From: an uncultured Spartobacteria bacterium
Lineage (GTDB): Bacteria > Verrucomicrobiota > Verrucomicrobiia > Chthoniobacterales > Chthoniobacteraceae
Direction: 5' to 3'
Length of the DNA stretch: 51,713 bases
Assembly: GCA_903929475.1 (NCBI GenBank)
Contig: CAIYUV010000143.1
Location: 1 to 51,713 of the forward strand
Each line of letters opens with the position of its first letter. Position 1 is the stretch's first letter. Below the pieces are notes generated by a model. It was given only the letters and a program-made list of their open reading frames with translations. It did not search any database and had not been told where the DNA came from. Below are positions 1 to 51,713 of the stretch, one piece after another. A program made the position numbers and the translations under genes.

Positions 1-827
1 ATGTGGGCGGCACGGGTGAGTTCAGCACGGGCGATGTGACCACGTTGCTCACCAACCTGACGGGCGCGGTCACCACCGGCGGTTTCCTGAGCGGATCCTC
101 CATCGGGTTTGACACGACCAATGCGACCGGAACTTTCACCGTTGCAGACGCACTTGCGGACACGACTGGTGCCGGAGGCGGCTCACTGGGCCTGACAAAA
201 TTGGGCGCCGGCACGCTGCTCCTCTCCAACACCAGCAACATCACCGGCGCAACGACCGTTGCGGGCGGCACGCTCCTCGTGAGCGGCTCCATCTCGGGCA
301 GTGCGGTGACGGTGCAATCAGGTGCAACACTTGGAACCCAGAGCGGCACGGGTGGCGGCACGGTGGGCGCTGTGAGCGTCCTGAGCGGCGGCACGCTGGC
401 CCCCGGTGCAAGCACGGGCCTGATAACGACTGGAAATCTGGCGATTGCCAGCGGCGGTATCTTCGCTGCGGAAATCAACGGCACCACGGCAGGCAGCGGT
501 TACGATCAGGTGAGTGTGGCAGGGACTGTGGATCTCACGGGCTCCACATTGTCGCTTAGCGGCAGTTACTCCGGTGGAGGCGACACCTTCTACCTCATTT
601 TGAATGATGGATCGGACGCGGTCACGGGGACCTTTAACGGATTGGCCGAAGGTGCATCAGTCAGCATCGGCGCCCAATTGTTCAACCTCACCTATACCGC
701 AAACGGCGACCTCGGCAGCATCGGCAACGATGTGGCGCTCCTCTCAGTGCCGGAGCCGGGTGCTGCGGTTTCGCTGCTGGGCGGTCTGGGCCTGCTGCTC
801 GGCATCCGCCGCCGCCGCAACGCGTAA
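1..827 (+). CDS. PEP-CTERM autotransporter-repeat passenger protein, 5' truncated by window edge
   Basis: This is the C-terminal 275 or so residues of an exported surface protein; the frame is open at the left edge, so the true start lies outside. It carries autotransporter-associated beta-strand repeats of the type LTKLGAGTLLLSNTSN followed by ITGATTVAGGTLLV, then a non-repetitive tail. It ends in a PEP-CTERM sorting signal: VPEPG, a hydrophobic stretch (SLLGGLGLLLG) and a terminal RRRR cluster. In other bacteria such tails are handled by exosortase. The next gene ends almost identically and shares the preceding modules (a GGTGEF.TGD..TLL segment, then SIGFDT), so the two are tandem paralogues. 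The product is presumably extracellular or envelope-attached. Function beyond surface or matrix structure cannot be read. Confidence 0.85.
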   Translation, partial: VGGTGEFSTGDVTTLLTNLTGAVTTGGFLSGSSIGFDTTNATGTFTVADALADTTGAGGGSLGLTKLGAGTLLLSNTSNITGATTVAGGTLLVSGSISGSAVTVQSGATLGTQSGTGGGTVGAVSVLSGGTLAPGASTGLITTGNLAIASGGIFAAEINGTTAGSGYDQVSVAGTVDLTGSTLSLSGSYSGGGDTFYLILNDGSDAVTGTFNGLAEGASVSIGAQLFNLTYTANGDLGSIGNDVALLSVPEPGAAVSLLGGLGLLLGIRRRRNA

Positions 828-850
828 GATTCGAATCCATTCGTTTCTAA

Positions 851-900
851 AATCGAATCCGACCGAATCCGACTGAATCCGACTGAATCCGACTGAATCC
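851..900. repeat. Tandem decamer repeat (GACTGAATCC x3 plus two variants)
   Basis: Five consecutive 10-bp units lie in the 303-bp gap between the two PEP-CTERM genes: AATCGAATCC, GACCGAATCC and then GACTGAATCC three times. The units have no spacers. The rest of the gap (901-1130) holds a short palindrome at 994-1012 (CATGGG and CCCATG arms) but no convincing promoter or RNA gene. The array could be slippage-prone filler or a regulator-binding array for the giant gene downstream; nothing in the sequence decides between these. Confidence 0.8.
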
Positions 901-1130
901 GCCCTTTCATGATTGCCTTTTATAGTGAATGGCGTTCTTGGATCGGGTTTCAGCGAAATGAAACAGACTGAAAAATGGCTGAAAACTAAAGACCATGGGC
1001 TGGATCCCCATGCGGTTTGTGATCAATGGCAATGGCGATCGCGAAGTTTTTTGTCGTCATTCATTGTGATTTCCGCGTTTTGGATAAGTTAAGTGGTCGT
1101 ATCACATTCGACTTTTATGCTGGCCTCCAG

Positions 1131-4100
1131 ATGAAATATATAAACTCCAAGATGCTGACTCCTCGCCGCGCTTCTTTCATTCGTATTTGCGCAGTTCCGT
1201 TTGCTTCGCTCTTCGCTGTGAGTGCGACTGCGGCGAATATTTCATGGACGGGGGCGACGGATGCAGTGTGGAGCACGGGCGGGGATTGGGTGGGTGGCGT
1301 TACGCCGACGAGCGGTGATGTGGTGGTGTTTGATGCAGGGTCGGTGGCGAATTTGAACACAACGCTGGGGACAAACTTTTCGATTCAGGGTTTGAAAATC
1401 ACGACGCCGGGCGGACTGATTACCATTGGAGGAGGGAATACGCTGACGCTGGGTGCCGGTGGGATTGACATGAGTGCGGCGTCGCAGGATTTGCTGCTCA
1501 ATGCGTTGATGGCGCTTTCAGCGGATCAGTCGTGGAATGTGGCGGCGGGAAGGACGCTGACTGCCAACGGGATCATCAGCGGAACGAACGTGAATTTGAA
1601 CAAGATCGGGCTCGGAGATTTGATTCTTGGCGGGGCGAATACTTTCACGGGGACAACGACGATTGGCGGCGGGACGCTGACTTTAAGCGGGAGTCTGAAT
1701 GGGACGACGGGGACGGATTTGACGCTCGCGGGAACGGGGACTTTCAATGTGAGCGCGGCGAGCGGGGTGAGTCAGGGGATGAAAGTGTTGAGGTTCAGTG
1801 GTGGCGACGGAACGGTGCGCTCCACGAACAATGGTGGCACGAGCACGGTGAGTTTTACTTCGCGCATAACGCGCGTTGCGGGAGCGACGGGAAATTTTTC
1901 ATTGATCAACGGGACGCAAGGCGCAGGCGGGACGAACAACATCACGATTGGCGGGGAGTTGACGGCGCAGTTGCTGGATCGCGGGCTATTTTACAATGGC
2001 TCCCGGTATGCGGCGTATGATGCGGGTGGTTTTGTGCGCGGGCTGATTTACGGCGCGGATGCGAATGCGCCATCGTCCATTGCGAGTGGACTGACACTGG
2101 GCGTGAACGATGCCACGCTAAACGTTGACATTTCCGGGAACATCACAGCACAGACGACGGCGTCGGTGAATACGATCAGCGACACCGGTGTATTTAATAT
2201 CACGCTGGCTGGGAGTCAGACTCTGAGCCTCAATGGTTTTTTGAAATCGGGAGGAAATGCTGCGACGATTTCCGGCGGAACGGGAATCACGACGACTGCG
2301 GCTAACAATGAGATGGTTATCCGAACGGATGCGGCGGGTGACACGCTGACGATCAGCACGCCGGTCCTCGCCAATGGAACGAGCAGCCTCACCAAATCAG
2401 GGGCGGGCACGCTGGTTCTTTCCGGCGCGAATCGTTTCACTGGCGGCACGATTATCAACGCAGGGATTGTGCAGGCTGGTTCCACCACGGCGTTTGGCGG
2501 AGCGACTGGCGTCGAGGGCGTGCTGACTTTCAGCCCCGGCAGCACCGGGGTCGTGCGACTCAACGGTCAAAACAATACGATAGGCGGACTCAATACAGGT
2601 GCTCCGGTAGGTGCTCCAGCGATCGAAAACGGAACTGTGGGAAATGCCACGCTGACTGTCGGCATCGCTGCTTCGAATGCGTATGCTGGTGTTTTGAGAG
2701 ACGGCAGCGCGGGCACCTTGCTGCTGACAAAATCCGGCGCTGGCACACTCACGCTTTCCGGCGCGAACACTTACACAGGCGCCACTACAATCAGCGGCGG
2801 TATTCTCAAGGCGGGCATCGCCTCGGTGGCAGGTGTCAGCGGACCGTTGGGCAAAAACTCGGCTTTGACCCTCTCCAATAGCGCCGGAGTGAGCCTTGAC
2901 CTCAATGGTTTCGACACCGTGCTTGGCTCGATCGCCGGCGGTGGCACGACCGGCGGCGGCGTGAGTTTGGGGAGCAACACCATCACAGTTGGCGGCAACA
3001 ATACGAACACAACTTATGCGGGGGTTATTTCCAGCAGCGCCGGTGTCACCGGTGTCAGCCTCTACAAGAAAGGCACTGGCTCCCTGACCCTCCAGGGCAA
3101 CAATACGTTCACGGGCAAGATCGTCATCGATGGCGGCACCTTGTTTGCCAACGATGAAGCCGGCACGGTGAACGAAAACAAGCTCGGCGCCACCCCGGCT
3201 TCTTTCGTGTCAGACGACATCACCATCAAGAACGGCGGCACGCTCGCCATGCTTTCAGGGACGGATGGTCGAACCCTGGCCGCCAGTCGAGGCATCTACC
3301 TCGACAACAGCGGTGGTAACTACACGCAGAATATCAATACCGGCGGCGGCGACTTCGTCATCAATGGCGTCATCAGCGGTCCCGGCGGGTTTTTGCATAG
3401 CGACGCCAGCGGACACTTTGGAGGGAATTACCGGCGACTCTATCTTAACGCCAGCAATACTTTCACGGGCAACGTCGGGTGGGTTGCCAACGGCACTAAA
3501 GCCAATTACGGCGGTGTCCAAATGAACAACCCGCTTGCGTTGCAGAACGCCGCTGTCGATACCAGTTCGAACTCTTCATGGCTGGGCGTATCCACGCAAA
3601 ATCTCGTTTCAAGCGGCAATGCCGTCCTTCCCGCTCTTGGCGCGGGCCACGCTGCCGCTCTGCAACTCGGCGGCCTCGTTACCGGCACGATTAGCGTCAG
3701 CCGCACCCTTCCAAGCATGCTCAGCAATGCGACGATCACCGACCTGATCCTCAATCCGACAGTCGCGACGACCAATCAGGCTGCGTATGAGTTCAAGACC
3801 TTTACCAATGTTATCGGCGGCACGGGCGAAACGACTGTCAACGTCTACAAGACTGGCCTGGGTTCGCAAGCCCTCAACGGCGCCAACACCTACAGCGGCA
3901 AAACATCGATCTTCAACGGCATCCTTGCCATTAATACCATCAAGGTCATCGGCGGCGCGGCCAACTCGCTCGGCCAACCCACCACCGTGACCAACGGCAC
4001 GATCGATGTCGGCGGCCTCGACGGGTCCAGCAACCCCACCAGCGGCACCCTGATGTATACCGGCACCGGTGACACCACCGACCGCGTCATCAATCTCGCC

Positions 4101-7100
4101 AGCACCACCGGCGGGGCGACGCTCGACATGTCGGGAACGAATACTCTGACTTTCAGCAGTAACCTCACCGCCACCGGCGTCGGAGCTAAAACCCTGAGGT
4201 TGCAAGGTTCCAGCGCGGGAACCGGAGTGCTCGGGGGCCAGATAGTGAACAGTAGCAACGGTGCCACTACGCTGACGAAACAAGGCACCGGTGGCTGGAC
4301 TCTTAACGCCGCCAATACCTTCACCGGCGACACCACGTTCAACGGCGGCACGCTTACGATTGGAAATGTGCTGGCGTTGCAGAACAGCGCGTTGAATTAC
4401 ATGATCGGCACGCTGGCCTTTTCGACCGGCATCAACACTCCGACCTTTGGCGGCCTCACGGGATCCACAAGTCTATCCGTGGCCTCCAATGTGACCGACC
4501 TGACGCTTAGTCTAGGCACGGGAGTCACCAAGACATACTCCGGCACGCTGGGCAGCGATCTCCCGGGCATGAACGTGCATAAGTCCGGTGCGGGCACCCA
4601 GATTCTCGGGGCGGCCACCTACACGGGCAGCACCAGTGCCGATGTCGGCAAGCTCTACCTGAACGGAAGCAATGCGACGACCGCCATCACCGTGGCTGGC
4701 GGAGCAACAATTGGTGGCACCGGCACCGCCTCGTCCGCGAATGCGACAGTCGCTGACACCGGCATCGTCGAAGCGGGCTCCGGCGGGCTTGGAACTCTGA
4801 CATTGGGTGGCCTGAGTTTTACCAACACCGGCACCATCAATGTCGCGGGCATCGGCAATTACGGCAGCAACGCGGCGATCAACGTTCAAAATTCGAACGG
4901 CCTGATCGCCAACGGCACCGCAGGCTCGGTGACGATTACTCTCGCAGGCACCGCGCCCGGCGGCACCGGGACAGTCCACCTGATCCAGTATGCCGGCGCG
5001 ATTGGCGGCACTGGTTTCGGCGGCTTTGGTCTCAACGCCTCTGGTCTCAACGCCGGTCCTCGCGCTCTGTTCACGCTGGCCAACAACACCGGCTATGTGG
5101 ATTTGAACTACAGCTTGGACAATCCCGTGTGGAGCGGATTTGGCAATGGCAACTGGGTCACCTCCCCGAATCTCACCGTGATCCCGAACACGAATTGGAA
5201 ACTGGCGAGCAATCTCTCGACCCAGACCAACTTCATTGGCAGCGATGCAGTCGTCTTCAACGACACGGCCTCAGCGTTCACCGCGACCATCAGTGCCGCG
5301 GACGTTGCGCCGGCGTCGGTCACTTTCAACAACACGGCGAATAACTATACCTTGCAAGGCGGCTTTGGCATCACTGGCGGCACCGCGTTGAACAAGAGCG
5401 GCAGTGCCATGCTGACCGTCCTCAACAACAATAGTTATTCGGGCGGGACGATCATCAGCGCTGGCACCGTGCAGGTCGGCAATGGCAGCAGTTCCGGAAC
5501 ACTCGGTTTGGGCCTGATCACTGACAATGGCATCCTGAAGTTCAACCGTTCCGACGCCCAGACCATCGGCAATACCATCGGTGGCAGCGGCTCCGTCGTT
5601 CTGGATGGCGCGGGGGGAGTAGCGCTAACCGGCCCGAATAACTATGGCGGCAATACCACGCTGAACAACGGGTCTCTGACGCTCGGCAACGCCACCGCCC
5701 TGGGCGCCGGGACCGGTAGCCTGATCATCAACGGCGGCTCGCTCGACAGCAGCATCGCCAGCCTCGTGCTGATCAATAACAATGCCCAGATATGGAACAG
5801 CGACTTCGCCTTCATTGGAACTAACGATTTGAATCTTGGCATCAGCACGGTTTCTCTGGGTTCCACAGTCGGTTCCCGCGCGTTGACCGTCTCCGCCAGC
5901 ACCCTTACGGTCGGCGGAGTCATCGCCGACGGCACGGCCACGGGCCTGACCAAAGCCGGTGCAGGTTCCCTAGTGCTGGGCGGTGCCAGCACTTATAGTG
6001 GAGGCACGGTGGTCAATGAGGGCACGGTGACATTGAACAACGGTGCGACGCTCGGAGCAAATACGGGTTCACTTGCCGTGAACAACCCCAACACGGGTGC
6101 TGGCACCGATGTGGTGCTGAACCTGAATGGGTCAGTCACGACCGGGCCGTTGAGCGGTGCGATTGCGACACCGTCCGGCGGAACCAACACCGCGACGATC
6201 AACATCGCAACGAACAAGATACTCACGCTTATCCAGTCCAGTGACAGTCAATTTGATGGCACGATCGCCGGTGCCGGTGCGCTCACCAAGGGTGGAACGG
6301 GCAAGTTGACCCTGACTGGAACCAACACCTTCGCCGGGGGCACAACGCTGAATCAAGGCACCTTGAGCGTCGGCAGCCTCTCCAACACGGGCACGGGCAC
6401 CATTACCGTCAATGGCGGCACCTTCCAGTTCACGGGCAATACAGTCTCCACCAACCGGTTCGCCATCACGGGCGGAAATGTGGCTTTCGACATCACCCAG
6501 CCCGACGCCATCTTTACCATCACGAATTACTACACAAACGCCAGCATCACAAAACTGGGGACTGGCACCCTCGACTTCGGCGGCAATGTCTATTACACAG
6601 CCAATCAGGGCAATTTGTCACTTTCGGTGAACCAAGGCACAGTGAGACTAAGCAGCACCGTGACGGACCCGCCCTTCCAGGACACCTTCGCCAACGTGAA
6701 CGACGTGCAGACGGGCGCAACCCTCAAATTGAACAATACCCAAGGCCGGCAGGTCGTGCCGACGGGCACATTCAACATGTCCGGCGGAACCTTTGACCTC
6801 AATGGCAACAACAGCAATTACAATCCGCAGCTCACAGGAACCGGCACGGTCACCAATAGCAATGCTGCCGCCGCTAAACTGATGGTGCATCCCAGCAACG
6901 TAAAGACGTTCAGCGGCAATATCGTTGACGGCACTGGTGTCGTGGGACTGCAATTTACGAACCAATTTGCCTACGGTGCGATACAGACTGCGGTCTGGAC
7001 GCTTGCCGGCAACAATACCTATTCTGGCGCGACCACGGTCGGTGTGGGCAAACTCCAAGCCGGTTCCGTAACCGCCTTCTCACCGAAATCGTCATATACC

Positions 7101-8879
7101 GTGGCGGCAGCGGCAACATTGGACGTCGCTGGCTATAACAATACGATTGGTTCGCTGATCGGGGCGGGCAGTGTGACTCTCGGGACAGCGACACTTTCCA
7201 TCGGCAACGATAACACCAGCCCGGCAGCTTTTACCGGCACGATTTCGGGCGTGGGAGGTTCCGTGATGAAGGTCGGCTCGGGGATATTCATCCTCGCTGG
7301 GCCCGGCACCTACACGGGGCAGACGATTGTTTCGCAAGGCACGTTTGATTTTAAAATGCCCGCTGCGCTCTATAACGGTGACAGTAGCAAGTGGACGAAT
7401 ACAAACATCACGGTCAATTCCGGGGCGACACTTGGGTTTGCCGTGGGTGGTGCCGGGCAGTTCGTAACCGCAGATATCAACACTCTCCTCGATGGCGCGC
7501 ATCTCGGCGCCAGCGACGGCGTCTCCGGCCTGCTGAACAATGCCAGCATTGGGTTCGATACGGGGGGAGGGGACTTCACAATTGATGGCTCAATCAGCAA
7601 TTCCAACGGCGGAGCCAATGTGCTGGGTGTGCAAAAACTTGGAGCAAATACCCTGACATTCACCGGCGTAAATAACTACAGCGGTGTGACCACGATAAGC
7701 GCAGGCATTTTGCAAATCGGCAACGGTGGCACCACGGGAAATCTCGGTAGCGGCAACGTGGTCAACAATGGAAGTCTGGTTTTCAACCGCAGCGATTCGC
7801 TTGCTGTCTCCAATGCAATCAGCGGAACTGGTTCACTCACGAAACTTGGAGCCAGCACGCTTGCACTCAGCGGAGCGAGCACTTTCACGGGTGCAACGAC
7901 GATCAATGGCGGCGTCCTTTCCATAGACAGCATTCAGAACGCAGGAAGCGCTACACCGAACGCACTGGGCAACCCGGTTGCAGGCGCGAACAGCGTCATC
8001 AATCTCGCAGATTCCTGCACTTTGCGATATACGGGTTCCGCGAATGGTAGCAGTGATCGTGTCGTCAACTTGAGTTCTGCGTCTGACGGAACATACACGC
8101 TCGATGCCAGCGGAGCCGCGCCATTTGTGCTGACCAGCGCCATTACCACGAATGCCACCAGCGGCGCGACCACGCTCGTGCTTACCGGTGGTGGCAGCGG
8201 AGCCGCTGGTGGAGCCATTATAAACGGCACTGGCGCCAGCGTCACCTCGGTAATTAAAAATGGTGTCGGCACATGGACGGTTGCCAGCACGAATACCTAC
8301 ACCGGCCCGACGAACGTGAACGCGGGAACACTGGCGATGAACGGCTCCATTAGTGGCAGCACGACGAATGTGAACAACGGCGGCACACTGACGGGCGACA
8401 ACGGGACATTTGGCAATGTCATCGTCAACGGCGGCGGGACATTTTCACCGGGAGGCAACTTGGTCGGGACTCTCACCGTCGCCGGCGATCTCACTCTGAA
8501 GGATTCTTCGATGCTGCTTGCCCAGTTTAATTCCGACGCGCCTGCGGTAGACGGGATCATCGTCAACGGCAATTTGAACATTTCCAACGGGGCGGTGCTG
8601 AACGTGAGCGACATCGGGTCGAGTGCCAGCAGCATTTTCGATCTACCCGCACCGTTCATCACCTACAGCGGGACGTGGAATGGTGGCACATTTCTAGGAA
8701 TGCCAGACGATAGCTACTTTATGAGCGGCGGGCAGGCATATTTCATCTCCTACGATGGGGCGGGCGGTGAAAGCATTGTCACACTCACGATGGTCGCCGT
8801 TGTTCCGGAACCCGGTGTGGCAGTATCGCTGCTCGGCGGTCTCGGTCTCCTCCTCGGCGTGCGCAGACGCAGGGCGTGA
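1131..8879 (+). CDS. Giant autotransporter-repeat PEP-CTERM surface protein (2,582 aa)
   Basis: A very long secreted passenger protein. The start at 1131 (MKYINSK) or at 1152 (MLTPRR) places a signal peptide ending near VSATAA before the mature NISWTG; the frame is open from 1026, but that start would bury the signal. Most of the protein consists of autotransporter-associated beta-strand repeats with the pattern LTKxGxGTLxLSGxNTYTGxTTIxxGTL, expected to fold as a long right-handed beta-helix. There is no C-terminal outer-membrane barrel. The protein ends instead with VPEPG, a hydrophobic helix and RRRR, a PEP-CTERM tail. A second module resembling the mature N-terminus (WSGFGNGNWV..., then DAVVFNDTASAF) appears near residue 1,330, as if two passenger proteins were joined. 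Neither candidate start has a Shine-Dalgarno sequence. A role as a structural or adhesive surface protein is inferred. Confidence 0.9.
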   Translation: MKYINSKMLTPRRASFIRICAVPFASLFAVSATAANISWTGATDAVWSTGGDWVGGVTPTSGDVVVFDAGSVANLNTTLGTNFSIQGLKITTPGGLITIGGGNTLTLGAGGIDMSAASQDLLLNALMALSADQSWNVAAGRTLTANGIISGTNVNLNKIGLGDLILGGANTFTGTTTIGGGTLTLSGSLNGTTGTDLTLAGTGTFNVSAASGVSQGMKVLRFSGGDGTVRSTNNGGTSTVSFTSRITRVAGATGNFSLINGTQGAGGTNNITIGGELTAQLLDRGLFYNGSRYAAYDAGGFVRGLIYGADANAPSSIASGLTLGVNDATLNVDISGNITAQTTASVNTISDTGVFNITLAGSQTLSLNGFLKSGGNAATISGGTGITTTAANNEMVIRTDAAGDTLTISTPVLANGTSSLTKSGAGTLVLSGANRFTGGTIINAGIVQAGSTTAFGGATGVEGVLTFSPGSTGVVRLNGQNNTIGGLNTGAPVGAPAIENGTVGNATLTVGIAASNAYAGVLRDGSAGTLLLTKSGAGTLTLSGANTYTGATTISGGILKAGIASVAGVSGPLGKNSALTLSNSAGVSLDLNGFDTVLGSIAGGGTTGGGVSLGSNTITVGGNNTNTTYAGVISSSAGVTGVSLYKKGTGSLTLQGNNTFTGKIVIDGGTLFANDEAGTVNENKLGATPASFVSDDITIKNGGTLAMLSGTDGRTLAASRGIYLDNSGGNYTQNINTGGGDFVINGVISGPGGFLHSDASGHFGGNYRRLYLNASNTFTGNVGWVANGTKANYGGVQMNNPLALQNAAVDTSSNSSWLGVSTQNLVSSGNAVLPALGAGHAAALQLGGLVTGTISVSRTLPSMLSNATITDLILNPTVATTNQAAYEFKTFTNVIGGTGETTVNVYKTGLGSQALNGANTYSGKTSIFNGILAINTIKVIGGAANSLGQPTTVTNGTIDVGGLDGSSNPTSGTLMYTGTGDTTDRVINLASTTGGATLDMSGTNTLTFSSNLTATGVGAKTLRLQGSSAGTGVLGGQIVNSSNGATTLTKQGTGGWTLNAANTFTGDTTFNGGTLTIGNVLALQNSALNYMIGTLAFSTGINTPTFGGLTGSTSLSVASNVTDLTLSLGTGVTKTYSGTLGSDLPGMNVHKSGAGTQILGAATYTGSTSADVGKLYLNGSNATTAITVAGGATIGGTGTASSANATVADTGIVEAGSGGLGTLTLGGLSFTNTGTINVAGIGNYGSNAAINVQNSNGLIANGTAGSVTITLAGTAPGGTGTVHLIQYAGAIGGTGFGGFGLNASGLNAGPRALFTLANNTGYVDLNYSLDNPVWSGFGNGNWVTSPNLTVIPNTNWKLASNLSTQTNFIGSDAVVFNDTASAFTATISAADVAPASVTFNNTANNYTLQGGFGITGGTALNKSGSAMLTVLNNNSYSGGTIISAGTVQVGNGSSSGTLGLGLITDNGILKFNRSDAQTIGNTIGGSGSVVLDGAGGVALTGPNNYGGNTTLNNGSLTLGNATALGAGTGSLIINGGSLDSSIASLVLINNNAQIWNSDFAFIGTNDLNLGISTVSLGSTVGSRALTVSASTLTVGGVIADGTATGLTKAGAGSLVLGGASTYSGGTVVNEGTVTLNNGATLGANTGSLAVNNPNTGAGTDVVLNLNGSVTTGPLSGAIATPSGGTNTATINIATNKILTLIQSSDSQFDGTIAGAGALTKGGTGKLTLTGTNTFAGGTTLNQGTLSVGSLSNTGTGTITVNGGTFQFTGNTVSTNRFAITGGNVAFDITQPDAIFTITNYYTNASITKLGTGTLDFGGNVYYTANQGNLSLSVNQGTVRLSSTVTDPPFQDTFANVNDVQTGATLKLNNTQGRQVVPTGTFNMSGGTFDLNGNNSNYNPQLTGTGTVTNSNAAAAKLMVHPSNVKTFSGNIVDGTGVVGLQFTNQFAYGAIQTAVWTLAGNNTYSGATTVGVGKLQAGSVTAFSPKSSYTVAAAATLDVAGYNNTIGSLIGAGSVTLGTATLSIGNDNTSPAAFTGTISGVGGSVMKVGSGIFILAGPGTYTGQTIVSQGTFDFKMPAALYNGDSSKWTNTNITVNSGATLGFAVGGAGQFVTADINTLLDGAHLGASDGVSGLLNNASIGFDTGGGDFTIDGSISNSNGGANVLGVQKLGANTLTFTGVNNYSGVTTISAGILQIGNGGTTGNLGSGNVVNNGSLVFNRSDSLAVSNAISGTGSLTKLGASTLALSGASTFTGATTINGGVLSIDSIQNAGSATPNALGNPVAGANSVINLADSCTLRYTGSANGSSDRVVNLSSASDGTYTLDASGAAPFVLTSAITTNATSGATTLVLTGGGSGAAGGAIINGTGASVTSVIKNGVGTWTVASTNTYTGPTNVNAGTLAMNGSISGSTTNVNNGGTLTGDNGTFGNVIVNGGGTFSPGGNLVGTLTVAGDLTLKDSSMLLAQFNSDAPAVDGIIVNGNLNISNGAVLNVSDIGSSASSIFDLPAPFITYSGTWNGGTFLGMPDDSYFMSGGQAYFISYDGAGGESIVTLTMVAVVPEPGVAVSLLGGLGLLLGVRRRRA

Positions 8880-8892
8880 GGCGCTGCATTTA

Positions 8893-9170
8893 ATACGATT
8901 TCTACAGTCACCTTGCTGGAAAAGATTGGCGCGTAGCGCCAGCGACTACGGTAGCCGTGTGCAAGGAGCGAAGCGACGCAGCCCACGGATCGCGGCCGGA
9001 GTCCATGCACCGCGTATGCGGTGCGACAAACGGTGCCACGTGAATGGTCGCGCCGACTACGCGGCGCTTTGCGTTTCTCCTCCACCCGTGGGTTTCGCTA
9101 CGCTTCACCCACGGCTACCTTAGTCGCTGGCGCTACGCGCCAAATGGCCGCCTGACTGTAGAAATCGTAT
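8893..9170. mobile_element. 278-bp nested palindromic element (MITE- or REP-like)
   Basis: The outer ends are a perfect 18-bp inverted repeat (8893-8910 and 9153-9170). Inside lies a second inverted pair of 34 bp with one mismatch (8926-8959 and 9110-9143). Further hairpins are nested inside: CCGTGGGT/ACCCACGG (9086-9093, 9107-9114), GCACCGC/GCGGTGC (9007-9013, 9018-9024) and GCGCCG/CGGCGC (9050-9055, 9062-9067). No open reading frame in it looks protein-like. It fills most of the 453-bp gap after the giant gene; the remaining 9171-9332 shows nothing recognisable. A non-autonomous transposable or palindromic repeat element is the best reading. Flanking target duplications were not seen. Confidence 0.75.
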
Positions 9171-9332
9171 TGCCCGCACCCACGCCTTCGCACACGAACC
9201 AACGTTGGGAGAACGCCGCTTCCGCATGGCCCCGAATTTCCCAACCCGCCCACGCGCAGGAAAAGGAAAAAAACACCCGCAGTTTATCCGCAGGACTTCG
9301 CTATCTTTTTCAGTGAGAATGAAATTTCCGGG

Positions 9333-11414
9333 CTAGCCTGCGGCCTGCAGGCTCTTGATTTTGCGGTCGAGATCTCGTCGGTTAATGAGGTCCACGATTT
9401 GCACGCGGTCGGGCAGGAGGCGGAACAAGAGGCGGTGTTCGCTGCCGATGCGCTGGCGGAAGATGCCGGGACAGGCCTTGAGGGGGACGACGCCGACGAA
9501 GGCGGCAGGCTCTCCGCCAGCGAGCCGCCCGATCATGGCGAGCGCGGCGCGGGCGGCCTGTCGGGGGAAGTCCTCCAGCGTTTCGCGGAACTTGTGGGGA
9601 AACTCCACGAGCCGCAGCGGCTGGTTGCCGGCGGGCTGTTCGGGCAGGTAATGGGCCGCTTCGTCTTCGGTGGTTGCGTCGCTTGTGTGGGCGGGAGCGC
9701 TCTGGGTCTGGCGGAGTGTTTCGAGTTCCTTCTGCGTCTTTTCCAAATCGTGCCGGAGGGCGGTGCGCTCCGCAGTGCGTTCCTGAAGGTTGACTTTGAG
9801 TTCGGCGAGCTTGATGCGCATTTCACTCCGCTCGGCTTCGTCGGTGGACGATGACTGTGCGGGCACGGGTGCGGTTCCGTTTTTCTTTTCCAGGCGCTCC
9901 AAAGCACGACGCTGGCGGTCAATCTCTTCGTTCAACTGGCGGACTTCGGCGGCTTTGGCGTCGAGCCGTTTGCGGGCGGTGCGCAGGGCGACGGCGTCCG
10001 CACCTTCATCCGGTGTGTGCTCGGCAAGCCGGCGTTCATGCACGTCGCTGAAGGGGTCATCGGGAGGGAGGTTCAGCTTGTCGCGAGCTGTGAGGATATC
10101 CCTGAGGAAGGAGCTGGCTTCCTGAAGCGGCAGCATGGGTATCAGGCTGCGACAAATGAGAATGCCGAGCGCGGCGTGACGCGAGAAGAGGACACCGTAG
10201 CCGAGTCTGCTGAGCGCTTCCGCGTCAGTTTCGCGGAGAATGGCATCGGCCATGGCATCGAGCACCCGCAATTCCTCCGCGGGATCGTCGCGCGCGATGA
10301 GGAGCTGGAAGCCGTGTTCCAGATCGTCCACTGGCTCGTGCCGCGCCCGCGCGGCGACCATGCGCACGATGAGATCCTTGCGCAGCTCGCGCATGAGGAA
10401 GAAGCTCACAAAAAGCCATTCCTTCTTGCGTTGGTCGTCCCACTCCACCACCTCGAAAAATTCCACGGCGCGTTCCCAGAGCATGAGTCCGGTGGCATGC
10501 GTGATGTAGCAGCGCAGCAGGTTTTCAGGGACTTTGCGCGGGTCAATGCGCGCCAATTCAAATGGCGGAAGCTTCTTGAGCCGCGGCTCCGTCAGCCCTG
10601 CCTCGGGATCTTCACGCAACTCGGCGCGCGTGTGCCCCGCGACCTCCGAGGAAAAGTGCAATCGCTCCTGATCCTTTTCAAAGCAGCATCGTTTGTATTT
10701 CCGGCCGCTCCCGCAGTGGCACAGGTCGTTGCGGCTGATCTTTTCCACCGCGCGGCGCATGGGCCGGCCCTGGGCCAGCGTCTTGGGTGGTGTGGGGTGT
10801 GCGAAGCCCGTGACCGGGTCGGCAAATTGGGCCAAAAAGCGATCGGCAATGTTTTTCGTGGTCGGCTGGATGGCATCATCAAGCATGCGCGGGTAGTTTT
10901 GGGAAACCACGGCAAGGAAACCTTCATCCCGCACTTTCAGCGTCATTACCCCAATGTAGCGGAGTGCATCAAGAGGCAGATTTTTACGACGCACAAACTG
11001 GCGGGACTCGGCGGCAAACTCCGGAGGCAATTCCCCTCCGCGCCTCTCCACACACCACGCAGCCACAACGAAGAGCGCCCCTGCGTGCATCAACGTTGAA
11101 ATACCGCCGAGCTTCAGCGCCGCCATGAGCGCGCCCGGCACATCGCCCTCCATCTTCCATGCGAGATTGCCGAGGCGTTGCGGATCATTCGCGAGGGCGG
11201 TGCCTTTCACCAGATGCGACGCGTCCACCCGGCGTCCGGCGTCCAGTGCCGCCGTGATCACGAGCAGAAAGCCCATTTGATCGCCCGATGCGATCGTTTC
11301 TGTGATGACCGCGCTCAGTTCCTCATCCGAGGCCGGGAGCAGCGCCCCCACTTCGCGGAGGGCACCCAGGTGAAACGTAGAATGGTCAAGCAGGGTGCGG
11401 AGTTCGGAGTCCAT
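9333..11414 (-). CDS. SEC-C motif protein with coiled coil and RelE/ParE-like C-terminal domain
   Basis: A 693-residue protein of unknown function with three recognisable parts. An alpha-helical N-terminal region of about 220 residues precedes a SEC-C zinc-binding motif (CHCGSGRKYKRCC, about residues 232-244), the Cys-rich motif first known from the SecA C-terminus. After a second helical region, residues of roughly 480-580 form a charged coiled coil (KLAELKVNLQERTAERTAL and similar). The last 90 residues (FRQRIGSEHRLLFRLLPDRV, then NRRDLDRKI) resemble a RelE/ParE-type toxin fold. No antitoxin gene is adjacent. ATG start at 11414 without a clear Shine-Dalgarno sequence. The SEC-C motif is secure; the toxin-like assignment is by eye and moderate. 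Confidence 0.8.
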   Translation of the reverse strand: MDSELRTLLDHSTFHLGALREVGALLPASDEELSAVITETIASGDQMGFLLVITAALDAGRRVDASHLVKGTALANDPQRLGNLAWKMEGDVPGALMAALKLGGISTLMHAGALFVVAAWCVERRGGELPPEFAAESRQFVRRKNLPLDALRYIGVMTLKVRDEGFLAVVSQNYPRMLDDAIQPTTKNIADRFLAQFADPVTGFAHPTPPKTLAQGRPMRRAVEKISRNDLCHCGSGRKYKRCCFEKDQERLHFSSEVAGHTRAELREDPEAGLTEPRLKKLPPFELARIDPRKVPENLLRCYITHATGLMLWERAVEFFEVVEWDDQRKKEWLFVSFFLMRELRKDLIVRMVAARARHEPVDDLEHGFQLLIARDDPAEELRVLDAMADAILRETDAEALSRLGYGVLFSRHAALGILICRSLIPMLPLQEASSFLRDILTARDKLNLPPDDPFSDVHERRLAEHTPDEGADAVALRTARKRLDAKAAEVRQLNEEIDRQRRALERLEKKNGTAPVPAQSSSTDEAERSEMRIKLAELKVNLQERTAERTALRHDLEKTQKELETLRQTQSAPAHTSDATTEDEAAHYLPEQPAGNQPLRLVEFPHKFRETLEDFPRQAARAALAMIGRLAGGEPAAFVGVVPLKACPGIFRQRIGSEHRLLFRLLPDRVQIVDLINRRDLDRKIKSLQAAG

Positions 11415-11580
11415 GGGAGCTGGGATGTATTCTTTCTGGTGGGATGGATCCGTGCAAACAGGAACTGCATGGACCGGGTGATTTTGGATTTCCTACACAC
11501 GATAAAGCGCCCGTGAACACCGCCGGGCCCGCACCGGTGGAAAAGAATGGCTGAAATGTGAGCGGGATGCGCGGCGGGCA

Positions 11581-11654
11581 TGCACTCGGAGGGGGTCGAA
11601 CCCTCAACACTCGGTTTCGAAGACCGATGCTCTATCCAATTGAGCTACGAGTGC
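11581..11654 (-). tRNA. tRNA-Arg (anticodon UCG)
   Basis: The reverse strand folds into a complete cloverleaf: a perfect 7-bp acceptor stem (GCACTCG with CGAGTGC, discriminator A), a D arm with GCTC/GAGC, an anticodon stem TCGGT/ACCGA with loop CTTCGAA (anticodon TCG), a 5-nt variable loop, and a T arm GAGGG-TTCGACC-CCCTC. CCA is not encoded. It reads CGA arginine codons. It lies between the SEC-C gene and the dehydrogenase gene, in the same direction as both. Confidence 0.97.
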
Positions 11655-11749
11655 GGCAAGCACAACCAAAGCTCGATTGGCCGCAAAGGGAACGCTTTTA
11701 AGCGTCCGCATTTGCTTCGCCTGACGTGCGCGGAAAAATGCAGGCGGGC

Positions 11750-13993
11750 CTATTTTCCGAGCAATTTCTCCATCGTGTAAGGCTCCTTTACGCTGGCAGT
11801 GGCTGCGCGGACTTTTGCTACTTCCGGGGGCGTCACGGCGTCGCCGGTGTTGCCCCATGATTTGCGGACTTCGGTCAAAACATCGGCCACCCACTCATCG
11901 GACTCCTGCGCCATCGGCACCATGATCTGGCCGACGTAATTTTTCCCTTCAATAGGCCCGGTCAGGCCACGCAGGACGATTTTGATCATCGTGTTCTTGT
12001 CGCCGTTCACGATGGCTGCGCCTGCGAGTGCGGGGGCGATTTTTTCAGCGCCGGCATCCACGCCTTTGCCGTCGGCGCCGTGGCAACTGATGCAGAGTGA
12101 CTGGTAGGTCTGCGCGCCTTTGGAGAGCGCGACCTCTTTGTGTCCGTTCAGACGGCCCATGCTGTTTTTCACGTAGGCTTCGAGAATGTCGGGCGCGACC
12201 TTCGCGGCTTTTGCCTTCTCGATAATCGCGACCGCCTGATCCTTCGCTGGGCTGAAGCCGACTGTGAGAATTACCTGCGCGACGACGTTGGCATCCGGAT
12301 CGGCAGCGAGTGGTTCGATTTTCGCGAGGAATTTGTCATCGCCATTTTTCAGCAAACGCTCGCCGGTGCGGAGCGCGGCCATGCGCACGCGCGGGTCGGT
12401 GTCGCGGAGTTTTTCGCCGAGCAAATCGCCATCAATCACGTCCATTCCCTCCAGCGTCCAGAGCGCGTGCATCCGGCCCAGTGGCTCCTTGCCGGTGCGC
12501 GCGAGTGCTTTCAGCGCAGGGACGACGGACAGGTCGCGTTTTAAAACGAGCAGCTTCTGCGCGGTGTCACGCCACCAGCCATTTGGATGGGAAAGGTGCG
12601 CGACGAGTTGCGCTGGCGTTTCATCGAGCATCTTCGGATCTGCGGTTTTCTTCGTGGTGGTGCTCACGATGCGCCAGATGCGACCGCGTCCGATGTTCTT
12701 ATCCAGCCCGGCTTCGAGAATGCGGTCGCGCAGATAGCCCTTCACCCACGCGCCCTCTTGGATGATGCCGCGATACATGTCCACGATGTAGAGGCAGCCA
12801 TCGGGCCCGGTTGCCAGATGGATCGGGCGGAAATTGCGGTCGCTCGATGCGATGAACTCTTTTTTCTCCGAGTCGTAGGCGTTCGTGAGCATGATTTTTC
12901 CATCCACATTGCTGACTTTCGCGCGGCGGATGAGACGCCCGACCGGCTCGCCGATGAAGAGATCGCCGTAGAGTTCCTTCGGCAAATTGTCGCCGCGATA
13001 AATCGTCTGCCCGCACGAAGCGGTGAAATGATTCAGCGTCTTGTCCGGGCGATTGCGACCCGGGCCGCCCTGCACGTCGGGCGTCGCGATGATTGGCCAC
13101 GGGTCCTGAAAGTTTGGCGACAGGTCGCCTTTGAGGTTCAAGTTTCCATACGCACGCTGCATCTGAAATCCATACGCTGGCTGCTCCATGCCCGCAGAAG
13201 AATAATACATCCGCCCCATGTCATCCTGCGTGATTCCCCATTGCGCGAAATGCTTGAAGCTCGGCTCCGCTTCCATCGCACCGCGCGTGAACCGCAGCCT
13301 CTGCCAGCTCATCGCCGTGTAAATCCAGTTGTCCAGATTCCACATCAAGCCGCTGTCCTGATGCTCGAGGTTTCCCTCCACCTTGATCGCGTTGCCTTCG
13401 TAAACGAGCGTTTTCTCATCCGCCACACCATCGCGCTTTGTATCGCGGTAGCTGTAGAGTTTCTTCGAGTAAGTCTCACCGATGAGCACACGACCATCGA
13501 GCGGCAGGAGCAGGCGCGGCAGCACGAGCTTGTCGGCAAAGATGGTCGCTTTGTCCATTTTCCCATCGCCATTCGTGTCCGTCAGCATCGAGACACAACT
13601 CGTCGGCTCGTTTTCCTTCGTGCCGTTCGCGTCCTGCATATAAGTGCGCATCTGCGCGACAAACATCCGGCCATTCCCATCCCACGCCAGCGTCACCGGC
13701 TCCTGAATCATCGGCTCGCTCGCCACCAGTTCCAGACGATATCCCGGCGGCAGCTTGATCGTCTTCAACTCGTCCGCCGGGCTGCGAAATTCGGAACTGG
13801 GATTCGGCTCCACCACCGGCGGGTCTCCAGCAAAAGCCGCGGCACCAAACATCGCCGCCAGCACCGCAGCCACGCAACGGCGCGCACCTTTGATTGGCAA
13901 ATGGCGAAAGTGTCGCTGGTGTGGGTTCAACTCATCTCCAATGGAACGTGCGGGCAGGTGCGATGTCATCGCACAACAATCAACACGCCGCAC
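11750..13993 (-). CDS. PVC-type membrane-bound dehydrogenase with C-terminal cytochrome c domain
   Basis: An exported putative oxidoreductase of the kind expanded in Planctomycetes and Verrucomicrobia. A seven-bladed, glucose/sorbosone-dehydrogenase-like beta-propeller starts at LPPGYRLELVASEPMIQEP and contains motifs such as AWDGNGRMFVAQMRTY and HLATGPDGCLYIVDMYRG. It is followed by a HEAT-like helical segment and a heme-binding domain with CISCH (about residues 634-638); the methionine in IMVPMAQ, about 60 residues on, is a candidate axial ligand. The longest frame starts at 13993, but the signal peptide (RRCVAAVLAAMFGAAAFAG) begins some 37 residues in. A TTG at 13900 would give an ideal signal-peptide start; an ATG at residue 9 is another option. 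Substrate unknown; probable electron transfer in the periplasm. Confidence 0.85.
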   Translation of the reverse strand: MRRVDCCAMTSHLPARSIGDELNPHQRHFRHLPIKGARRCVAAVLAAMFGAAAFAGDPPVVEPNPSSEFRSPADELKTIKLPPGYRLELVASEPMIQEPVTLAWDGNGRMFVAQMRTYMQDANGTKENEPTSCVSMLTDTNGDGKMDKATIFADKLVLPRLLLPLDGRVLIGETYSKKLYSYRDTKRDGVADEKTLVYEGNAIKVEGNLEHQDSGLMWNLDNWIYTAMSWQRLRFTRGAMEAEPSFKHFAQWGITQDDMGRMYYSSAGMEQPAYGFQMQRAYGNLNLKGDLSPNFQDPWPIIATPDVQGGPGRNRPDKTLNHFTASCGQTIYRGDNLPKELYGDLFIGEPVGRLIRRAKVSNVDGKIMLTNAYDSEKKEFIASSDRNFRPIHLATGPDGCLYIVDMYRGIIQEGAWVKGYLRDRILEAGLDKNIGRGRIWRIVSTTTKKTADPKMLDETPAQLVAHLSHPNGWWRDTAQKLLVLKRDLSVVPALKALARTGKEPLGRMHALWTLEGMDVIDGDLLGEKLRDTDPRVRMAALRTGERLLKNGDDKFLAKIEPLAADPDANVVAQVILTVGFSPAKDQAVAIIEKAKAAKVAPDILEAYVKNSMGRLNGHKEVALSKGAQTYQSLCISCHGADGKGVDAGAEKIAPALAGAAIVNGDKNTMIKIVLRGLTGPIEGKNYVGQIMVPMAQESDEWVADVLTEVRKSWGNTGDAVTPPEVAKVRAATASVKEPYTMEKLLGK

Positions 13994-14187
13994 TCTTCAT
14001 AGGGAAGATTTCATTCGGAGAAAATACCGCAGTCGCCGTGCCCTCGCAGCTTGCCAGAGTTTGTAGCGCAGCGATGATACCATCGCTTCATCCGGCAGGT
14101 CTGGCGCAATGCGCTGAAAAGGGAGACATGGGGCGCGCACGACGGCACTAATAACACGCCACAGTAAGCTTTCAAGAGAAAGGGGGT

Positions 14188-14475
14188 CTAAATCTTCTGA
14201 GTGCCTTTGCCTGTTTTAGAATAGGGGATTAGAGCCAATGCCATTAGACAGAAGGAATATAAAAGAGCGGAGCTATTTCTTTCTAGAACCCGCTCTATGG
14301 ATAGGAGGGTTTGGGCTGTTATTGACGACGCCTCATGATGAGTGGGAGGAAGCTGCATTGAGTGGAGCATCCGTTCAGCTTGGAGAGAGTTCATTGCTAC
14401 GAGCATGAGTTGCCAACTAAAGAATAGAATCAATGCGACTCTCGTGATGTTCCATAGAAAAGGCATTTTTTTCAT
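14188..14475 (-). CDS. Small two-helix membrane protein
   Basis: A 95-residue protein starting at ATG 14475, only 14 nt after the stop of the kinase gene upstream on the same strand, so probably co-transcribed with it. An N-terminal hydrophobic segment (VALILFFSWQLMLVAM, about residues 13-28) is followed by a polar stretch with a helix (LLSIERVLERNSSALL) and a second hydrophobic segment (LYSFCLMALALIPY). Composition is protein-like and unlike antisense shadow frames. No family recognised and no Shine-Dalgarno sequence. Accessory to the kinase is possible but is only a positional guess. Confidence 0.55.
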   Translation of the reverse strand: MKKMPFLWNITRVALILFFSWQLMLVAMNSLQAERMLHSMQLPPTHHEASSITAQTLLSIERVLERNSSALLYSFCLMALALIPYSKTGKGTQKI

Positions 14476-14489
14476 GAAGTGTGGCAGGA

Positions 14490-17060
14490 CTATTTTCCCG
14501 GCTGGTGGCTGACCTCGCGTTCTTTCCAAAAGTCGGCGGCGGACTGGGAGATGTCGCGGTAGCTGAGGAATTTCAAGATTTTGAGTTTGCGAAGAAAACC
14601 AATTTCGCGGGCTTGGGCGGGGAGGATAAGGGTTTCGAGCTGACGGGATTCGCGGAGTGGAGTGATGTCGGTGAGTTTGGTGCAATCGGTGAGGATGAGT
14701 TCGGTGAGGGGCATGTCGGCAATGAGAGTGATGTCGTGGATGGCGGTGCCGCTGAGATTGAGGCGCTGGAGCTTCATGCCTGCGAGGGGGGCGAGGTCGG
14801 TGATATTTTTGCAACCCTTGAGGGAAAGCTGGGTGAGGTTCATTCCGTGAAGCATGGAGAGATCGGGGATATCCACGCCGTCGAGGGTGAGGTTGGTGAG
14901 CAATACCGGCTGGGCTTTGAAAAATGGAAGGATGGTGGCAAGAGGCAAGCCGGAGAAGTTGGCGCTGAAAGTGCCGCCGGGCTGGCGGTGGAAACGTCCG
15001 CGGAATTCGCGGCGATCCAGCATTTCACGGACGGGGCCGAGTGCGGGATCATTTTCGAAAGCCAGACGCAGTGCCTTGCCGGGCGCGGAGCGATCCACGC
15101 CGAGTTTGTCGAAGATGATGCCTGCCTCGGGGAGACGGCCCTGGCGGAGGAGGGATTCGTTGAGTTCGCGGAGCTGTGCGGGGCCGGGCTCGTGTTCGTC
15201 GCCGAGTGCGGCGAGTAGTTTTTTGGTGAGGTCGAGGTTGTCCTTCGCAGCGGTGAGTTTGGGGTTGAGGGTGAAGGCGGTTTCGTAGGCTTCGGCGGCG
15301 TCGTCCCAACGGAGGAGGGTTTGCAGAATGTTGGCGCGGAGGAGGTGGTAGTCGGCGTTGTTGGGGAGCTGGCGGAGTGCACTCTCGACGCGGTCGAGCG
15401 CGGAATCGAGGTCTTTCTGCCGAATGAGCTGCCGCGCCTGCTCTGCAAAAAGCGGGGCCGCGCCCTGCAAGTCCTGCATGGCCTCGGCAAGCTGCTGTTT
15501 GCTTTCGAGTGCGGCGCGTTCGCTCGCGCGTGCGTTGTCGCGCTCGTGTTTGAGCGAGAGGAAAAAGAGGATGAGGGCTGCGTTGAGGACGATGAAGAAG
15601 AAGGCGAAGACAGCGACGCTGGCCTTGTTGCGCCCGGCCCATAGCAGAATCTGGCGACCCAGCCCAGCGCGCTCGGCCTTGGGCGCAAAGCCGCCCTGCC
15701 ACGCGGTGATATCGGCCTGAAGGTCGGCGATGTTCTGATAACGATCGGCCGGTTTGAGGGACATTGCTTTCACGACGACGGCAGCGAGGCCGTCGGGCAC
15801 GCGTTTGCCGGGGAGATGGGCGAGGGTGTAATTGCGTGCGGGGTCGTCGGATTTTGACGGGATGTTGTGAGTGGACGGGTGGACGAATTTTCCCTCAGCG
15901 ATGCGCTCGATCAGCTCGGTAAATTCCTTGCCGGGATATGGCGGGCGCAGGGTGAGGATGGCGTAGAGGATTCCGCCGAGGACGTAGATGTCGCTGCGGG
16001 CGTCAATTTCATCGAGGTCGCCGCGCGCAGCCTCGGGCGCGAGAAAAGGCGGCGTGCCGACGATGAGGCCGTCGAGCGTCTGGAAGCCGCGCAGGTCGGA
16101 CTCGGGTGCCTGGGGTTTTGTGTCTGCGAGATTTTCGTCGCCGCTGCCGTGAGCGATTTTTTTTGCGAGGCCCCAGTCCATCACGAGCACTTCGCCGTAT
16201 TCGCCGATCATGACGTTGTCGGGCTTCAGGTCGCGGTGGACGACGCCCATCGAGTGCGCGTAGGCGACGCCGTCGCAGATTTTCAAAAAGACGGTGAGCA
16301 ACACGCCAAGCGGGTATTTTTGGATCGTCTCCGCGTCGCCGTGCCGGATGTCGCGCAGGACGTGTTCGAGGGTGATGCCCTTGACGAATTTCATCGTGTA
16401 GAAAACCTCGCCGTGTTCATCGAGGCCGAGTTCATAGACAGGGACGATGTTCGGGTGCTGGAGCTGGCCGGTGACCTGCGCCTCGTCAATGAAACGGAGA
16501 ACATTTTCGCGGGAAAATTGCGATGCGGTCTTGATGACTTTCATCGCCACGGTGCGGTGGATGCGGAGGTCGCGCGCCTGATTTACCACGCCCATGCCGC
16601 CGCGCCCGATGGTGCCGAGCACCTTGTATTTTTTGCCTTCGAGAAGTGCGCGCACCGGGGTGAGCCCGAGGTCGGGGTCCCACAGCGAAGCGGCAAGCAT
16701 TTCGACGGCGTCGGATTTCAGCCGGATGAAAAGTCGCGCGCTGCCGATCTCGACCTGCTGGTCGGGCCGCACGCGCGTGGGGAGTGAAATTTGCACGCCC
16801 TCGATGAATACACCATTGGCAGAGCCGAGGTCCTCGATGACGAGTTCATAGCCCTGAAAAGTGAGGCGCGCGTGGTGGCGCGAGACACCATCCACATCCA
16901 GCCCGATCTGGCAGCTTCCCTCGCGTCCGATGGTGTATTCGCCGTGCGTCAGCGAGTATTTTGAAACGCACTGCTCGCCCGCATAGACGAGCACCTCCGC
17001 GAGGATCGCCGAAGGGCGCTGCGGTTCGGAACTGCTCGTGCCGGTTGGATCGTTTGCCAC
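14490..17060 (-). CDS. FHA - Ser/Thr kinase - TM - TPR - LRR signalling protein
   Basis: An 856-residue multi-domain protein. Residues 40-90 form an FHA phosphopeptide-binding domain (IGREGSC, then SRHHARL, then DLGSANGVF). A Hanks-type kinase domain spans about 145-455: glycine loop GRGGMG, VAMK lysine 174, HRDLKPDN with Asp277, and DWG (295-297) in place of DFG. One transmembrane helix lies at about 481-503 (SVAVFAFFFIVLNAALILFF). TPR-like helices follow (about 545-605), and the C-terminus has leucine-rich-repeat-like segments (LTLDGVDIPDLSMLHGM, then LTQLSLKGCKNITDLAPL). The kinase should be cytoplasmic and the TPR/LRR part external to the membrane. GTG start. It follows a lipoprotein gene by 60 nt and precedes a small membrane protein. 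The target is unknown. Confidence 0.92.
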   Translation of the reverse strand: MANDPTGTSSSEPQRPSAILAEVLVYAGEQCVSKYSLTHGEYTIGREGSCQIGLDVDGVSRHHARLTFQGYELVIEDLGSANGVFIEGVQISLPTRVRPDQQVEIGSARLFIRLKSDAVEMLAASLWDPDLGLTPVRALLEGKKYKVLGTIGRGGMGVVNQARDLRIHRTVAMKVIKTASQFSRENVLRFIDEAQVTGQLQHPNIVPVYELGLDEHGEVFYTMKFVKGITLEHVLRDIRHGDAETIQKYPLGVLLTVFLKICDGVAYAHSMGVVHRDLKPDNVMIGEYGEVLVMDWGLAKKIAHGSGDENLADTKPQAPESDLRGFQTLDGLIVGTPPFLAPEAARGDLDEIDARSDIYVLGGILYAILTLRPPYPGKEFTELIERIAEGKFVHPSTHNIPSKSDDPARNYTLAHLPGKRVPDGLAAVVVKAMSLKPADRYQNIADLQADITAWQGGFAPKAERAGLGRQILLWAGRNKASVAVFAFFFIVLNAALILFFLSLKHERDNARASERAALESKQQLAEAMQDLQGAAPLFAEQARQLIRQKDLDSALDRVESALRQLPNNADYHLLRANILQTLLRWDDAAEAYETAFTLNPKLTAAKDNLDLTKKLLAALGDEHEPGPAQLRELNESLLRQGRLPEAGIIFDKLGVDRSAPGKALRLAFENDPALGPVREMLDRREFRGRFHRQPGGTFSANFSGLPLATILPFFKAQPVLLTNLTLDGVDIPDLSMLHGMNLTQLSLKGCKNITDLAPLAGMKLQRLNLSGTAIHDITLIADMPLTELILTDCTKLTDITPLRESRQLETLILPAQAREIGFLRKLKILKFLSYRDISQSAADFWKEREVSHQPGK

Positions 17061-17120
17061 AATGGAAAGTCCGGCAGCTAGACGCGGGCCATCGCGCGGA
17101 GACGATCCAGAGGCGACGCG

Positions 17121-17432
17121 TTACAACCCGGGAATCGCGCCGGGCGCCGCAGCACCGGGAGCCGGTGTGACACCGGGCACGACGGCAGGCGCCGCCCCGG
17201 GAATGCCGGGGATGCCGGGATCCAGAGCACCGGGGACAGGCGCACCTGTCTGCGTGCCTGGCAATGCATCCGCACCAGGATCCTTCGGCTTCGGCGGCTC
17301 AGGTTTTGGCGGCGGGACGAAGGAGTTCTTTCTAAAACTATACACACCGCTGTAAGTGGAATGACAGGCGGCGAGGCTGAGCACGGCCACCACGGCAACG
17401 GCGGCTAGAATGGATGCGGGTCGGGACAACAT
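17121..17432 (-). CDS. Small Pro/Gly-rich lipoprotein
   Basis: A 103-residue predicted lipoprotein: ATG start, a hydrophobic signal (ILAAVAVVAVLSLAAC) with an LAAC lipobox giving Cys23 as the lipidated residue, then a short Ser/Tyr-containing segment and a low-complexity tail rich in Pro, Gly and Ala (PPPKPEPPKPKDPG, then runs of PG and AP). It lies 60 nt upstream of the FHA-kinase gene in the same direction and may be in its operon. The disordered tail suggests a spacer or cell-wall-spanning role, which is inference. Confidence 0.7.
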   Translation of the reverse strand: MLSRPASILAAVAVVAVLSLAACHSTYSGVYSFRKNSFVPPPKPEPPKPKDPGADALPGTQTGAPVPGALDPGIPGIPGAAPAVVPGVTPAPGAAAPGAIPGL

Positions 17433-17530
17433 AGGGGCGGTTTAGCGCGGGCGCGGGCGCGGAGTCAACCGCCGAGTCTGTGAAGAGTCTGTGAGCGTTT
17501 GACGCACAAGGTCAGGCAAAGGCGCATCCA

Positions 17531-18007
17531 CTATGGGTGAAATGCCCGTATGCTCGACGGCCAGACAACAATTTTGTCCGATGGACGGTGGACGTTGAAA
17601 GAACCTTTGTCGTAACTCGCATCGTAGCTGGCCGTGAGATCAAAGCCGGACATCGTTCCAACGCAGCGATAATTGCCCGAGCCGATCCATATTTTAATCT
17701 CCGTCTCACCGGCAAAAGCCCCCCTCCCCGTCTTTTTTAAAACGACCGAGTGCTCCGATGAAAACACGCCGTGCCACGTGGCCTTGAACTCCGCGAGGTA
17801 TTCGTCGCGCGATTTTTTGGTGATGATGCACCACAGCTTTCCTCCCGTGCCGGGGTGGCTCGTGCTCCTCCACGTGCCGACGTAGCTTCCCTCGAAGCGA
17901 TCCTTTTCACCTGCGGCGAAATGCGGCTGCCGCCAGCGCGAGTCGTAGCTCGAACAGGCAGCGAGGCTGAACGCGAGAAGGCAGAGGCAGAGGCGGTAAT
18001 ATGACAC
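17531..18007 (-). CDS. Lipoprotein of unknown function
   Basis: A 158-residue predicted lipoprotein. The chosen start is GTG at 18007, immediately before the signal VSYYRLCLCLLAFSLAAC, whose lipobox LAAC places the lipidated Cys at residue 18. The frame remains open far upstream (to about 18577), but that stretch is antisense to the phosphatase gene and not protein-like. The mature part has beta-rich segments (GSYVGTWRSTSHPGTGGKLW, then FAGETEIKIWIGSGNYRCVG) resembling small lipocalin-like or beta-sandwich domains. No family recognised. It is divergent from the fusion gene at 18161. Confidence 0.6.
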   Translation of the reverse strand: MSYYRLCLCLLAFSLAACSSYDSRWRQPHFAAGEKDRFEGSYVGTWRSTSHPGTGGKLWCIITKKSRDEYLAEFKATWHGVFSSEHSVVLKKTGRGAFAGETEIKIWIGSGNYRCVGTMSGFDLTASYDASYDKGSFNVHRPSDKIVVWPSSIRAFHP

Positions 18008-18160
18008 GCGGGAATGCTCGCATGCTCTGCCGCGCGGAGCAAGCCGGTGCACATGTGTGGACGATATAGACAGGATGAACGGAATAACGCGCCATCCGTC
18101 ATTTCCGCCCCACCCGCTTGACCTCGCTTTCGCGCATCCATACGTTGCCCGTCCTTCATC

Positions 18161-20353
18161 GTGTCGAAACCAAAACGCATCCTCTTTGTCTGCACCGGAA
18201 ACATCTGCCGAAGCCCGCTGGCAGAAGGTATTTTCCGGCACGCAGTGCGTGGGCGGAAGGACTTTGAGGTCGCGAGCGCGGGCGTGGCGACGGGTTTTGG
18301 ACAGCGGCCCAGCGACAACGGCGTGGTGGCGCTGCGCCAGTGGGGCGTTGATATTTCCGACATCCGCTCGCAGCCGATGAGCGATGAACTCGTGGCGTGG
18401 GCGACGCACATTTTTGCGATGACGCGCTCGCATCTCGACGCGATCCTCACATTCTTCCCCGAGGCCGCGAACAAAACGTGGCTCGCGTGCGAATTCGAAC
18501 CACAGCTCGCCACGCGCCCCGAAGTGCCAGACCCCATCGGCATGGGGATGCACGCCTACATCGCCACGCGCGACCATTTGCAGAAAGCCGTCCCCAGTCT
18601 CATTTCATTCATTGATTCCACCATGTCCGAAACCAAAGCCACCACACAGGCCCCCGCAGAAACAAAGAAAACACTCCGCATCGCCATCGGCGCAGACCAC
18701 GGCGGCGTGGAGTTGAAACAAACCGTCCGCAATTTTTTGAAAGAGCACGGCTACATCGTGCATGATCTCGGCACGAACTCCGCAGAGTCCGTGGATTATC
18801 CCGATTTCGCCGAACTTGTTTGCAAGGAAGTCACCTCCGGCGAGGCGGATTTCGGCATCCTCATGTGCAAGACGGGCATCGGTATGAGCATCTCGGCAAA
18901 CCGCCACGCAGGCATCCGCGCCGCGCTCATCACGAACGCAGCCGACGCGCGCACCACGCGCCTGCACAACAACGCAAACGTGCTCTGCATGGGCTCGGTG
19001 AACGTCGCGCCGAATCAATGCAGTGCCATCGTCGAGGCATTTCTCGGAGCGGAATTCGAGGGCGGACGCCATGCGCTGCGCGTGGAAAAAATCGAAGCCT
19101 GCTCGGGTGGCGCGGGCCGCTCGCTGGCAGAGACGGACAGCGCGGTCTTTCACTCCATCGAGGAGGAACACAAGCGGCAGTTCGAGGGCATCGAATTGAT
19201 CGCGAGCGAGAATTTCACCAGCGCCGCCGTCATGGCCGCGCAGGGCTCCTGCCTTACGAACAAATACGCCGAGGGCTATCCCGGCCGCCGCTGGTATGGC
19301 GGTTGCGAAAATGTGGACGTCATCGAGCAGCTCGCGATTGACCGCGCGAAGCAACTCTTCCCCGGCAGCGAGCACGTGAACGTCCAGCCGCACTCCGGCT
19401 CGCAGGCCAATACCGCCGTCTATTTTTCCGTGCTCCAGCCCGGCGACCGCATCCTCACGATGAACCTCGCCCACGGCGGCCATCTCACCCACGGCCACAA
19501 GGCGAATTTCAGCGGGCGCTTCTACGAAGTGACGCACTACGGCGTGAGCGAAAAAGACGAGCGCATTGACTACGACGCCCTCGCAACACTCGCCCTCGAA
19601 GCGAAGCCGAAGATGATCACCGCCGGTGCGAGCGCGTATCCGCGCATCATTGATTTCGAGCGGATGCGGGCCATCGCCGACAGCGTGGGCGCGTATCTTT
19701 TCGTGGACATGGCGCACATCGCCGGACTCGTCGCAGGCGGCCAGCATCCGAACCCCTGCGCGCTCGCCGATTTCACCACCACCACCACGCACAAGAGCCT
19801 ACGCGGCCCGCGCGGCGGCATCATCATTTGCAAAGAGAAATACGCGAAGGCCATTGATTCGCAGGTCTTCCCCGGCATTCAGGGAGGCCCGCTGGAGCAC
19901 GTCATCGCCGCCAAGGCCGTGTGCTTCCACGAAGCGCTCGATCCGTCGTTCAAAGCCTATGCTGCGCAAGTCGTCAGCAACGCCAAGGCCCTCGCCGCTC
20001 GCATGACACACAACGGCTACCGAATCACCAGCGGCGGCACGGATAATCACCTCATGCTCGTGGACCTCCGCCCGCGCGGCCTCAATGGCAAGCTCGCGCA
20101 GGAGACGCTCGACCAGGCCGGAATCACCGTGAACAAAAACGGTATCCCCTTCGACACCGAGCCGATTGCGAAAGGCGGAGGCATCCGCATCGGCACACCC
20201 GCCGTCACCACACGCGGAATGCGCGAGGACGAAATGATGGACATCGCCGACTTCATCCACCGCGCCCTCGAAGCCCGCGAAAACCCCGCCGCCCTCGCCG
20301 CCATCCGCGACGAAGTCCGTGCCTTCACGAAAAAATTCCCGCTGCCGTTTTAG
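18161..20353 (+). CDS. glyA: Trifunctional fusion: LMW protein phosphatase - RpiB - serine hydroxymethyltransferase
   Basis: One uninterrupted 730-codon frame with three complete enzyme domains. Residues 1-154: low-molecular-weight tyrosine/arginine phosphatase with the CX5R loop CTGNICRS (Cys11, Arg17) and a PDP acid motif near residue 130. Residues about 165-315: ribose-5-phosphate isomerase B with GADHGG, the catalytic Cys in [19 protein letters not shown], and [10 protein letters not shown]. Residues about 321-730: serine hydroxymethyltransferase (serine + THF to glycine + methylene-THF), 410 residues, with the PLP lysine in [17 protein letters not shown] start. An in-frame ATG at 18623 sits exactly at the phosphatase/RpiB junction, so a separate RpiB-GlyA product is possible. 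No equivalent ATG lies between RpiB and GlyA. The order matches the Bacillus ywlE-ywlF-(ywlG)-glyA neighbourhood. Confidence 0.93.
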
Positions 20354-20361
20354 TCGCGGCT

Positions 20362-20775
20362 TTATTCCGCAAAGATGAGCGGGATCGCCTGCCGTCCATT
20401 GCGGCGATAGACTCGGAAATCAGAATCCGTCGTCCAAACTCGTGGCTCACTGTGGAGTTCCGCCATGCGCACGAGGCAGGCATCGGCAAAATCCATCGGC
20501 ACATCAGCATACTTGGCAAGCAAGCGCCAGACAGCAGCCGCCTCTTTCTCAAAATCAAACGCAACACGAACGATGCCGTTCGTGCAGAGCCGGGCCAGCG
20601 CACCACGTGACGGCCCGGCTTCACCAAGCAAATGCCACACTTCCGCCAGCACTGCCTCGCAAGTGAACAACGGCGGGCGCAGTGATTTGAAAACTTCAAC
20701 GGCCCAGACGTGCCACTTGTCCGAGCGATCGAGCAACGCCACCAATGCCCCGGTGTCTGCAAGCACCGCAGCCAT
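20362..20775 (-). CDS. PIN-domain ribonuclease toxin (VapC family)
   Basis: A 137-residue PIN-domain protein. The conserved acidic residues expected for the Mg-dependent nuclease site are present: Asp7 in ADTGAL, Glu40/Glu45 in CEAVLAEVW, Asp95/Asp98 in MDFADACLV, and Asp117/Asp119 in TTDSDF. Its ATG overlaps the stop of the upstream antitoxin-like gene by one base (TAATG), so the two are translationally coupled like classical toxin-antitoxin pairs. It converges on the glyA fusion gene with an 8-nt gap. RNA target unknown. Confidence 0.88.
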   Translation of the reverse strand: MAAVLADTGALVALLDRSDKWHVWAVEVFKSLRPPLFTCEAVLAEVWHLLGEAGPSRGALARLCTNGIVRVAFDFEKEAAAVWRLLAKYADVPMDFADACLVRMAELHSEPRVWTTDSDFRVYRRNGRQAIPLIFAE

Positions 20776-21002
20776 TACTTGACGCGAACAGCGCGACCAA
20801 AGTTCGCGAGGTATTTCTTGTTCGTGGAAAGATCGCGTTTTCCACTCGCACCAATCTGCCCCGGCTTTTCAAACAAATCCTTCGCAAGATCGTAGCAACT
20901 GGGTTCACTTTCCAACCGTCTTGAAAGGTGGCGGAGTAAAGTTTCCTGCTGACGCCTGGGCAGCGTTTTCACAGCCGATTCGATTTCTGCAAGCGTCGTC
21001 AT
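20775..21002 (-). CDS. VapB-like antitoxin partner of the PIN toxin
   Basis: A 75-residue protein (MTTLAEIESAVKTLPRRQQE at its start) of the kind commonly found in front of PIN toxins: a short helical N-terminal dimerisation segment with alternating Leu/Glu and a basic C-terminal tail. The stop overlaps the toxin start codon by one base. The frame is open to 21146, so a longer 123-residue form cannot be excluded; I prefer 21002 because the family usually begins directly with this helix. Autoregulation of the pair is expected from the family; I saw no operator. Confidence 0.7.
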   Translation of the reverse strand: MTTLAEIESAVKTLPRRQQETLLRHLSRRLESEPSCYDLAKDLFEKPGQIGASGKRDLSTNKKYLANFGRAVRVK

Positions 21003-21158
21003 TTGCAGCCACGCTAGCACATATTCATCAAAAGCAACAAGGCGGAATGTGCCGCTTGGCTCTGTCGCTGTAATAGACGCACGCATGGTTTTCAAAACAT
21101 CGCTGGCTTGAGCGCCACGACAACATGGTGCCGCATCAGCATCCATTCCCGCGCCAGC

Positions 21159-21194
21159 AAAAAGCCGCCCGGCCTCGGAAGGTCGGGCGGCTTT
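21159..21194 (-). terminator. Rho-independent terminator of the LamG PEP-CTERM gene
   Basis: A 15-bp stem (21161-21175 with 21180-21194, one G-T wobble) and a CGGA tetraloop are followed on the minus strand by five T residues. It lies 29 nt past the stop of the LamG gene and upstream of the vapB-like gene, separating the two transcription units. On the plus strand the T-run is weaker. Confidence 0.88.
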
Positions 21195-21222
21195 GTTGAT
21201 TTTTCCTTTGGAAAGCCCCGCT

Positions 21223-22197
21223 TTATTTGCGGCGGCGGCGTATCATGGTTAGCGCGCCAACGCCTAGCAGTGCGAGTGAGCCCGGCTCGGGAACAGCAGT
21301 CGTTGCGGCTGTGTAGCTGTTCGAATAATCCGTCGCGGTGCGGGGGTGATCCCAGATTACGGCTTCGTCTAAATTCCCTTTGAAATACTGTGTATTTACT
21401 CGTCCACCGATGACGATTTCGTTGGCTATCGAAGCGGGGTTAATAGCAATCAGAGCCCCTTGGCCGGCTGCGGTGCCCGCTGGAGCGCCATCGATATAGA
21501 AAGCAACATCTCCCGTCCCAGCAGTCCAAGTGACGCCGAACTGGTGCCATGCGTTGTCAGAAGGCATTACTCCTGCAATGTAGTCGGTCTTGCCAAAAGT
21601 GGTGAAATGGAGGCTTCCAAAATTGCCGCCCCCTGATGTAAAACCAAATCCCCAAGCACGGTTCCCAATGAAACGTTCGGAGTCCTGATTAAGAGCGCCA
21701 TCTGTTTTCGCCCAGATTTCGATAGATAATCCTGTATAGCCTGTCGTAGCGTCGAAAGCATAGATAGCACCTGAGAAAGCTTGATTATTTGGGCCGCTTC
21801 CGTGCGCGTAGCCTGCGGCAAGATTAGTTCCATCAAAATAGGCAGATTTATTGCCTGCTACCATCCCGAGAGCGACAGCTTCGGAGCCTGTCTGATTAAT
21901 TAGCGCGTTTGCGCCATAAGTGATATCCAGATTACGTGCACCCAATGGATCGGGAGCACCACCAGGATAAACGGCAGTTCCATTAAAAGTCCCGCCAGCT
22001 GTCATGTTATTCGCAGTGCCGTATGCGCCGGAAAGGTCAGCGGTTGTCGTTCCAGATGTTTCATTCATGCTCCACCATCCGACTGGATTGGTGCCGGAGA
22101 TGTAGCTGGTGTAATCCGCCTTGGCGGTGTGCGGGGTGATGCTCACGCCTGCGAGAAGCAGGGCAAGCGCGGAGTAACGTTTAGTTTTTTTGTTCAT
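21223..22197 (-). CDS. LamG-like PEP-CTERM exported protein
   Basis: A 324-residue secreted protein. The signal peptide (KRYSALALLLAGVSITPHTAKA) is followed by a segment with GWWSMNETSGTTTADLSGAYG typical of concanavalin-A/LamG jelly-roll domains, then AIYAFDATTGYTGLSIEIWA, WHQFGVTWTAGTGDVAFYID and a second strand set ending NLDEAVIWDHPRTATDY. The protein ends VPEPGSLALLGVGALTMIRRRRK, a PEP-CTERM tail, so exosortase-dependent surface sorting is expected. LamG domains often bind glycans; the ligand here is unknown. It has its own candidate promoter and a strong terminator, so it is a single-gene unit. Confidence 0.88.
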   Translation of the reverse strand: MNKKTKRYSALALLLAGVSITPHTAKADYTSYISGTNPVGWWSMNETSGTTTADLSGAYGTANNMTAGGTFNGTAVYPGGAPDPLGARNLDITYGANALINQTGSEAVALGMVAGNKSAYFDGTNLAAGYAHGSGPNNQAFSGAIYAFDATTGYTGLSIEIWAKTDGALNQDSERFIGNRAWGFGFTSGGGNFGSLHFTTFGKTDYIAGVMPSDNAWHQFGVTWTAGTGDVAFYIDGAPAGTAAGQGALIAINPASIANEIVIGGRVNTQYFKGNLDEAVIWDHPRTATDYSNSYTAATTAVPEPGSLALLGVGALTMIRRRRK

Positions 22198-22253
22198 GGG
22201 ATTTTTCGTTATGGGTAATTGCTTTACGATGAGAGTAGGGGAACTTGTATTCG

Positions 22254-22282
22254 CTTATCGGACTCTAATTGTGGTGCGTCAA
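22254..22282 (-). promoter_or_regulatory. Candidate sigma-70-type promoter for the LamG gene
   Basis: On the minus strand TTGACG (22282-22277) is separated by 17 nt from GATAAG (22259-22254), with an AT-rich stretch just upstream of the -35 box. Transcription would begin near 22247, giving a leader of about 50 nt before the ATG at 22197. The match to the -10 consensus is only partial. The rest of the 340-bp gap (22283-22537) shows nothing I can support. Confidence 0.4.
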
Positions 22283-22537
22283 TAGTAATTTTAGCATTAA
22301 TCATAGCCTCCTTACCTGCCTCTAATGCTACATTTGAAACCCACTGATGAAATCTGGAGAAGGCAGCCTTTCCGCAGAGCACGCAGGAAGCAGCAGCAGC
22401 GCAGTTTCGTTTAAAAATCTGTGCAGCTCAGCGGAATCTGCGGATGAAAACCATGCCGCCCTTTACGGGGAGCACTATGCTGTTGAAATTAAATCGCGCT
22501 CGCCATTTCTGAAAAGACGGGCATCTTCACGCCCCTA

Positions 22538-23170
22538 GTGAGCGAACAGACGAATCATTGTTCGTTCTCCCTCGAACTGCCTGCTGGTGAATTTGACGCG
22601 TTCATTTTCGACTGCGACGGGACGCTTGCCGATACGATGCCCACGCATTTCAAGGCGTGGCAAATCGCCCTCGGCAGCGCGGCCAATGATTTCCCGGAGG
22701 CGATGTTTTATATGCTCGGCGGGGTGCCGACGTCGCGCGTGGTGGAAATTCTCAACGAACGCCACGGCTACAACCTGCCAGTGGACGAGACCGTCGAGCA
22801 CAAGGAGAAGCTCTTTCTCGAACTCAGTGTGGAAATCGCGGCAATCGAGCCCGTCGTCGCGCTCGCCCGCGAATGGCACGGGCGCAAGCCGCTCGCCGTC
22901 GCCAGCGGCGGACACCGGCGCATCGTCCACAACACCCTCAAGGCACTCGGCATCTGCCATCTTTTCGACGTCATCATTTGCAGCGAAGACTACTCGCGCG
23001 GCAAACCCCACCCCGATCCCTTTCTCGAAGCCGCGCGCCGTCTCGGCGTGGCCGCCGAAAAATGTCTCGTCTTCGAGGACACGACGACCGGCATCCAGGC
23101 CGCCACCGCCGCCGGCATGGCGAGCGTGTTGGTCCCCTGCCCTCGCACGGGAACCAAGCCTACGCTCTGA
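22538..23170 (+). CDS. HAD-family sugar phosphatase (YqaB / beta-phosphoglucomutase-like)
   Basis: A 210-residue haloacid-dehalogenase hydrolase. Motif I is FIFDCDGTLADT (nucleophile Asp25, acid Asp27), followed by the small helical cap, motif II SGG in AVASGGHRR, and motif III/IV in KPHPDPF and VFEDTTTGIQAA. The DTMPTHFKAW segment and EWHGRKPLAV match the E. coli YqaB type (fructose-1-phosphate/6-phosphogluconate phosphatase) better than generic phosphatases. GTG start chosen because the frame begins there and the domain starts some 20 residues later. Its 3' end overlaps the convergent folA by 11 bp. Substrate uncertain. Confidence 0.87.
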   Translation: MSEQTNHCSFSLELPAGEFDAFIFDCDGTLADTMPTHFKAWQIALGSAANDFPEAMFYMLGGVPTSRVVEILNERHGYNLPVDETVEHKEKLFLELSVEIAAIEPVVALAREWHGRKPLAVASGGHRRIVHNTLKALGICHLFDVIICSEDYSRGKPHPDPFLEAARRLGVAAEKCLVFEDTTTGIQAATAAGMASVLVPCPRTGTKPTL

Positions 23171-23738
23171 CGTAGTGCCGCACTTCAAAGTCGGCGGTTT
23201 TTCTCACGACTTGGTAGTCGGCGGAGAAAAGGTGCTCGAAGGGCGGGAAGACGGCGTCGCCTTCGGCTTCGCGATTCACGACGGTGAGAAAAAGGTCACT
23301 GCATTTCGGCAGCAGCCGCTCGTAGATTTGCGCGCCGCCGATGACGAAAACATCGCGCTTCGGTTGGCAGCGTTCGATCGCGGCGAGGAAGCGATTGATT
23401 CCACGGACGAGCCAGATTTCGCGCTCAGCGATGCGCTCGAAGCCAAGCTGAAACCCCTGCCGCCTCAGCCTCATCCCCCAACTGCCGACGATCGGTTTGT
23501 CGCCGCACTTGGCGAGAAATGCGGTGTCGTGCGAAAGCAGACGCGGGCCGCGCGTGAAGACGACGTTGGTGCGGTTTGGCAGCGGCTTTGGCAGGCTGGA
23601 AAAAGTTTTGCGCCCCATGAGCACGATGCCGCCGGTGGTGAGTTCCTTGAACCACTTGAAATCCTCCGGTAGATGCCACGGAATCTCGCCATCGCGCCCG
23701 ATGACGCGGTTCAGAGACATGGCGGCGACGGCTTTCAT
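23160..23738 (-). CDS. folA: Dihydrofolate reductase
   Basis: Reduces dihydrofolate to tetrahydrofolate with NADPH, regenerating the cofactor consumed by thymidylate synthase. Family motifs: NRVIGRDGEIPWHLPEDFKW with the catalytic acid, MGRKTFSSLPKPLPNRTNVV, and VIGGAQIYERLLP. At 192 residues it is about 30 longer than the usual 160; the extra sequence lies between the NVVFTR strand and VIGG and includes VGSWGMRLRRQGF and WLVRGINRFL. The ATG at 23738 overlaps the upstream gene's TGA (ATGA), so it is the third gene of a coupled thyA-membrane protein-folA operon. Confidence 0.95.
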   Translation of the reverse strand: MKAVAAMSLNRVIGRDGEIPWHLPEDFKWFKELTTGGIVLMGRKTFSSLPKPLPNRTNVVFTRGPRLLSHDTAFLAKCGDKPIVGSWGMRLRRQGFQLGFERIAEREIWLVRGINRFLAAIERCQPKRDVFVIGGAQIYERLLPKCSDLFLTVVNREAEGDAVFPPFEHLFSADYQVVRKTADFEVRHYVRA

Positions 23739-24166
23739 CGGGAGGCGCTTTTGTTGACCAAATACCAAGTCGTCGCAACAGCGATAGCTCCAAGGAACAA
23801 TATAATCACCATGAACCATCCAAGGATTCGCCACGCCCGTAGTTCAGAACGAATCCAAATTTTTCTTCGCAGGCCGATGCGATAGGCAATCACTCCCCAT
23901 GATAGCGTTAGCGCATATACTCCCATGCCTGTGTAGCAAACTAGAGCCAGATCCAAACTTTTAGAGATGTGTCTATCAAGAAACCAAAATAACAAACAGT
24001 TGCTGACATATGACACAACGAACAACAGAACAGCCGTTGACCATCGAATAGCCCGCGCCGCGCCGAGCATCACAAACATCCCGCCCGGATATAAAAAAAA
24101 AGCTGCCAGCCAAGCCCAATTAGGCACTCGCCGCTCAACTTTCTGAATGTTCGCATCTTCGTTCAC
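23735..24166 (-). CDS. Unknown membrane protein between thyA and folA
   Basis: A 143-residue integral membrane protein with four likely helices: [58 protein letters not shown] and [20 protein letters not shown]. The start is GTG at 24166, inside thyA's stop (GTGA overlap), and the stop overlaps folA's start (ATGA), so it is translated within the thymidylate/folate operon. The longer frame upstream is antisense-like and was discarded. No family recognised; a transport role for folate or nucleosides would be a guess from context only. Confidence 0.75.
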
Positions 24167-24957
24167 ACAGCGACGGGGGCTTTGATGGCAGGGTGCGGGT
24201 CGTAGCCCTCTAGCGTGAAGTCTTCGTATTGAAAGGCGAAGAGGTCGGTGACGGCGTGGTTCAATTTCATGTGCGGGAGGTCGCGGGGCTCGCGGGAGAG
24301 CTGGAGTTTCGCCTGCTCGACGTGGTTGGAGTAAAGGTGGAGGTCGCCGAAGGTGTGGATGAATTCTTTCGCGCGGAGGCCGGTGACTTGCGCGACCATG
24401 AGTGTGAGGAGGGCGTAGCTGGCGATGTTGAAGGGGACGCCGAGGAAGATGTCGGCGCTGCGCTGGTAAAGCTGGCAGCTCAGTTCGCCTTCGCTGACGT
24501 AAAACTGGAAGAGCGAGTGACAGGGCGGGAGCGCCATGCCGCCGATTTCGGCGGGGTTCCACGCGCTGACGATGAGGCGGCGGCTGTCGGGGTTGTTTTT
24601 GATCTGCGAGAGGAGCGCGGCGATTTGGTCCACGCTTTTGCCGTCGGCTCCGCGCCAGTCGCGCCACTGGGCGCCATAGACGCGGCCGAGGTTGCCTTCG
24701 GAGTCGGCCCATTCGTCCCAGATGGTGACGCCGTTTTCACGGAGGTAGGCGACGTTGGTCTCGCCGCGTAGGAACCAGAGCAGTTCGTGGATGATGCTTC
24801 GGGTGTGGACTTTTTTCGTGGTGAGAAGCGGGAAGCCTTGCGTGAGGTCGAAACGCGCCTGCGCGCCGAAGACGCTGTAGGTGCCGGTGCCGGTGCGGTC
24901 GCTTTTGAAGCGTCCGGTTTCCATGACGTGGCGGAGTAGATCGAGGTAGGCGCGCAT
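24163..24957 (-). CDS. thyA: Thymidylate synthase
   Basis: Converts dUMP and methylene-THF to dTMP and dihydrofolate. At 264 residues it has the same length as the E. coli enzyme, with the nucleophile Cys146 in [12 protein letters not shown], the phosphate-binding Arg pair 126/127 in [20 protein letters not shown] near the start, and [13 protein letters not shown]-type binding loop ([13 protein letters not shown]). ATG at 24957 fits the family start exactly; an open frame further upstream was ignored. First gene of a coupled operon leading to folA. It is divergent from the exported cyclophilin gene at 25139. Confidence 0.97.
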
Positions 24958-25138
24958 TGCGGGAAACAGTAAGCAGGGGGCGGCGGCGGCTCGCAAGCGC
25001 GCTCGTGTTTTCAGGTTGAAATAGCGCGGCTTTTCCCAGATCCAGCCCCGCTGGGACCATGAATGTTTGCTCACAACACTTGCGAATCTAATCTTGGTTG
25101 CTCTAGTGCCGTCATCTAAGCAGCGACTCTTCATTTTC

Positions 25139-27886
25139 ATGCCGAACCGACTTTTACCCCGCATCCTCGCTGCCACCATCGGTCTGCTGGCCGTGAATGC
25201 ACGGGCTGCCGCGCCGACATTTCCAGCACACCCGGACGCGACGGACACGCCGACGACCTTCCCGTGCGGCAAGACGCTCGTGGTTCCCATCGCGGCGGAT
25301 GACGCGGACGGCGATGCGCTGACTTACACGGTGGTGTCGTCTTCGCCGCACATTTTTGCGCGGGTGAAAACGGGGAATCCCCACGTGAAAATGCACGTCC
25401 ACACCGACAATGACGGCAGCGGCAACCCCTACGACGGGGACATGGAATTTCAGCTCTACCGCCACGCGACGCCCGACACGGCGGCGTTCCTCGCGGGCTA
25501 CGTGCAGTCCGGTTACTACGACAACGTCATTTTCCACCGCATCATCCCCGGCTTCGTGATCCAGGGCGGCGACCCGGCGGGCACGGGCACGGGCGTCACG
25601 CCCGGAAATGTGAACCTGAACCTGAATTACCAGCTTCCCCACGAGTTTCGCCCGGAGTTGATTTTCACCGGGCGCGGGCAGCTTGCGATGGCGAATTCTT
25701 CGGGCGGCTACAACCAGTCTTTCCCGGCGAACGGAAACACGCGCTACCGCACAGGCAGCTTCACGCCGACGAACGGGACGCAATTTTTCATCACGCTCGA
25801 TCCACTGCGGGCATTCGGTCCGAGCAAGGTGAATCTGGATTTCAAACATACGGTCTTCGGCCAACTCATCCGCGGTTTTGATGTGATGACCAGGGTCGCC
25901 GCCGTCCCGACGAACAGCAACACCGACAAACCAAACGTGACCGTGAAAATGACGACGCTCAGTGCGGCACCGAGCAAGACGGACGCAGTGTTGTTGCTGA
26001 GCGCGAATGCACCGGGCGCGGGCATCGTGACGGTAAAAGTGAAAGACCCCGCCGGAAACGAAGCAACGCGGACGATCAACGTGACTGTCGTGGACGACAC
26101 GATCAACGACCCGCCGATTCTCGACGCCCTCACGCCCACGGTGATGCCCGCTGGCGGAGTGCCCTCGTTTGCGCTGCATTCGTCGGACTTGGAAAGCGAC
26201 GCCATCAGCACGCGCTTCCCCGTCGCTGAAACCAACGCTTTCGGGCAGACCACGCAGACGATCTACGCCGGGGTGAGTGCGCAGAATTTGCAAATCACCG
26301 CGAGGCCCGCAGCGGGTGCGTGGGATGTTTCGTTCGCAGTCACACAATTTAACGATCCATTTCTCAACAGCTCGCCATCCAGCGTATCACGCTACCAGCT
26401 TCTCGAAGTTGGCGTGGGCGACAAAGCAATCATCGTGACACCGGAAACGCTCGAAGCCACCGAGGCGGTGACAACCGGCACGCAGACGATCGCAACTTTC
26501 CGCCACGGCGGCGCGGCAGTGCTGCCTGCGGATTTCATCGCTGTGGTAAATTGGGGCGACGGCAGCAACCGCCAGTCTTCCAGCGGCGCGAATCCGCCCG
26601 TCACCATCGTGCGCTCGGCCACGCAATCGGGCGCATTTGAAGTGCAGGGTGCGCACACCTACGCACGCGCAGGAGTGTATCCTTTGCAAGTGATCGTGGA
26701 CGGGCCGAATGGCGCCACCAAGACGGGGCGTGGCAACGCCGTCGTCCACCCCACCGGCGCGACGCTTACGTCCGTCGGGCAAAACATCGAATTCACCGGC
26801 GCTCTTTTCACCGGCAGGCCGCTCGCATTTTTCAACGACACGACGCAAGGCGCGAAAATCGCGGACTTCGCGGTCACCGTGGATTGGGGCGATGGAAAGC
26901 GTGACACGGGCGTCGTGAAACAAGTCGGCGCGGGGCGCTTCGGGGTCTTCGGCACACACCATTATGTGGATGCGACGACTTACGCGGTCGCCATCCACAT
27001 CCATCGCAACTCGCCCGCCGCCGATGAAGTCGCGTGGTCCACGGTAAAGATCAGCGGATTCGCAAGCCCGGTGCATTTTCCGCCGTTTGCGAAGGCAAAC
27101 ATCACCTGCCTGTGGTCGGAAAATCCGGCCAAAACCTACCGCACAATCTCGGCGACAAAGACGGCGACGGACATCACGGGCACGTTGTTTCTCATCAACG
27201 GCGGCCAGATACCGACCGGAAAATGGAAGCTGAAATTCTGGCTGTCGAGCGATGCTACATTCAACCCGACCGGCGCAAACGCCGACACGCCGCTGCAATT
27301 TGGCCCGCTCACGAAGCTTCTCACCGAGCTGCCGCTAAACCCGCTGGCCGCAGGCGCCGGTGGAAATCTTCCGATCAAAAGCGCAAACGGCAGCGATTTT
27401 ACCGTGAGGATGCCCGCGAACGAAACCGGCACGGGAAAATACCTCATCACGCAGCTCGTCTATAACGATCCAATCACCGATCACATGTCCGTGCCGAAGA
27501 CCGTCGTCTATGGGCCGCTGCCGGGCATTTTGGTTTCCGCCACATCGCTGCACGTGAAGGAAGGCACGACGAACAACCCGCTCCAGACAGCCACATTCAA
27601 CGTGAGACTGGATACTCCGCCTACGCAAACCGTGACCATCCCCATTGAAATTCAAAACAGCAGCAAGCAGCCGGACACCACGCGCGCAACGCTCAATGTG
27701 GCACAGGTCGTCTTCAACGCCGGAGATGCATCGCCGAAAACCGTCATCGTCACCTCCGTGGACGATGCCGTCAAAAATGGAACCGGAAATTTCACCATCG
27801 TGCTCAAATCTGCGACGAGCACGGATACCCGCTTCAATGGAATGGATGCCAGTGACATCGCACTCAGCGTGGAGGACAACGACTGA
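25139..27886 (+). CDS. Exported cyclophilin-type prolyl isomerase with cadherin-, PKD- and Calx-beta-like domains
   Basis: A 915-residue secreted protein. ATG at 25139 starts a standard signal peptide ([16 protein letters not shown]); the frame is open from 25067. An Ig/cadherin-like strand set ([14 protein letters not shown]) leads into a cyclophilin domain with the catalytic [15 protein letters not shown] signature and NGTQFFITL. Two PKD-like segments follow ([11 protein letters not shown] and [11 protein letters not shown]), and the C-terminus is Calx-beta-like ([10 protein letters not shown] to IALSVEDND). It is separated by a single base from the next gene, so the two belong to one operon. 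Role inferred: extracytoplasmic folding or a surface protein carrying an isomerase domain. Confidence 0.88.
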
Positions 27887-27887
27887 C

Positions 27888-30800
27888 ATGAAACGCCCGC
27901 TGCTCCGCCGCATCCTTGAAAAACTCAAGCGTCGCAAACCCGCGAAACCGGAGGTGAAAACGCCTGTAAAACGCGCGGGGAAACGCACCGATTCTTCGTT
28001 CGAGCATCTCGAAGGACGCATCGCCCCCGCCATTCTGCTGAATCCCTCGACGATGCTTTACACGGACACCGAAGGCGATTTGGTCACTGTAAAATTCACG
28101 AAGGACATTTTCACGGCGACAGGTGCGGTGTTGAACGGTCAGCTCGACAGTGTTTTCAAGTTCAACACCGGCAACGCACGCACGGGAAGCGACGGCGGAA
28201 ACACAGCCGGCGCTCAGGAATTGCAAACACTGGATCTCAGCACGCTCGCAGCCATCGGCCAGCCGAACGCCGCGAGCGGCACTGGCATTTCGATCACCGC
28301 GGCGAAGCAAGGCAACCTCGGCGACGACCACGTGAACGTGGGCTACATCAAAGCCGCTTCGAGCGCTATTTTCGGCATCCCGCTCGGCGCTGTGGTGGTG
28401 GACGGCGATCTCGGTCAGATTGACGCGGGCGATCCCGCGAAGGCCACGGGCCTCGCCTCGCTCACCGTGCTCTCGTTCGGCACGAAGGGTCTCACGACGC
28501 AGGCGGCGGGCGGCAGTCTCGAAAGCAACATCACCGGCGCCATCGGCTCGCTCACTGTGCAGGGCGATTTCACCGACGCCGTGCTGAAGGTTGTGAACGG
28601 CACGACACAGAAAATTCCGGGCAAAATCGGTTCACTCACCATCACTGGAACTCTCGGCGTGAGCGCGACGAACACTGCCGACAACACCGGCATGATCACC
28701 ACGACCGGCTCCATCGGCACGGTAAAAGTGGGCGCTATTTTCGGCGGAGCCGGAATCAACACCGCACAGATCAAAGCGACAGGGACCATCGGAAATGTGA
28801 CCATCGCGGGCGACATCCGCGGAGGCGCGGGCAAAGACTCCGGCGAGATCAACGGAACGGCCGCCATCGGCAATGTCACGCTCGGTTTCAACCTCTGGGC
28901 GGGCACCGGGGAAAATTCGGGGCGCATCACCAGCACCGGCTCCATCGGCATGATCAAGCTGGCGAACGTCCATGGCGATGCAACGATCACGGGCGGCGAC
29001 GCCGGCAAAAATGCGGCGACTATCTTCGCGGGCGGTAACATCGCGAGCCTCACGACAGCGGAGGGCATCAAAGGTGGTAAGGGCGACGGCTCCGGCTCGG
29101 TGCTGTCGAACCGAACGATTGTGAAAGTATCAGTCAGCACAGTGATCGAAGGCGGCGCAGGCGCATCCAGTGGAAAGGTTTTCGCCGGCAATCTCGGCGC
29201 AGTGACAGTCGGACAGACCATCACGGGCGGTGCTGGCAACGACTCGGGAACGATCGAGGCGTATTTCAACATCGGGAGTGCCGTGGTGAAAAATTTGCTC
29301 AACACGTCAGGCGCGGTAATCGCGGGGACCGGTGTCGGCAGCGGGATAATCAGCGCAGGCGGAAACATCACCACGCTGACACTCTCGGGCGCGCTCGACG
29401 GCACGACGGCGGCCGCCAAGGACAACGCGGGCAGCATTCACGCAGGCGGAAGCATCACGACCATCACGGTGAACGGCGAGCTCAAGGGAGGCATCTCGAA
29501 ACTGAACGGTGCGATTTCAGCGGATGGAAATATCGGAACCTTGAAAATCACCGGCGGATTGCTCGGCGCTGCCGGGACTTCATCCGGCAGTGTGATAGCG
29601 GGCGGCAGAATTACCACGGCAACGATCACTGGGAACCTCGCCGGCAGCACCGGCGTGAACAGCGGATCGGTCTTCTGCGGCAACGACGGCACGCTTGCCG
29701 GCACGCTTGGAAAGATCACCGTCTCGGGCGCACTGCTCGGCGGCGACGGGGACAGTTCGGGGACAATTCGCTCTAGCGGACGCATCGTCTCACTTACCAT
29801 CGGCACAACACCCGCAGCAGGCGCACCGGTGACAGACAAATTGACCGGCGGCAATGGTTCGCACAGCGGAGCGGTGGTCGCATTCGAGGGAATTGGAACG
29901 GCGACATTCCTCGGCGCGGTGCAGGGCGGGGCGGGCAAAAATTCCGGCAGCATCATCGCGCAGGGTGCGGTGGGCACTATCAAGATTTCCGCAGAACTCA
30001 CCGGCGCTGGCGGAACCGGCAGCGGATCGATCCAGGTGCGCGACATCGTGGCTGGCGCAAACATCACGCCTGGCGATCTCGGCACCGTGATCATCGGTGG
30101 TGCTGTCGCAGGAAATGCGGGAGACGGCTCTGGGCAAATCATGGCGGAGGGTTCGCTGAAATCGCTGACCATCGGCGGCATCACCGGCCAACATGGCATC
30201 GGCAGCGGCAGCATTTTGATCGGCCTCGGCCTCGCAGCGCTTACGGACGACTTCACAAAAATCGGCGGCGCGGGCGCGATCACCATCAACGGCCAGCTCG
30301 CGGGAGGTCCCGGCAGCGGCAGCGGAGTAATCGAAGTCGGCGGGCGGATTGCCTCGCTGAAAATTACTGGTGGCGCAAATGCCACGAGCATCAAGTCTGG
30401 CCACGACATCGGATCGCTGACCATCGCTGGCGGCGTGAACACCTCACTCATCACCGCGCTCGGCCAGGCCAAACCCGGAAAAACCACGGACATCGCCATC
30501 GGCAAAGCGAGCATCACCGGCGACGTGAGCGGCAGCCGCATCCTCGCTGGCTATGACCGTTTTGGAAACGCAACGAACGGTGGCGCACAAATCGGAACGG
30601 TGAATGTGATCGGGAACTGGATCGCAAGCAGCATCGCCGCCGGCGTCGTGGACACGAACAATGACGGCTTCGGCAACAGCGACGATGCATCCATCGCTCA
30701 GGGCACCATTATTTCTAAAATCGCAGGCATTGTGATCAGCGGCAATGTCACGGGCACGGGCGGGGCGGGAGACCAGTTCGGCTTTGTCGCGCGGCAGATT

Positions 30801-30911
30801 GATAGCGTGAAAATCGGTGGTGTTCTCCAAGCGCTCACGACCGGCAAAGATGTGATTCCGCTCGCCGGAAACCCCGCAACCAATGATACGACCATCCGCG
30901 AGGTTGCTTGA
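27888..30911 (+). CDS. Beta-helix-like repeat protein with LExRIAPA N-terminal motif
   Basis: A 1,007-residue protein; the ATG at 27888 lies one base after the previous stop (the frame is open earlier but overlaps that gene). The N-terminus is highly basic (KRPLLRRILEKLKRRKPAK) and is followed at residues 41-48 by LEGRIAPA, shared with the next protein as LESRIAPA. There is no ordinary hydrophobic signal peptide. The body consists of about twenty degenerate repeats of about 33 residues with the pattern GGxGxxSGxIxAxGxIGxxxIxGxL, expected to form a parallel beta-helix. The motif recalls the LEPR-XLL N-terminal signature of planctomycete surface proteins. Function unknown; a surface or matrix fibre is likely. 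Confidence 0.85.
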   Translation: MKRPLLRRILEKLKRRKPAKPEVKTPVKRAGKRTDSSFEHLEGRIAPAILLNPSTMLYTDTEGDLVTVKFTKDIFTATGAVLNGQLDSVFKFNTGNARTGSDGGNTAGAQELQTLDLSTLAAIGQPNAASGTGISITAAKQGNLGDDHVNVGYIKAASSAIFGIPLGAVVVDGDLGQIDAGDPAKATGLASLTVLSFGTKGLTTQAAGGSLESNITGAIGSLTVQGDFTDAVLKVVNGTTQKIPGKIGSLTITGTLGVSATNTADNTGMITTTGSIGTVKVGAIFGGAGINTAQIKATGTIGNVTIAGDIRGGAGKDSGEINGTAAIGNVTLGFNLWAGTGENSGRITSTGSIGMIKLANVHGDATITGGDAGKNAATIFAGGNIASLTTAEGIKGGKGDGSGSVLSNRTIVKVSVSTVIEGGAGASSGKVFAGNLGAVTVGQTITGGAGNDSGTIEAYFNIGSAVVKNLLNTSGAVIAGTGVGSGIISAGGNITTLTLSGALDGTTAAAKDNAGSIHAGGSITTITVNGELKGGISKLNGAISADGNIGTLKITGGLLGAAGTSSGSVIAGGRITTATITGNLAGSTGVNSGSVFCGNDGTLAGTLGKITVSGALLGGDGDSSGTIRSSGRIVSLTIGTTPAAGAPVTDKLTGGNGSHSGAVVAFEGIGTATFLGAVQGGAGKNSGSIIAQGAVGTIKISAELTGAGGTGSGSIQVRDIVAGANITPGDLGTVIIGGAVAGNAGDGSGQIMAEGSLKSLTIGGITGQHGIGSGSILIGLGLAALTDDFTKIGGAGAITINGQLAGGPGSGSGVIEVGGRIASLKITGGANATSIKSGHDIGSLTIAGGVNTSLITALGQAKPGKTTDIAIGKASITGDVSGSRILAGYDRFGNATNGGAQIGTVNVIGNWIASSIAAGVVDTNNDGFGNSDDASIAQGTIISKIAGIVISGNVTGTGGAGDQFGFVARQIDSVKIGGVLQALTTGKDVIPLAGNPATNDTTIREVA

Positions 30912-30951
30912 TTTTTTGAACACAATCGCTCCTTTCCAACACTCACAAGCC

Positions 30952-33324
30952 ATGACCCGCTACTTCATCGAACCCCTCGAATCACGAATCGCACCCGCAA
31001 CCATCGTGAATCCCATCTTCGACATTACAGCAGGCGTGGGCGATACAGGGGCGACGATTGACCTCGGCAAAATGGTGGATCCGAGCAAGAGCTTCCGCAC
31101 ATTTGTTGACTTGGTGACTAATTTCGTTCCGCAAGGCCAGACATCGCCGGGCGTGATCAGCATCGAGCTGTTCGACGACAAGGCACCAGTGACAGTGGAT
31201 AATTTCCTGCGTTATTTAACCAACAAGGACACAAAGGCGGATTTTAACGGCACCTTTTTCCACCGACTCGTGCAGGGTTTTGTTCTGCAGGGCGGAGGCT
31301 ACAATGCGACGGATCCAAGCCAACACATCGCCACTTTTGCGCCGGCGCATAATGAATTCGACCCGACGGATACCGAGCGCTCGAACTTGTTGCAAACGGT
31401 GGCGATGGCAAAGGTGGCCTCGGATAACGGCGGCGGACCGAACAGCGCGACGAGTGAATTTTTCATCAACCTCGCCAACAATTCGAGCAATCTGGATGCA
31501 CAAAACGGCGGTTTCACCGTGTTTGGCCGCGTCACTGATAATTCGATGCCGGTAGTGAACGCTATCTCCGCCTTGCAAATCTCAGGAAACGAACCGGTGC
31601 AGAACTACACGAGCGGGACGCCGACACCCGCGCAGCTAATCCAGATTGTGGACGCCCACGTTGCCGCGAGCGCACTAGGCAATGCGGACGGTGACACATT
31701 TGAAGTAGTGAGCATCAAAGACGCAACGAGCGGCGCGGACACGAAGCTCGTCACGGCTACGATCAACCCAACGACTCATGCGCTCGCTTTGAAATACACG
31801 CCCGGAATGACCGGCGTAGCGAAGGTAAAAGTGAAAGTGAGCAAGACTGGCGAGGCGGATGAATTTGACGAGTTTAGTGTGACGGTGAAACCAAACCTCC
31901 TCGCGGATGTGCAGAACGATGGGCTGCACAGTTCATTCGTCCCCGGGGACAAGGGAGTGGCAAACATCCAAATCGCAAACAACAGCGGGGGTCTCGCAAA
32001 GGGGAAGGTGAATGTGAAGCTCTACCTTTCTCAATCTACACTCACAAACACGGGCGACGCCCTGGGGTTTGCACTGGACACAACAGGCCCCAATGCGGAC
32101 TTGTTGCTGGCGACGATGAGTGATGTCGCCATCAACGTCGTGCCCGGAAAAAGCACAACGATTCCTGTGAAATTCACTGTGCCTGCAACCGGCCTCACGA
32201 ACGGCATGCAGTATCGTCTGCTGGCAGAAGTAGAGACGGCAAACGGCAGCACGATTCAGGAACTCTTCACAGACGACAACGTGGGCAATTTCTCGAAGAG
32301 CGGCGTGTCACTCGCAAGCCCGGACGTGCTGCGAACATTCTCGCTGGATTTCGGCGCGGTCGGCGGAAGGAGCAAAGTCCCTCTCACTGTGCAGGACGCC
32401 GACGGACAGAACATCACCCTCATGCTCACTGGCGCTGGCACCGGCTCGGTGGTGAAAAACACCGACGGCACCGTGGACGTATCCGTATCGGGCACTAACA
32501 CGAAATCGATCCTGAGCATCCAGACGGCCAAAGGAGTGGTCGCCGACCTCGGCAATCTTTTCATTAACGACACCATCGGCGCTGTGACCCTCGGCAATGT
32601 CCATCTGCACGGTCACTTCACTGCCAGCGAAGGCGCGAAGAGCATCGTGCTCGGCGACCTCGGTAACACCGACGACACACATCCGGAAAATGATTTGGAC
32701 AAGACGATCTCCATCGGCGTCTTCCCCGTGGCTTCACAAAAACTCTCGCTGAACTTTGGAAAAGTCCGCGACTACTCGCTCGATTCGGGCATGACGGTTT
32801 CGAGTTTATTCGCAAAGGAGTGGCTCAACGACGCGACCAACACTCTGGCAAACAGCATCGGCGCACCGGGCATCGGCACATTGAAAATCGCGGGCGATCT
32901 CGAAACCAGTGTTACTGTCTCCGGTTTCGACAAGCTGAACCTTTTCAGCGTCGCCGGGGCACTCAGCGACGTGACGGTGAAGACCAACGGAAACGTCGGC
33001 GACGTGCATCTTGGCGACATTTCCGGCAGCACATTTCTCGTCGGAATCGCTGCGAAGCCCGCCGCCATTGGCGACTTTGTCTCCGCTAAAACCATCGCGA
33101 ATTTCATCGTCAAGGGAACCTTGTCCGACTCAGTCGTTGCGGCGACAAAATTCAATTCAATCCTCGTCACCGCAGTGGACGCGAACGCCGGCAGCAGCAC
33201 CGGCGGTTTTTACGCCGATGCGATCAAGAGCTACGTCCGCAAGGGCGTGGTGAAACTCAATAATCTCGACACGCCCCTCACCTTCGACAGCGTGAACCCG
33301 AATTTCGAGGCTAAGACGTTTTAG
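30952..33324 (+). CDS. Cyclophilin-domain protein with CARDB-like domain and LExRIAPA motif
   Basis: A 790-residue protein starting at ATG 30952, 40 nt after the beta-helix gene. Residues 9-16 are LESRIAPA; no classical signal peptide is visible. A cyclophilin domain spans roughly residues 35-235, with FHRLVQGFVLQGGGY (catalytic Arg, Phe and Gln present) and ATSEFFINLANN. Next come a CARDB-like segment (LADVQNDGLHSSFVPGDKG to GKVNVKLYLS) and a long beta-rich tail (GTVDVSVSGTNTKSILSI, then LGNVHLHGHF). It is the second prolyl isomerase in the same three-gene cluster but is not a close copy of the first. Presumed surface or periplasmic. Confidence 0.86.
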   Translation: MTRYFIEPLESRIAPATIVNPIFDITAGVGDTGATIDLGKMVDPSKSFRTFVDLVTNFVPQGQTSPGVISIELFDDKAPVTVDNFLRYLTNKDTKADFNGTFFHRLVQGFVLQGGGYNATDPSQHIATFAPAHNEFDPTDTERSNLLQTVAMAKVASDNGGGPNSATSEFFINLANNSSNLDAQNGGFTVFGRVTDNSMPVVNAISALQISGNEPVQNYTSGTPTPAQLIQIVDAHVAASALGNADGDTFEVVSIKDATSGADTKLVTATINPTTHALALKYTPGMTGVAKVKVKVSKTGEADEFDEFSVTVKPNLLADVQNDGLHSSFVPGDKGVANIQIANNSGGLAKGKVNVKLYLSQSTLTNTGDALGFALDTTGPNADLLLATMSDVAINVVPGKSTTIPVKFTVPATGLTNGMQYRLLAEVETANGSTIQELFTDDNVGNFSKSGVSLASPDVLRTFSLDFGAVGGRSKVPLTVQDADGQNITLMLTGAGTGSVVKNTDGTVDVSVSGTNTKSILSIQTAKGVVADLGNLFINDTIGAVTLGNVHLHGHFTASEGAKSIVLGDLGNTDDTHPENDLDKTISIGVFPVASQKLSLNFGKVRDYSLDSGMTVSSLFAKEWLNDATNTLANSIGAPGIGTLKIAGDLETSVTVSGFDKLNLFSVAGALSDVTVKTNGNVGDVHLGDISGSTFLVGIAAKPAAIGDFVSAKTIANFIVKGTLSDSVVAATKFNSILVTAVDANAGSSTGGFYADAIKSYVRKGVVKLNNLDTPLTFDSVNPNFEAKTF

Positions 33325-33416
33325 GCGTTTGCGAACACAAGCCGGGCTTCTGAAAACCCTGCGTGCCTTTTTGCTCTTGCGAATCGGTGTTCCCCCTTTT
33401 AACAACCTCTCCCACC

Positions 33417-34730
33417 ATGGACAGAGAAAGCCAATTCAATGAGTTGCCAGTATCTGAGGATGCAACCTTGCAAGTAGAACAAATTGCGCGGCTGTTTCCC
33501 CATTACGAGATATTGCAACTGATAGGGCGGGGTGGAATGGGGGAGGTGTATCAGGCGAGGCAGACTGCGCTGGAGCGGCTCGTTGCCATCAAGCTGTTGC
33601 CGATCGAAATCAGCAGCAAACATGATTTTGCCGCGAGTTTCCGCCGCGAGGCGCAGGCGATGGCGAGGCTCAACCATCCGAATATCGTTTCAGTTTATGA
33701 TTTCGGGCAGACGGCGGACGGGCGTCTGTATTGCATCATGGAATATGTGCAGGGATCCAATCTGTTTGAGATCATCCACAAGGTCGGACTGGATCTCGAA
33801 CAGACGCTTTCGGTGGTCGAGCAGATCTGTGCGGCACTGGGCTATGCGCATGGGAAGGGTGTGGTGCATCGCGACATCAAGCCCGGCAATGTGCTTGTGG
33901 ACACGGAGAGCAATGTGAAGGTGGCCGATTTTGGGCTGGCGAGGCTCATAGATTCGAGTGCGGACAATGCGGGCGTCTCGACGACGGATTTCGTTTTCGG
34001 AACGCCCGACTACATAGCACCCGAGCAAAGGCGGGACATGGATGTGGATCACCGTGCGGATATTTACAGTCTCGGCATCATGACCTACGAGATGCTCTGC
34101 GGAGAGGTGCCGCGAGGTGCCTTCCAACTGCCCTCGCAGCGCATCGGCTGCGACGAGCGTATTGATCAAATTGTCCTCAAAGCGATGCAGCAAGCCCCCG
34201 AACTGCGCTACCAGTCCACGGCGGAGATAGAAGCGGACATCGCAGCTGCACGCATCCCGCTGCCGGTTGGACGCCCGGTGGCTGTTGCCAGACCAGGCGT
34301 GCCTCCCCGTCCGCAGCCAGTTGCTGCACGCCCGGTGACTGCGGCGCCGCAGATTTTCACTCCTCTCATCCCGAATCAGCCCCGCCCGCAGGTGCAGCAG
34401 GAAATTCCTTCAAAAGCTCCGTGGGTGAAAATCGCCGTCGCTGGTGCCGTCTTCGTGCTTACCCTTGTGCTGTATGTCGCCACGAAGCCGGAAAAGCACA
34501 CTCGCGAGGTGCCAAACTCACAACCTGCAAGCGTCTCCCTGCCAACACCGCAGCCGCCCGTCATACAAGAAATCAAACCGTCGCCGCCGCCGATCGAACT
34601 TCCTGCGGCAGTCGCCAACATTTTCGTAGCATGCCCGAAAATTTCACGCATTGTTTCGCCACTTTACCTCAGCTTCATCGCGATCCCTGAATTCCATATT
34701 TCATTCGGAGGCACGAAAACGGGGAGATGA
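33417..34730 (+). CDS. Ser/Thr protein kinase, C-terminus probably disturbed
   Basis: A 437-residue Hanks-type kinase. ATG at 33417 precedes the domain. The ATP loop is GRGGMGEV, with Lys59 in VAIK, HRDIKPGN with Asp153, and DFG at 171-173. A Pro-rich linker (about 285-335, PGVPPRPQPVAARP) leads to one transmembrane helix (about 336-356, WVKIAVAGAVFVLTLVLYVA) and a Pro/Ser-rich external stretch. The final 40 residues (from about ELPAAVANI) are unusual, and protein-like sequence continues in other frames until 34845, so a frameshift near the end is likely. Cytoplasmic kinase with an external sensor stub is inferred; target unknown. Confidence 0.88.
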   Translation: MDRESQFNELPVSEDATLQVEQIARLFPHYEILQLIGRGGMGEVYQARQTALERLVAIKLLPIEISSKHDFAASFRREAQAMARLNHPNIVSVYDFGQTADGRLYCIMEYVQGSNLFEIIHKVGLDLEQTLSVVEQICAALGYAHGKGVVHRDIKPGNVLVDTESNVKVADFGLARLIDSSADNAGVSTTDFVFGTPDYIAPEQRRDMDVDHRADIYSLGIMTYEMLCGEVPRGAFQLPSQRIGCDERIDQIVLKAMQQAPELRYQSTAEIEADIAAARIPLPVGRPVAVARPGVPPRPQPVAARPVTAAPQIFTPLIPNQPRPQVQQEIPSKAPWVKIAVAGAVFVLTLVLYVATKPEKHTREVPNSQPASVSLPTPQPPVIQEIKPSPPPIELPAAVANIFVACPKISRIVSPLYLSFIAIPEFHISFGGTKTGR

Positions 34731-34845
34731 AATCAATGCGAAATCTCTGCTTTATGTTATAGAAAAACACCCAGATCAGTTTTCCGAAATCAGAGAAACT
34801 CTTTGCGCTAGCACGACTCTTGCGTTAGGCCGGAACCGTTCATGA
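34651..34845 (+). CDS. Possible small ORF or displaced kinase C-terminus
   Basis: A 64-residue frame starting with TTG and overlapping the kinase 3' end in another frame. Its second half (EARKRGDEINAKSLLYVIEK, then HPDQFSEIRETL) looks like a real helical segment. Its stop TGA overlaps the ATG of the next small gene (ATGA at 34842-34845), the same coupling seen elsewhere in this window, which supports translation of this frame. It may be the original kinase C-terminus after a frameshift or a separate gene. Low certainty. Confidence 0.35.
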   Translation: MFRHFTSASSRSLNSIFHSEARKRGDEINAKSLLYVIEKHPDQFSEIRETLCASTTLALGRNRS

Positions 34846-35021
34846 ATCTCATCCGTGCTGCATTTTGGTTCGCGCTCTTTATAGCGTCCACGTTTTGCTT
34901 TCTCGTGATCTTCGAGAACGGCTTTTCAAACTTTGGCGATAATGCAAAGAAAGAGGCCGATTTCTTGAAAGTGGTTTTCAGACTCTCGGAAAAAAAGAAG
35001 GCCGCACCGGCGACGAAATAG
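34842..35021 (+). CDS. 59-residue single-helix membrane protein
   Basis: A short ORF that starts with ATG overlapping the preceding TGA. The protein begins MNLIRAAFWF, has one hydrophobic helix (about residues 5-24, AAFWFALFIASTFCFLVIF) and a charged, probably cytoplasmic tail (AKKEADFLKVVFRLSEKKK). Codon use and composition look coding. No family recognised. It precedes the TPR gene by 100 nt. Confidence 0.55.
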   Translation: MNLIRAAFWFALFIASTFCFLVIFENGFSNFGDNAKKEADFLKVVFRLSEKKKAAPATK

Positions 35022-35121
35022 CCAAGGGCTCCGAAAGGCATAACGGAACTTTCAGATTAAAAAGGTGAGCGAGCCCATTGTCAGCAGTTCACGGGGATGC
35101 TAGCTTCCTCAGCCCCGCAAT

Positions 35122-36579
35122 ATGCCCATCACGACTGAACAAGAACTTTCCTCCAATGCGCGCGCGCTTTTCCTCAAGGCGAAACACGCGAATGAAATCG
35201 GTAATCACGGCTACGTCTTACAACTCGTGCAGACCGTTTTGAAGGAAGCGCCCGGCTTCCTCGATGGCCGCAAGCTGGCGCGCGCCGCATCGCTCGCACA
35301 GAACAAAGGCAGGAGGAGCACCTTCTCGCTCGCAGGCACGACTTTCAGCATCACCAGCAGCGGCTCAGTGAAAAAGGATCCGCTTGTTGCAATGGAACTC
35401 GCCGAGAAGTCTCTGGCCAACGACCCGCAAAGCCAACAGGCAAACCAGTTGTTATTCGAGGCGGCCAACAAGGCGGGCTTCCCCGAGGTCGCATCGTTTG
35501 CCCTTGAGACGCTGGTGGGGGCTAATCCGAAAGACACAAAAATCCTACACCAGCTCGCCGCCCATTACTCGGCAATCGGCGATAATGAAAAAGCCGTCGC
35601 AGTCTATAACCGCATCCTCCAAATCACCCCGAACGATTTGGAAGCGATCAAAAAGAGCAAGGATGCCTCAGCCTCCGCGACCTTGAAGAGGGGCAAGTGG
35701 GAGGAAGTTGCCCAAAGCGGAGGCAGCATGAATTTTCGCGACCTTCTCGGAAAAAAAGACGAAGCCGTCGCACTTGAAAACCGGGCGAAAATCGTGCGCA
35801 CCTCGGATCAAATCAGCCAGCAAGTCAGTGAAATCTACGCAGCGTGGGAACTACATCAGAACAACGTGGATCTTTCCCGCCGCCTCGCCAGCCTTTACGA
35901 GCAATGGTTTGAAGTGACCCTCGCCGACAACGGCCCCGCCGATGAAGCGGACGGATACCTCGAAAATGCAATCTGGTTTTACACCCACACAAACACTCTG
36001 CTGAACGGCGGCGACACCAGCATCGCGCGCAAACAGAGCGATTTGGAATTTCGTAAATTGGATCGACGCATCAAAACACTTCAGGACTGGCTCTCCAAAG
36101 TGGATGCATCCCACCCCGAGGCCCAGCCCTACGCAGACGAACTCGAAATGCTCACCAAACAGCGGGACGGCTCCGTCATCGAGACAGCAAAAAAACGCGT
36201 CGCCGACAACCCGACCGATCTCCAACTCCGCTACGAACTCGGCGAGGCACTGATGAATGCAGGCCAGTTCACCGAGGCGATACCCGAACTGCAGCGCGCC
36301 CGCCAAAATCCAAATGTTCGTTTGAAAGCCATGAACCTCCTCGGTCAATGCTTCGTGGAAAAGGGGATGCTAGATCTCGCCGTCACCCAGTTCAAGACGG
36401 CCGCCAGCGAGATCATTGCGATGGACAACATCAAAAAAGAAGTCCTCTACAAACTCGGTCTCGCCTACGAAAAAATGGGCAAGCGCGAGGAGTCGCTCCA
36501 GTGCTTCAAGGAAATCTACGAATCCGACTACGGCTATCTCGACGTCGCGAAGCGCGTGGAGAGCAGCTACGGCGGTTGA
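35122..36579 (+). CDS. Cytoplasmic TPR-repeat protein
   Basis: A 485-residue protein made largely of tetratricopeptide helices: NEIGNHGYVLQLVQTVLKEA, LAAHYSAIGDNEKAVAVYNR, YELGEALMNAGQFTEAIPEL and LGLAYEKMGKREESLQCFKE are clear repeats. There is no signal peptide or membrane segment, so it is probably a cytoplasmic scaffold. A middle section (SGGSMNFRDLLGKKDEAVAL onward) has fewer recognisable repeats. Neighbours are the kinase group upstream and a lipoprotein downstream; no specific partner can be named. Confidence 0.82.
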   Translation: MPITTEQELSSNARALFLKAKHANEIGNHGYVLQLVQTVLKEAPGFLDGRKLARAASLAQNKGRRSTFSLAGTTFSITSSGSVKKDPLVAMELAEKSLANDPQSQQANQLLFEAANKAGFPEVASFALETLVGANPKDTKILHQLAAHYSAIGDNEKAVAVYNRILQITPNDLEAIKKSKDASASATLKRGKWEEVAQSGGSMNFRDLLGKKDEAVALENRAKIVRTSDQISQQVSEIYAAWELHQNNVDLSRRLASLYEQWFEVTLADNGPADEADGYLENAIWFYTHTNTLLNGGDTSIARKQSDLEFRKLDRRIKTLQDWLSKVDASHPEAQPYADELEMLTKQRDGSVIETAKKRVADNPTDLQLRYELGEALMNAGQFTEAIPELQRARQNPNVRLKAMNLLGQCFVEKGMLDLAVTQFKTAASEIIAMDNIKKEVLYKLGLAYEKMGKREESLQCFKEIYESDYGYLDVAKRVESSYGG

Positions 36580-36659
36580 GCTTCGTGTTTTGTGAAAAAA
36601 AAATTCGTATCGAATAAATCCACATCTCTCGCTGTCGAACCAGCACTCCAGCCACGCAC

Positions 36660-37226
36660 ATGAATAAACAAATCCTCTTCGCCCTCTCGGCGCTCGCCAC
36701 ACTCACACTCACCGGCTGCTATGGCACCTACTATGGTGGTGCGCGTGTCTATGGCGGTGGCCCCAGCTACGGTGGTGGTTATTACGACGATTACGATTCA
36801 GGGCCTGTCTTCATCCAGCGTGACTACGTCTATATCAGTGGTCGCCCATATTACGTCCCAGTCTATCGCCAACACGACCGTGTTTATTACATCTACGGAG
36901 GACGCAATTACTATTTTAACGAGCACGACTGCCAGAAATACCGCAGTCACAAACACGACCACGGTTATGCTTCGCGGTATGATGATCAACGGAGGCAGGA
37001 TCGCTATCAATACGAGCAGCAGCACAGGCAGTATGAATATCAGCAGAGGGTCGAAAGAGACCGCTCCGAGCACCACAAATCCTCGAGCAAATCACAGCAG
37101 GAATTGGCCAAACAGCAGCTAGAGAACCGGCGCAAACAACAAGAGCAATACAACGCGCAATGGAAGGCACAGCACGAATACCCGAGACAGGACGACAAGA
37201 AAAAGAAGAAAAATAAAGATGATTAG
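36660..37226 (+). CDS. Tyr/Gly-rich lipoprotein with charged tail
   Basis: A 188-residue predicted lipoprotein: signal ILFALSALATLTLTGC with lipobox LTGC and Cys20. The mature protein begins with a Tyr/Gly-rich stretch (YGTYYGGARVYGGGPSYGGG), then a short YXPV/H-containing strand set (RPYYVPVYRQHDRVYYIYGG), and ends in a highly charged Gln/Arg/Lys-rich helix (QQELAKQQLENRRKQQEQY) and a KKKKK tail. Membrane anchoring to the outer membrane is likely; function unknown. Confidence 0.8.
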   Translation: MNKQILFALSALATLTLTGCYGTYYGGARVYGGGPSYGGGYYDDYDSGPVFIQRDYVYISGRPYYVPVYRQHDRVYYIYGGRNYYFNEHDCQKYRSHKHDHGYASRYDDQRRQDRYQYEQQHRQYEYQQRVERDRSEHHKSSSKSQQELAKQQLENRRKQQEQYNAQWKAQHEYPRQDDKKKKKNKDD

Positions 37227-37319
37227 TCGGTGAATTGGCCGCGTCTTAAAATCGGGTATTTTTCGGCTGGGGCGCCTTGAAAACTTGCCACGCCTCCCCT
37301 CATCCGCCAACAAGCACCG

Positions 37320-38606
37320 ATGCGTTACGAACCGCTCGACCCGAAGCTCTACATCGAAAACCGCGCCCGACTCACCGCGCTGCTCCCGCCCAAGTCCATC
37401 GCTATCGTCAACGCGAACGACGTTTTCCCGGCAAACGCCGACGCCTCGTATTCCCTTCGTGCCAATAGCGACCTGTTTTATCTCACCGGTATCGAGCAGG
37501 AGGAAACGCTGCTCATTCTTTTCCCCGATGCGGACGATGAAAAAATGCGCGAGATACTTTTGCTCCGCGAGCCGAACGAACAAAACGCGCTTTGGGAGGG
37601 ACACAAATTCAGCAAGGACGAAGCGAAGAAGCACACCGGCATCGCTGAGATAAAATGGAGGCAGGAATTTGACGGCCTGTTCCGCCGCCTCGCGCTCGAA
37701 GCGGAAAATCTCTACATCAACACAAACGAACACAAACGCGCCCCCTCCGATGTAGAAACACGCGACGACCGCTTCATCCGCGAAATCCAGCGCCGCTATC
37801 CGCTCCACAATTACCGCCGGCTCGCGCCCCTGCTCCACAAACTTCGTCTCGTAAAAAGCCCTCGCGAAATCGCCGTCATCCAGCGCGCCTGCGATCTCAC
37901 CGCGAAGGCATTCAAGCACGTCCTTCGTTTTACAAAACCAGGACGCACCGAGACGGACATCGAAGCAGAGTTCGCACACGAATTCATCCGCGGACGCGGG
38001 CGCTTCGCCTACGAGCCGATCATCGCCGCCGGAAAAAACGCGTGCTGCCTCCACTACAGCGAAAACAGCGCACCGCTCAAAAACGGCCAGCTCATGCTCC
38101 TCGACGTCGGCGCCGCCTACGCAAACTACAACTCCGACATGACGCGCACCATCCCCGTGAATGGCCGCTTCACCCGCCGCCAGCGCAAACTTTACAACGC
38201 CGTCCTGCGCGTCCTCCGCGACAGCACCGACCGCCTCGTTCCCGGCGTGAAATACAAAGACTGGCAGAAAGCCGCCGAAGCGCAGATGAGCGACGAACTT
38301 CTCGCCATCGGACTGCTCAAACCCAGCGACATTCGCAATCAGACCGCCGACAAACCGGCCGTCAAAAAATACTTCATGCACGGCCTCGGCCACCCCATCG
38401 GCCTCGATGTCCACGATGTCGGCGACCTCATCCAGCCAATGCAGGCGGGATGGGTCTTCACCGTAGAGCCGGGCGTTTATATTCCCGATGAAAATCTCGG
38501 CATCCGCCTCGAAAACACCGTCCTCATCGGCGAAAACGGGAACACCAACCTCATGGCCAACATCCCCATCGAGGCGGACGAAATCGAAGCGGCAATGGCG
38601 CGCTAA
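37320..38606 (+). CDS. pepP: Xaa-Pro aminopeptidase (M24B)
   Basis: A 428-residue metallopeptidase that removes N-terminal residues preceding proline. An N-terminal creatinase-like domain (SLRANSDLFYLTGIEQEETL) precedes the pita-bread domain. Metal ligands are visible: Asp in LLDVGAAYANY and in NSDMTRT, His in HGLGHPIGLDVHDVG, Glu in TVEPGVYI, and Glu in RLENTVLI. Length fits the PepP family (about 440). ATG at 37320 follows the Tyr-rich lipoprotein by 93 nt. Cytoplasmic. Confidence 0.94.
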   Translation: MRYEPLDPKLYIENRARLTALLPPKSIAIVNANDVFPANADASYSLRANSDLFYLTGIEQEETLLILFPDADDEKMREILLLREPNEQNALWEGHKFSKDEAKKHTGIAEIKWRQEFDGLFRRLALEAENLYINTNEHKRAPSDVETRDDRFIREIQRRYPLHNYRRLAPLLHKLRLVKSPREIAVIQRACDLTAKAFKHVLRFTKPGRTETDIEAEFAHEFIRGRGRFAYEPIIAAGKNACCLHYSENSAPLKNGQLMLLDVGAAYANYNSDMTRTIPVNGRFTRRQRKLYNAVLRVLRDSTDRLVPGVKYKDWQKAAEAQMSDELLAIGLLKPSDIRNQTADKPAVKKYFMHGLGHPIGLDVHDVGDLIQPMQAGWVFTVEPGVYIPDENLGIRLENTVLIGENGNTNLMANIPIEADEIEAAMAR

Positions 38607-38683
38607 GAACCAGCCTTGCTCAAAGGCACCAACGCGCATACAAGCCGCCCTCCAATTTTAAAAACAAACAACCACATCACACC

Positions 38684-39163
38684 ATGCCTATCGCCATCGG
38701 AACCCAAGCCCCCGACTTCACACTCAAAAGCAAAGACGCCAACGGCCTCAAGGACGTGACGCTTTCCGCCAACTTCGGCAAAAAGAACACGGTCATCCTC
38801 TTCTTCCCGCTCGCATTCACCGGCGTGTGCACACAGGAATTTTGCGACGTGACGCAAGGCATCAGCAGCTACGCGGGCCTCGATGCCGAAGTCATCGGGG
38901 TGAGCGTGGACAGCCCGTTTGCGCAGGAAGCCTGGGCGCAGCAAAAGAACATCACCGTCACGCTCGTCAGCGACCTCGACAAGAAAACCACCGAGGCCTA
39001 CGGCGTTCTTTTCCCCGGTCTCGCCGGCATCGGTGCCACCAGCGCACGCGCCGCATTCATCGTGGATAAAGCGGGCGTGGTCCAATACGCCGAGCAAACC
39101 CCGACGCCGAAGGATCTGCCAAATTTCGCAGCCATCCAGGCCAAGCTCGCGGAGCTGAAGTAG
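38684..39163 (+). CDS. Peroxiredoxin (AhpE/Bcp-like)
   Basis: A 159-residue thiol peroxidase that reduces hydroperoxides. The peroxidatic cysteine is Cys49 in PLAFTGVCTQEFCD, with a second Cys at position 54 that could act as resolving residue. The thioredoxin-fold hallmarks APDFTL at the start and ARAAFIVDKAGVVQY near the end are present. No signal peptide, so cytoplasmic. The stop lies 7 nt before the rsmA-Nudix start; the pair is probably co-transcribed. Confidence 0.93.
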   Translation: MPIAIGTQAPDFTLKSKDANGLKDVTLSANFGKKNTVILFFPLAFTGVCTQEFCDVTQGISSYAGLDAEVIGVSVDSPFAQEAWAQQKNITVTLVSDLDKKTTEAYGVLFPGLAGIGATSARAAFIVDKAGVVQYAEQTPTPKDLPNFAAIQAKLAELK

Positions 39164-39170
39164 CGCCGCT

Positions 39171-40502
39171 TTGAAGCTCTCCACCATCGCAGCCACGCTC
39201 GCGGAACTCGGCGCAAAGCCGACGCAAAGCCTCGGGCAAAATTTCCTTCACGACCAAAATCTCGCGAAGTGGATCGTGGATCAAACGGACATCGCGCCCG
39301 GCGAAGCATGGCTGGAAGTAGGGCCGGGACTCGGTGCGCTCACCGAGTTCGCACAAGCGCGCTCGGAAAATGGAGTGCTGCTGGAAAAAGATGACCGCTT
39401 GATCGCGTGGCTGCGCACGGAATTTCCAAAGCTGGAAGTCGTGCATGGCGACGCGCTCACCTACGACCCGCGTGAACTTTTCTCGCGCGGCCCGGTGAAA
39501 ATTTTCGGCAACCTCCCTTACTACGTCTCCAGCCAGCTTCTGTTTCATTTCACCGCCGAGCCGTCGCCCGCAGCAGGCTTCGTCCTCACGCTCCAGCGCG
39601 AAGTGGCGGAGCGACTCTGCGCCGAGCCGAGCACAAAGGCATACGGCTCGTTCACGCTGCTCATCGGTCGCCGCTGGCAGGTGAAGTTGCTGCGCATTTT
39701 ACCAGCGCAGATTTTTACGCCGGTTCCAAAAGTGGACTCCGCCGTGGTGAGCCTCACGCCGCGCAACGACGACGAAGTTCCGGAATGCGACGGCGGATTG
39801 TTCACCTCGCTGGTGAAGCGCGGATTTGCGCAGCGCCGCAAGATGCTCCGCAAAAACATCCAACTCGAACGTTGGCCGGAATTCGCCGCCGCGCTCGGCG
39901 TGCCGGAGACCGCACGTGCGGAAGAACTGAGTCTCGCACAGTGGGTCGCACTCACGAACCTCGCGAGCGGAGCGACCGGAGACCATTCCGCGAAGGCACA
40001 GGATGTGACCGGGGAAATTTTCGACGTGGTGGACGAGCACGACAAAGTCATCGGCCAGCGCCCGCGCGGGGAAGTCCACCGGGAAAAACTGCGCCATCGT
40101 GCCGTCCATATTTTCGTCATCAACAAACTTGGTGAGTTATTTCTCCAGCGCCGCTCGCGTTGGAAAGACGTGCATCCCCGCAAGTGGGACAGCAGCGCCG
40201 CCGGACACGTGAATGCCGGCGACACCTACGACATCACCGCAGCGCGCGAACTCGATGAGGAACTCGGCGTGCGCGCATCGCTGGAGTGCATCGGCGAACT
40301 GCCCTCAAGCGAGGCGACCGGCTGGGAGTTCGTAAAAATCTACCGCGCCATGCACAACGGCCCCTTCCAACTTCCGCCTGCGGAAATCGAGAGCGGTAGT
40401 TTTTTCACCCACGAACAACTCACCCGCTGGGTCGCCGCACGCCCGCAGGATTTCGCCACAGGCTTTCTCGAATGCTGGCGTGCTGTCGCACCAAAAACTT
40501 AG
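39171..40502 (+). CDS. rsmA: RsmA (KsgA) 16S rRNA dimethyltransferase fused to a Nudix hydrolase
   Basis: A 443-residue fusion. Residues 1 to about 265 are RsmA, which dimethylates the two adjacent adenines near the 3' end of 16S rRNA: the N-terminal SLGQNFLHD, SAM motif VGPGLGALTEF (about 50-60) and catalytic NLPYYVSS (114-121) are intact. After a short linker (GATGDHSAKAQDVTG) comes a YfcD/Idi-like Nudix domain, with Nudix box GHVNAGDTYDITAARELDEE (345-364) continuing LGV; the first conserved Glu is Asp, as in YfcD-type members. The start is TTG 39171, seven bases after the peroxiredoxin stop. The 3' end overlaps the convergent kinase gene by 4 bp. The Nudix substrate is unknown. Confidence 0.93.
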   Translation: MKLSTIAATLAELGAKPTQSLGQNFLHDQNLAKWIVDQTDIAPGEAWLEVGPGLGALTEFAQARSENGVLLEKDDRLIAWLRTEFPKLEVVHGDALTYDPRELFSRGPVKIFGNLPYYVSSQLLFHFTAEPSPAAGFVLTLQREVAERLCAEPSTKAYGSFTLLIGRRWQVKLLRILPAQIFTPVPKVDSAVVSLTPRNDDEVPECDGGLFTSLVKRGFAQRRKMLRKNIQLERWPEFAAALGVPETARAEELSLAQWVALTNLASGATGDHSAKAQDVTGEIFDVVDEHDKVIGQRPRGEVHREKLRHRAVHIFVINKLGELFLQRRSRWKDVHPRKWDSSAAGHVNAGDTYDITAARELDEELGVRASLECIGELPSSEATGWEFVKIYRAMHNGPFQLPPAEIESGSFFTHEQLTRWVAARPQDFATGFLECWRAVAPKT

Positions 40503-41824
40503 TTCACAGCGGGCAAGTAAAGACTGACCTCGGCACCGCCGGAAGCTGCATTGGTGAGACGCAGCTCGCCGCCGTGGGCGCGCACGATTTCCGATGTGAC
40601 GCTGAGGCCGATGCCCATGCCTCCTTCTTTTTCGCTGAAGAAAAGTTCCGTCCCGCGCGCAATCGCGGCGGTGGAAAATCCAGCGCCGGTGTCGGTGAAT
40701 GAGACGATGTGCTTCCGTCCGCCGTCGTTGGTCGCGCGACATTCGATCCTCAGTTCGCCACCACGCGCACTCATCGCGTGGATTGCGTTGATGATGATGT
40801 TGTCGAATGCTTGCGCGAGCCTGCGACGGTCGCCGTTCACGAGAAGACCCGGCACGAGTTGATTCACGATTTTTACGTTCGCGTGTGCGGCTGCGGGGGC
40901 GAGTGTTTTCACGCTCGCTGAGATCAAGTCGGCGAGATCACACGGCGATAATTGCGGTGGTTGCGGGCGCGCGAGAAACATCCACTGGCTGACGAGACTT
41001 TCGATCTTCGCCGTCTCGGCGAGGATGATGGAGAGCCTTTCGCCATGCATATCCGCGATTTCTCCTTCGAGCAGTTGTGTGTGGAGTTTGATCGCGGAGA
41101 CCGGGTTGTTGATTTCGTGCGCAAGGCCCGTGGTCATTTTGCCAAGCGTAGCCAGTCGCTCTGCCTGTTCGCGGGCACGTCGCTCGTCGGCGAGTTTCGC
41201 GCGTGTGGAATCGTAGGCGCGCGCGAGCTGGCCGATTTCATCAGTGCGCGATGCCTCGGGCAACGGCTCCGAATTTTCATCCGCGATGTGCGGGAGCCGC
41301 GCAGCAAACCTACGCAACGGAAGCACAATCCCGCGCGCAAGCGACCACGCGAGCCCGAGCGACAGCGCCCAAAATGCTGCAAGCACACCGAGTGTTCGCG
41401 GACGAAAAAGGAAATCCGACAGATGCTCCACCGGGCGCACTAAAAGTAGGCTGCGTCCTTTGCTGATGCGGGCTGCCGCTGCCTCGTATGATTCATTGAG
41501 CATGAAAACTCCACCTCCCGCTGGCAGTGCGTGGTATTCGTCGGCACTTGATTTCGACCAGCCGTCCACGTTGGGCAGCCATGAGTTTTGTGGATCGAGA
41601 AAGTGAACGCTTACTCCGAGCACTTCGCCGAGGGCCTGCGCCGTGCGCTCACTGTTGGGAAGATTTTGAGCGTAGATGAAAGCCGCATTTGTCCGTGCGA
41701 TTGCGGCAAATTGCTCGCGTGACTGCCTCTTTTCCTCCGCCCCGAACCACAAAACCAAGGCAAGCGAACCCGCGACGACGAATGCCACAAACGGCAGCGT
41801 GAGACGGCGGGTGAGCGAGTTCAT
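40499..41824 (-). CDS. Orphan sensor histidine kinase
   Basis: A 441-residue membrane histidine kinase. TM1 lies at about 10-28 (LPFVAFVVAGSLALVLWF) and TM2 at about 145-165 (GVLAAFWALSLGLAWSLA), enclosing a 110-residue sensor region. A HAMP-type linker is followed by the dimerisation/phosphoacceptor domain with GLAHEINNP (His236) and the ATPase domain with DNIIINAIHAM, SFTDTGAGF and GGMGIGLSV. All catalytic boxes are present. No response regulator gene lies beside it. It is divergent from the outer-membrane gene at 42015 across a 190-bp gap, in which I saw no clear regulatory site. Confidence 0.92.
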   Translation of the reverse strand: MNSLTRRLTLPFVAFVVAGSLALVLWFGAEEKRQSREQFAAIARTNAAFIYAQNLPNSERTAQALGEVLGVSVHFLDPQNSWLPNVDGWSKSSADEYHALPAGGGVFMLNESYEAAAARISKGRSLLLVRPVEHLSDFLFRPRTLGVLAAFWALSLGLAWSLARGIVLPLRRFAARLPHIADENSEPLPEASRTDEIGQLARAYDSTRAKLADERRAREQAERLATLGKMTTGLAHEINNPVSAIKLHTQLLEGEIADMHGERLSIILAETAKIESLVSQWMFLARPQPPQLSPCDLADLISASVKTLAPAAAHANVKIVNQLVPGLLVNGDRRRLAQAFDNIIINAIHAMSARGGELRIECRATNDGGRKHIVSFTDTGAGFSTAAIARGTELFFSEKEGGMGIGLSVTSEIVRAHGGELRLTNAASGGAEVSLYLPAVN

Positions 41825-42014
41825 CGGTGGTAGAAAGTATCCCGCTTCACTCCGGCGGCGATCACTTTCTGCTCATGCAAAGACCCTCCGAGCGGCATCG
41901 GACAAAGGCTGCACACTTTCACACAGAGGAAATTCATCGGACATGAGCAAATGGCACGCCGTCCGCTAATGCGCGCCCCGCCATCGGCAACCATCTTAAA
42001 ACACCACACACAAA

Positions 42015-42956
42015 ATGATAAGACTCACCTCACTCTTCACCCTCGCCATCGCGACCAGCGCCGCTTTCGCAGCGGAAAAAACAGACGCAAACGGCGACGT
42101 GCAGCGAATGCCCACAGTCAACGCCATTGATAACTCCATACTCAACGAATCAATGCCAGTCGGCGAAACACAGCGCCCCGAATGGACAGGCTCCCGCCGC
42201 TTTCCCGGCACGCGCGTCTATATTCAAAAAGAGCCGTGGGAAGTCGGCATCGAAAGCTGGTGGCGTATCAAGCATCATCGCGACGGCAGTATTTCAAACC
42301 GGCTGCTGGAAGAGGTCGAGATCGGCCTGCCACACCGCATCCAACTCGATCTCTACAACGATATTGAAGGCGATGGCAAAGGGCGCTTCCACTATCAAAG
42401 CTTCAACATCGAAGCACGTTGGGCGTTTGCCGACTGGGGAAAAATCTGGGGCAACCCGACGCTCTACGCTGAATATAAAATCGCGGACAAACACTGGGGG
42501 CCGGACGTGTATGAATTCAAGATGCTCTTCGGTGATCAGTTTGCTGAGCGCTTTCACTGGGGCGTAAATTTCGTCTGGGAAGCCGAGACCGGCGGCGAAC
42601 GCGAGCAGGAGTTCCAAGTCACGGGCGGCCTCAGCTATTCGCTCATCGAAGGCAAACTCGGCGTTGGTGTGGAATTTCTCTACGACCACGACACGGTGAA
42701 AGGTGCGCGCGGAGAACCCGCACATCAGTTCAACATCGGGCCTAGCATCCAATGGCGCGTGACGGAGAATTTGCACATTGATGCATCGTGCATGTTCGGA
42801 ACAAACGAGGCCTCGGATCGCCAGATCGGCTTCCTTGTCGTCGGCTACGACTTCGGTGGCCCAAGCGGACACACAGACAAGGGCGCGGGAAAAAACTATG
42901 CCCCCGCGAGCAGTCAGGAGCACCACTACATTCCCGTCAGCGGCCAGCACAATTAA
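42015..42956 (+). CDS. Outer-membrane beta-barrel candidate
   Basis: A 313-residue secreted protein with signal MIRLTSLFTLAIATSAAFA and a mature part of alternating strands with aromatic ends (VGIESWWRIKHHRDG, RIQLDLYNDIEGDGKGRFHY, RWHWGV-type segment FAERFHWGVNFVWEAETGG, FLVVGYDFG), the usual appearance of a small outer-membrane barrel. It ends without a terminal Phe. It sits 67 nt upstream of the TonB-like gene, so joint use in energised outer-membrane transport is possible but not shown; it is not a TonB-dependent receptor by length. Confidence 0.75.
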   Translation: MIRLTSLFTLAIATSAAFAAEKTDANGDVQRMPTVNAIDNSILNESMPVGETQRPEWTGSRRFPGTRVYIQKEPWEVGIESWWRIKHHRDGSISNRLLEEVEIGLPHRIQLDLYNDIEGDGKGRFHYQSFNIEARWAFADWGKIWGNPTLYAEYKIADKHWGPDVYEFKMLFGDQFAERFHWGVNFVWEAETGGEREQEFQVTGGLSYSLIEGKLGVGVEFLYDHDTVKGARGEPAHQFNIGPSIQWRVTENLHIDASCMFGTNEASDRQIGFLVVGYDFGGPSGHTDKGAGKNYAPASSQEHHYIPVSGQHN

Positions 42957-43023
42957 CCCTGCTTGATACCGAACCACGACTCCGGCAAAGTCACCGAAAG
43001 CAAGTCGCCATAAAAGCAACAGC

Positions 43024-43710
43024 ATGATCACCAGCGGCAAATCACTCTTCGCCTCCCTGCTCCTTCACGGCGCAGTCGTCGTCGGAGCTGCCGTGTGGGT
43101 GATGCAGCCGCCACAGGCCGCACAACACAGCGAACACGGCGATGATGTTTTTGCTTCGCTGTTTGTGGATTCGCTTCGCGAAGAAAGTGACGCAGCCACG
43201 CTTGATGAAATGCTTCAGACTCTGCCAGAGACGGCACTGGCAGATGAAACGCAGGCCACGGTGACAAACATCACGGTTGCTCAACCGCAATCGCACGACA
43301 CGCCCATCGCAAACATCGTGACGACCCTCGGTGCAGCCTCACTGTCGCCGGTCTCCGTGCCGCCAAGCATCGTCAAAAAAGCTGGTAAAAAATCCGCCTC
43401 CTCCGTTCGCGGCGGACTCGCTGGCAAAGGCGCTGGCGGCATCTACATTCCGGCGAAATACTCACGCTGCCCCGCACCCGCATTTCCGCCGGAGGCGAAA
43501 AAATCGGGCATCAAGGGAACCGTGTTCCTGCTCGTGGAAGTGGACGAAGAAGGCAGACCCGCCAGCGTCTGCATCCGCCGCACATCCGGCTACGAACTGC
43601 TCGACACCGCCGCGCTGCGCACCGTGCGCAACTGGCGTTTCGAGCCAGCGCGACTGGATGGCCAGGCCGTCACCTCCCGCGCCGAAGTCCCCGTCCGCTT
43701 CGCTTCGTAA
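43024..43710 (+). CDS. TonB-like energy transducer
   Basis: A 228-residue protein with an N-terminal transmembrane segment carrying a His (LFASLLLHGAVVVGAAVWVM), as in TonB, then a long Pro/Thr/Ala-rich periplasmic linker and a C-terminal TonB domain (FPPEAKKSGIKGTVFLLVEV, then GYELLDTAALRTVRNWRFEP). It is expected to couple the inner-membrane proton gradient to outer-membrane transport. No ExbB/ExbD genes are in the window. Confidence 0.88.
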   Translation: MITSGKSLFASLLLHGAVVVGAAVWVMQPPQAAQHSEHGDDVFASLFVDSLREESDAATLDEMLQTLPETALADETQATVTNITVAQPQSHDTPIANIVTTLGAASLSPVSVPPSIVKKAGKKSASSVRGGLAGKGAGGIYIPAKYSRCPAPAFPPEAKKSGIKGTVFLLVEVDEEGRPASVCIRRTSGYELLDTAALRTVRNWRFEPARLDGQAVTSRAEVPVRFAS

Positions 43711-43796
43711 ATTGCGAAGCAGCGCAGCTTCACGGCTCAGAACTGGAACCGATCACCACAGAGCTTCGCGGCGCTCTCAATGAGCACATAGCCCGC

Positions 43797-43886
43797 TCAC
43801 AGAACGAACGACACGCCCTTGAGCGCGCGCACCGCGCCGAAGGATTTGGTGACGGAGGTGAGTTGGAGGAGTGGGGCCGCTATCAC
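43797..43886 (-). pseudogene. Remnant 5' end of a sugar ABC-transporter ATPase
   Basis: Twenty-nine codons from GTG 43886 to TGA read VIAAPLLQLTSVTKSFGAVR followed by ALKGVSFVL. This is the typical N-terminal strand set of ribose/rhamnose-type ABC ATPases, normally followed by AGEVHALVGENGAGKST. After the TGA the sequence (AGYVLIES in the same frame) loses the Walker A motif, and no nucleotide-binding domain follows. The GTG overlaps the stop of the Imm11-like gene (GTGA). Position next to rhaA and rhaM suggests the lost gene was a rhamnose importer ATPase; that is inference. Confidence 0.7.
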
Positions 43887-44443
43887 GGGTGAACCTCCTC
43901 CGGTGGCATCAACCAAACACCCGAAAATCTTTCATTCAGGATTCTCTGGGCGAGACTATCGTTCACCAACAGATGTGACAGATAATCTGAATTGCGAGCA
44001 AGTAGATGCTCACCCATGCAGCCTCGAAGAAGCTTCAGGCGGTTGAATTTCATGATGGCACTGGTTCCGGGAATCAGAACGACAGATGACTGAGACATGT
44101 CTGTCGCTTTCACAGACCGAGTGACATTCAGCAGTGAATAGCCGGACAACTCTCCATCCGAAGTGATGACCTTTGCTTCAAAGAACTCCGCGTCCTTCGG
44201 ACAGACGCTCTCGATCAAGGATTTTAGCCGGGGCGTGACTAGGGGAATCATCGAACTATTTGGAAGGTGGTCAAAACCTCGCAATGCACCCGAATCAATT
44301 TCAAAGCGAACCGTTGCGACGCCGAACGAGCCTTCCAGTCGACATGCCTTGCGCAGCAGAAAACGGTCGGGTGAAACCCCTCGCACATATTCTCCAATAG
44401 CGTCTTCAGGGTAGTCGTTTGGAATTTCCCACAGAAATGGCAT
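43883..44443 (-). CDS. Imm11 (DUF1629)-like immunity-type protein
   Basis: A 186-residue protein with the layout of the Imm11 family of polymorphic-toxin immunity proteins: IPLVTPRLKSLIESV, then DAEFFEAKVITSDGELSGYS with LLNVTRSVKATDMSQSS, and a C-terminal LAQRILNERFSGVWLMP resembling the GvxF ending. No toxin gene is nearby. It is inserted between rhaA (14 nt gap) and the ABC-ATPase remnant, so it may have replaced or displaced transporter genes. Family assignment is by eye. Confidence 0.55.
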   Translation of the reverse strand: MPFLWEIPNDYPEDAIGEYVRGVSPDRFLLRKACRLEGSFGVATVRFEIDSGALRGFDHLPNSSMIPLVTPRLKSLIESVCPKDAEFFEAKVITSDGELSGYSLLNVTRSVKATDMSQSSVVLIPGTSAIMKFNRLKLLRGCMGEHLLARNSDYLSHLLVNDSLAQRILNERFSGVWLMPPEEVHP

Positions 44444-44457
44444 GATCGTCAGCCCTT

Positions 44458-45723
44458 TCAGCCCCGTTTGCTCAAAACATTTTTCTCATACCCCTTCACC
44501 TCCGCCAGCCACGCTTCGCCGACGGGGACGCCTTTGCTTTCGCAGTAGAAATCCCACACGGCTCCGAAGGGGAGCGACTTGCTTTCTTCTTGGAGGGCGA
44601 GGCGGGTGGTGTTGTCGTCGGCGAGTTCGGCGGCGCGGATGGCGGGCGGTTCGAGCAGCGCGACGAGGAGGGCGCGGAGCAGGTTGCGTGTGCCGATGAC
44701 CCAGGCCGCGATGCGGTTGATGCTCGCGTCGAAGTAGTCGAGGCCAAGATGGACGCGGTCGGCGTGGCCGCTGGCGATGATTTCGCGGGCGATGGCCTGG
44801 AGGTCGTCGGTGAAGGTGACGACATGGTCGCTGTCCCATCGCACGCCGCGGCTGACGTGCAGCAGAATCTCCGGCAGATAAAGGAGCACGCTGGAGATTT
44901 TGTCGGCGATGCTCTCGGTGGGATGGAAATGGCCGGCGTCGAGGCAGAGCAGCTTGCGGCGCGTGATGGCGTAGCCGAGGTAGAATTCGTGCGAGCCGAC
45001 GGTGCAGCTCTCTGCGCCGATGCCGAAGAGTTTCGGCTCCACGGCGTCGAGGTTATGCTTGGCGTGGAGTGGCTTTTTGAAAACGTCGTCGAGCGCAGCG
45101 GCGAGGCGTTCGCGCGGAGACTGGCGATCGGCGGGCGTGTCCTTGAAGCCGTCGGGAATCCAGACGTTGGTGACGCACGGCGTGCCGAGTTCCTTGCCCA
45201 TCGCCGCGCCGATTTCGCGGGAGCGGCGGCAGTGCTCGATCCAAAAATTGCGGATGCCTTTATCGCGGTGCGAAAGCGTGAAACCGTCAGCGGCCTTCGG
45301 ATGCGAGAAGCACGTCGGGTTGAAGTCGAGGCCGAGGCCTTTGCTCTTCGCCCACGCGATCCAGTTTTTGAAATGCGCGGTTTCGATTTCGTCGCGATCC
45401 ACCCGCTTGCCGCCGAACTCGCCGTAGAAGGCATGGAGATTCAGGCGATGTTTGCCGGGGATGAGCGACAGCGCTTTCTCCAAATCGGCGCGCAGTTCGT
45501 CGGGCGTGCGTGCTTTGCCGGGATAATTTCCGGTGACGGCGAGTCCGCCGCCGAGGGCACTGCCGAAGTTTTCAAAACCACCGACATCGTCTCCCTGCCA
45601 GCACTGGAGCGAGACGGGGATTTTTGCGAGGGCCTTGAGCGCGCGGTCAACATCCACGCCGAGATCGGCGTAGCGTTCGTGGGCAAGGCGGTAGGCTGCG
45701 GTGATGGATTTGGAGCGGGACAT
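44458..45723 (-). CDS. rhaA: L-rhamnose isomerase
   Basis: Converts L-rhamnose to L-rhamnulose, the first intracellular step of rhamnose use. At 421 residues it matches E. coli RhaA (419) along its length: [88 protein letters not shown] and [17 protein letters not shown]. Metal-site Glu/Asp/His motifs are intact. It follows rhaM by 43 nt. No rhaB or rhaD gene is in the window; the operon appears to continue into a lost transporter. Confidence 0.97.
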
Positions 45724-45766
45724 GGAAATGAGTTTGCAGGGCGCGGCGACAATTTGTCACCGGCGT

Positions 45767-46087
45767 TTAGGATTTTTCGATGTGAAAGATTTCCGGGATT
45801 TCGAGGGCGACGGGGCTGTTGTCGAGATTGGATGGCATCAGCTCGCGCATATGCGCCCACCAGCGTCGGCAGACCTCGGTGCGCGCGATGGCGGCCCACT
45901 GCGCTTCACTTTCAAACTCCACGTAGGCGAAAAGTTGACGCGTCTGCGCGTGGTGAAAAATGGAATATGTCTTCACGCCATGTTCCAGCAGCGCGGCCTC
46001 CAAGTCGGGCCAGATGGGCTGGTGCCGGCGGATGTATTCGGCTTCGCAGCCTTCGTTGACGGACATGACAAACGCTTTGCGGATCAT
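45767..46087 (-). CDS. rhaM: L-rhamnose mutarotase
   Basis: A 106-residue enzyme that interconverts rhamnose anomers so that RhaA receives its preferred form. Motifs HQPIWPDLEAALLEHG, YSIFHHAQTRQLFAYVEFE and RRWWAHMRELMP match the family. ATG at 46087 gives the usual length; an open frame 9 nt longer was ignored. First gene of the rhaM-rhaA unit. Confidence 0.93.
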   Translation of the reverse strand: MIRKAFVMSVNEGCEAEYIRRHQPIWPDLEAALLEHGVKTYSIFHHAQTRQLFAYVEFESEAQWAAIARTEVCRRWWAHMRELMPSNLDNSPVALEIPEIFHIEKS

Positions 46088-46142
46088 GGCTGGCAATCAT
46101 TTCTGACAAGCGCCGTCGGCGTCGAGAACGCTTTAAAATCTC

Positions 46143-46261
46143 GCGCAAAGACGCGGAGACGCAAAGAAGGTCGCTTGTGTCCTAAAATAGACGCAGGAAG
46201 GAGGAAAATAATTGAGCACCTCTGTCTCTGTCTCTCACCCTGCCTTCCCATTTGGGACACA
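46143..46261. repeat. Palindromic/dispersed repeat tract upstream of rhaM
   Basis: A 24-mer at 46143-46166 (beginning GCGCAAAGACGC) recurs inverted, with three mismatches, at 48382-48405. Beside it is an 11-bp inverted pair with one mismatch (TGTGTCCTAAA at 46176-46186 and TTTGGGACACA at 46251-46261). The tract fills most of the 187-bp gap between rhaM and the TVP38-family gene and looks like filler of a dispersed repeat family. Any promoter for rhaM would have to lie within or near it. Confidence 0.6.
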
Positions 46262-46274
46262 GCCAAGCGAGTGC

Positions 46275-46958
46275 TCAAGATCGCTCGCCCTTTTCATCCG
46301 CAGCACCGGCCTCTGCGAGCAGGCGCAGCGCGATGCGCGCGAGGATGCCTGTCACGATGAGCATCGAGACCAGTCCGCCGATCCACAGCGCCCAGTCCGC
46401 CGTCGTGAGCGTGCCTTCGCCGCGCCACACGCGCAGCCCGCTTTGCGCGAAGCGACCGAGAAATGCGTAAAGAAACATCCCCGGTGCCTGCCCGAGCGCA
46501 ATCCACACGATGCAAGTGCGCACCGGCACACGCGTGAGGCCGTAGAGGTAATTCAGGATGCTCGTCGGAAAAAGCGGATGCACCTGGCTGTGAAAAATGA
46601 TCCAGCGACCTTCGCGTGCGACCGCCGCATCGAGCGCCGCCCACTTTCCGCCGGTGTGCAGCCGGCGCTCCACCCAACCACGACCGAAGCGCCGCGCGAG
46701 CAACACCGCCACAGCCGCGCCGAGCGTGGCACCGATCATGTTGAGCAAAAATCCCCACCACAGCCCGAAGAACAATCCCGCGCCGATGGCGAGCACGCCG
46801 CCCGGAAGCAGCAGCACATTGCACGTGGCGAAGAGCAGCGGGTAAAGAACAGCGCCCCATACTTCGAGTTCGGTGATTTTCCGCTGCGCACTCGTGACGT
46901 ATTCCGCCACCGGCAGCCAGCGCACCACGAGCACGATAAGCAACGCGAGCACCGGCAC
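46275..46958 (-). CDS. TVP38/TMEM64-family membrane protein
   Basis: A 227-residue integral membrane protein. Several helices are visible (VLALLIVLVVRWL, GAVLYPLLFATCNVLLLPGG, LWWGFLLNMIGATLGAAVAV, WALWIGGLVSMLIVTGILA), with the family's reentrant hallmark region around GGVLAIGAGLFFGLWWG and a LARRFGRGW basic loop. Family members are proposed lipid-transport or scramblase-type proteins. GTG 46958 is used; the frame stays open about 40 codons further up to a TGA, so the N-terminus may be somewhat longer. Divergent from the gsp operon. Confidence 0.88.
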   Translation of the reverse strand: MPVLALLIVLVVRWLPVAEYVTSAQRKITELEVWGAVLYPLLFATCNVLLLPGGVLAIGAGLFFGLWWGFLLNMIGATLGAAVAVLLARRFGRGWVERRLHTGGKWAALDAAVAREGRWIIFHSQVHPLFPTSILNYLYGLTRVPVRTCIVWIALGQAPGMFLYAFLGRFAQSGLRVWRGEGTLTTADWALWIGGLVSMLIVTGILARIALRLLAEAGAADEKGERS

Positions 46959-47125
46959 GCTGAGCGAATGCAGCAGGATGGCCCGGTTTTCTTTTTCAGC
47001 GGCGCTTCGCAGCGAACGGTTTCCGGCAACATCTGATGTTGCCCGCGTTTGAGCATTCCGCGTCTGGCGTTGTCAGAGACGATGCTCGTCTTTTCTGAAA
47101 GGCGCGCACAACTTCTCCGACCTTG

Positions 47126-47623
47126 ATGTCCCGCAACCGTGCCGCCTTTACACTGCTCGAACTGATGCTCGCAGTTTCCATCATCCTCGTGGTGATGCTC
47201 GTGGCCGTTCCGAGCGTGCGCGGGATGATGGCCGAGCGGCGGTTGCACGACACGTTTGACAAATTCGACTCGCTCGCCCGCAAGGCGCAGCTCTATGCCG
47301 TGAAGGAGCAGCGCACGTGGGCGCTCCGGATTGACGAAAGCGGCGTCGCAATCAGCCCGGACGAACCCATGCACGAAGAGCACGCGGATAACGAGGAGAA
47401 CGCAGCCCCCGATCAGATCAGTTGTGGAAAAGAAGAGGGCTACACCCTGCTGCGACCGGCTTCACTGCTGCCGCCGAAAAACACGCCGAGCAAATGGACG
47501 TTCTGGCGCAGCGGCACGTGTGAGCCGGTCGTCGTCAATTACTCCGGCCCGGACGGCACATGGGCGGCGCAATACAATCCGCTGACGGGGCACGGCGAAA
47601 TCACCGACCAGCAAGTGAAATGA
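47126..47623 (+). CDS. gspH: Type II secretion pseudopilin (GspH-like)
   Basis: A 165-residue class III prepilin: leader MSRNRAA, then FTLLELMLAVSIILVVMLVA, with Glu at position +5 of the mature protein, the hallmark for prepilin peptidase. The usual Gly before the cleavage site is Ala here. The mature part continues with a helix and a beta-rich domain ending YNPLTGHGEIT. ATG 47126 is preferred over TTG 47123. First gene of a coupled gspH-I-J-K-L-M operon; the stop overlaps gspI's start. Confidence 0.88.
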   Translation: MSRNRAAFTLLELMLAVSIILVVMLVAVPSVRGMMAERRLHDTFDKFDSLARKAQLYAVKEQRTWALRIDESGVAISPDEPMHEEHADNEENAAPDQISCGKEEGYTLLRPASLLPPKNTPSKWTFWRSGTCEPVVVNYSGPDGTWAAQYNPLTGHGEITDQQVK

Positions 47624-48159
47624 CGACGCCCGCTTTCAAATCACGAAGACCCATGCGCATCCGGCGCGCGTTTATGTTGATCGAGTGCATGCTTGCGGTC
47701 GCCATCTTTGCCATGGGCGTCCTCGCGCTCGGGCGCTGCATGGAGAATTGCATGAAGAGCGAAAAATACCGCCGTGAGGAATCCCTCGCCCAGCGTGCGC
47801 TCGCAAATTACTGGGTGCAAATCGAGACCGGCGCGCTCCCGCTGAACACGGACAAATCCAGCGAGGAACTCAAGGGCGCATGGGCGGGGATGACGATGAA
47901 CATGGCCCGCGAGACGCTCCAGTTGCACAACGAAAAGGATCAGGAAATTTTCGGGCTCTACAAAGTGACGCTCTCGCTGAATTGGAAATCCAACGGCGAC
48001 ACGATCACGCGAGAGATGTCGTTCATGATTTATCCACGGCAGAGAAATGGTGCGCCGAACGGTAACGGTGCGCCGAACAGTGGGTCAGGAACAATCGATA
48101 CGGCGCGCCGAATACCTCCTGTTCCAGCTCCACCCACCACGCCTCCTGCGCGACGCTGA
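47620..48159 (+). CDS. gspI: Type II secretion pseudopilin (GspI-like)
   Basis: A 179-residue pseudopilin with leader MTTPAFKSRRPMRIRRA, then FMLIECMLAVAIFAMGVLAL, Glu at +5. An internal ATG (MRIRRA) would give a shorter, more typical leader, but the first ATG overlaps gspH's stop (ATGA), so coupled initiation there is favoured. The C-terminus is Pro/Gly-rich (NGAPNGNGAPNSGSG). Confidence 0.83.
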   Translation: MTTPAFKSRRPMRIRRAFMLIECMLAVAIFAMGVLALGRCMENCMKSEKYRREESLAQRALANYWVQIETGALPLNTDKSSEELKGAWAGMTMNMARETLQLHNEKDQEIFGLYKVTLSLNWKSNGDTITREMSFMIYPRQRNGAPNGNGAPNSGSGTIDTARRIPPVPAPPTTPPARR

Positions 48160-48177
48160 TTCCGCCCCGCATCCAAA

Positions 48178-49074
48178 ATGACGAATGCCTTTCCAATGAC
48201 GAACGACAAGACCGATGCCGGTCTATTGCGAAGCTTGGATTGCCGGATGATTTTGACCACGGATGACACGGATGGACACGGATGGATGGACAGCGATTCG
48301 GAGACAAATATCCGTGGAATCCGTGACATCCGTGGTCAATCATCTGCCCGCATCTGCGGAGAAGTTTTTAAGTCGCCAGAGCTTTGCATCCCTGCGTCTT
48401 TGCGCACGGCTCCCGCGCGCCTGCGTCGTCAATCATTCGCGCGGCGCTCGGGCTTCACGTTGCTGGAGGTCATCCTCGCCGTCATCATCCTCGCTTCGAT
48501 TGCGTTCAGCATTTTCAAAATTGTGCAGTCGAACCTCCACGCGATCCAATCTTCCGTGCAGGACACCGAGGAGCAACTCGCCGTCGAGCGCCTTGCCTCG
48601 CTCGTGCAGGAGGAGCTTTGCAACATCGTCCCGCGCAGCCAGTCCTCGCTCCTCGGCGAAGGGCTGAAGCTCGGCGGCACCAATCTCGATTCCATCGAAT
48701 GGCGTTCGCGCGGCGGCCCCGGCCTGATGACCACCGCCGCGAGCGGAGAATATCGCGTGAAGCTCCGGATGCAGCCGCTGAAGGACAACCAAAACAAATA
48801 CGAGATCGGCCTGTGGCGCCGGCCCGCGTTGCTCGACACCGAGAGCGGCCTTATCGCCGGCGGCAGCGACAAGGACGCGACGTGGGTGCCGCTTTTGCAA
48901 AACGTCACCGGCCTCACCATCCGCTATTGGGACGCGCGTCTCGGTCAGGTGCTGGACAACTGGCGCGACCAGGCGGCACGCCCGAGTTTCGTCATCCTCA
49001 GCATCCTCCGCGAAGGCGATGAGTCGCCCTACGAAGCCGTGCTCGGCGTCCCCGCAGCCATGACCCAGCAATGA
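48178..49074 (+). CDS. gspJ: Type II secretion pseudopilin (GspJ-like) with repeat-derived N-terminal extension
   Basis: The frame is 298 codons, but the first 90 or so are translated from palindromic repeats and are unlikely to be native. The prepilin begins RRSG, then FTLLEVILAVIILASIAFSI, with canonical Gly before the cleavage site and Glu at +5. A TTG at 48400 would give an 18-residue leader and a 224-residue protein; I think that or a nearby codon is the real start. The remainder (QLAVERLASLVQEELCNIV, then YWDARLGQVLDNWRD) fits GspJ. Its stop overlaps an ATG at 49071. Confidence 0.85.
   Translation: MTNAFPMTNDKTDAGLLRSLDCRMILTTDDTDGHGWMDSDSETNIRGIRDIRGQSSARICGEVFKSPELCIPASLRTAPARLRRQSFARRSGFTLLEVILAVIILASIAFSIFKIVQSNLHAIQSSVQDTEEQLAVERLASLVQEELCNIVPRSQSSLLGEGLKLGGTNLDSIEWRSRGGPGLMTTAASGEYRVKLRMQPLKDNQNKYEIGLWRRPALLDTESGLIAGGSDKDATWVPLLQNVTGLTIRYWDARLGQVLDNWRDQAARPSFVILSILREGDESPYEAVLGVPAAMTQQ
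48253..48405. repeat. Inverted repeat and dispersed 24-mer between gspI and gspJ
   Basis: Two 21-bp arms with one mismatch (48253-48273 and 48319-48339) flank a 45-bp loop and carry CCACGGATGACACGG-type direct units. A 24-mer at 48382-48405 is an inverted copy of the one at 46143-46166. The tract sits in the gspJ leader region and stays in frame. Confidence 0.7.
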
Positions 49075-49093
49075 ACTCGCACACCACAATTGC

Positions 49094-49304
49094 GGGCCAA
49101 CGGCCCTGCCCATGCCAGCCTAGGTCAGAGCGAGGCACGAGCGTCGGCCTAGGTTCCGAAGCAAAGACGACAAGAGGGCTGAAGGCCCGATCCATCTGTG
49201 TCACCCATCGCAAAAAAATGCGCCGGGCTTTCAGCCCTTTGTTCGTGGTGGCAAGCATACCTTGGGCGTTGCCCAAGGCTGGTATAAAACTGGGCCGTTG
49301 GCCC
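49094..49304. mobile_element. Nested palindromic element between gspJ and gspK
   Basis: Perfect 13-bp terminal inverted repeats (GGGCCAACGGCCC at 49094-49106 and GGGCCGTTGGCCC at 49292-49304) enclose a second inverted pair with one mismatch (49175-49189 and 49224-49238). There are further short palindromes (CCTTGGGC/GCCCAAGG). The element is 211 bp, encodes nothing, and reads through without stop in the gspK frame. Probably a non-autonomous palindromic repeat. Confidence 0.75.
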
Positions 49305-49322
49305 TCAACCACACCGTTCAGG

Positions 49323-50228
49323 ATGATCCCGCGCCCTTCACAAATTCGCGCCTCTGCGCTGCTGCTCGTCCTTTGGGCGCTCATCGTCATCACGGCGGGC
49401 GTGCTCGTGTGGGCGTCATTTATCCAGCAGACACTCGCCGTGGCAGGCCAGCAGCAAAATGACACCGAGGCGCGAGCGATGGCGCACAGCGGCGTCAACC
49501 TCGCGCTGCATCCCTTGGTGAGCAAGGAGACGCCGGTTTTGCAGGCGATGGCGGAAAGTGATCCCGGCTACCGAGTGCAGATGGTCAGCGAGGGCGGAAA
49601 GCTGAATATCAATGCGCTCTTGAACGGTGAAGACCCTGTGCGCATTGACCTTTTCAAACGCTGGCTCGAATCGCGTGGCGTGGAATTCAACGCCCGCGAG
49701 CGCATCGTGGACTGCATGCTCGACTGGCTCGACGGCGACAATCTCAAGCGCATCAACGGCAAGGAAGACACTGTCGGCTACCACCCGCCGAATCGCGGGC
49801 AGTTTCTCAGCGTCGAGGAAATCGCCGAGGTCGCGGGCACCGAGCCGCTCACTTCGCAGCCCGGCTGGCAGGATGATCTCACCGTGGATTCGCAGGGGCC
49901 GATTGATCTCACGAGCGCGGAGAAAAACATCCTGCGCCTGCTGCCGGGCATCAGCGACGGCGGGATTGATCGGTTTTTGAAATGGCGCAAAGGCCCCGAC
50001 GGCATTGATGGCACGCTCGACGATCCGAAGATCGAAAAGCTCGAAACCGTGCAGGCTTTCCTCGGCATGAACAAAGCGCAGTGGGGCGCGCTCGGCGGTT
50101 TAATCAGCCTCCGCGATCCGAATTGGCACATCACTGTAACAGGCTGGTCGGGAAAAGTCGTTCGACAAGTCGAGGTCGTCGCCGCTAAGGGAAGCCAGAA
50201 CCCGCAGATCAAAAAGTGGAAAGAATGA
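49323..50228 (+). CDS. gspK: Type II secretion minor pseudopilin (GspK-like)
   Basis: A 301-residue protein. The start at ATG 49323 (MIPRPSQIRAS) gives an ideal short leader before ALLLVLWALIVITAGVLVWA. The frame is open from an ATG at 49071 that overlaps gspJ's stop, but the intervening sequence is the palindromic element, so the long form is doubtful. Family features: KLNINALLNGEDPVRIDLFK, a helical domain with CMLDWLDGDN, and LLPGISDGGIDRFLKWRKG. GspK normally caps the pseudopilus tip. The stop overlaps the next ATG. Confidence 0.87.
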   Translation: MIPRPSQIRASALLLVLWALIVITAGVLVWASFIQQTLAVAGQQQNDTEARAMAHSGVNLALHPLVSKETPVLQAMAESDPGYRVQMVSEGGKLNINALLNGEDPVRIDLFKRWLESRGVEFNARERIVDCMLDWLDGDNLKRINGKEDTVGYHPPNRGQFLSVEEIAEVAGTEPLTSQPGWQDDLTVDSQGPIDLTSAEKNILRLLPGISDGGIDRFLKWRKGPDGIDGTLDDPKIEKLETVQAFLGMNKAQWGALGGLISLRDPNWHITVTGWSGKVVRQVEVVAAKGSQNPQIKKWKE

Positions 50229-51505
50229 AGCAAAACGGCACGACCAACGCCCTCCTCACACCGGAGGCACACGGCTGGCGGCTCCACATCAGTGGAGGCG
50301 AGGATCGCACCGTGCCCACGCTCAGCGAGGCCATCGCGTCCATTCCCGCCACTGCGCATCTCGAACTCGCGCTCCCGTGCCAGTCCGTCCTGCTGGAGCG
50401 CCACAAACTTCCCGCCACCGACCGCGCCGAGCTTGCGGACATGCTCCAGCTTCAGCTCGAAAAAACGCTCCCCTTCCCCGTCGAGGATGTCAGCCACGGA
50501 TTTGAAATCCTCAGTCAGGGAGAAAACGAAAGCACCATCCTCAGCATCACCGCCGCACATGCGGAGCTGGATCAACTTTGCGCGCCGCTGCGCGAAAGCG
50601 GGCGCGTCCCTGCGCACATCGGCCTCCAGGCATTGCGCATCGCTGCGGCCTGCCCTGCCGATGAAACCACGCTCGTGCTTTGGGCGGAGCAGGAGCAGAC
50701 CGTCGTCGCCATCGCCGCAGGCGGGAAGCTCGCGTGGGCCCAGCCCATCGCCTCGCTCGACGCCGAGACCGTCATGGGCGAACTCCCCGGCCTGCTCATC
50801 AGCGCCGAACTCGACGGCGTGCCTTCCGACTTCACCGCCATCCGCGTTGCCGAAGATTGCCGTTCGCTGACCGAGCCGCTCGCCGCGCATTTCGGGAAAA
50901 AAGTCGAGCCACTCGGCTATGGCGCCATCGCGCAGCCCGGCGAAAAATCACTCGCCGTCATCGCGCACACGGGCCTCGATTTACTCCCCGCCGCATGGAA
51001 GCACGCCGCCCGCAGCCGGCATCGCGGGGAGAAGCTGAAGCAAAACCTGCTCACCGCAGCCGTCGTCTATTTGCTCATCGTCGCCGCCGCTTTCATCTAC
51101 CTCGCGTGGACAAAGAATCAGGTGCGCAAAGCCCAGCAGCAAGTCGCCGACACCGCCCCGCGCTACGCAGGCATCGCCAAACAAATCGCCCGTTGGGACG
51201 CACTCACGCCAGCCGTCGAGCCCGACCGCTACATTATCGAAGTCATGCACCTGCTCATCCGCGACCTCGGCAAAGCCAGGGAAGCGCAGCCCGGCCTCAA
51301 TTTAAACTTCACCTCCTTCTCCTTCAATCCGCGCGAGTGGATCGTGAAAGGCGAAGGCACCACCGACAGCCACTTCACATTCACCCAGCAACTGAAAAAG
51401 GACACCGACCTCACCGACCGCTGGGACATGCCCGCGCCCACGCCGCCCTACACCCCGCTCAAGGACGACAAAGTCAGCTTCACCATCACCGGCAAACCAC
51501 GATGA
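50225..51505 (+). CDS. gspL: GspL-like protein (PilM/PilN-like arrangement)
   Basis: A 426-residue protein starting at ATG 50225 inside gspK's stop. The N-terminal cytoplasmic domain (LPCQSVLLERHKLPATDRAE onward) has an actin-like fold pattern as in GspL/PilM. It is followed by one transmembrane helix (LLTAAVVYLLIVAAAFIYLA, near residue 275-295), a coiled coil (NQVRKAQQQVADTAP) and a periplasmic ferredoxin-like domain as in PilN/GspL. It would link the cytoplasmic ATPase to the pseudopilus platform. Confidence 0.82.
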   Translation: MKQNGTTNALLTPEAHGWRLHISGGEDRTVPTLSEAIASIPATAHLELALPCQSVLLERHKLPATDRAELADMLQLQLEKTLPFPVEDVSHGFEILSQGENESTILSITAAHAELDQLCAPLRESGRVPAHIGLQALRIAAACPADETTLVLWAEQEQTVVAIAAGGKLAWAQPIASLDAETVMGELPGLLISAELDGVPSDFTAIRVAEDCRSLTEPLAAHFGKKVEPLGYGAIAQPGEKSLAVIAHTGLDLLPAAWKHAARSRHRGEKLKQNLLTAAVVYLLIVAAAFIYLAWTKNQVRKAQQQVADTAPRYAGIAKQIARWDALTPAVEPDRYIIEVMHLLIRDLGKAREAQPGLNLNFTSFSFNPREWIVKGEGTTDSHFTFTQQLKKDTDLTDRWDMPAPTPPYTPLKDDKVSFTITGKPR

Positions 51506-51713
51506 TCGCACAAATGTCCCAGCGCGAAAAAGTCCTCGCAGGCATCGTCGGTGCGTGCCTCTTCCTGCTGCTGAACGTATTCCTCTTCAAAATCTTCCTC
51601 GGCAACCACGCCCTCCTCCGCACCACGCTCGCAAAGGCCCAGGCGCAGATGGCCGGCTTCCAGCAGCAGGAAAGCGAACGCACCAAGTGGGGGCAGCGCG
51701 AAGTGTGGCTCGA
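51502..51713 (+). CDS. gspM: GspM-like protein, 3' truncated by window edge
   Basis: Seventy codons of a gene whose ATG overlaps the gspL stop (ATGA). The protein begins MIAQMSQREKVLAGIVGACL, with a transmembrane helix (AGIVGACLFLLLNVFLF) and a following coiled coil (LLRTTLAKAQAQMAGFQQQE), the typical GspM/PilO N-terminal arrangement. Open at the right edge. Confidence 0.75.
   Translation, partial: MIAQMSQREKVLAGIVGACLFLLLNVFLFKIFLGNHALLRTTLAKAQAQMAGFQQQESERTKWGQREVWL

Follow-up and report, generated by a model that had tools for sequence, protein, structure and literature searches.

In a 51,713-nt stretch of DNA from an uncultured Spartobacteria bacterium (contig CAIYUV010000143.1; the whole stretch is called the window here), three consecutive plus-strand genes code for a multidomain cyclophilin (cyc1), a beta-solenoid protein (helix) and a second multidomain cyclophilin (cyc2). 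We found that cyc1 and helix form a co-inherited unit, with cyc2 as an optional third gene, and that the occurrence of cyc1 matches that of a short N-terminal tag with the core LExRIAPA. Based on the order and domain content of the genes, the finding of the tag in numerous large proteins of unrelated kinds and the matching distribution, we propose that cyc1-helix is the core of a machinery for surface proteins bearing this tag in one bacterial family, a reading to which we assign a probability of about one half. The find is larger than what an earlier note on this DNA had described: an undescribed class of tags together with a co-distributed cyclophilin-helix pair, the two of which may be functionally linked.

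Layout of the locus

The reading of the open reading frames confirmed the three genes in the place where the earlier note had put them, with intergenic gaps of 1 nt (cyc1-helix) and 40 nt (helix-cyc2). Coordinates of the genes and of their parts are listed in Table 1.

Table 1. Features of the cyc1-helix-cyc2 locus (window coordinates)
Feature	Position	Strand	Remarks
cyc1, 915-aa multidomain cyclophilin, predicted to be exported	25139..27886	+	ATG to TGA; orthologues in 15/40 family genomes
Putative Sec signal peptide of cyc1, 24 aa	25139..25210	+	sequence, hydropathy; cleavage site inferred
Cyclophilin domain of cyc1, residues 99-273	25433..25957	+	PF00160; PPIL1/PPIL2-like subtype
Calx-beta of cyc1, residues 812-897	27572..27829	+	E 3.8e-5, 24.1 bits, under Pfam cut-off 27
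helix, 1007-aa glycine-rich predicted beta-solenoid protein, N-terminus basic and tagged	27888..30911	+	ATG to stop
N-terminal tag of helix, FEHLEGRIAPA	27999..28031	+	LExRIAPA core 28008-28031
Beta-solenoid body of helix, about residues 130-1007	28275..30908	+	AlphaFold2 model
cyc2, 790-aa tagged protein with cyclophilin domain, putative Ig/CARDB-like middle and C-terminal beta-helix	30952..33324	+	ATG to stop
N-terminal tag of cyc2, IEPLESRIAPA	30967..30999	+	
Cyclophilin domain of cyc2, residues 63-218, PpiA/B-like	31138..31605	+	PF00160 and structural match
C-terminal beta-helix of cyc2, about residues 515-790	32494..33321	+	model, pLDDT mostly >90

Directly 3' of cyc2 and on the same strand, the window encodes a Ser/Thr protein kinase (33417-34730, +). 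Genome G031 encodes a similar kinase, with 55% identity, close to its cassette (L053, 17007-19502), but none adjoins the other cassettes; further conserved operon members, this kinase being one example, were considered and rejected, as they are mostly not kept beside the cassette. Elsewhere in the window, a single 443-aa frame (39171-40502, +) joins a KsgA-type rRNA adenine dimethylase to a NUDIX domain, and a DUF7133 protein with HEAT repeats and a cytochrome c domain is encoded at 11750-13993 (-).

Two different cyclophilins

Judged by domain and active-site residues, both cyc1 and cyc2 can be assigned to the cyclophilin-type PPIases. PF00160 matched residues 99-273 of cyc1 with E 3.7e-31 (108.9 bits) and residues 63-218 of cyc2 with E 8.6e-29 (101.3 bits), the cut-off being 21.7 in either case. 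The Arg/Phe/Gln catalytic signature that had been reported for the two isomerase domains is present in both (one of them reads FHRLVQGFVLQGG). We mapped the residues by eye to R55, F60, Q63, A101, F113, L122 and H126 of human CypA. In cyc1, the active-site residues H133-R134, F139, Q142, A185, F217, L233 and H237 are invariant in 8 orthologues. For cyc2, Arg and Gln are kept in 9/9 proteins, the F60 equivalent is Ile in one, and the H126 position is occupied by Phe or Tyr. The cyc1 protein of G039 (L055, 10981-13833) carries an insertion in the catalytic loop (HRIADLNPFEDADGSFIVQTGD), with Arg, Phe and Gln retained. The closest chains are of the PPIL2/PPIL1 type for cyc1 (E 7.6e-23), but bacterial PpiA/PpiB for cyc2 (E 7e-19), so cyc1 and cyc2 did not arise by recent duplication.

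The locus had been described as encoding two exported-type cyclophilins, which, as far as a conventional signal peptide is concerned, holds for cyc1 but not for cyc2. The former starts with a predicted signal peptide of the conventional Sec type (hydropathy maximum 2.12 within the first 50 aa; 1.6-2.2 across all 8 orthologues), followed by a cadherin/PKD-like region, the cyclophilin domain, an Ig/PKD-like region and a C-terminal Calx-beta domain that is duplicated in some orthologues. No conventional signal peptide was found in either helix or cyc2. The structural model of cyc2 (pLDDT 78) is good for the C-terminal beta-helix but weak for the cyclophilin domain; even so, the latter gave a structural match to known cyclophilins such as those of E. 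coli with Z about 11, and the middle region of the protein would be Ig/CARDB-like according to the model. The C-terminal beta-helix resembles the C-terminal part of helix (HHalign pairwise E 8e-9, a value inflated by the repeats). A well-defined C-terminal domain common to both proteins was rejected, the HHalign register being unlike that expected by eye, so that we speak of a loose similarity only.

A predicted beta-solenoid protein resembling type 5 secreted beta-helices

The middle gene had been described as coding for a beta-helix protein with regular repeats, and structure prediction bears this out. For this repeat protein with a glycine content of 20%, AlphaFold2 (8-row alignment) predicted a beta-solenoid of regular turns, nearly all beta, with a mean pLDDT of 85; roughly the first 46 residues are modelled at low confidence. 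The helix sequence matched no Pfam family up to E = 1 and none in NCBIfam, and a Foldseek comparison of structures gave no match at E <= 0.001. VIA-align gave HxuA (Z 12.6, rmsd 3.6, 203 residues), VacA and EtpA as the nearest structures, a resemblance at the level of the fold only; the general fold predicted for helix may thus be that of type 5 secreted beta-helices. An N-terminal TPS/haemagglutination-activity domain was not detected in helix (Pfam, up to E = 1), nor was a TpsB-type POTRA_2 transporter among the neighbours of its gene; the POTRA_2 matches of the source genome sit on contigs C73 and C220.

Conservation of the gene pair

We searched 40 genomes of the source genome's family and read the loci. 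Synteny is conserved well above chance, although the three-gene arrangement stands only in part: cyc1 and helix are adjacent in 13 of the 15 genomes that contain cyc1, but cyc2 adjoins them in 8 only. In these 8 genomes, which belong to three genera (6 to the genus of the source genome, 2 to other genera), cyc1-helix-cyc2 occur in the same order, on the same strand and closely spaced. Spacing among the relatives is -10 to +4 nt between cyc1 and helix where measured (the overlap of -10 nt is that of G039, where the start codon is uncertain) and 21 to 72 nt between helix and cyc2.

The pair lacks an adjacent cyc2 in G001 (where cyc2 is about 21 kb off), G002, G004 (two tandem pairs), G023 and at a second locus of G039. 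The G030 contig breaks off within helix; the contigs of G002 and G030 stop inside or just after helix, so an adjacent cyc2 is possible there. Two cyc1-containing genomes deviate from the pairing of cyc1 with helix: the two genes of G003 are separated by the ends of their contigs, and G024 (L188, 5726-11012) has two tandem cyc1 genes with no adjoining helix, which makes it the one clear exception. Looked at from the other gene, each full-length, cyc1-associated helix with an assembled upstream flank is preceded by cyc1, and neither cyc1 nor cyc2 is a housekeeping cyclophilin, those of the source genome being encoded elsewhere, on other contigs, as stand-alone genes. The earlier note had named beta-helix genes mostly without cyclophilin neighbours and cyclophilins of a housekeeping kind as the observations that would speak against its proposal; neither was borne out. 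Genes around the cassette are mostly unrelated between loci. As the flanks differ in most cases while the pair stays together, the linkage is probably maintained by selection.

Among 213 genomes of the order, we found full-length cyc1 in 15, each of them a member of this one family, and outside the order we found partial matches only. Partial cyc1-like matches outside the family occur in genus g104 (of another family) and in G317, with neither a helix neighbour nor enrichment of the tag. The distant multidomain cyclophilins of g104 (L236, 7131-10571; L237, 7339-10164) possibly represent a pre-tag ancestor type. A scan for relatives with conserved peptides yielded nothing but generic cyclophilins, spread over many phyla, as the peptides used belong to the cyclophilin core.

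An N-terminal tag on unrelated large proteins

The motif LExRIAPA was known to be shared by the last two proteins of the locus. It is indeed present near both N-termini, but it is not peculiar to them: in a search with a degenerate DNA pattern, for which the reversed pattern was the control, it occurred 12 times in the source genome (control 0) and 203 times in the 15 cyc1-containing genomes (control 12). We thus rejected the idea that it is private to the helix-cyc2 pair. Inspection of 78 distinct proteins from the source genome and its relatives yielded (I/V)-E-x-L-E-(S/A)-R-I-A-P-A as the consensus (tag peptide: IEPLESRIAPATLV), after which comes a short beta-prone stretch. The Glu two positions upstream of the pattern is found in 78/78 proteins; as it lies outside the search pattern, its invariance independently confirms that the matches are real.

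Between the likely start and the tag there are typically 7-47 residues. This leading segment has a median net charge of +1 and is devoid of a hydrophobic stretch in 72 of 73 cases, in contrast to cyc1, which has such an N-terminal stretch in 8/8 orthologues. Bodies of the tagged proteins differ, ranging over Calx-beta, FG-GAP, SBBP, He_PIG, DUF5649 and beta-helix. The tag thus has a fixed place near the N-terminus of many non-homologous, large proteins. No model of Pfam or NCBIfam matched the tag segments (the library may not hold a LEPR-XLL model), and a literature search returned nothing relevant, neither for the tag nor for a locus combining cyclophilin and beta-helix genes. The window also encodes a giant surface-type protein of 2617 aa with 14 PATR (passenger-associated transport) repeats (1026-8879, +), which is without the tag pattern.

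Distribution of the tag and of the gene pair

In the 15 genomes with cyc1, the tag was counted 1, 2, 3, 9, 9, 10, 12, 15, 15, 16, 19, 20, 21, 22 and 29 times. The other 25 genomes of the family gave counts of 0-2, and another 173 from the order gave 0-4, where the control reached up to 6; all of these 198 tag-poor genomes are without full-length cyc1. Within the family, 15 versus 25 genomes differ with a Mann-Whitney p of 1.3e-8, shared ancestry not being corrected for. In a sample of 388 genomes of the phylum, only the source genome exceeds 3 tag matches. Matches to the helix profile are found in exactly the same 15 of 40 family genomes as cyc1 (weakly in G024). Inside two genera of mixed status, the presence or absence of cyc1, helix and the tag is concordant (7 positive and 3 negative genomes in one, 1 and 4 in the other). 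Weak cases are G024, whose 2 tag matches equal its control, and G003 with a single match; both assemblies are incomplete. The candidate partner cyc1 therefore has a phyletic profile matching that of the tag, all tag-bearing genomes belonging to one family with few independent gains or losses.

Exosortase (26/40 family genomes) and POTRA_2 (31/40) served as controls, and neither follows the profile of the tag. Accordingly, PEP-CTERM/exosortase or TPS transporters were rejected as explanations of the distribution. The window contains, at 21223-22197 (-), a gene for a Laminin-G-like protein ending in a PEP-CTERM motif, and the source genome also encodes an exosortase (C52), from which it follows that a second surface-sorting system coexists in this organism.

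Proposed role and alternatives

The most likely interpretation is that cyc1-helix serves tagged surface proteins and that cyc2 is one of their tagged clients. The cyc1 protein would be exported by Sec and act outside the cytoplasm as a partner of tagged proteins; helix may be a dedicated tagged scaffold or surface partner made together with cyc1, and cyc2 a client carrying a cyclophilin domain of its own. The most speculative step is that cyc1 might act on the A-P-A of the tag, binding its Ala-Pro bond or isomerising it while the proteins are exported, retained or assembled. As a dipeptide, however, Ala-Pro is common, and cyclophilins accept it generically as a substrate, which counts against specific recognition of the tag. 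The structure comparison listed PDB 1lop, in which E. coli cyclophilin is combined with suc-Ala-Pro-Ala; with its A-P-A, the tag thus belongs to a canonical type of cyclophilin ligand, which makes its putative recognition by cyc1 testable. That the exported cyclophilin recognises the Ala-Pro of the tag as a sorting or assembly factor, with the beta-helix protein as its obligate partner, is in our view doubtful; it would amount to a new system of protein sorting or surface assembly.

The main rival is a common surface structure or export route. In its structural form, helix would be a fibre and cyc1 and cyc2 structural or adhesive subunits of it, the cyclophilin domain being used as a binding module; as to the tag, helix, cyc2 and the other tagged proteins would share one export route limited to these genomes. 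The matching profiles could then arise from cyc1 and helix being mere further surface proteins of the same route. That cyc1 consists mostly of Ig/PKD/Calx-beta-like material, that cyc2 and helix are tagged themselves and that the bodies of the tagged proteins look like those of adhesins (Calx-beta, FG-GAP, SBBP, He_PIG) all fit this explanation, which we consider possible if somewhat improbable: it leaves unexplained why the untagged cyc1 shares the distribution of the tag, and why its catalytic-site residues are invariant in the 8 orthologues.

The earlier note had taken cyc1 and cyc2 for dedicated folding enzymes of the beta-helix fibre encoded between them. Near-overlapping genes, their constant order and the intact cyclophilin residues agree with such a role, and the conserved unit as such stands; the dedicated fibre-folding system, however, appears unlikely. 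With few prolines (13 in 959 residues), none of them invariant, the solenoid (1.2% proline) would be a poor substrate for a prolyl isomerase, and the sole invariant proline of helix across 8 orthologues is that of the tag. Furthermore, cyc2 is not obligate, is often located away from the locus and bears a client-type tag, and the association is with the whole tagged class. Many further matches to the helix profile in the same genomes are without a cyclophilin nearby, which argues that a cyclophilin is no general need of such fibres. Finally, accidental linkage or a lineage effect in a young family with bulk gene loss, for which the confinement of all positives to one family and the limited phylogenetic independence would speak, is highly improbable given that the pair stays together while flanks differ between most loci, that presence and absence agree inside two genera, that G004 has two pairs in tandem and G039 one more pair at a second locus, and that exosortase and POTRA_2 have different profiles.

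The tag and the co-distributed gene pair are a first handle on the possible export, anchoring or assembly of the many very large surface-type proteins that these genomes encode without a recognisable export signal. If the cyclophilin indeed reads the tag, this would be a new use for a prolyl isomerase. Even otherwise, the tag offers a way to list the family's surface proteins and to look for the export route by comparing profiles.

Comparison with known systems

LEPR-XLL is an N-terminal domain of giant proteins (NCBI annotation), known mainly from Planctomycetes. Like the tag, it has a LExR core at the N-terminus of surface-type proteins of very large size; the tag, however, ends in IAPA and not in xLL. 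LEPR-XLL is not known to have a link with a cyclophilin. A full-text literature search for it returned passing mentions of the name only (e.g. PMC9611531).

With PpiA/PpiB, cyc1 and cyc2 share the catalytic domain, which is however embedded here in multidomain proteins of roughly 785-1059 aa. Passengers of type 5 secretion (TPS, autotransporters) have a beta-helix fold as predicted for helix, but helix is without a TPS-domain match, a Sec signal or an adjacent gene for an outer-membrane transporter. Among the periplasmic helpers of type 5 secretion (SurA, FkpA and Skp), those of the prolyl-isomerase type are SurA and FkpA (PMC8151025); these are of the parvulin or FKBP type, in contrast to the cyclophilins described here, and cyclophilins are not mentioned in that review.

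The inference from many tagged proteins to one partner gene of matching distribution follows the logic used by Haft et al. 2006 for PEP-CTERM/exosortase (PMC1569441). In PEP-CTERM/exosortase, LPXTG/sortase, GlyGly-CTERM/rhombosortase and MYXO-CTERM/myxosortase, as in our case, dozens of envelope proteins in a genome that are otherwise unrelated carry a short tag, together with a co-distributed dedicated gene. Those four systems use a C-terminal tag with a membrane-spanning segment, whereas the tag reported here is N-terminal and without a hydrophobic segment; and while their partner is a protease or transpeptidase of the membrane or cell wall, the candidate partner here is a cyclophilin together with a beta-helix protein.
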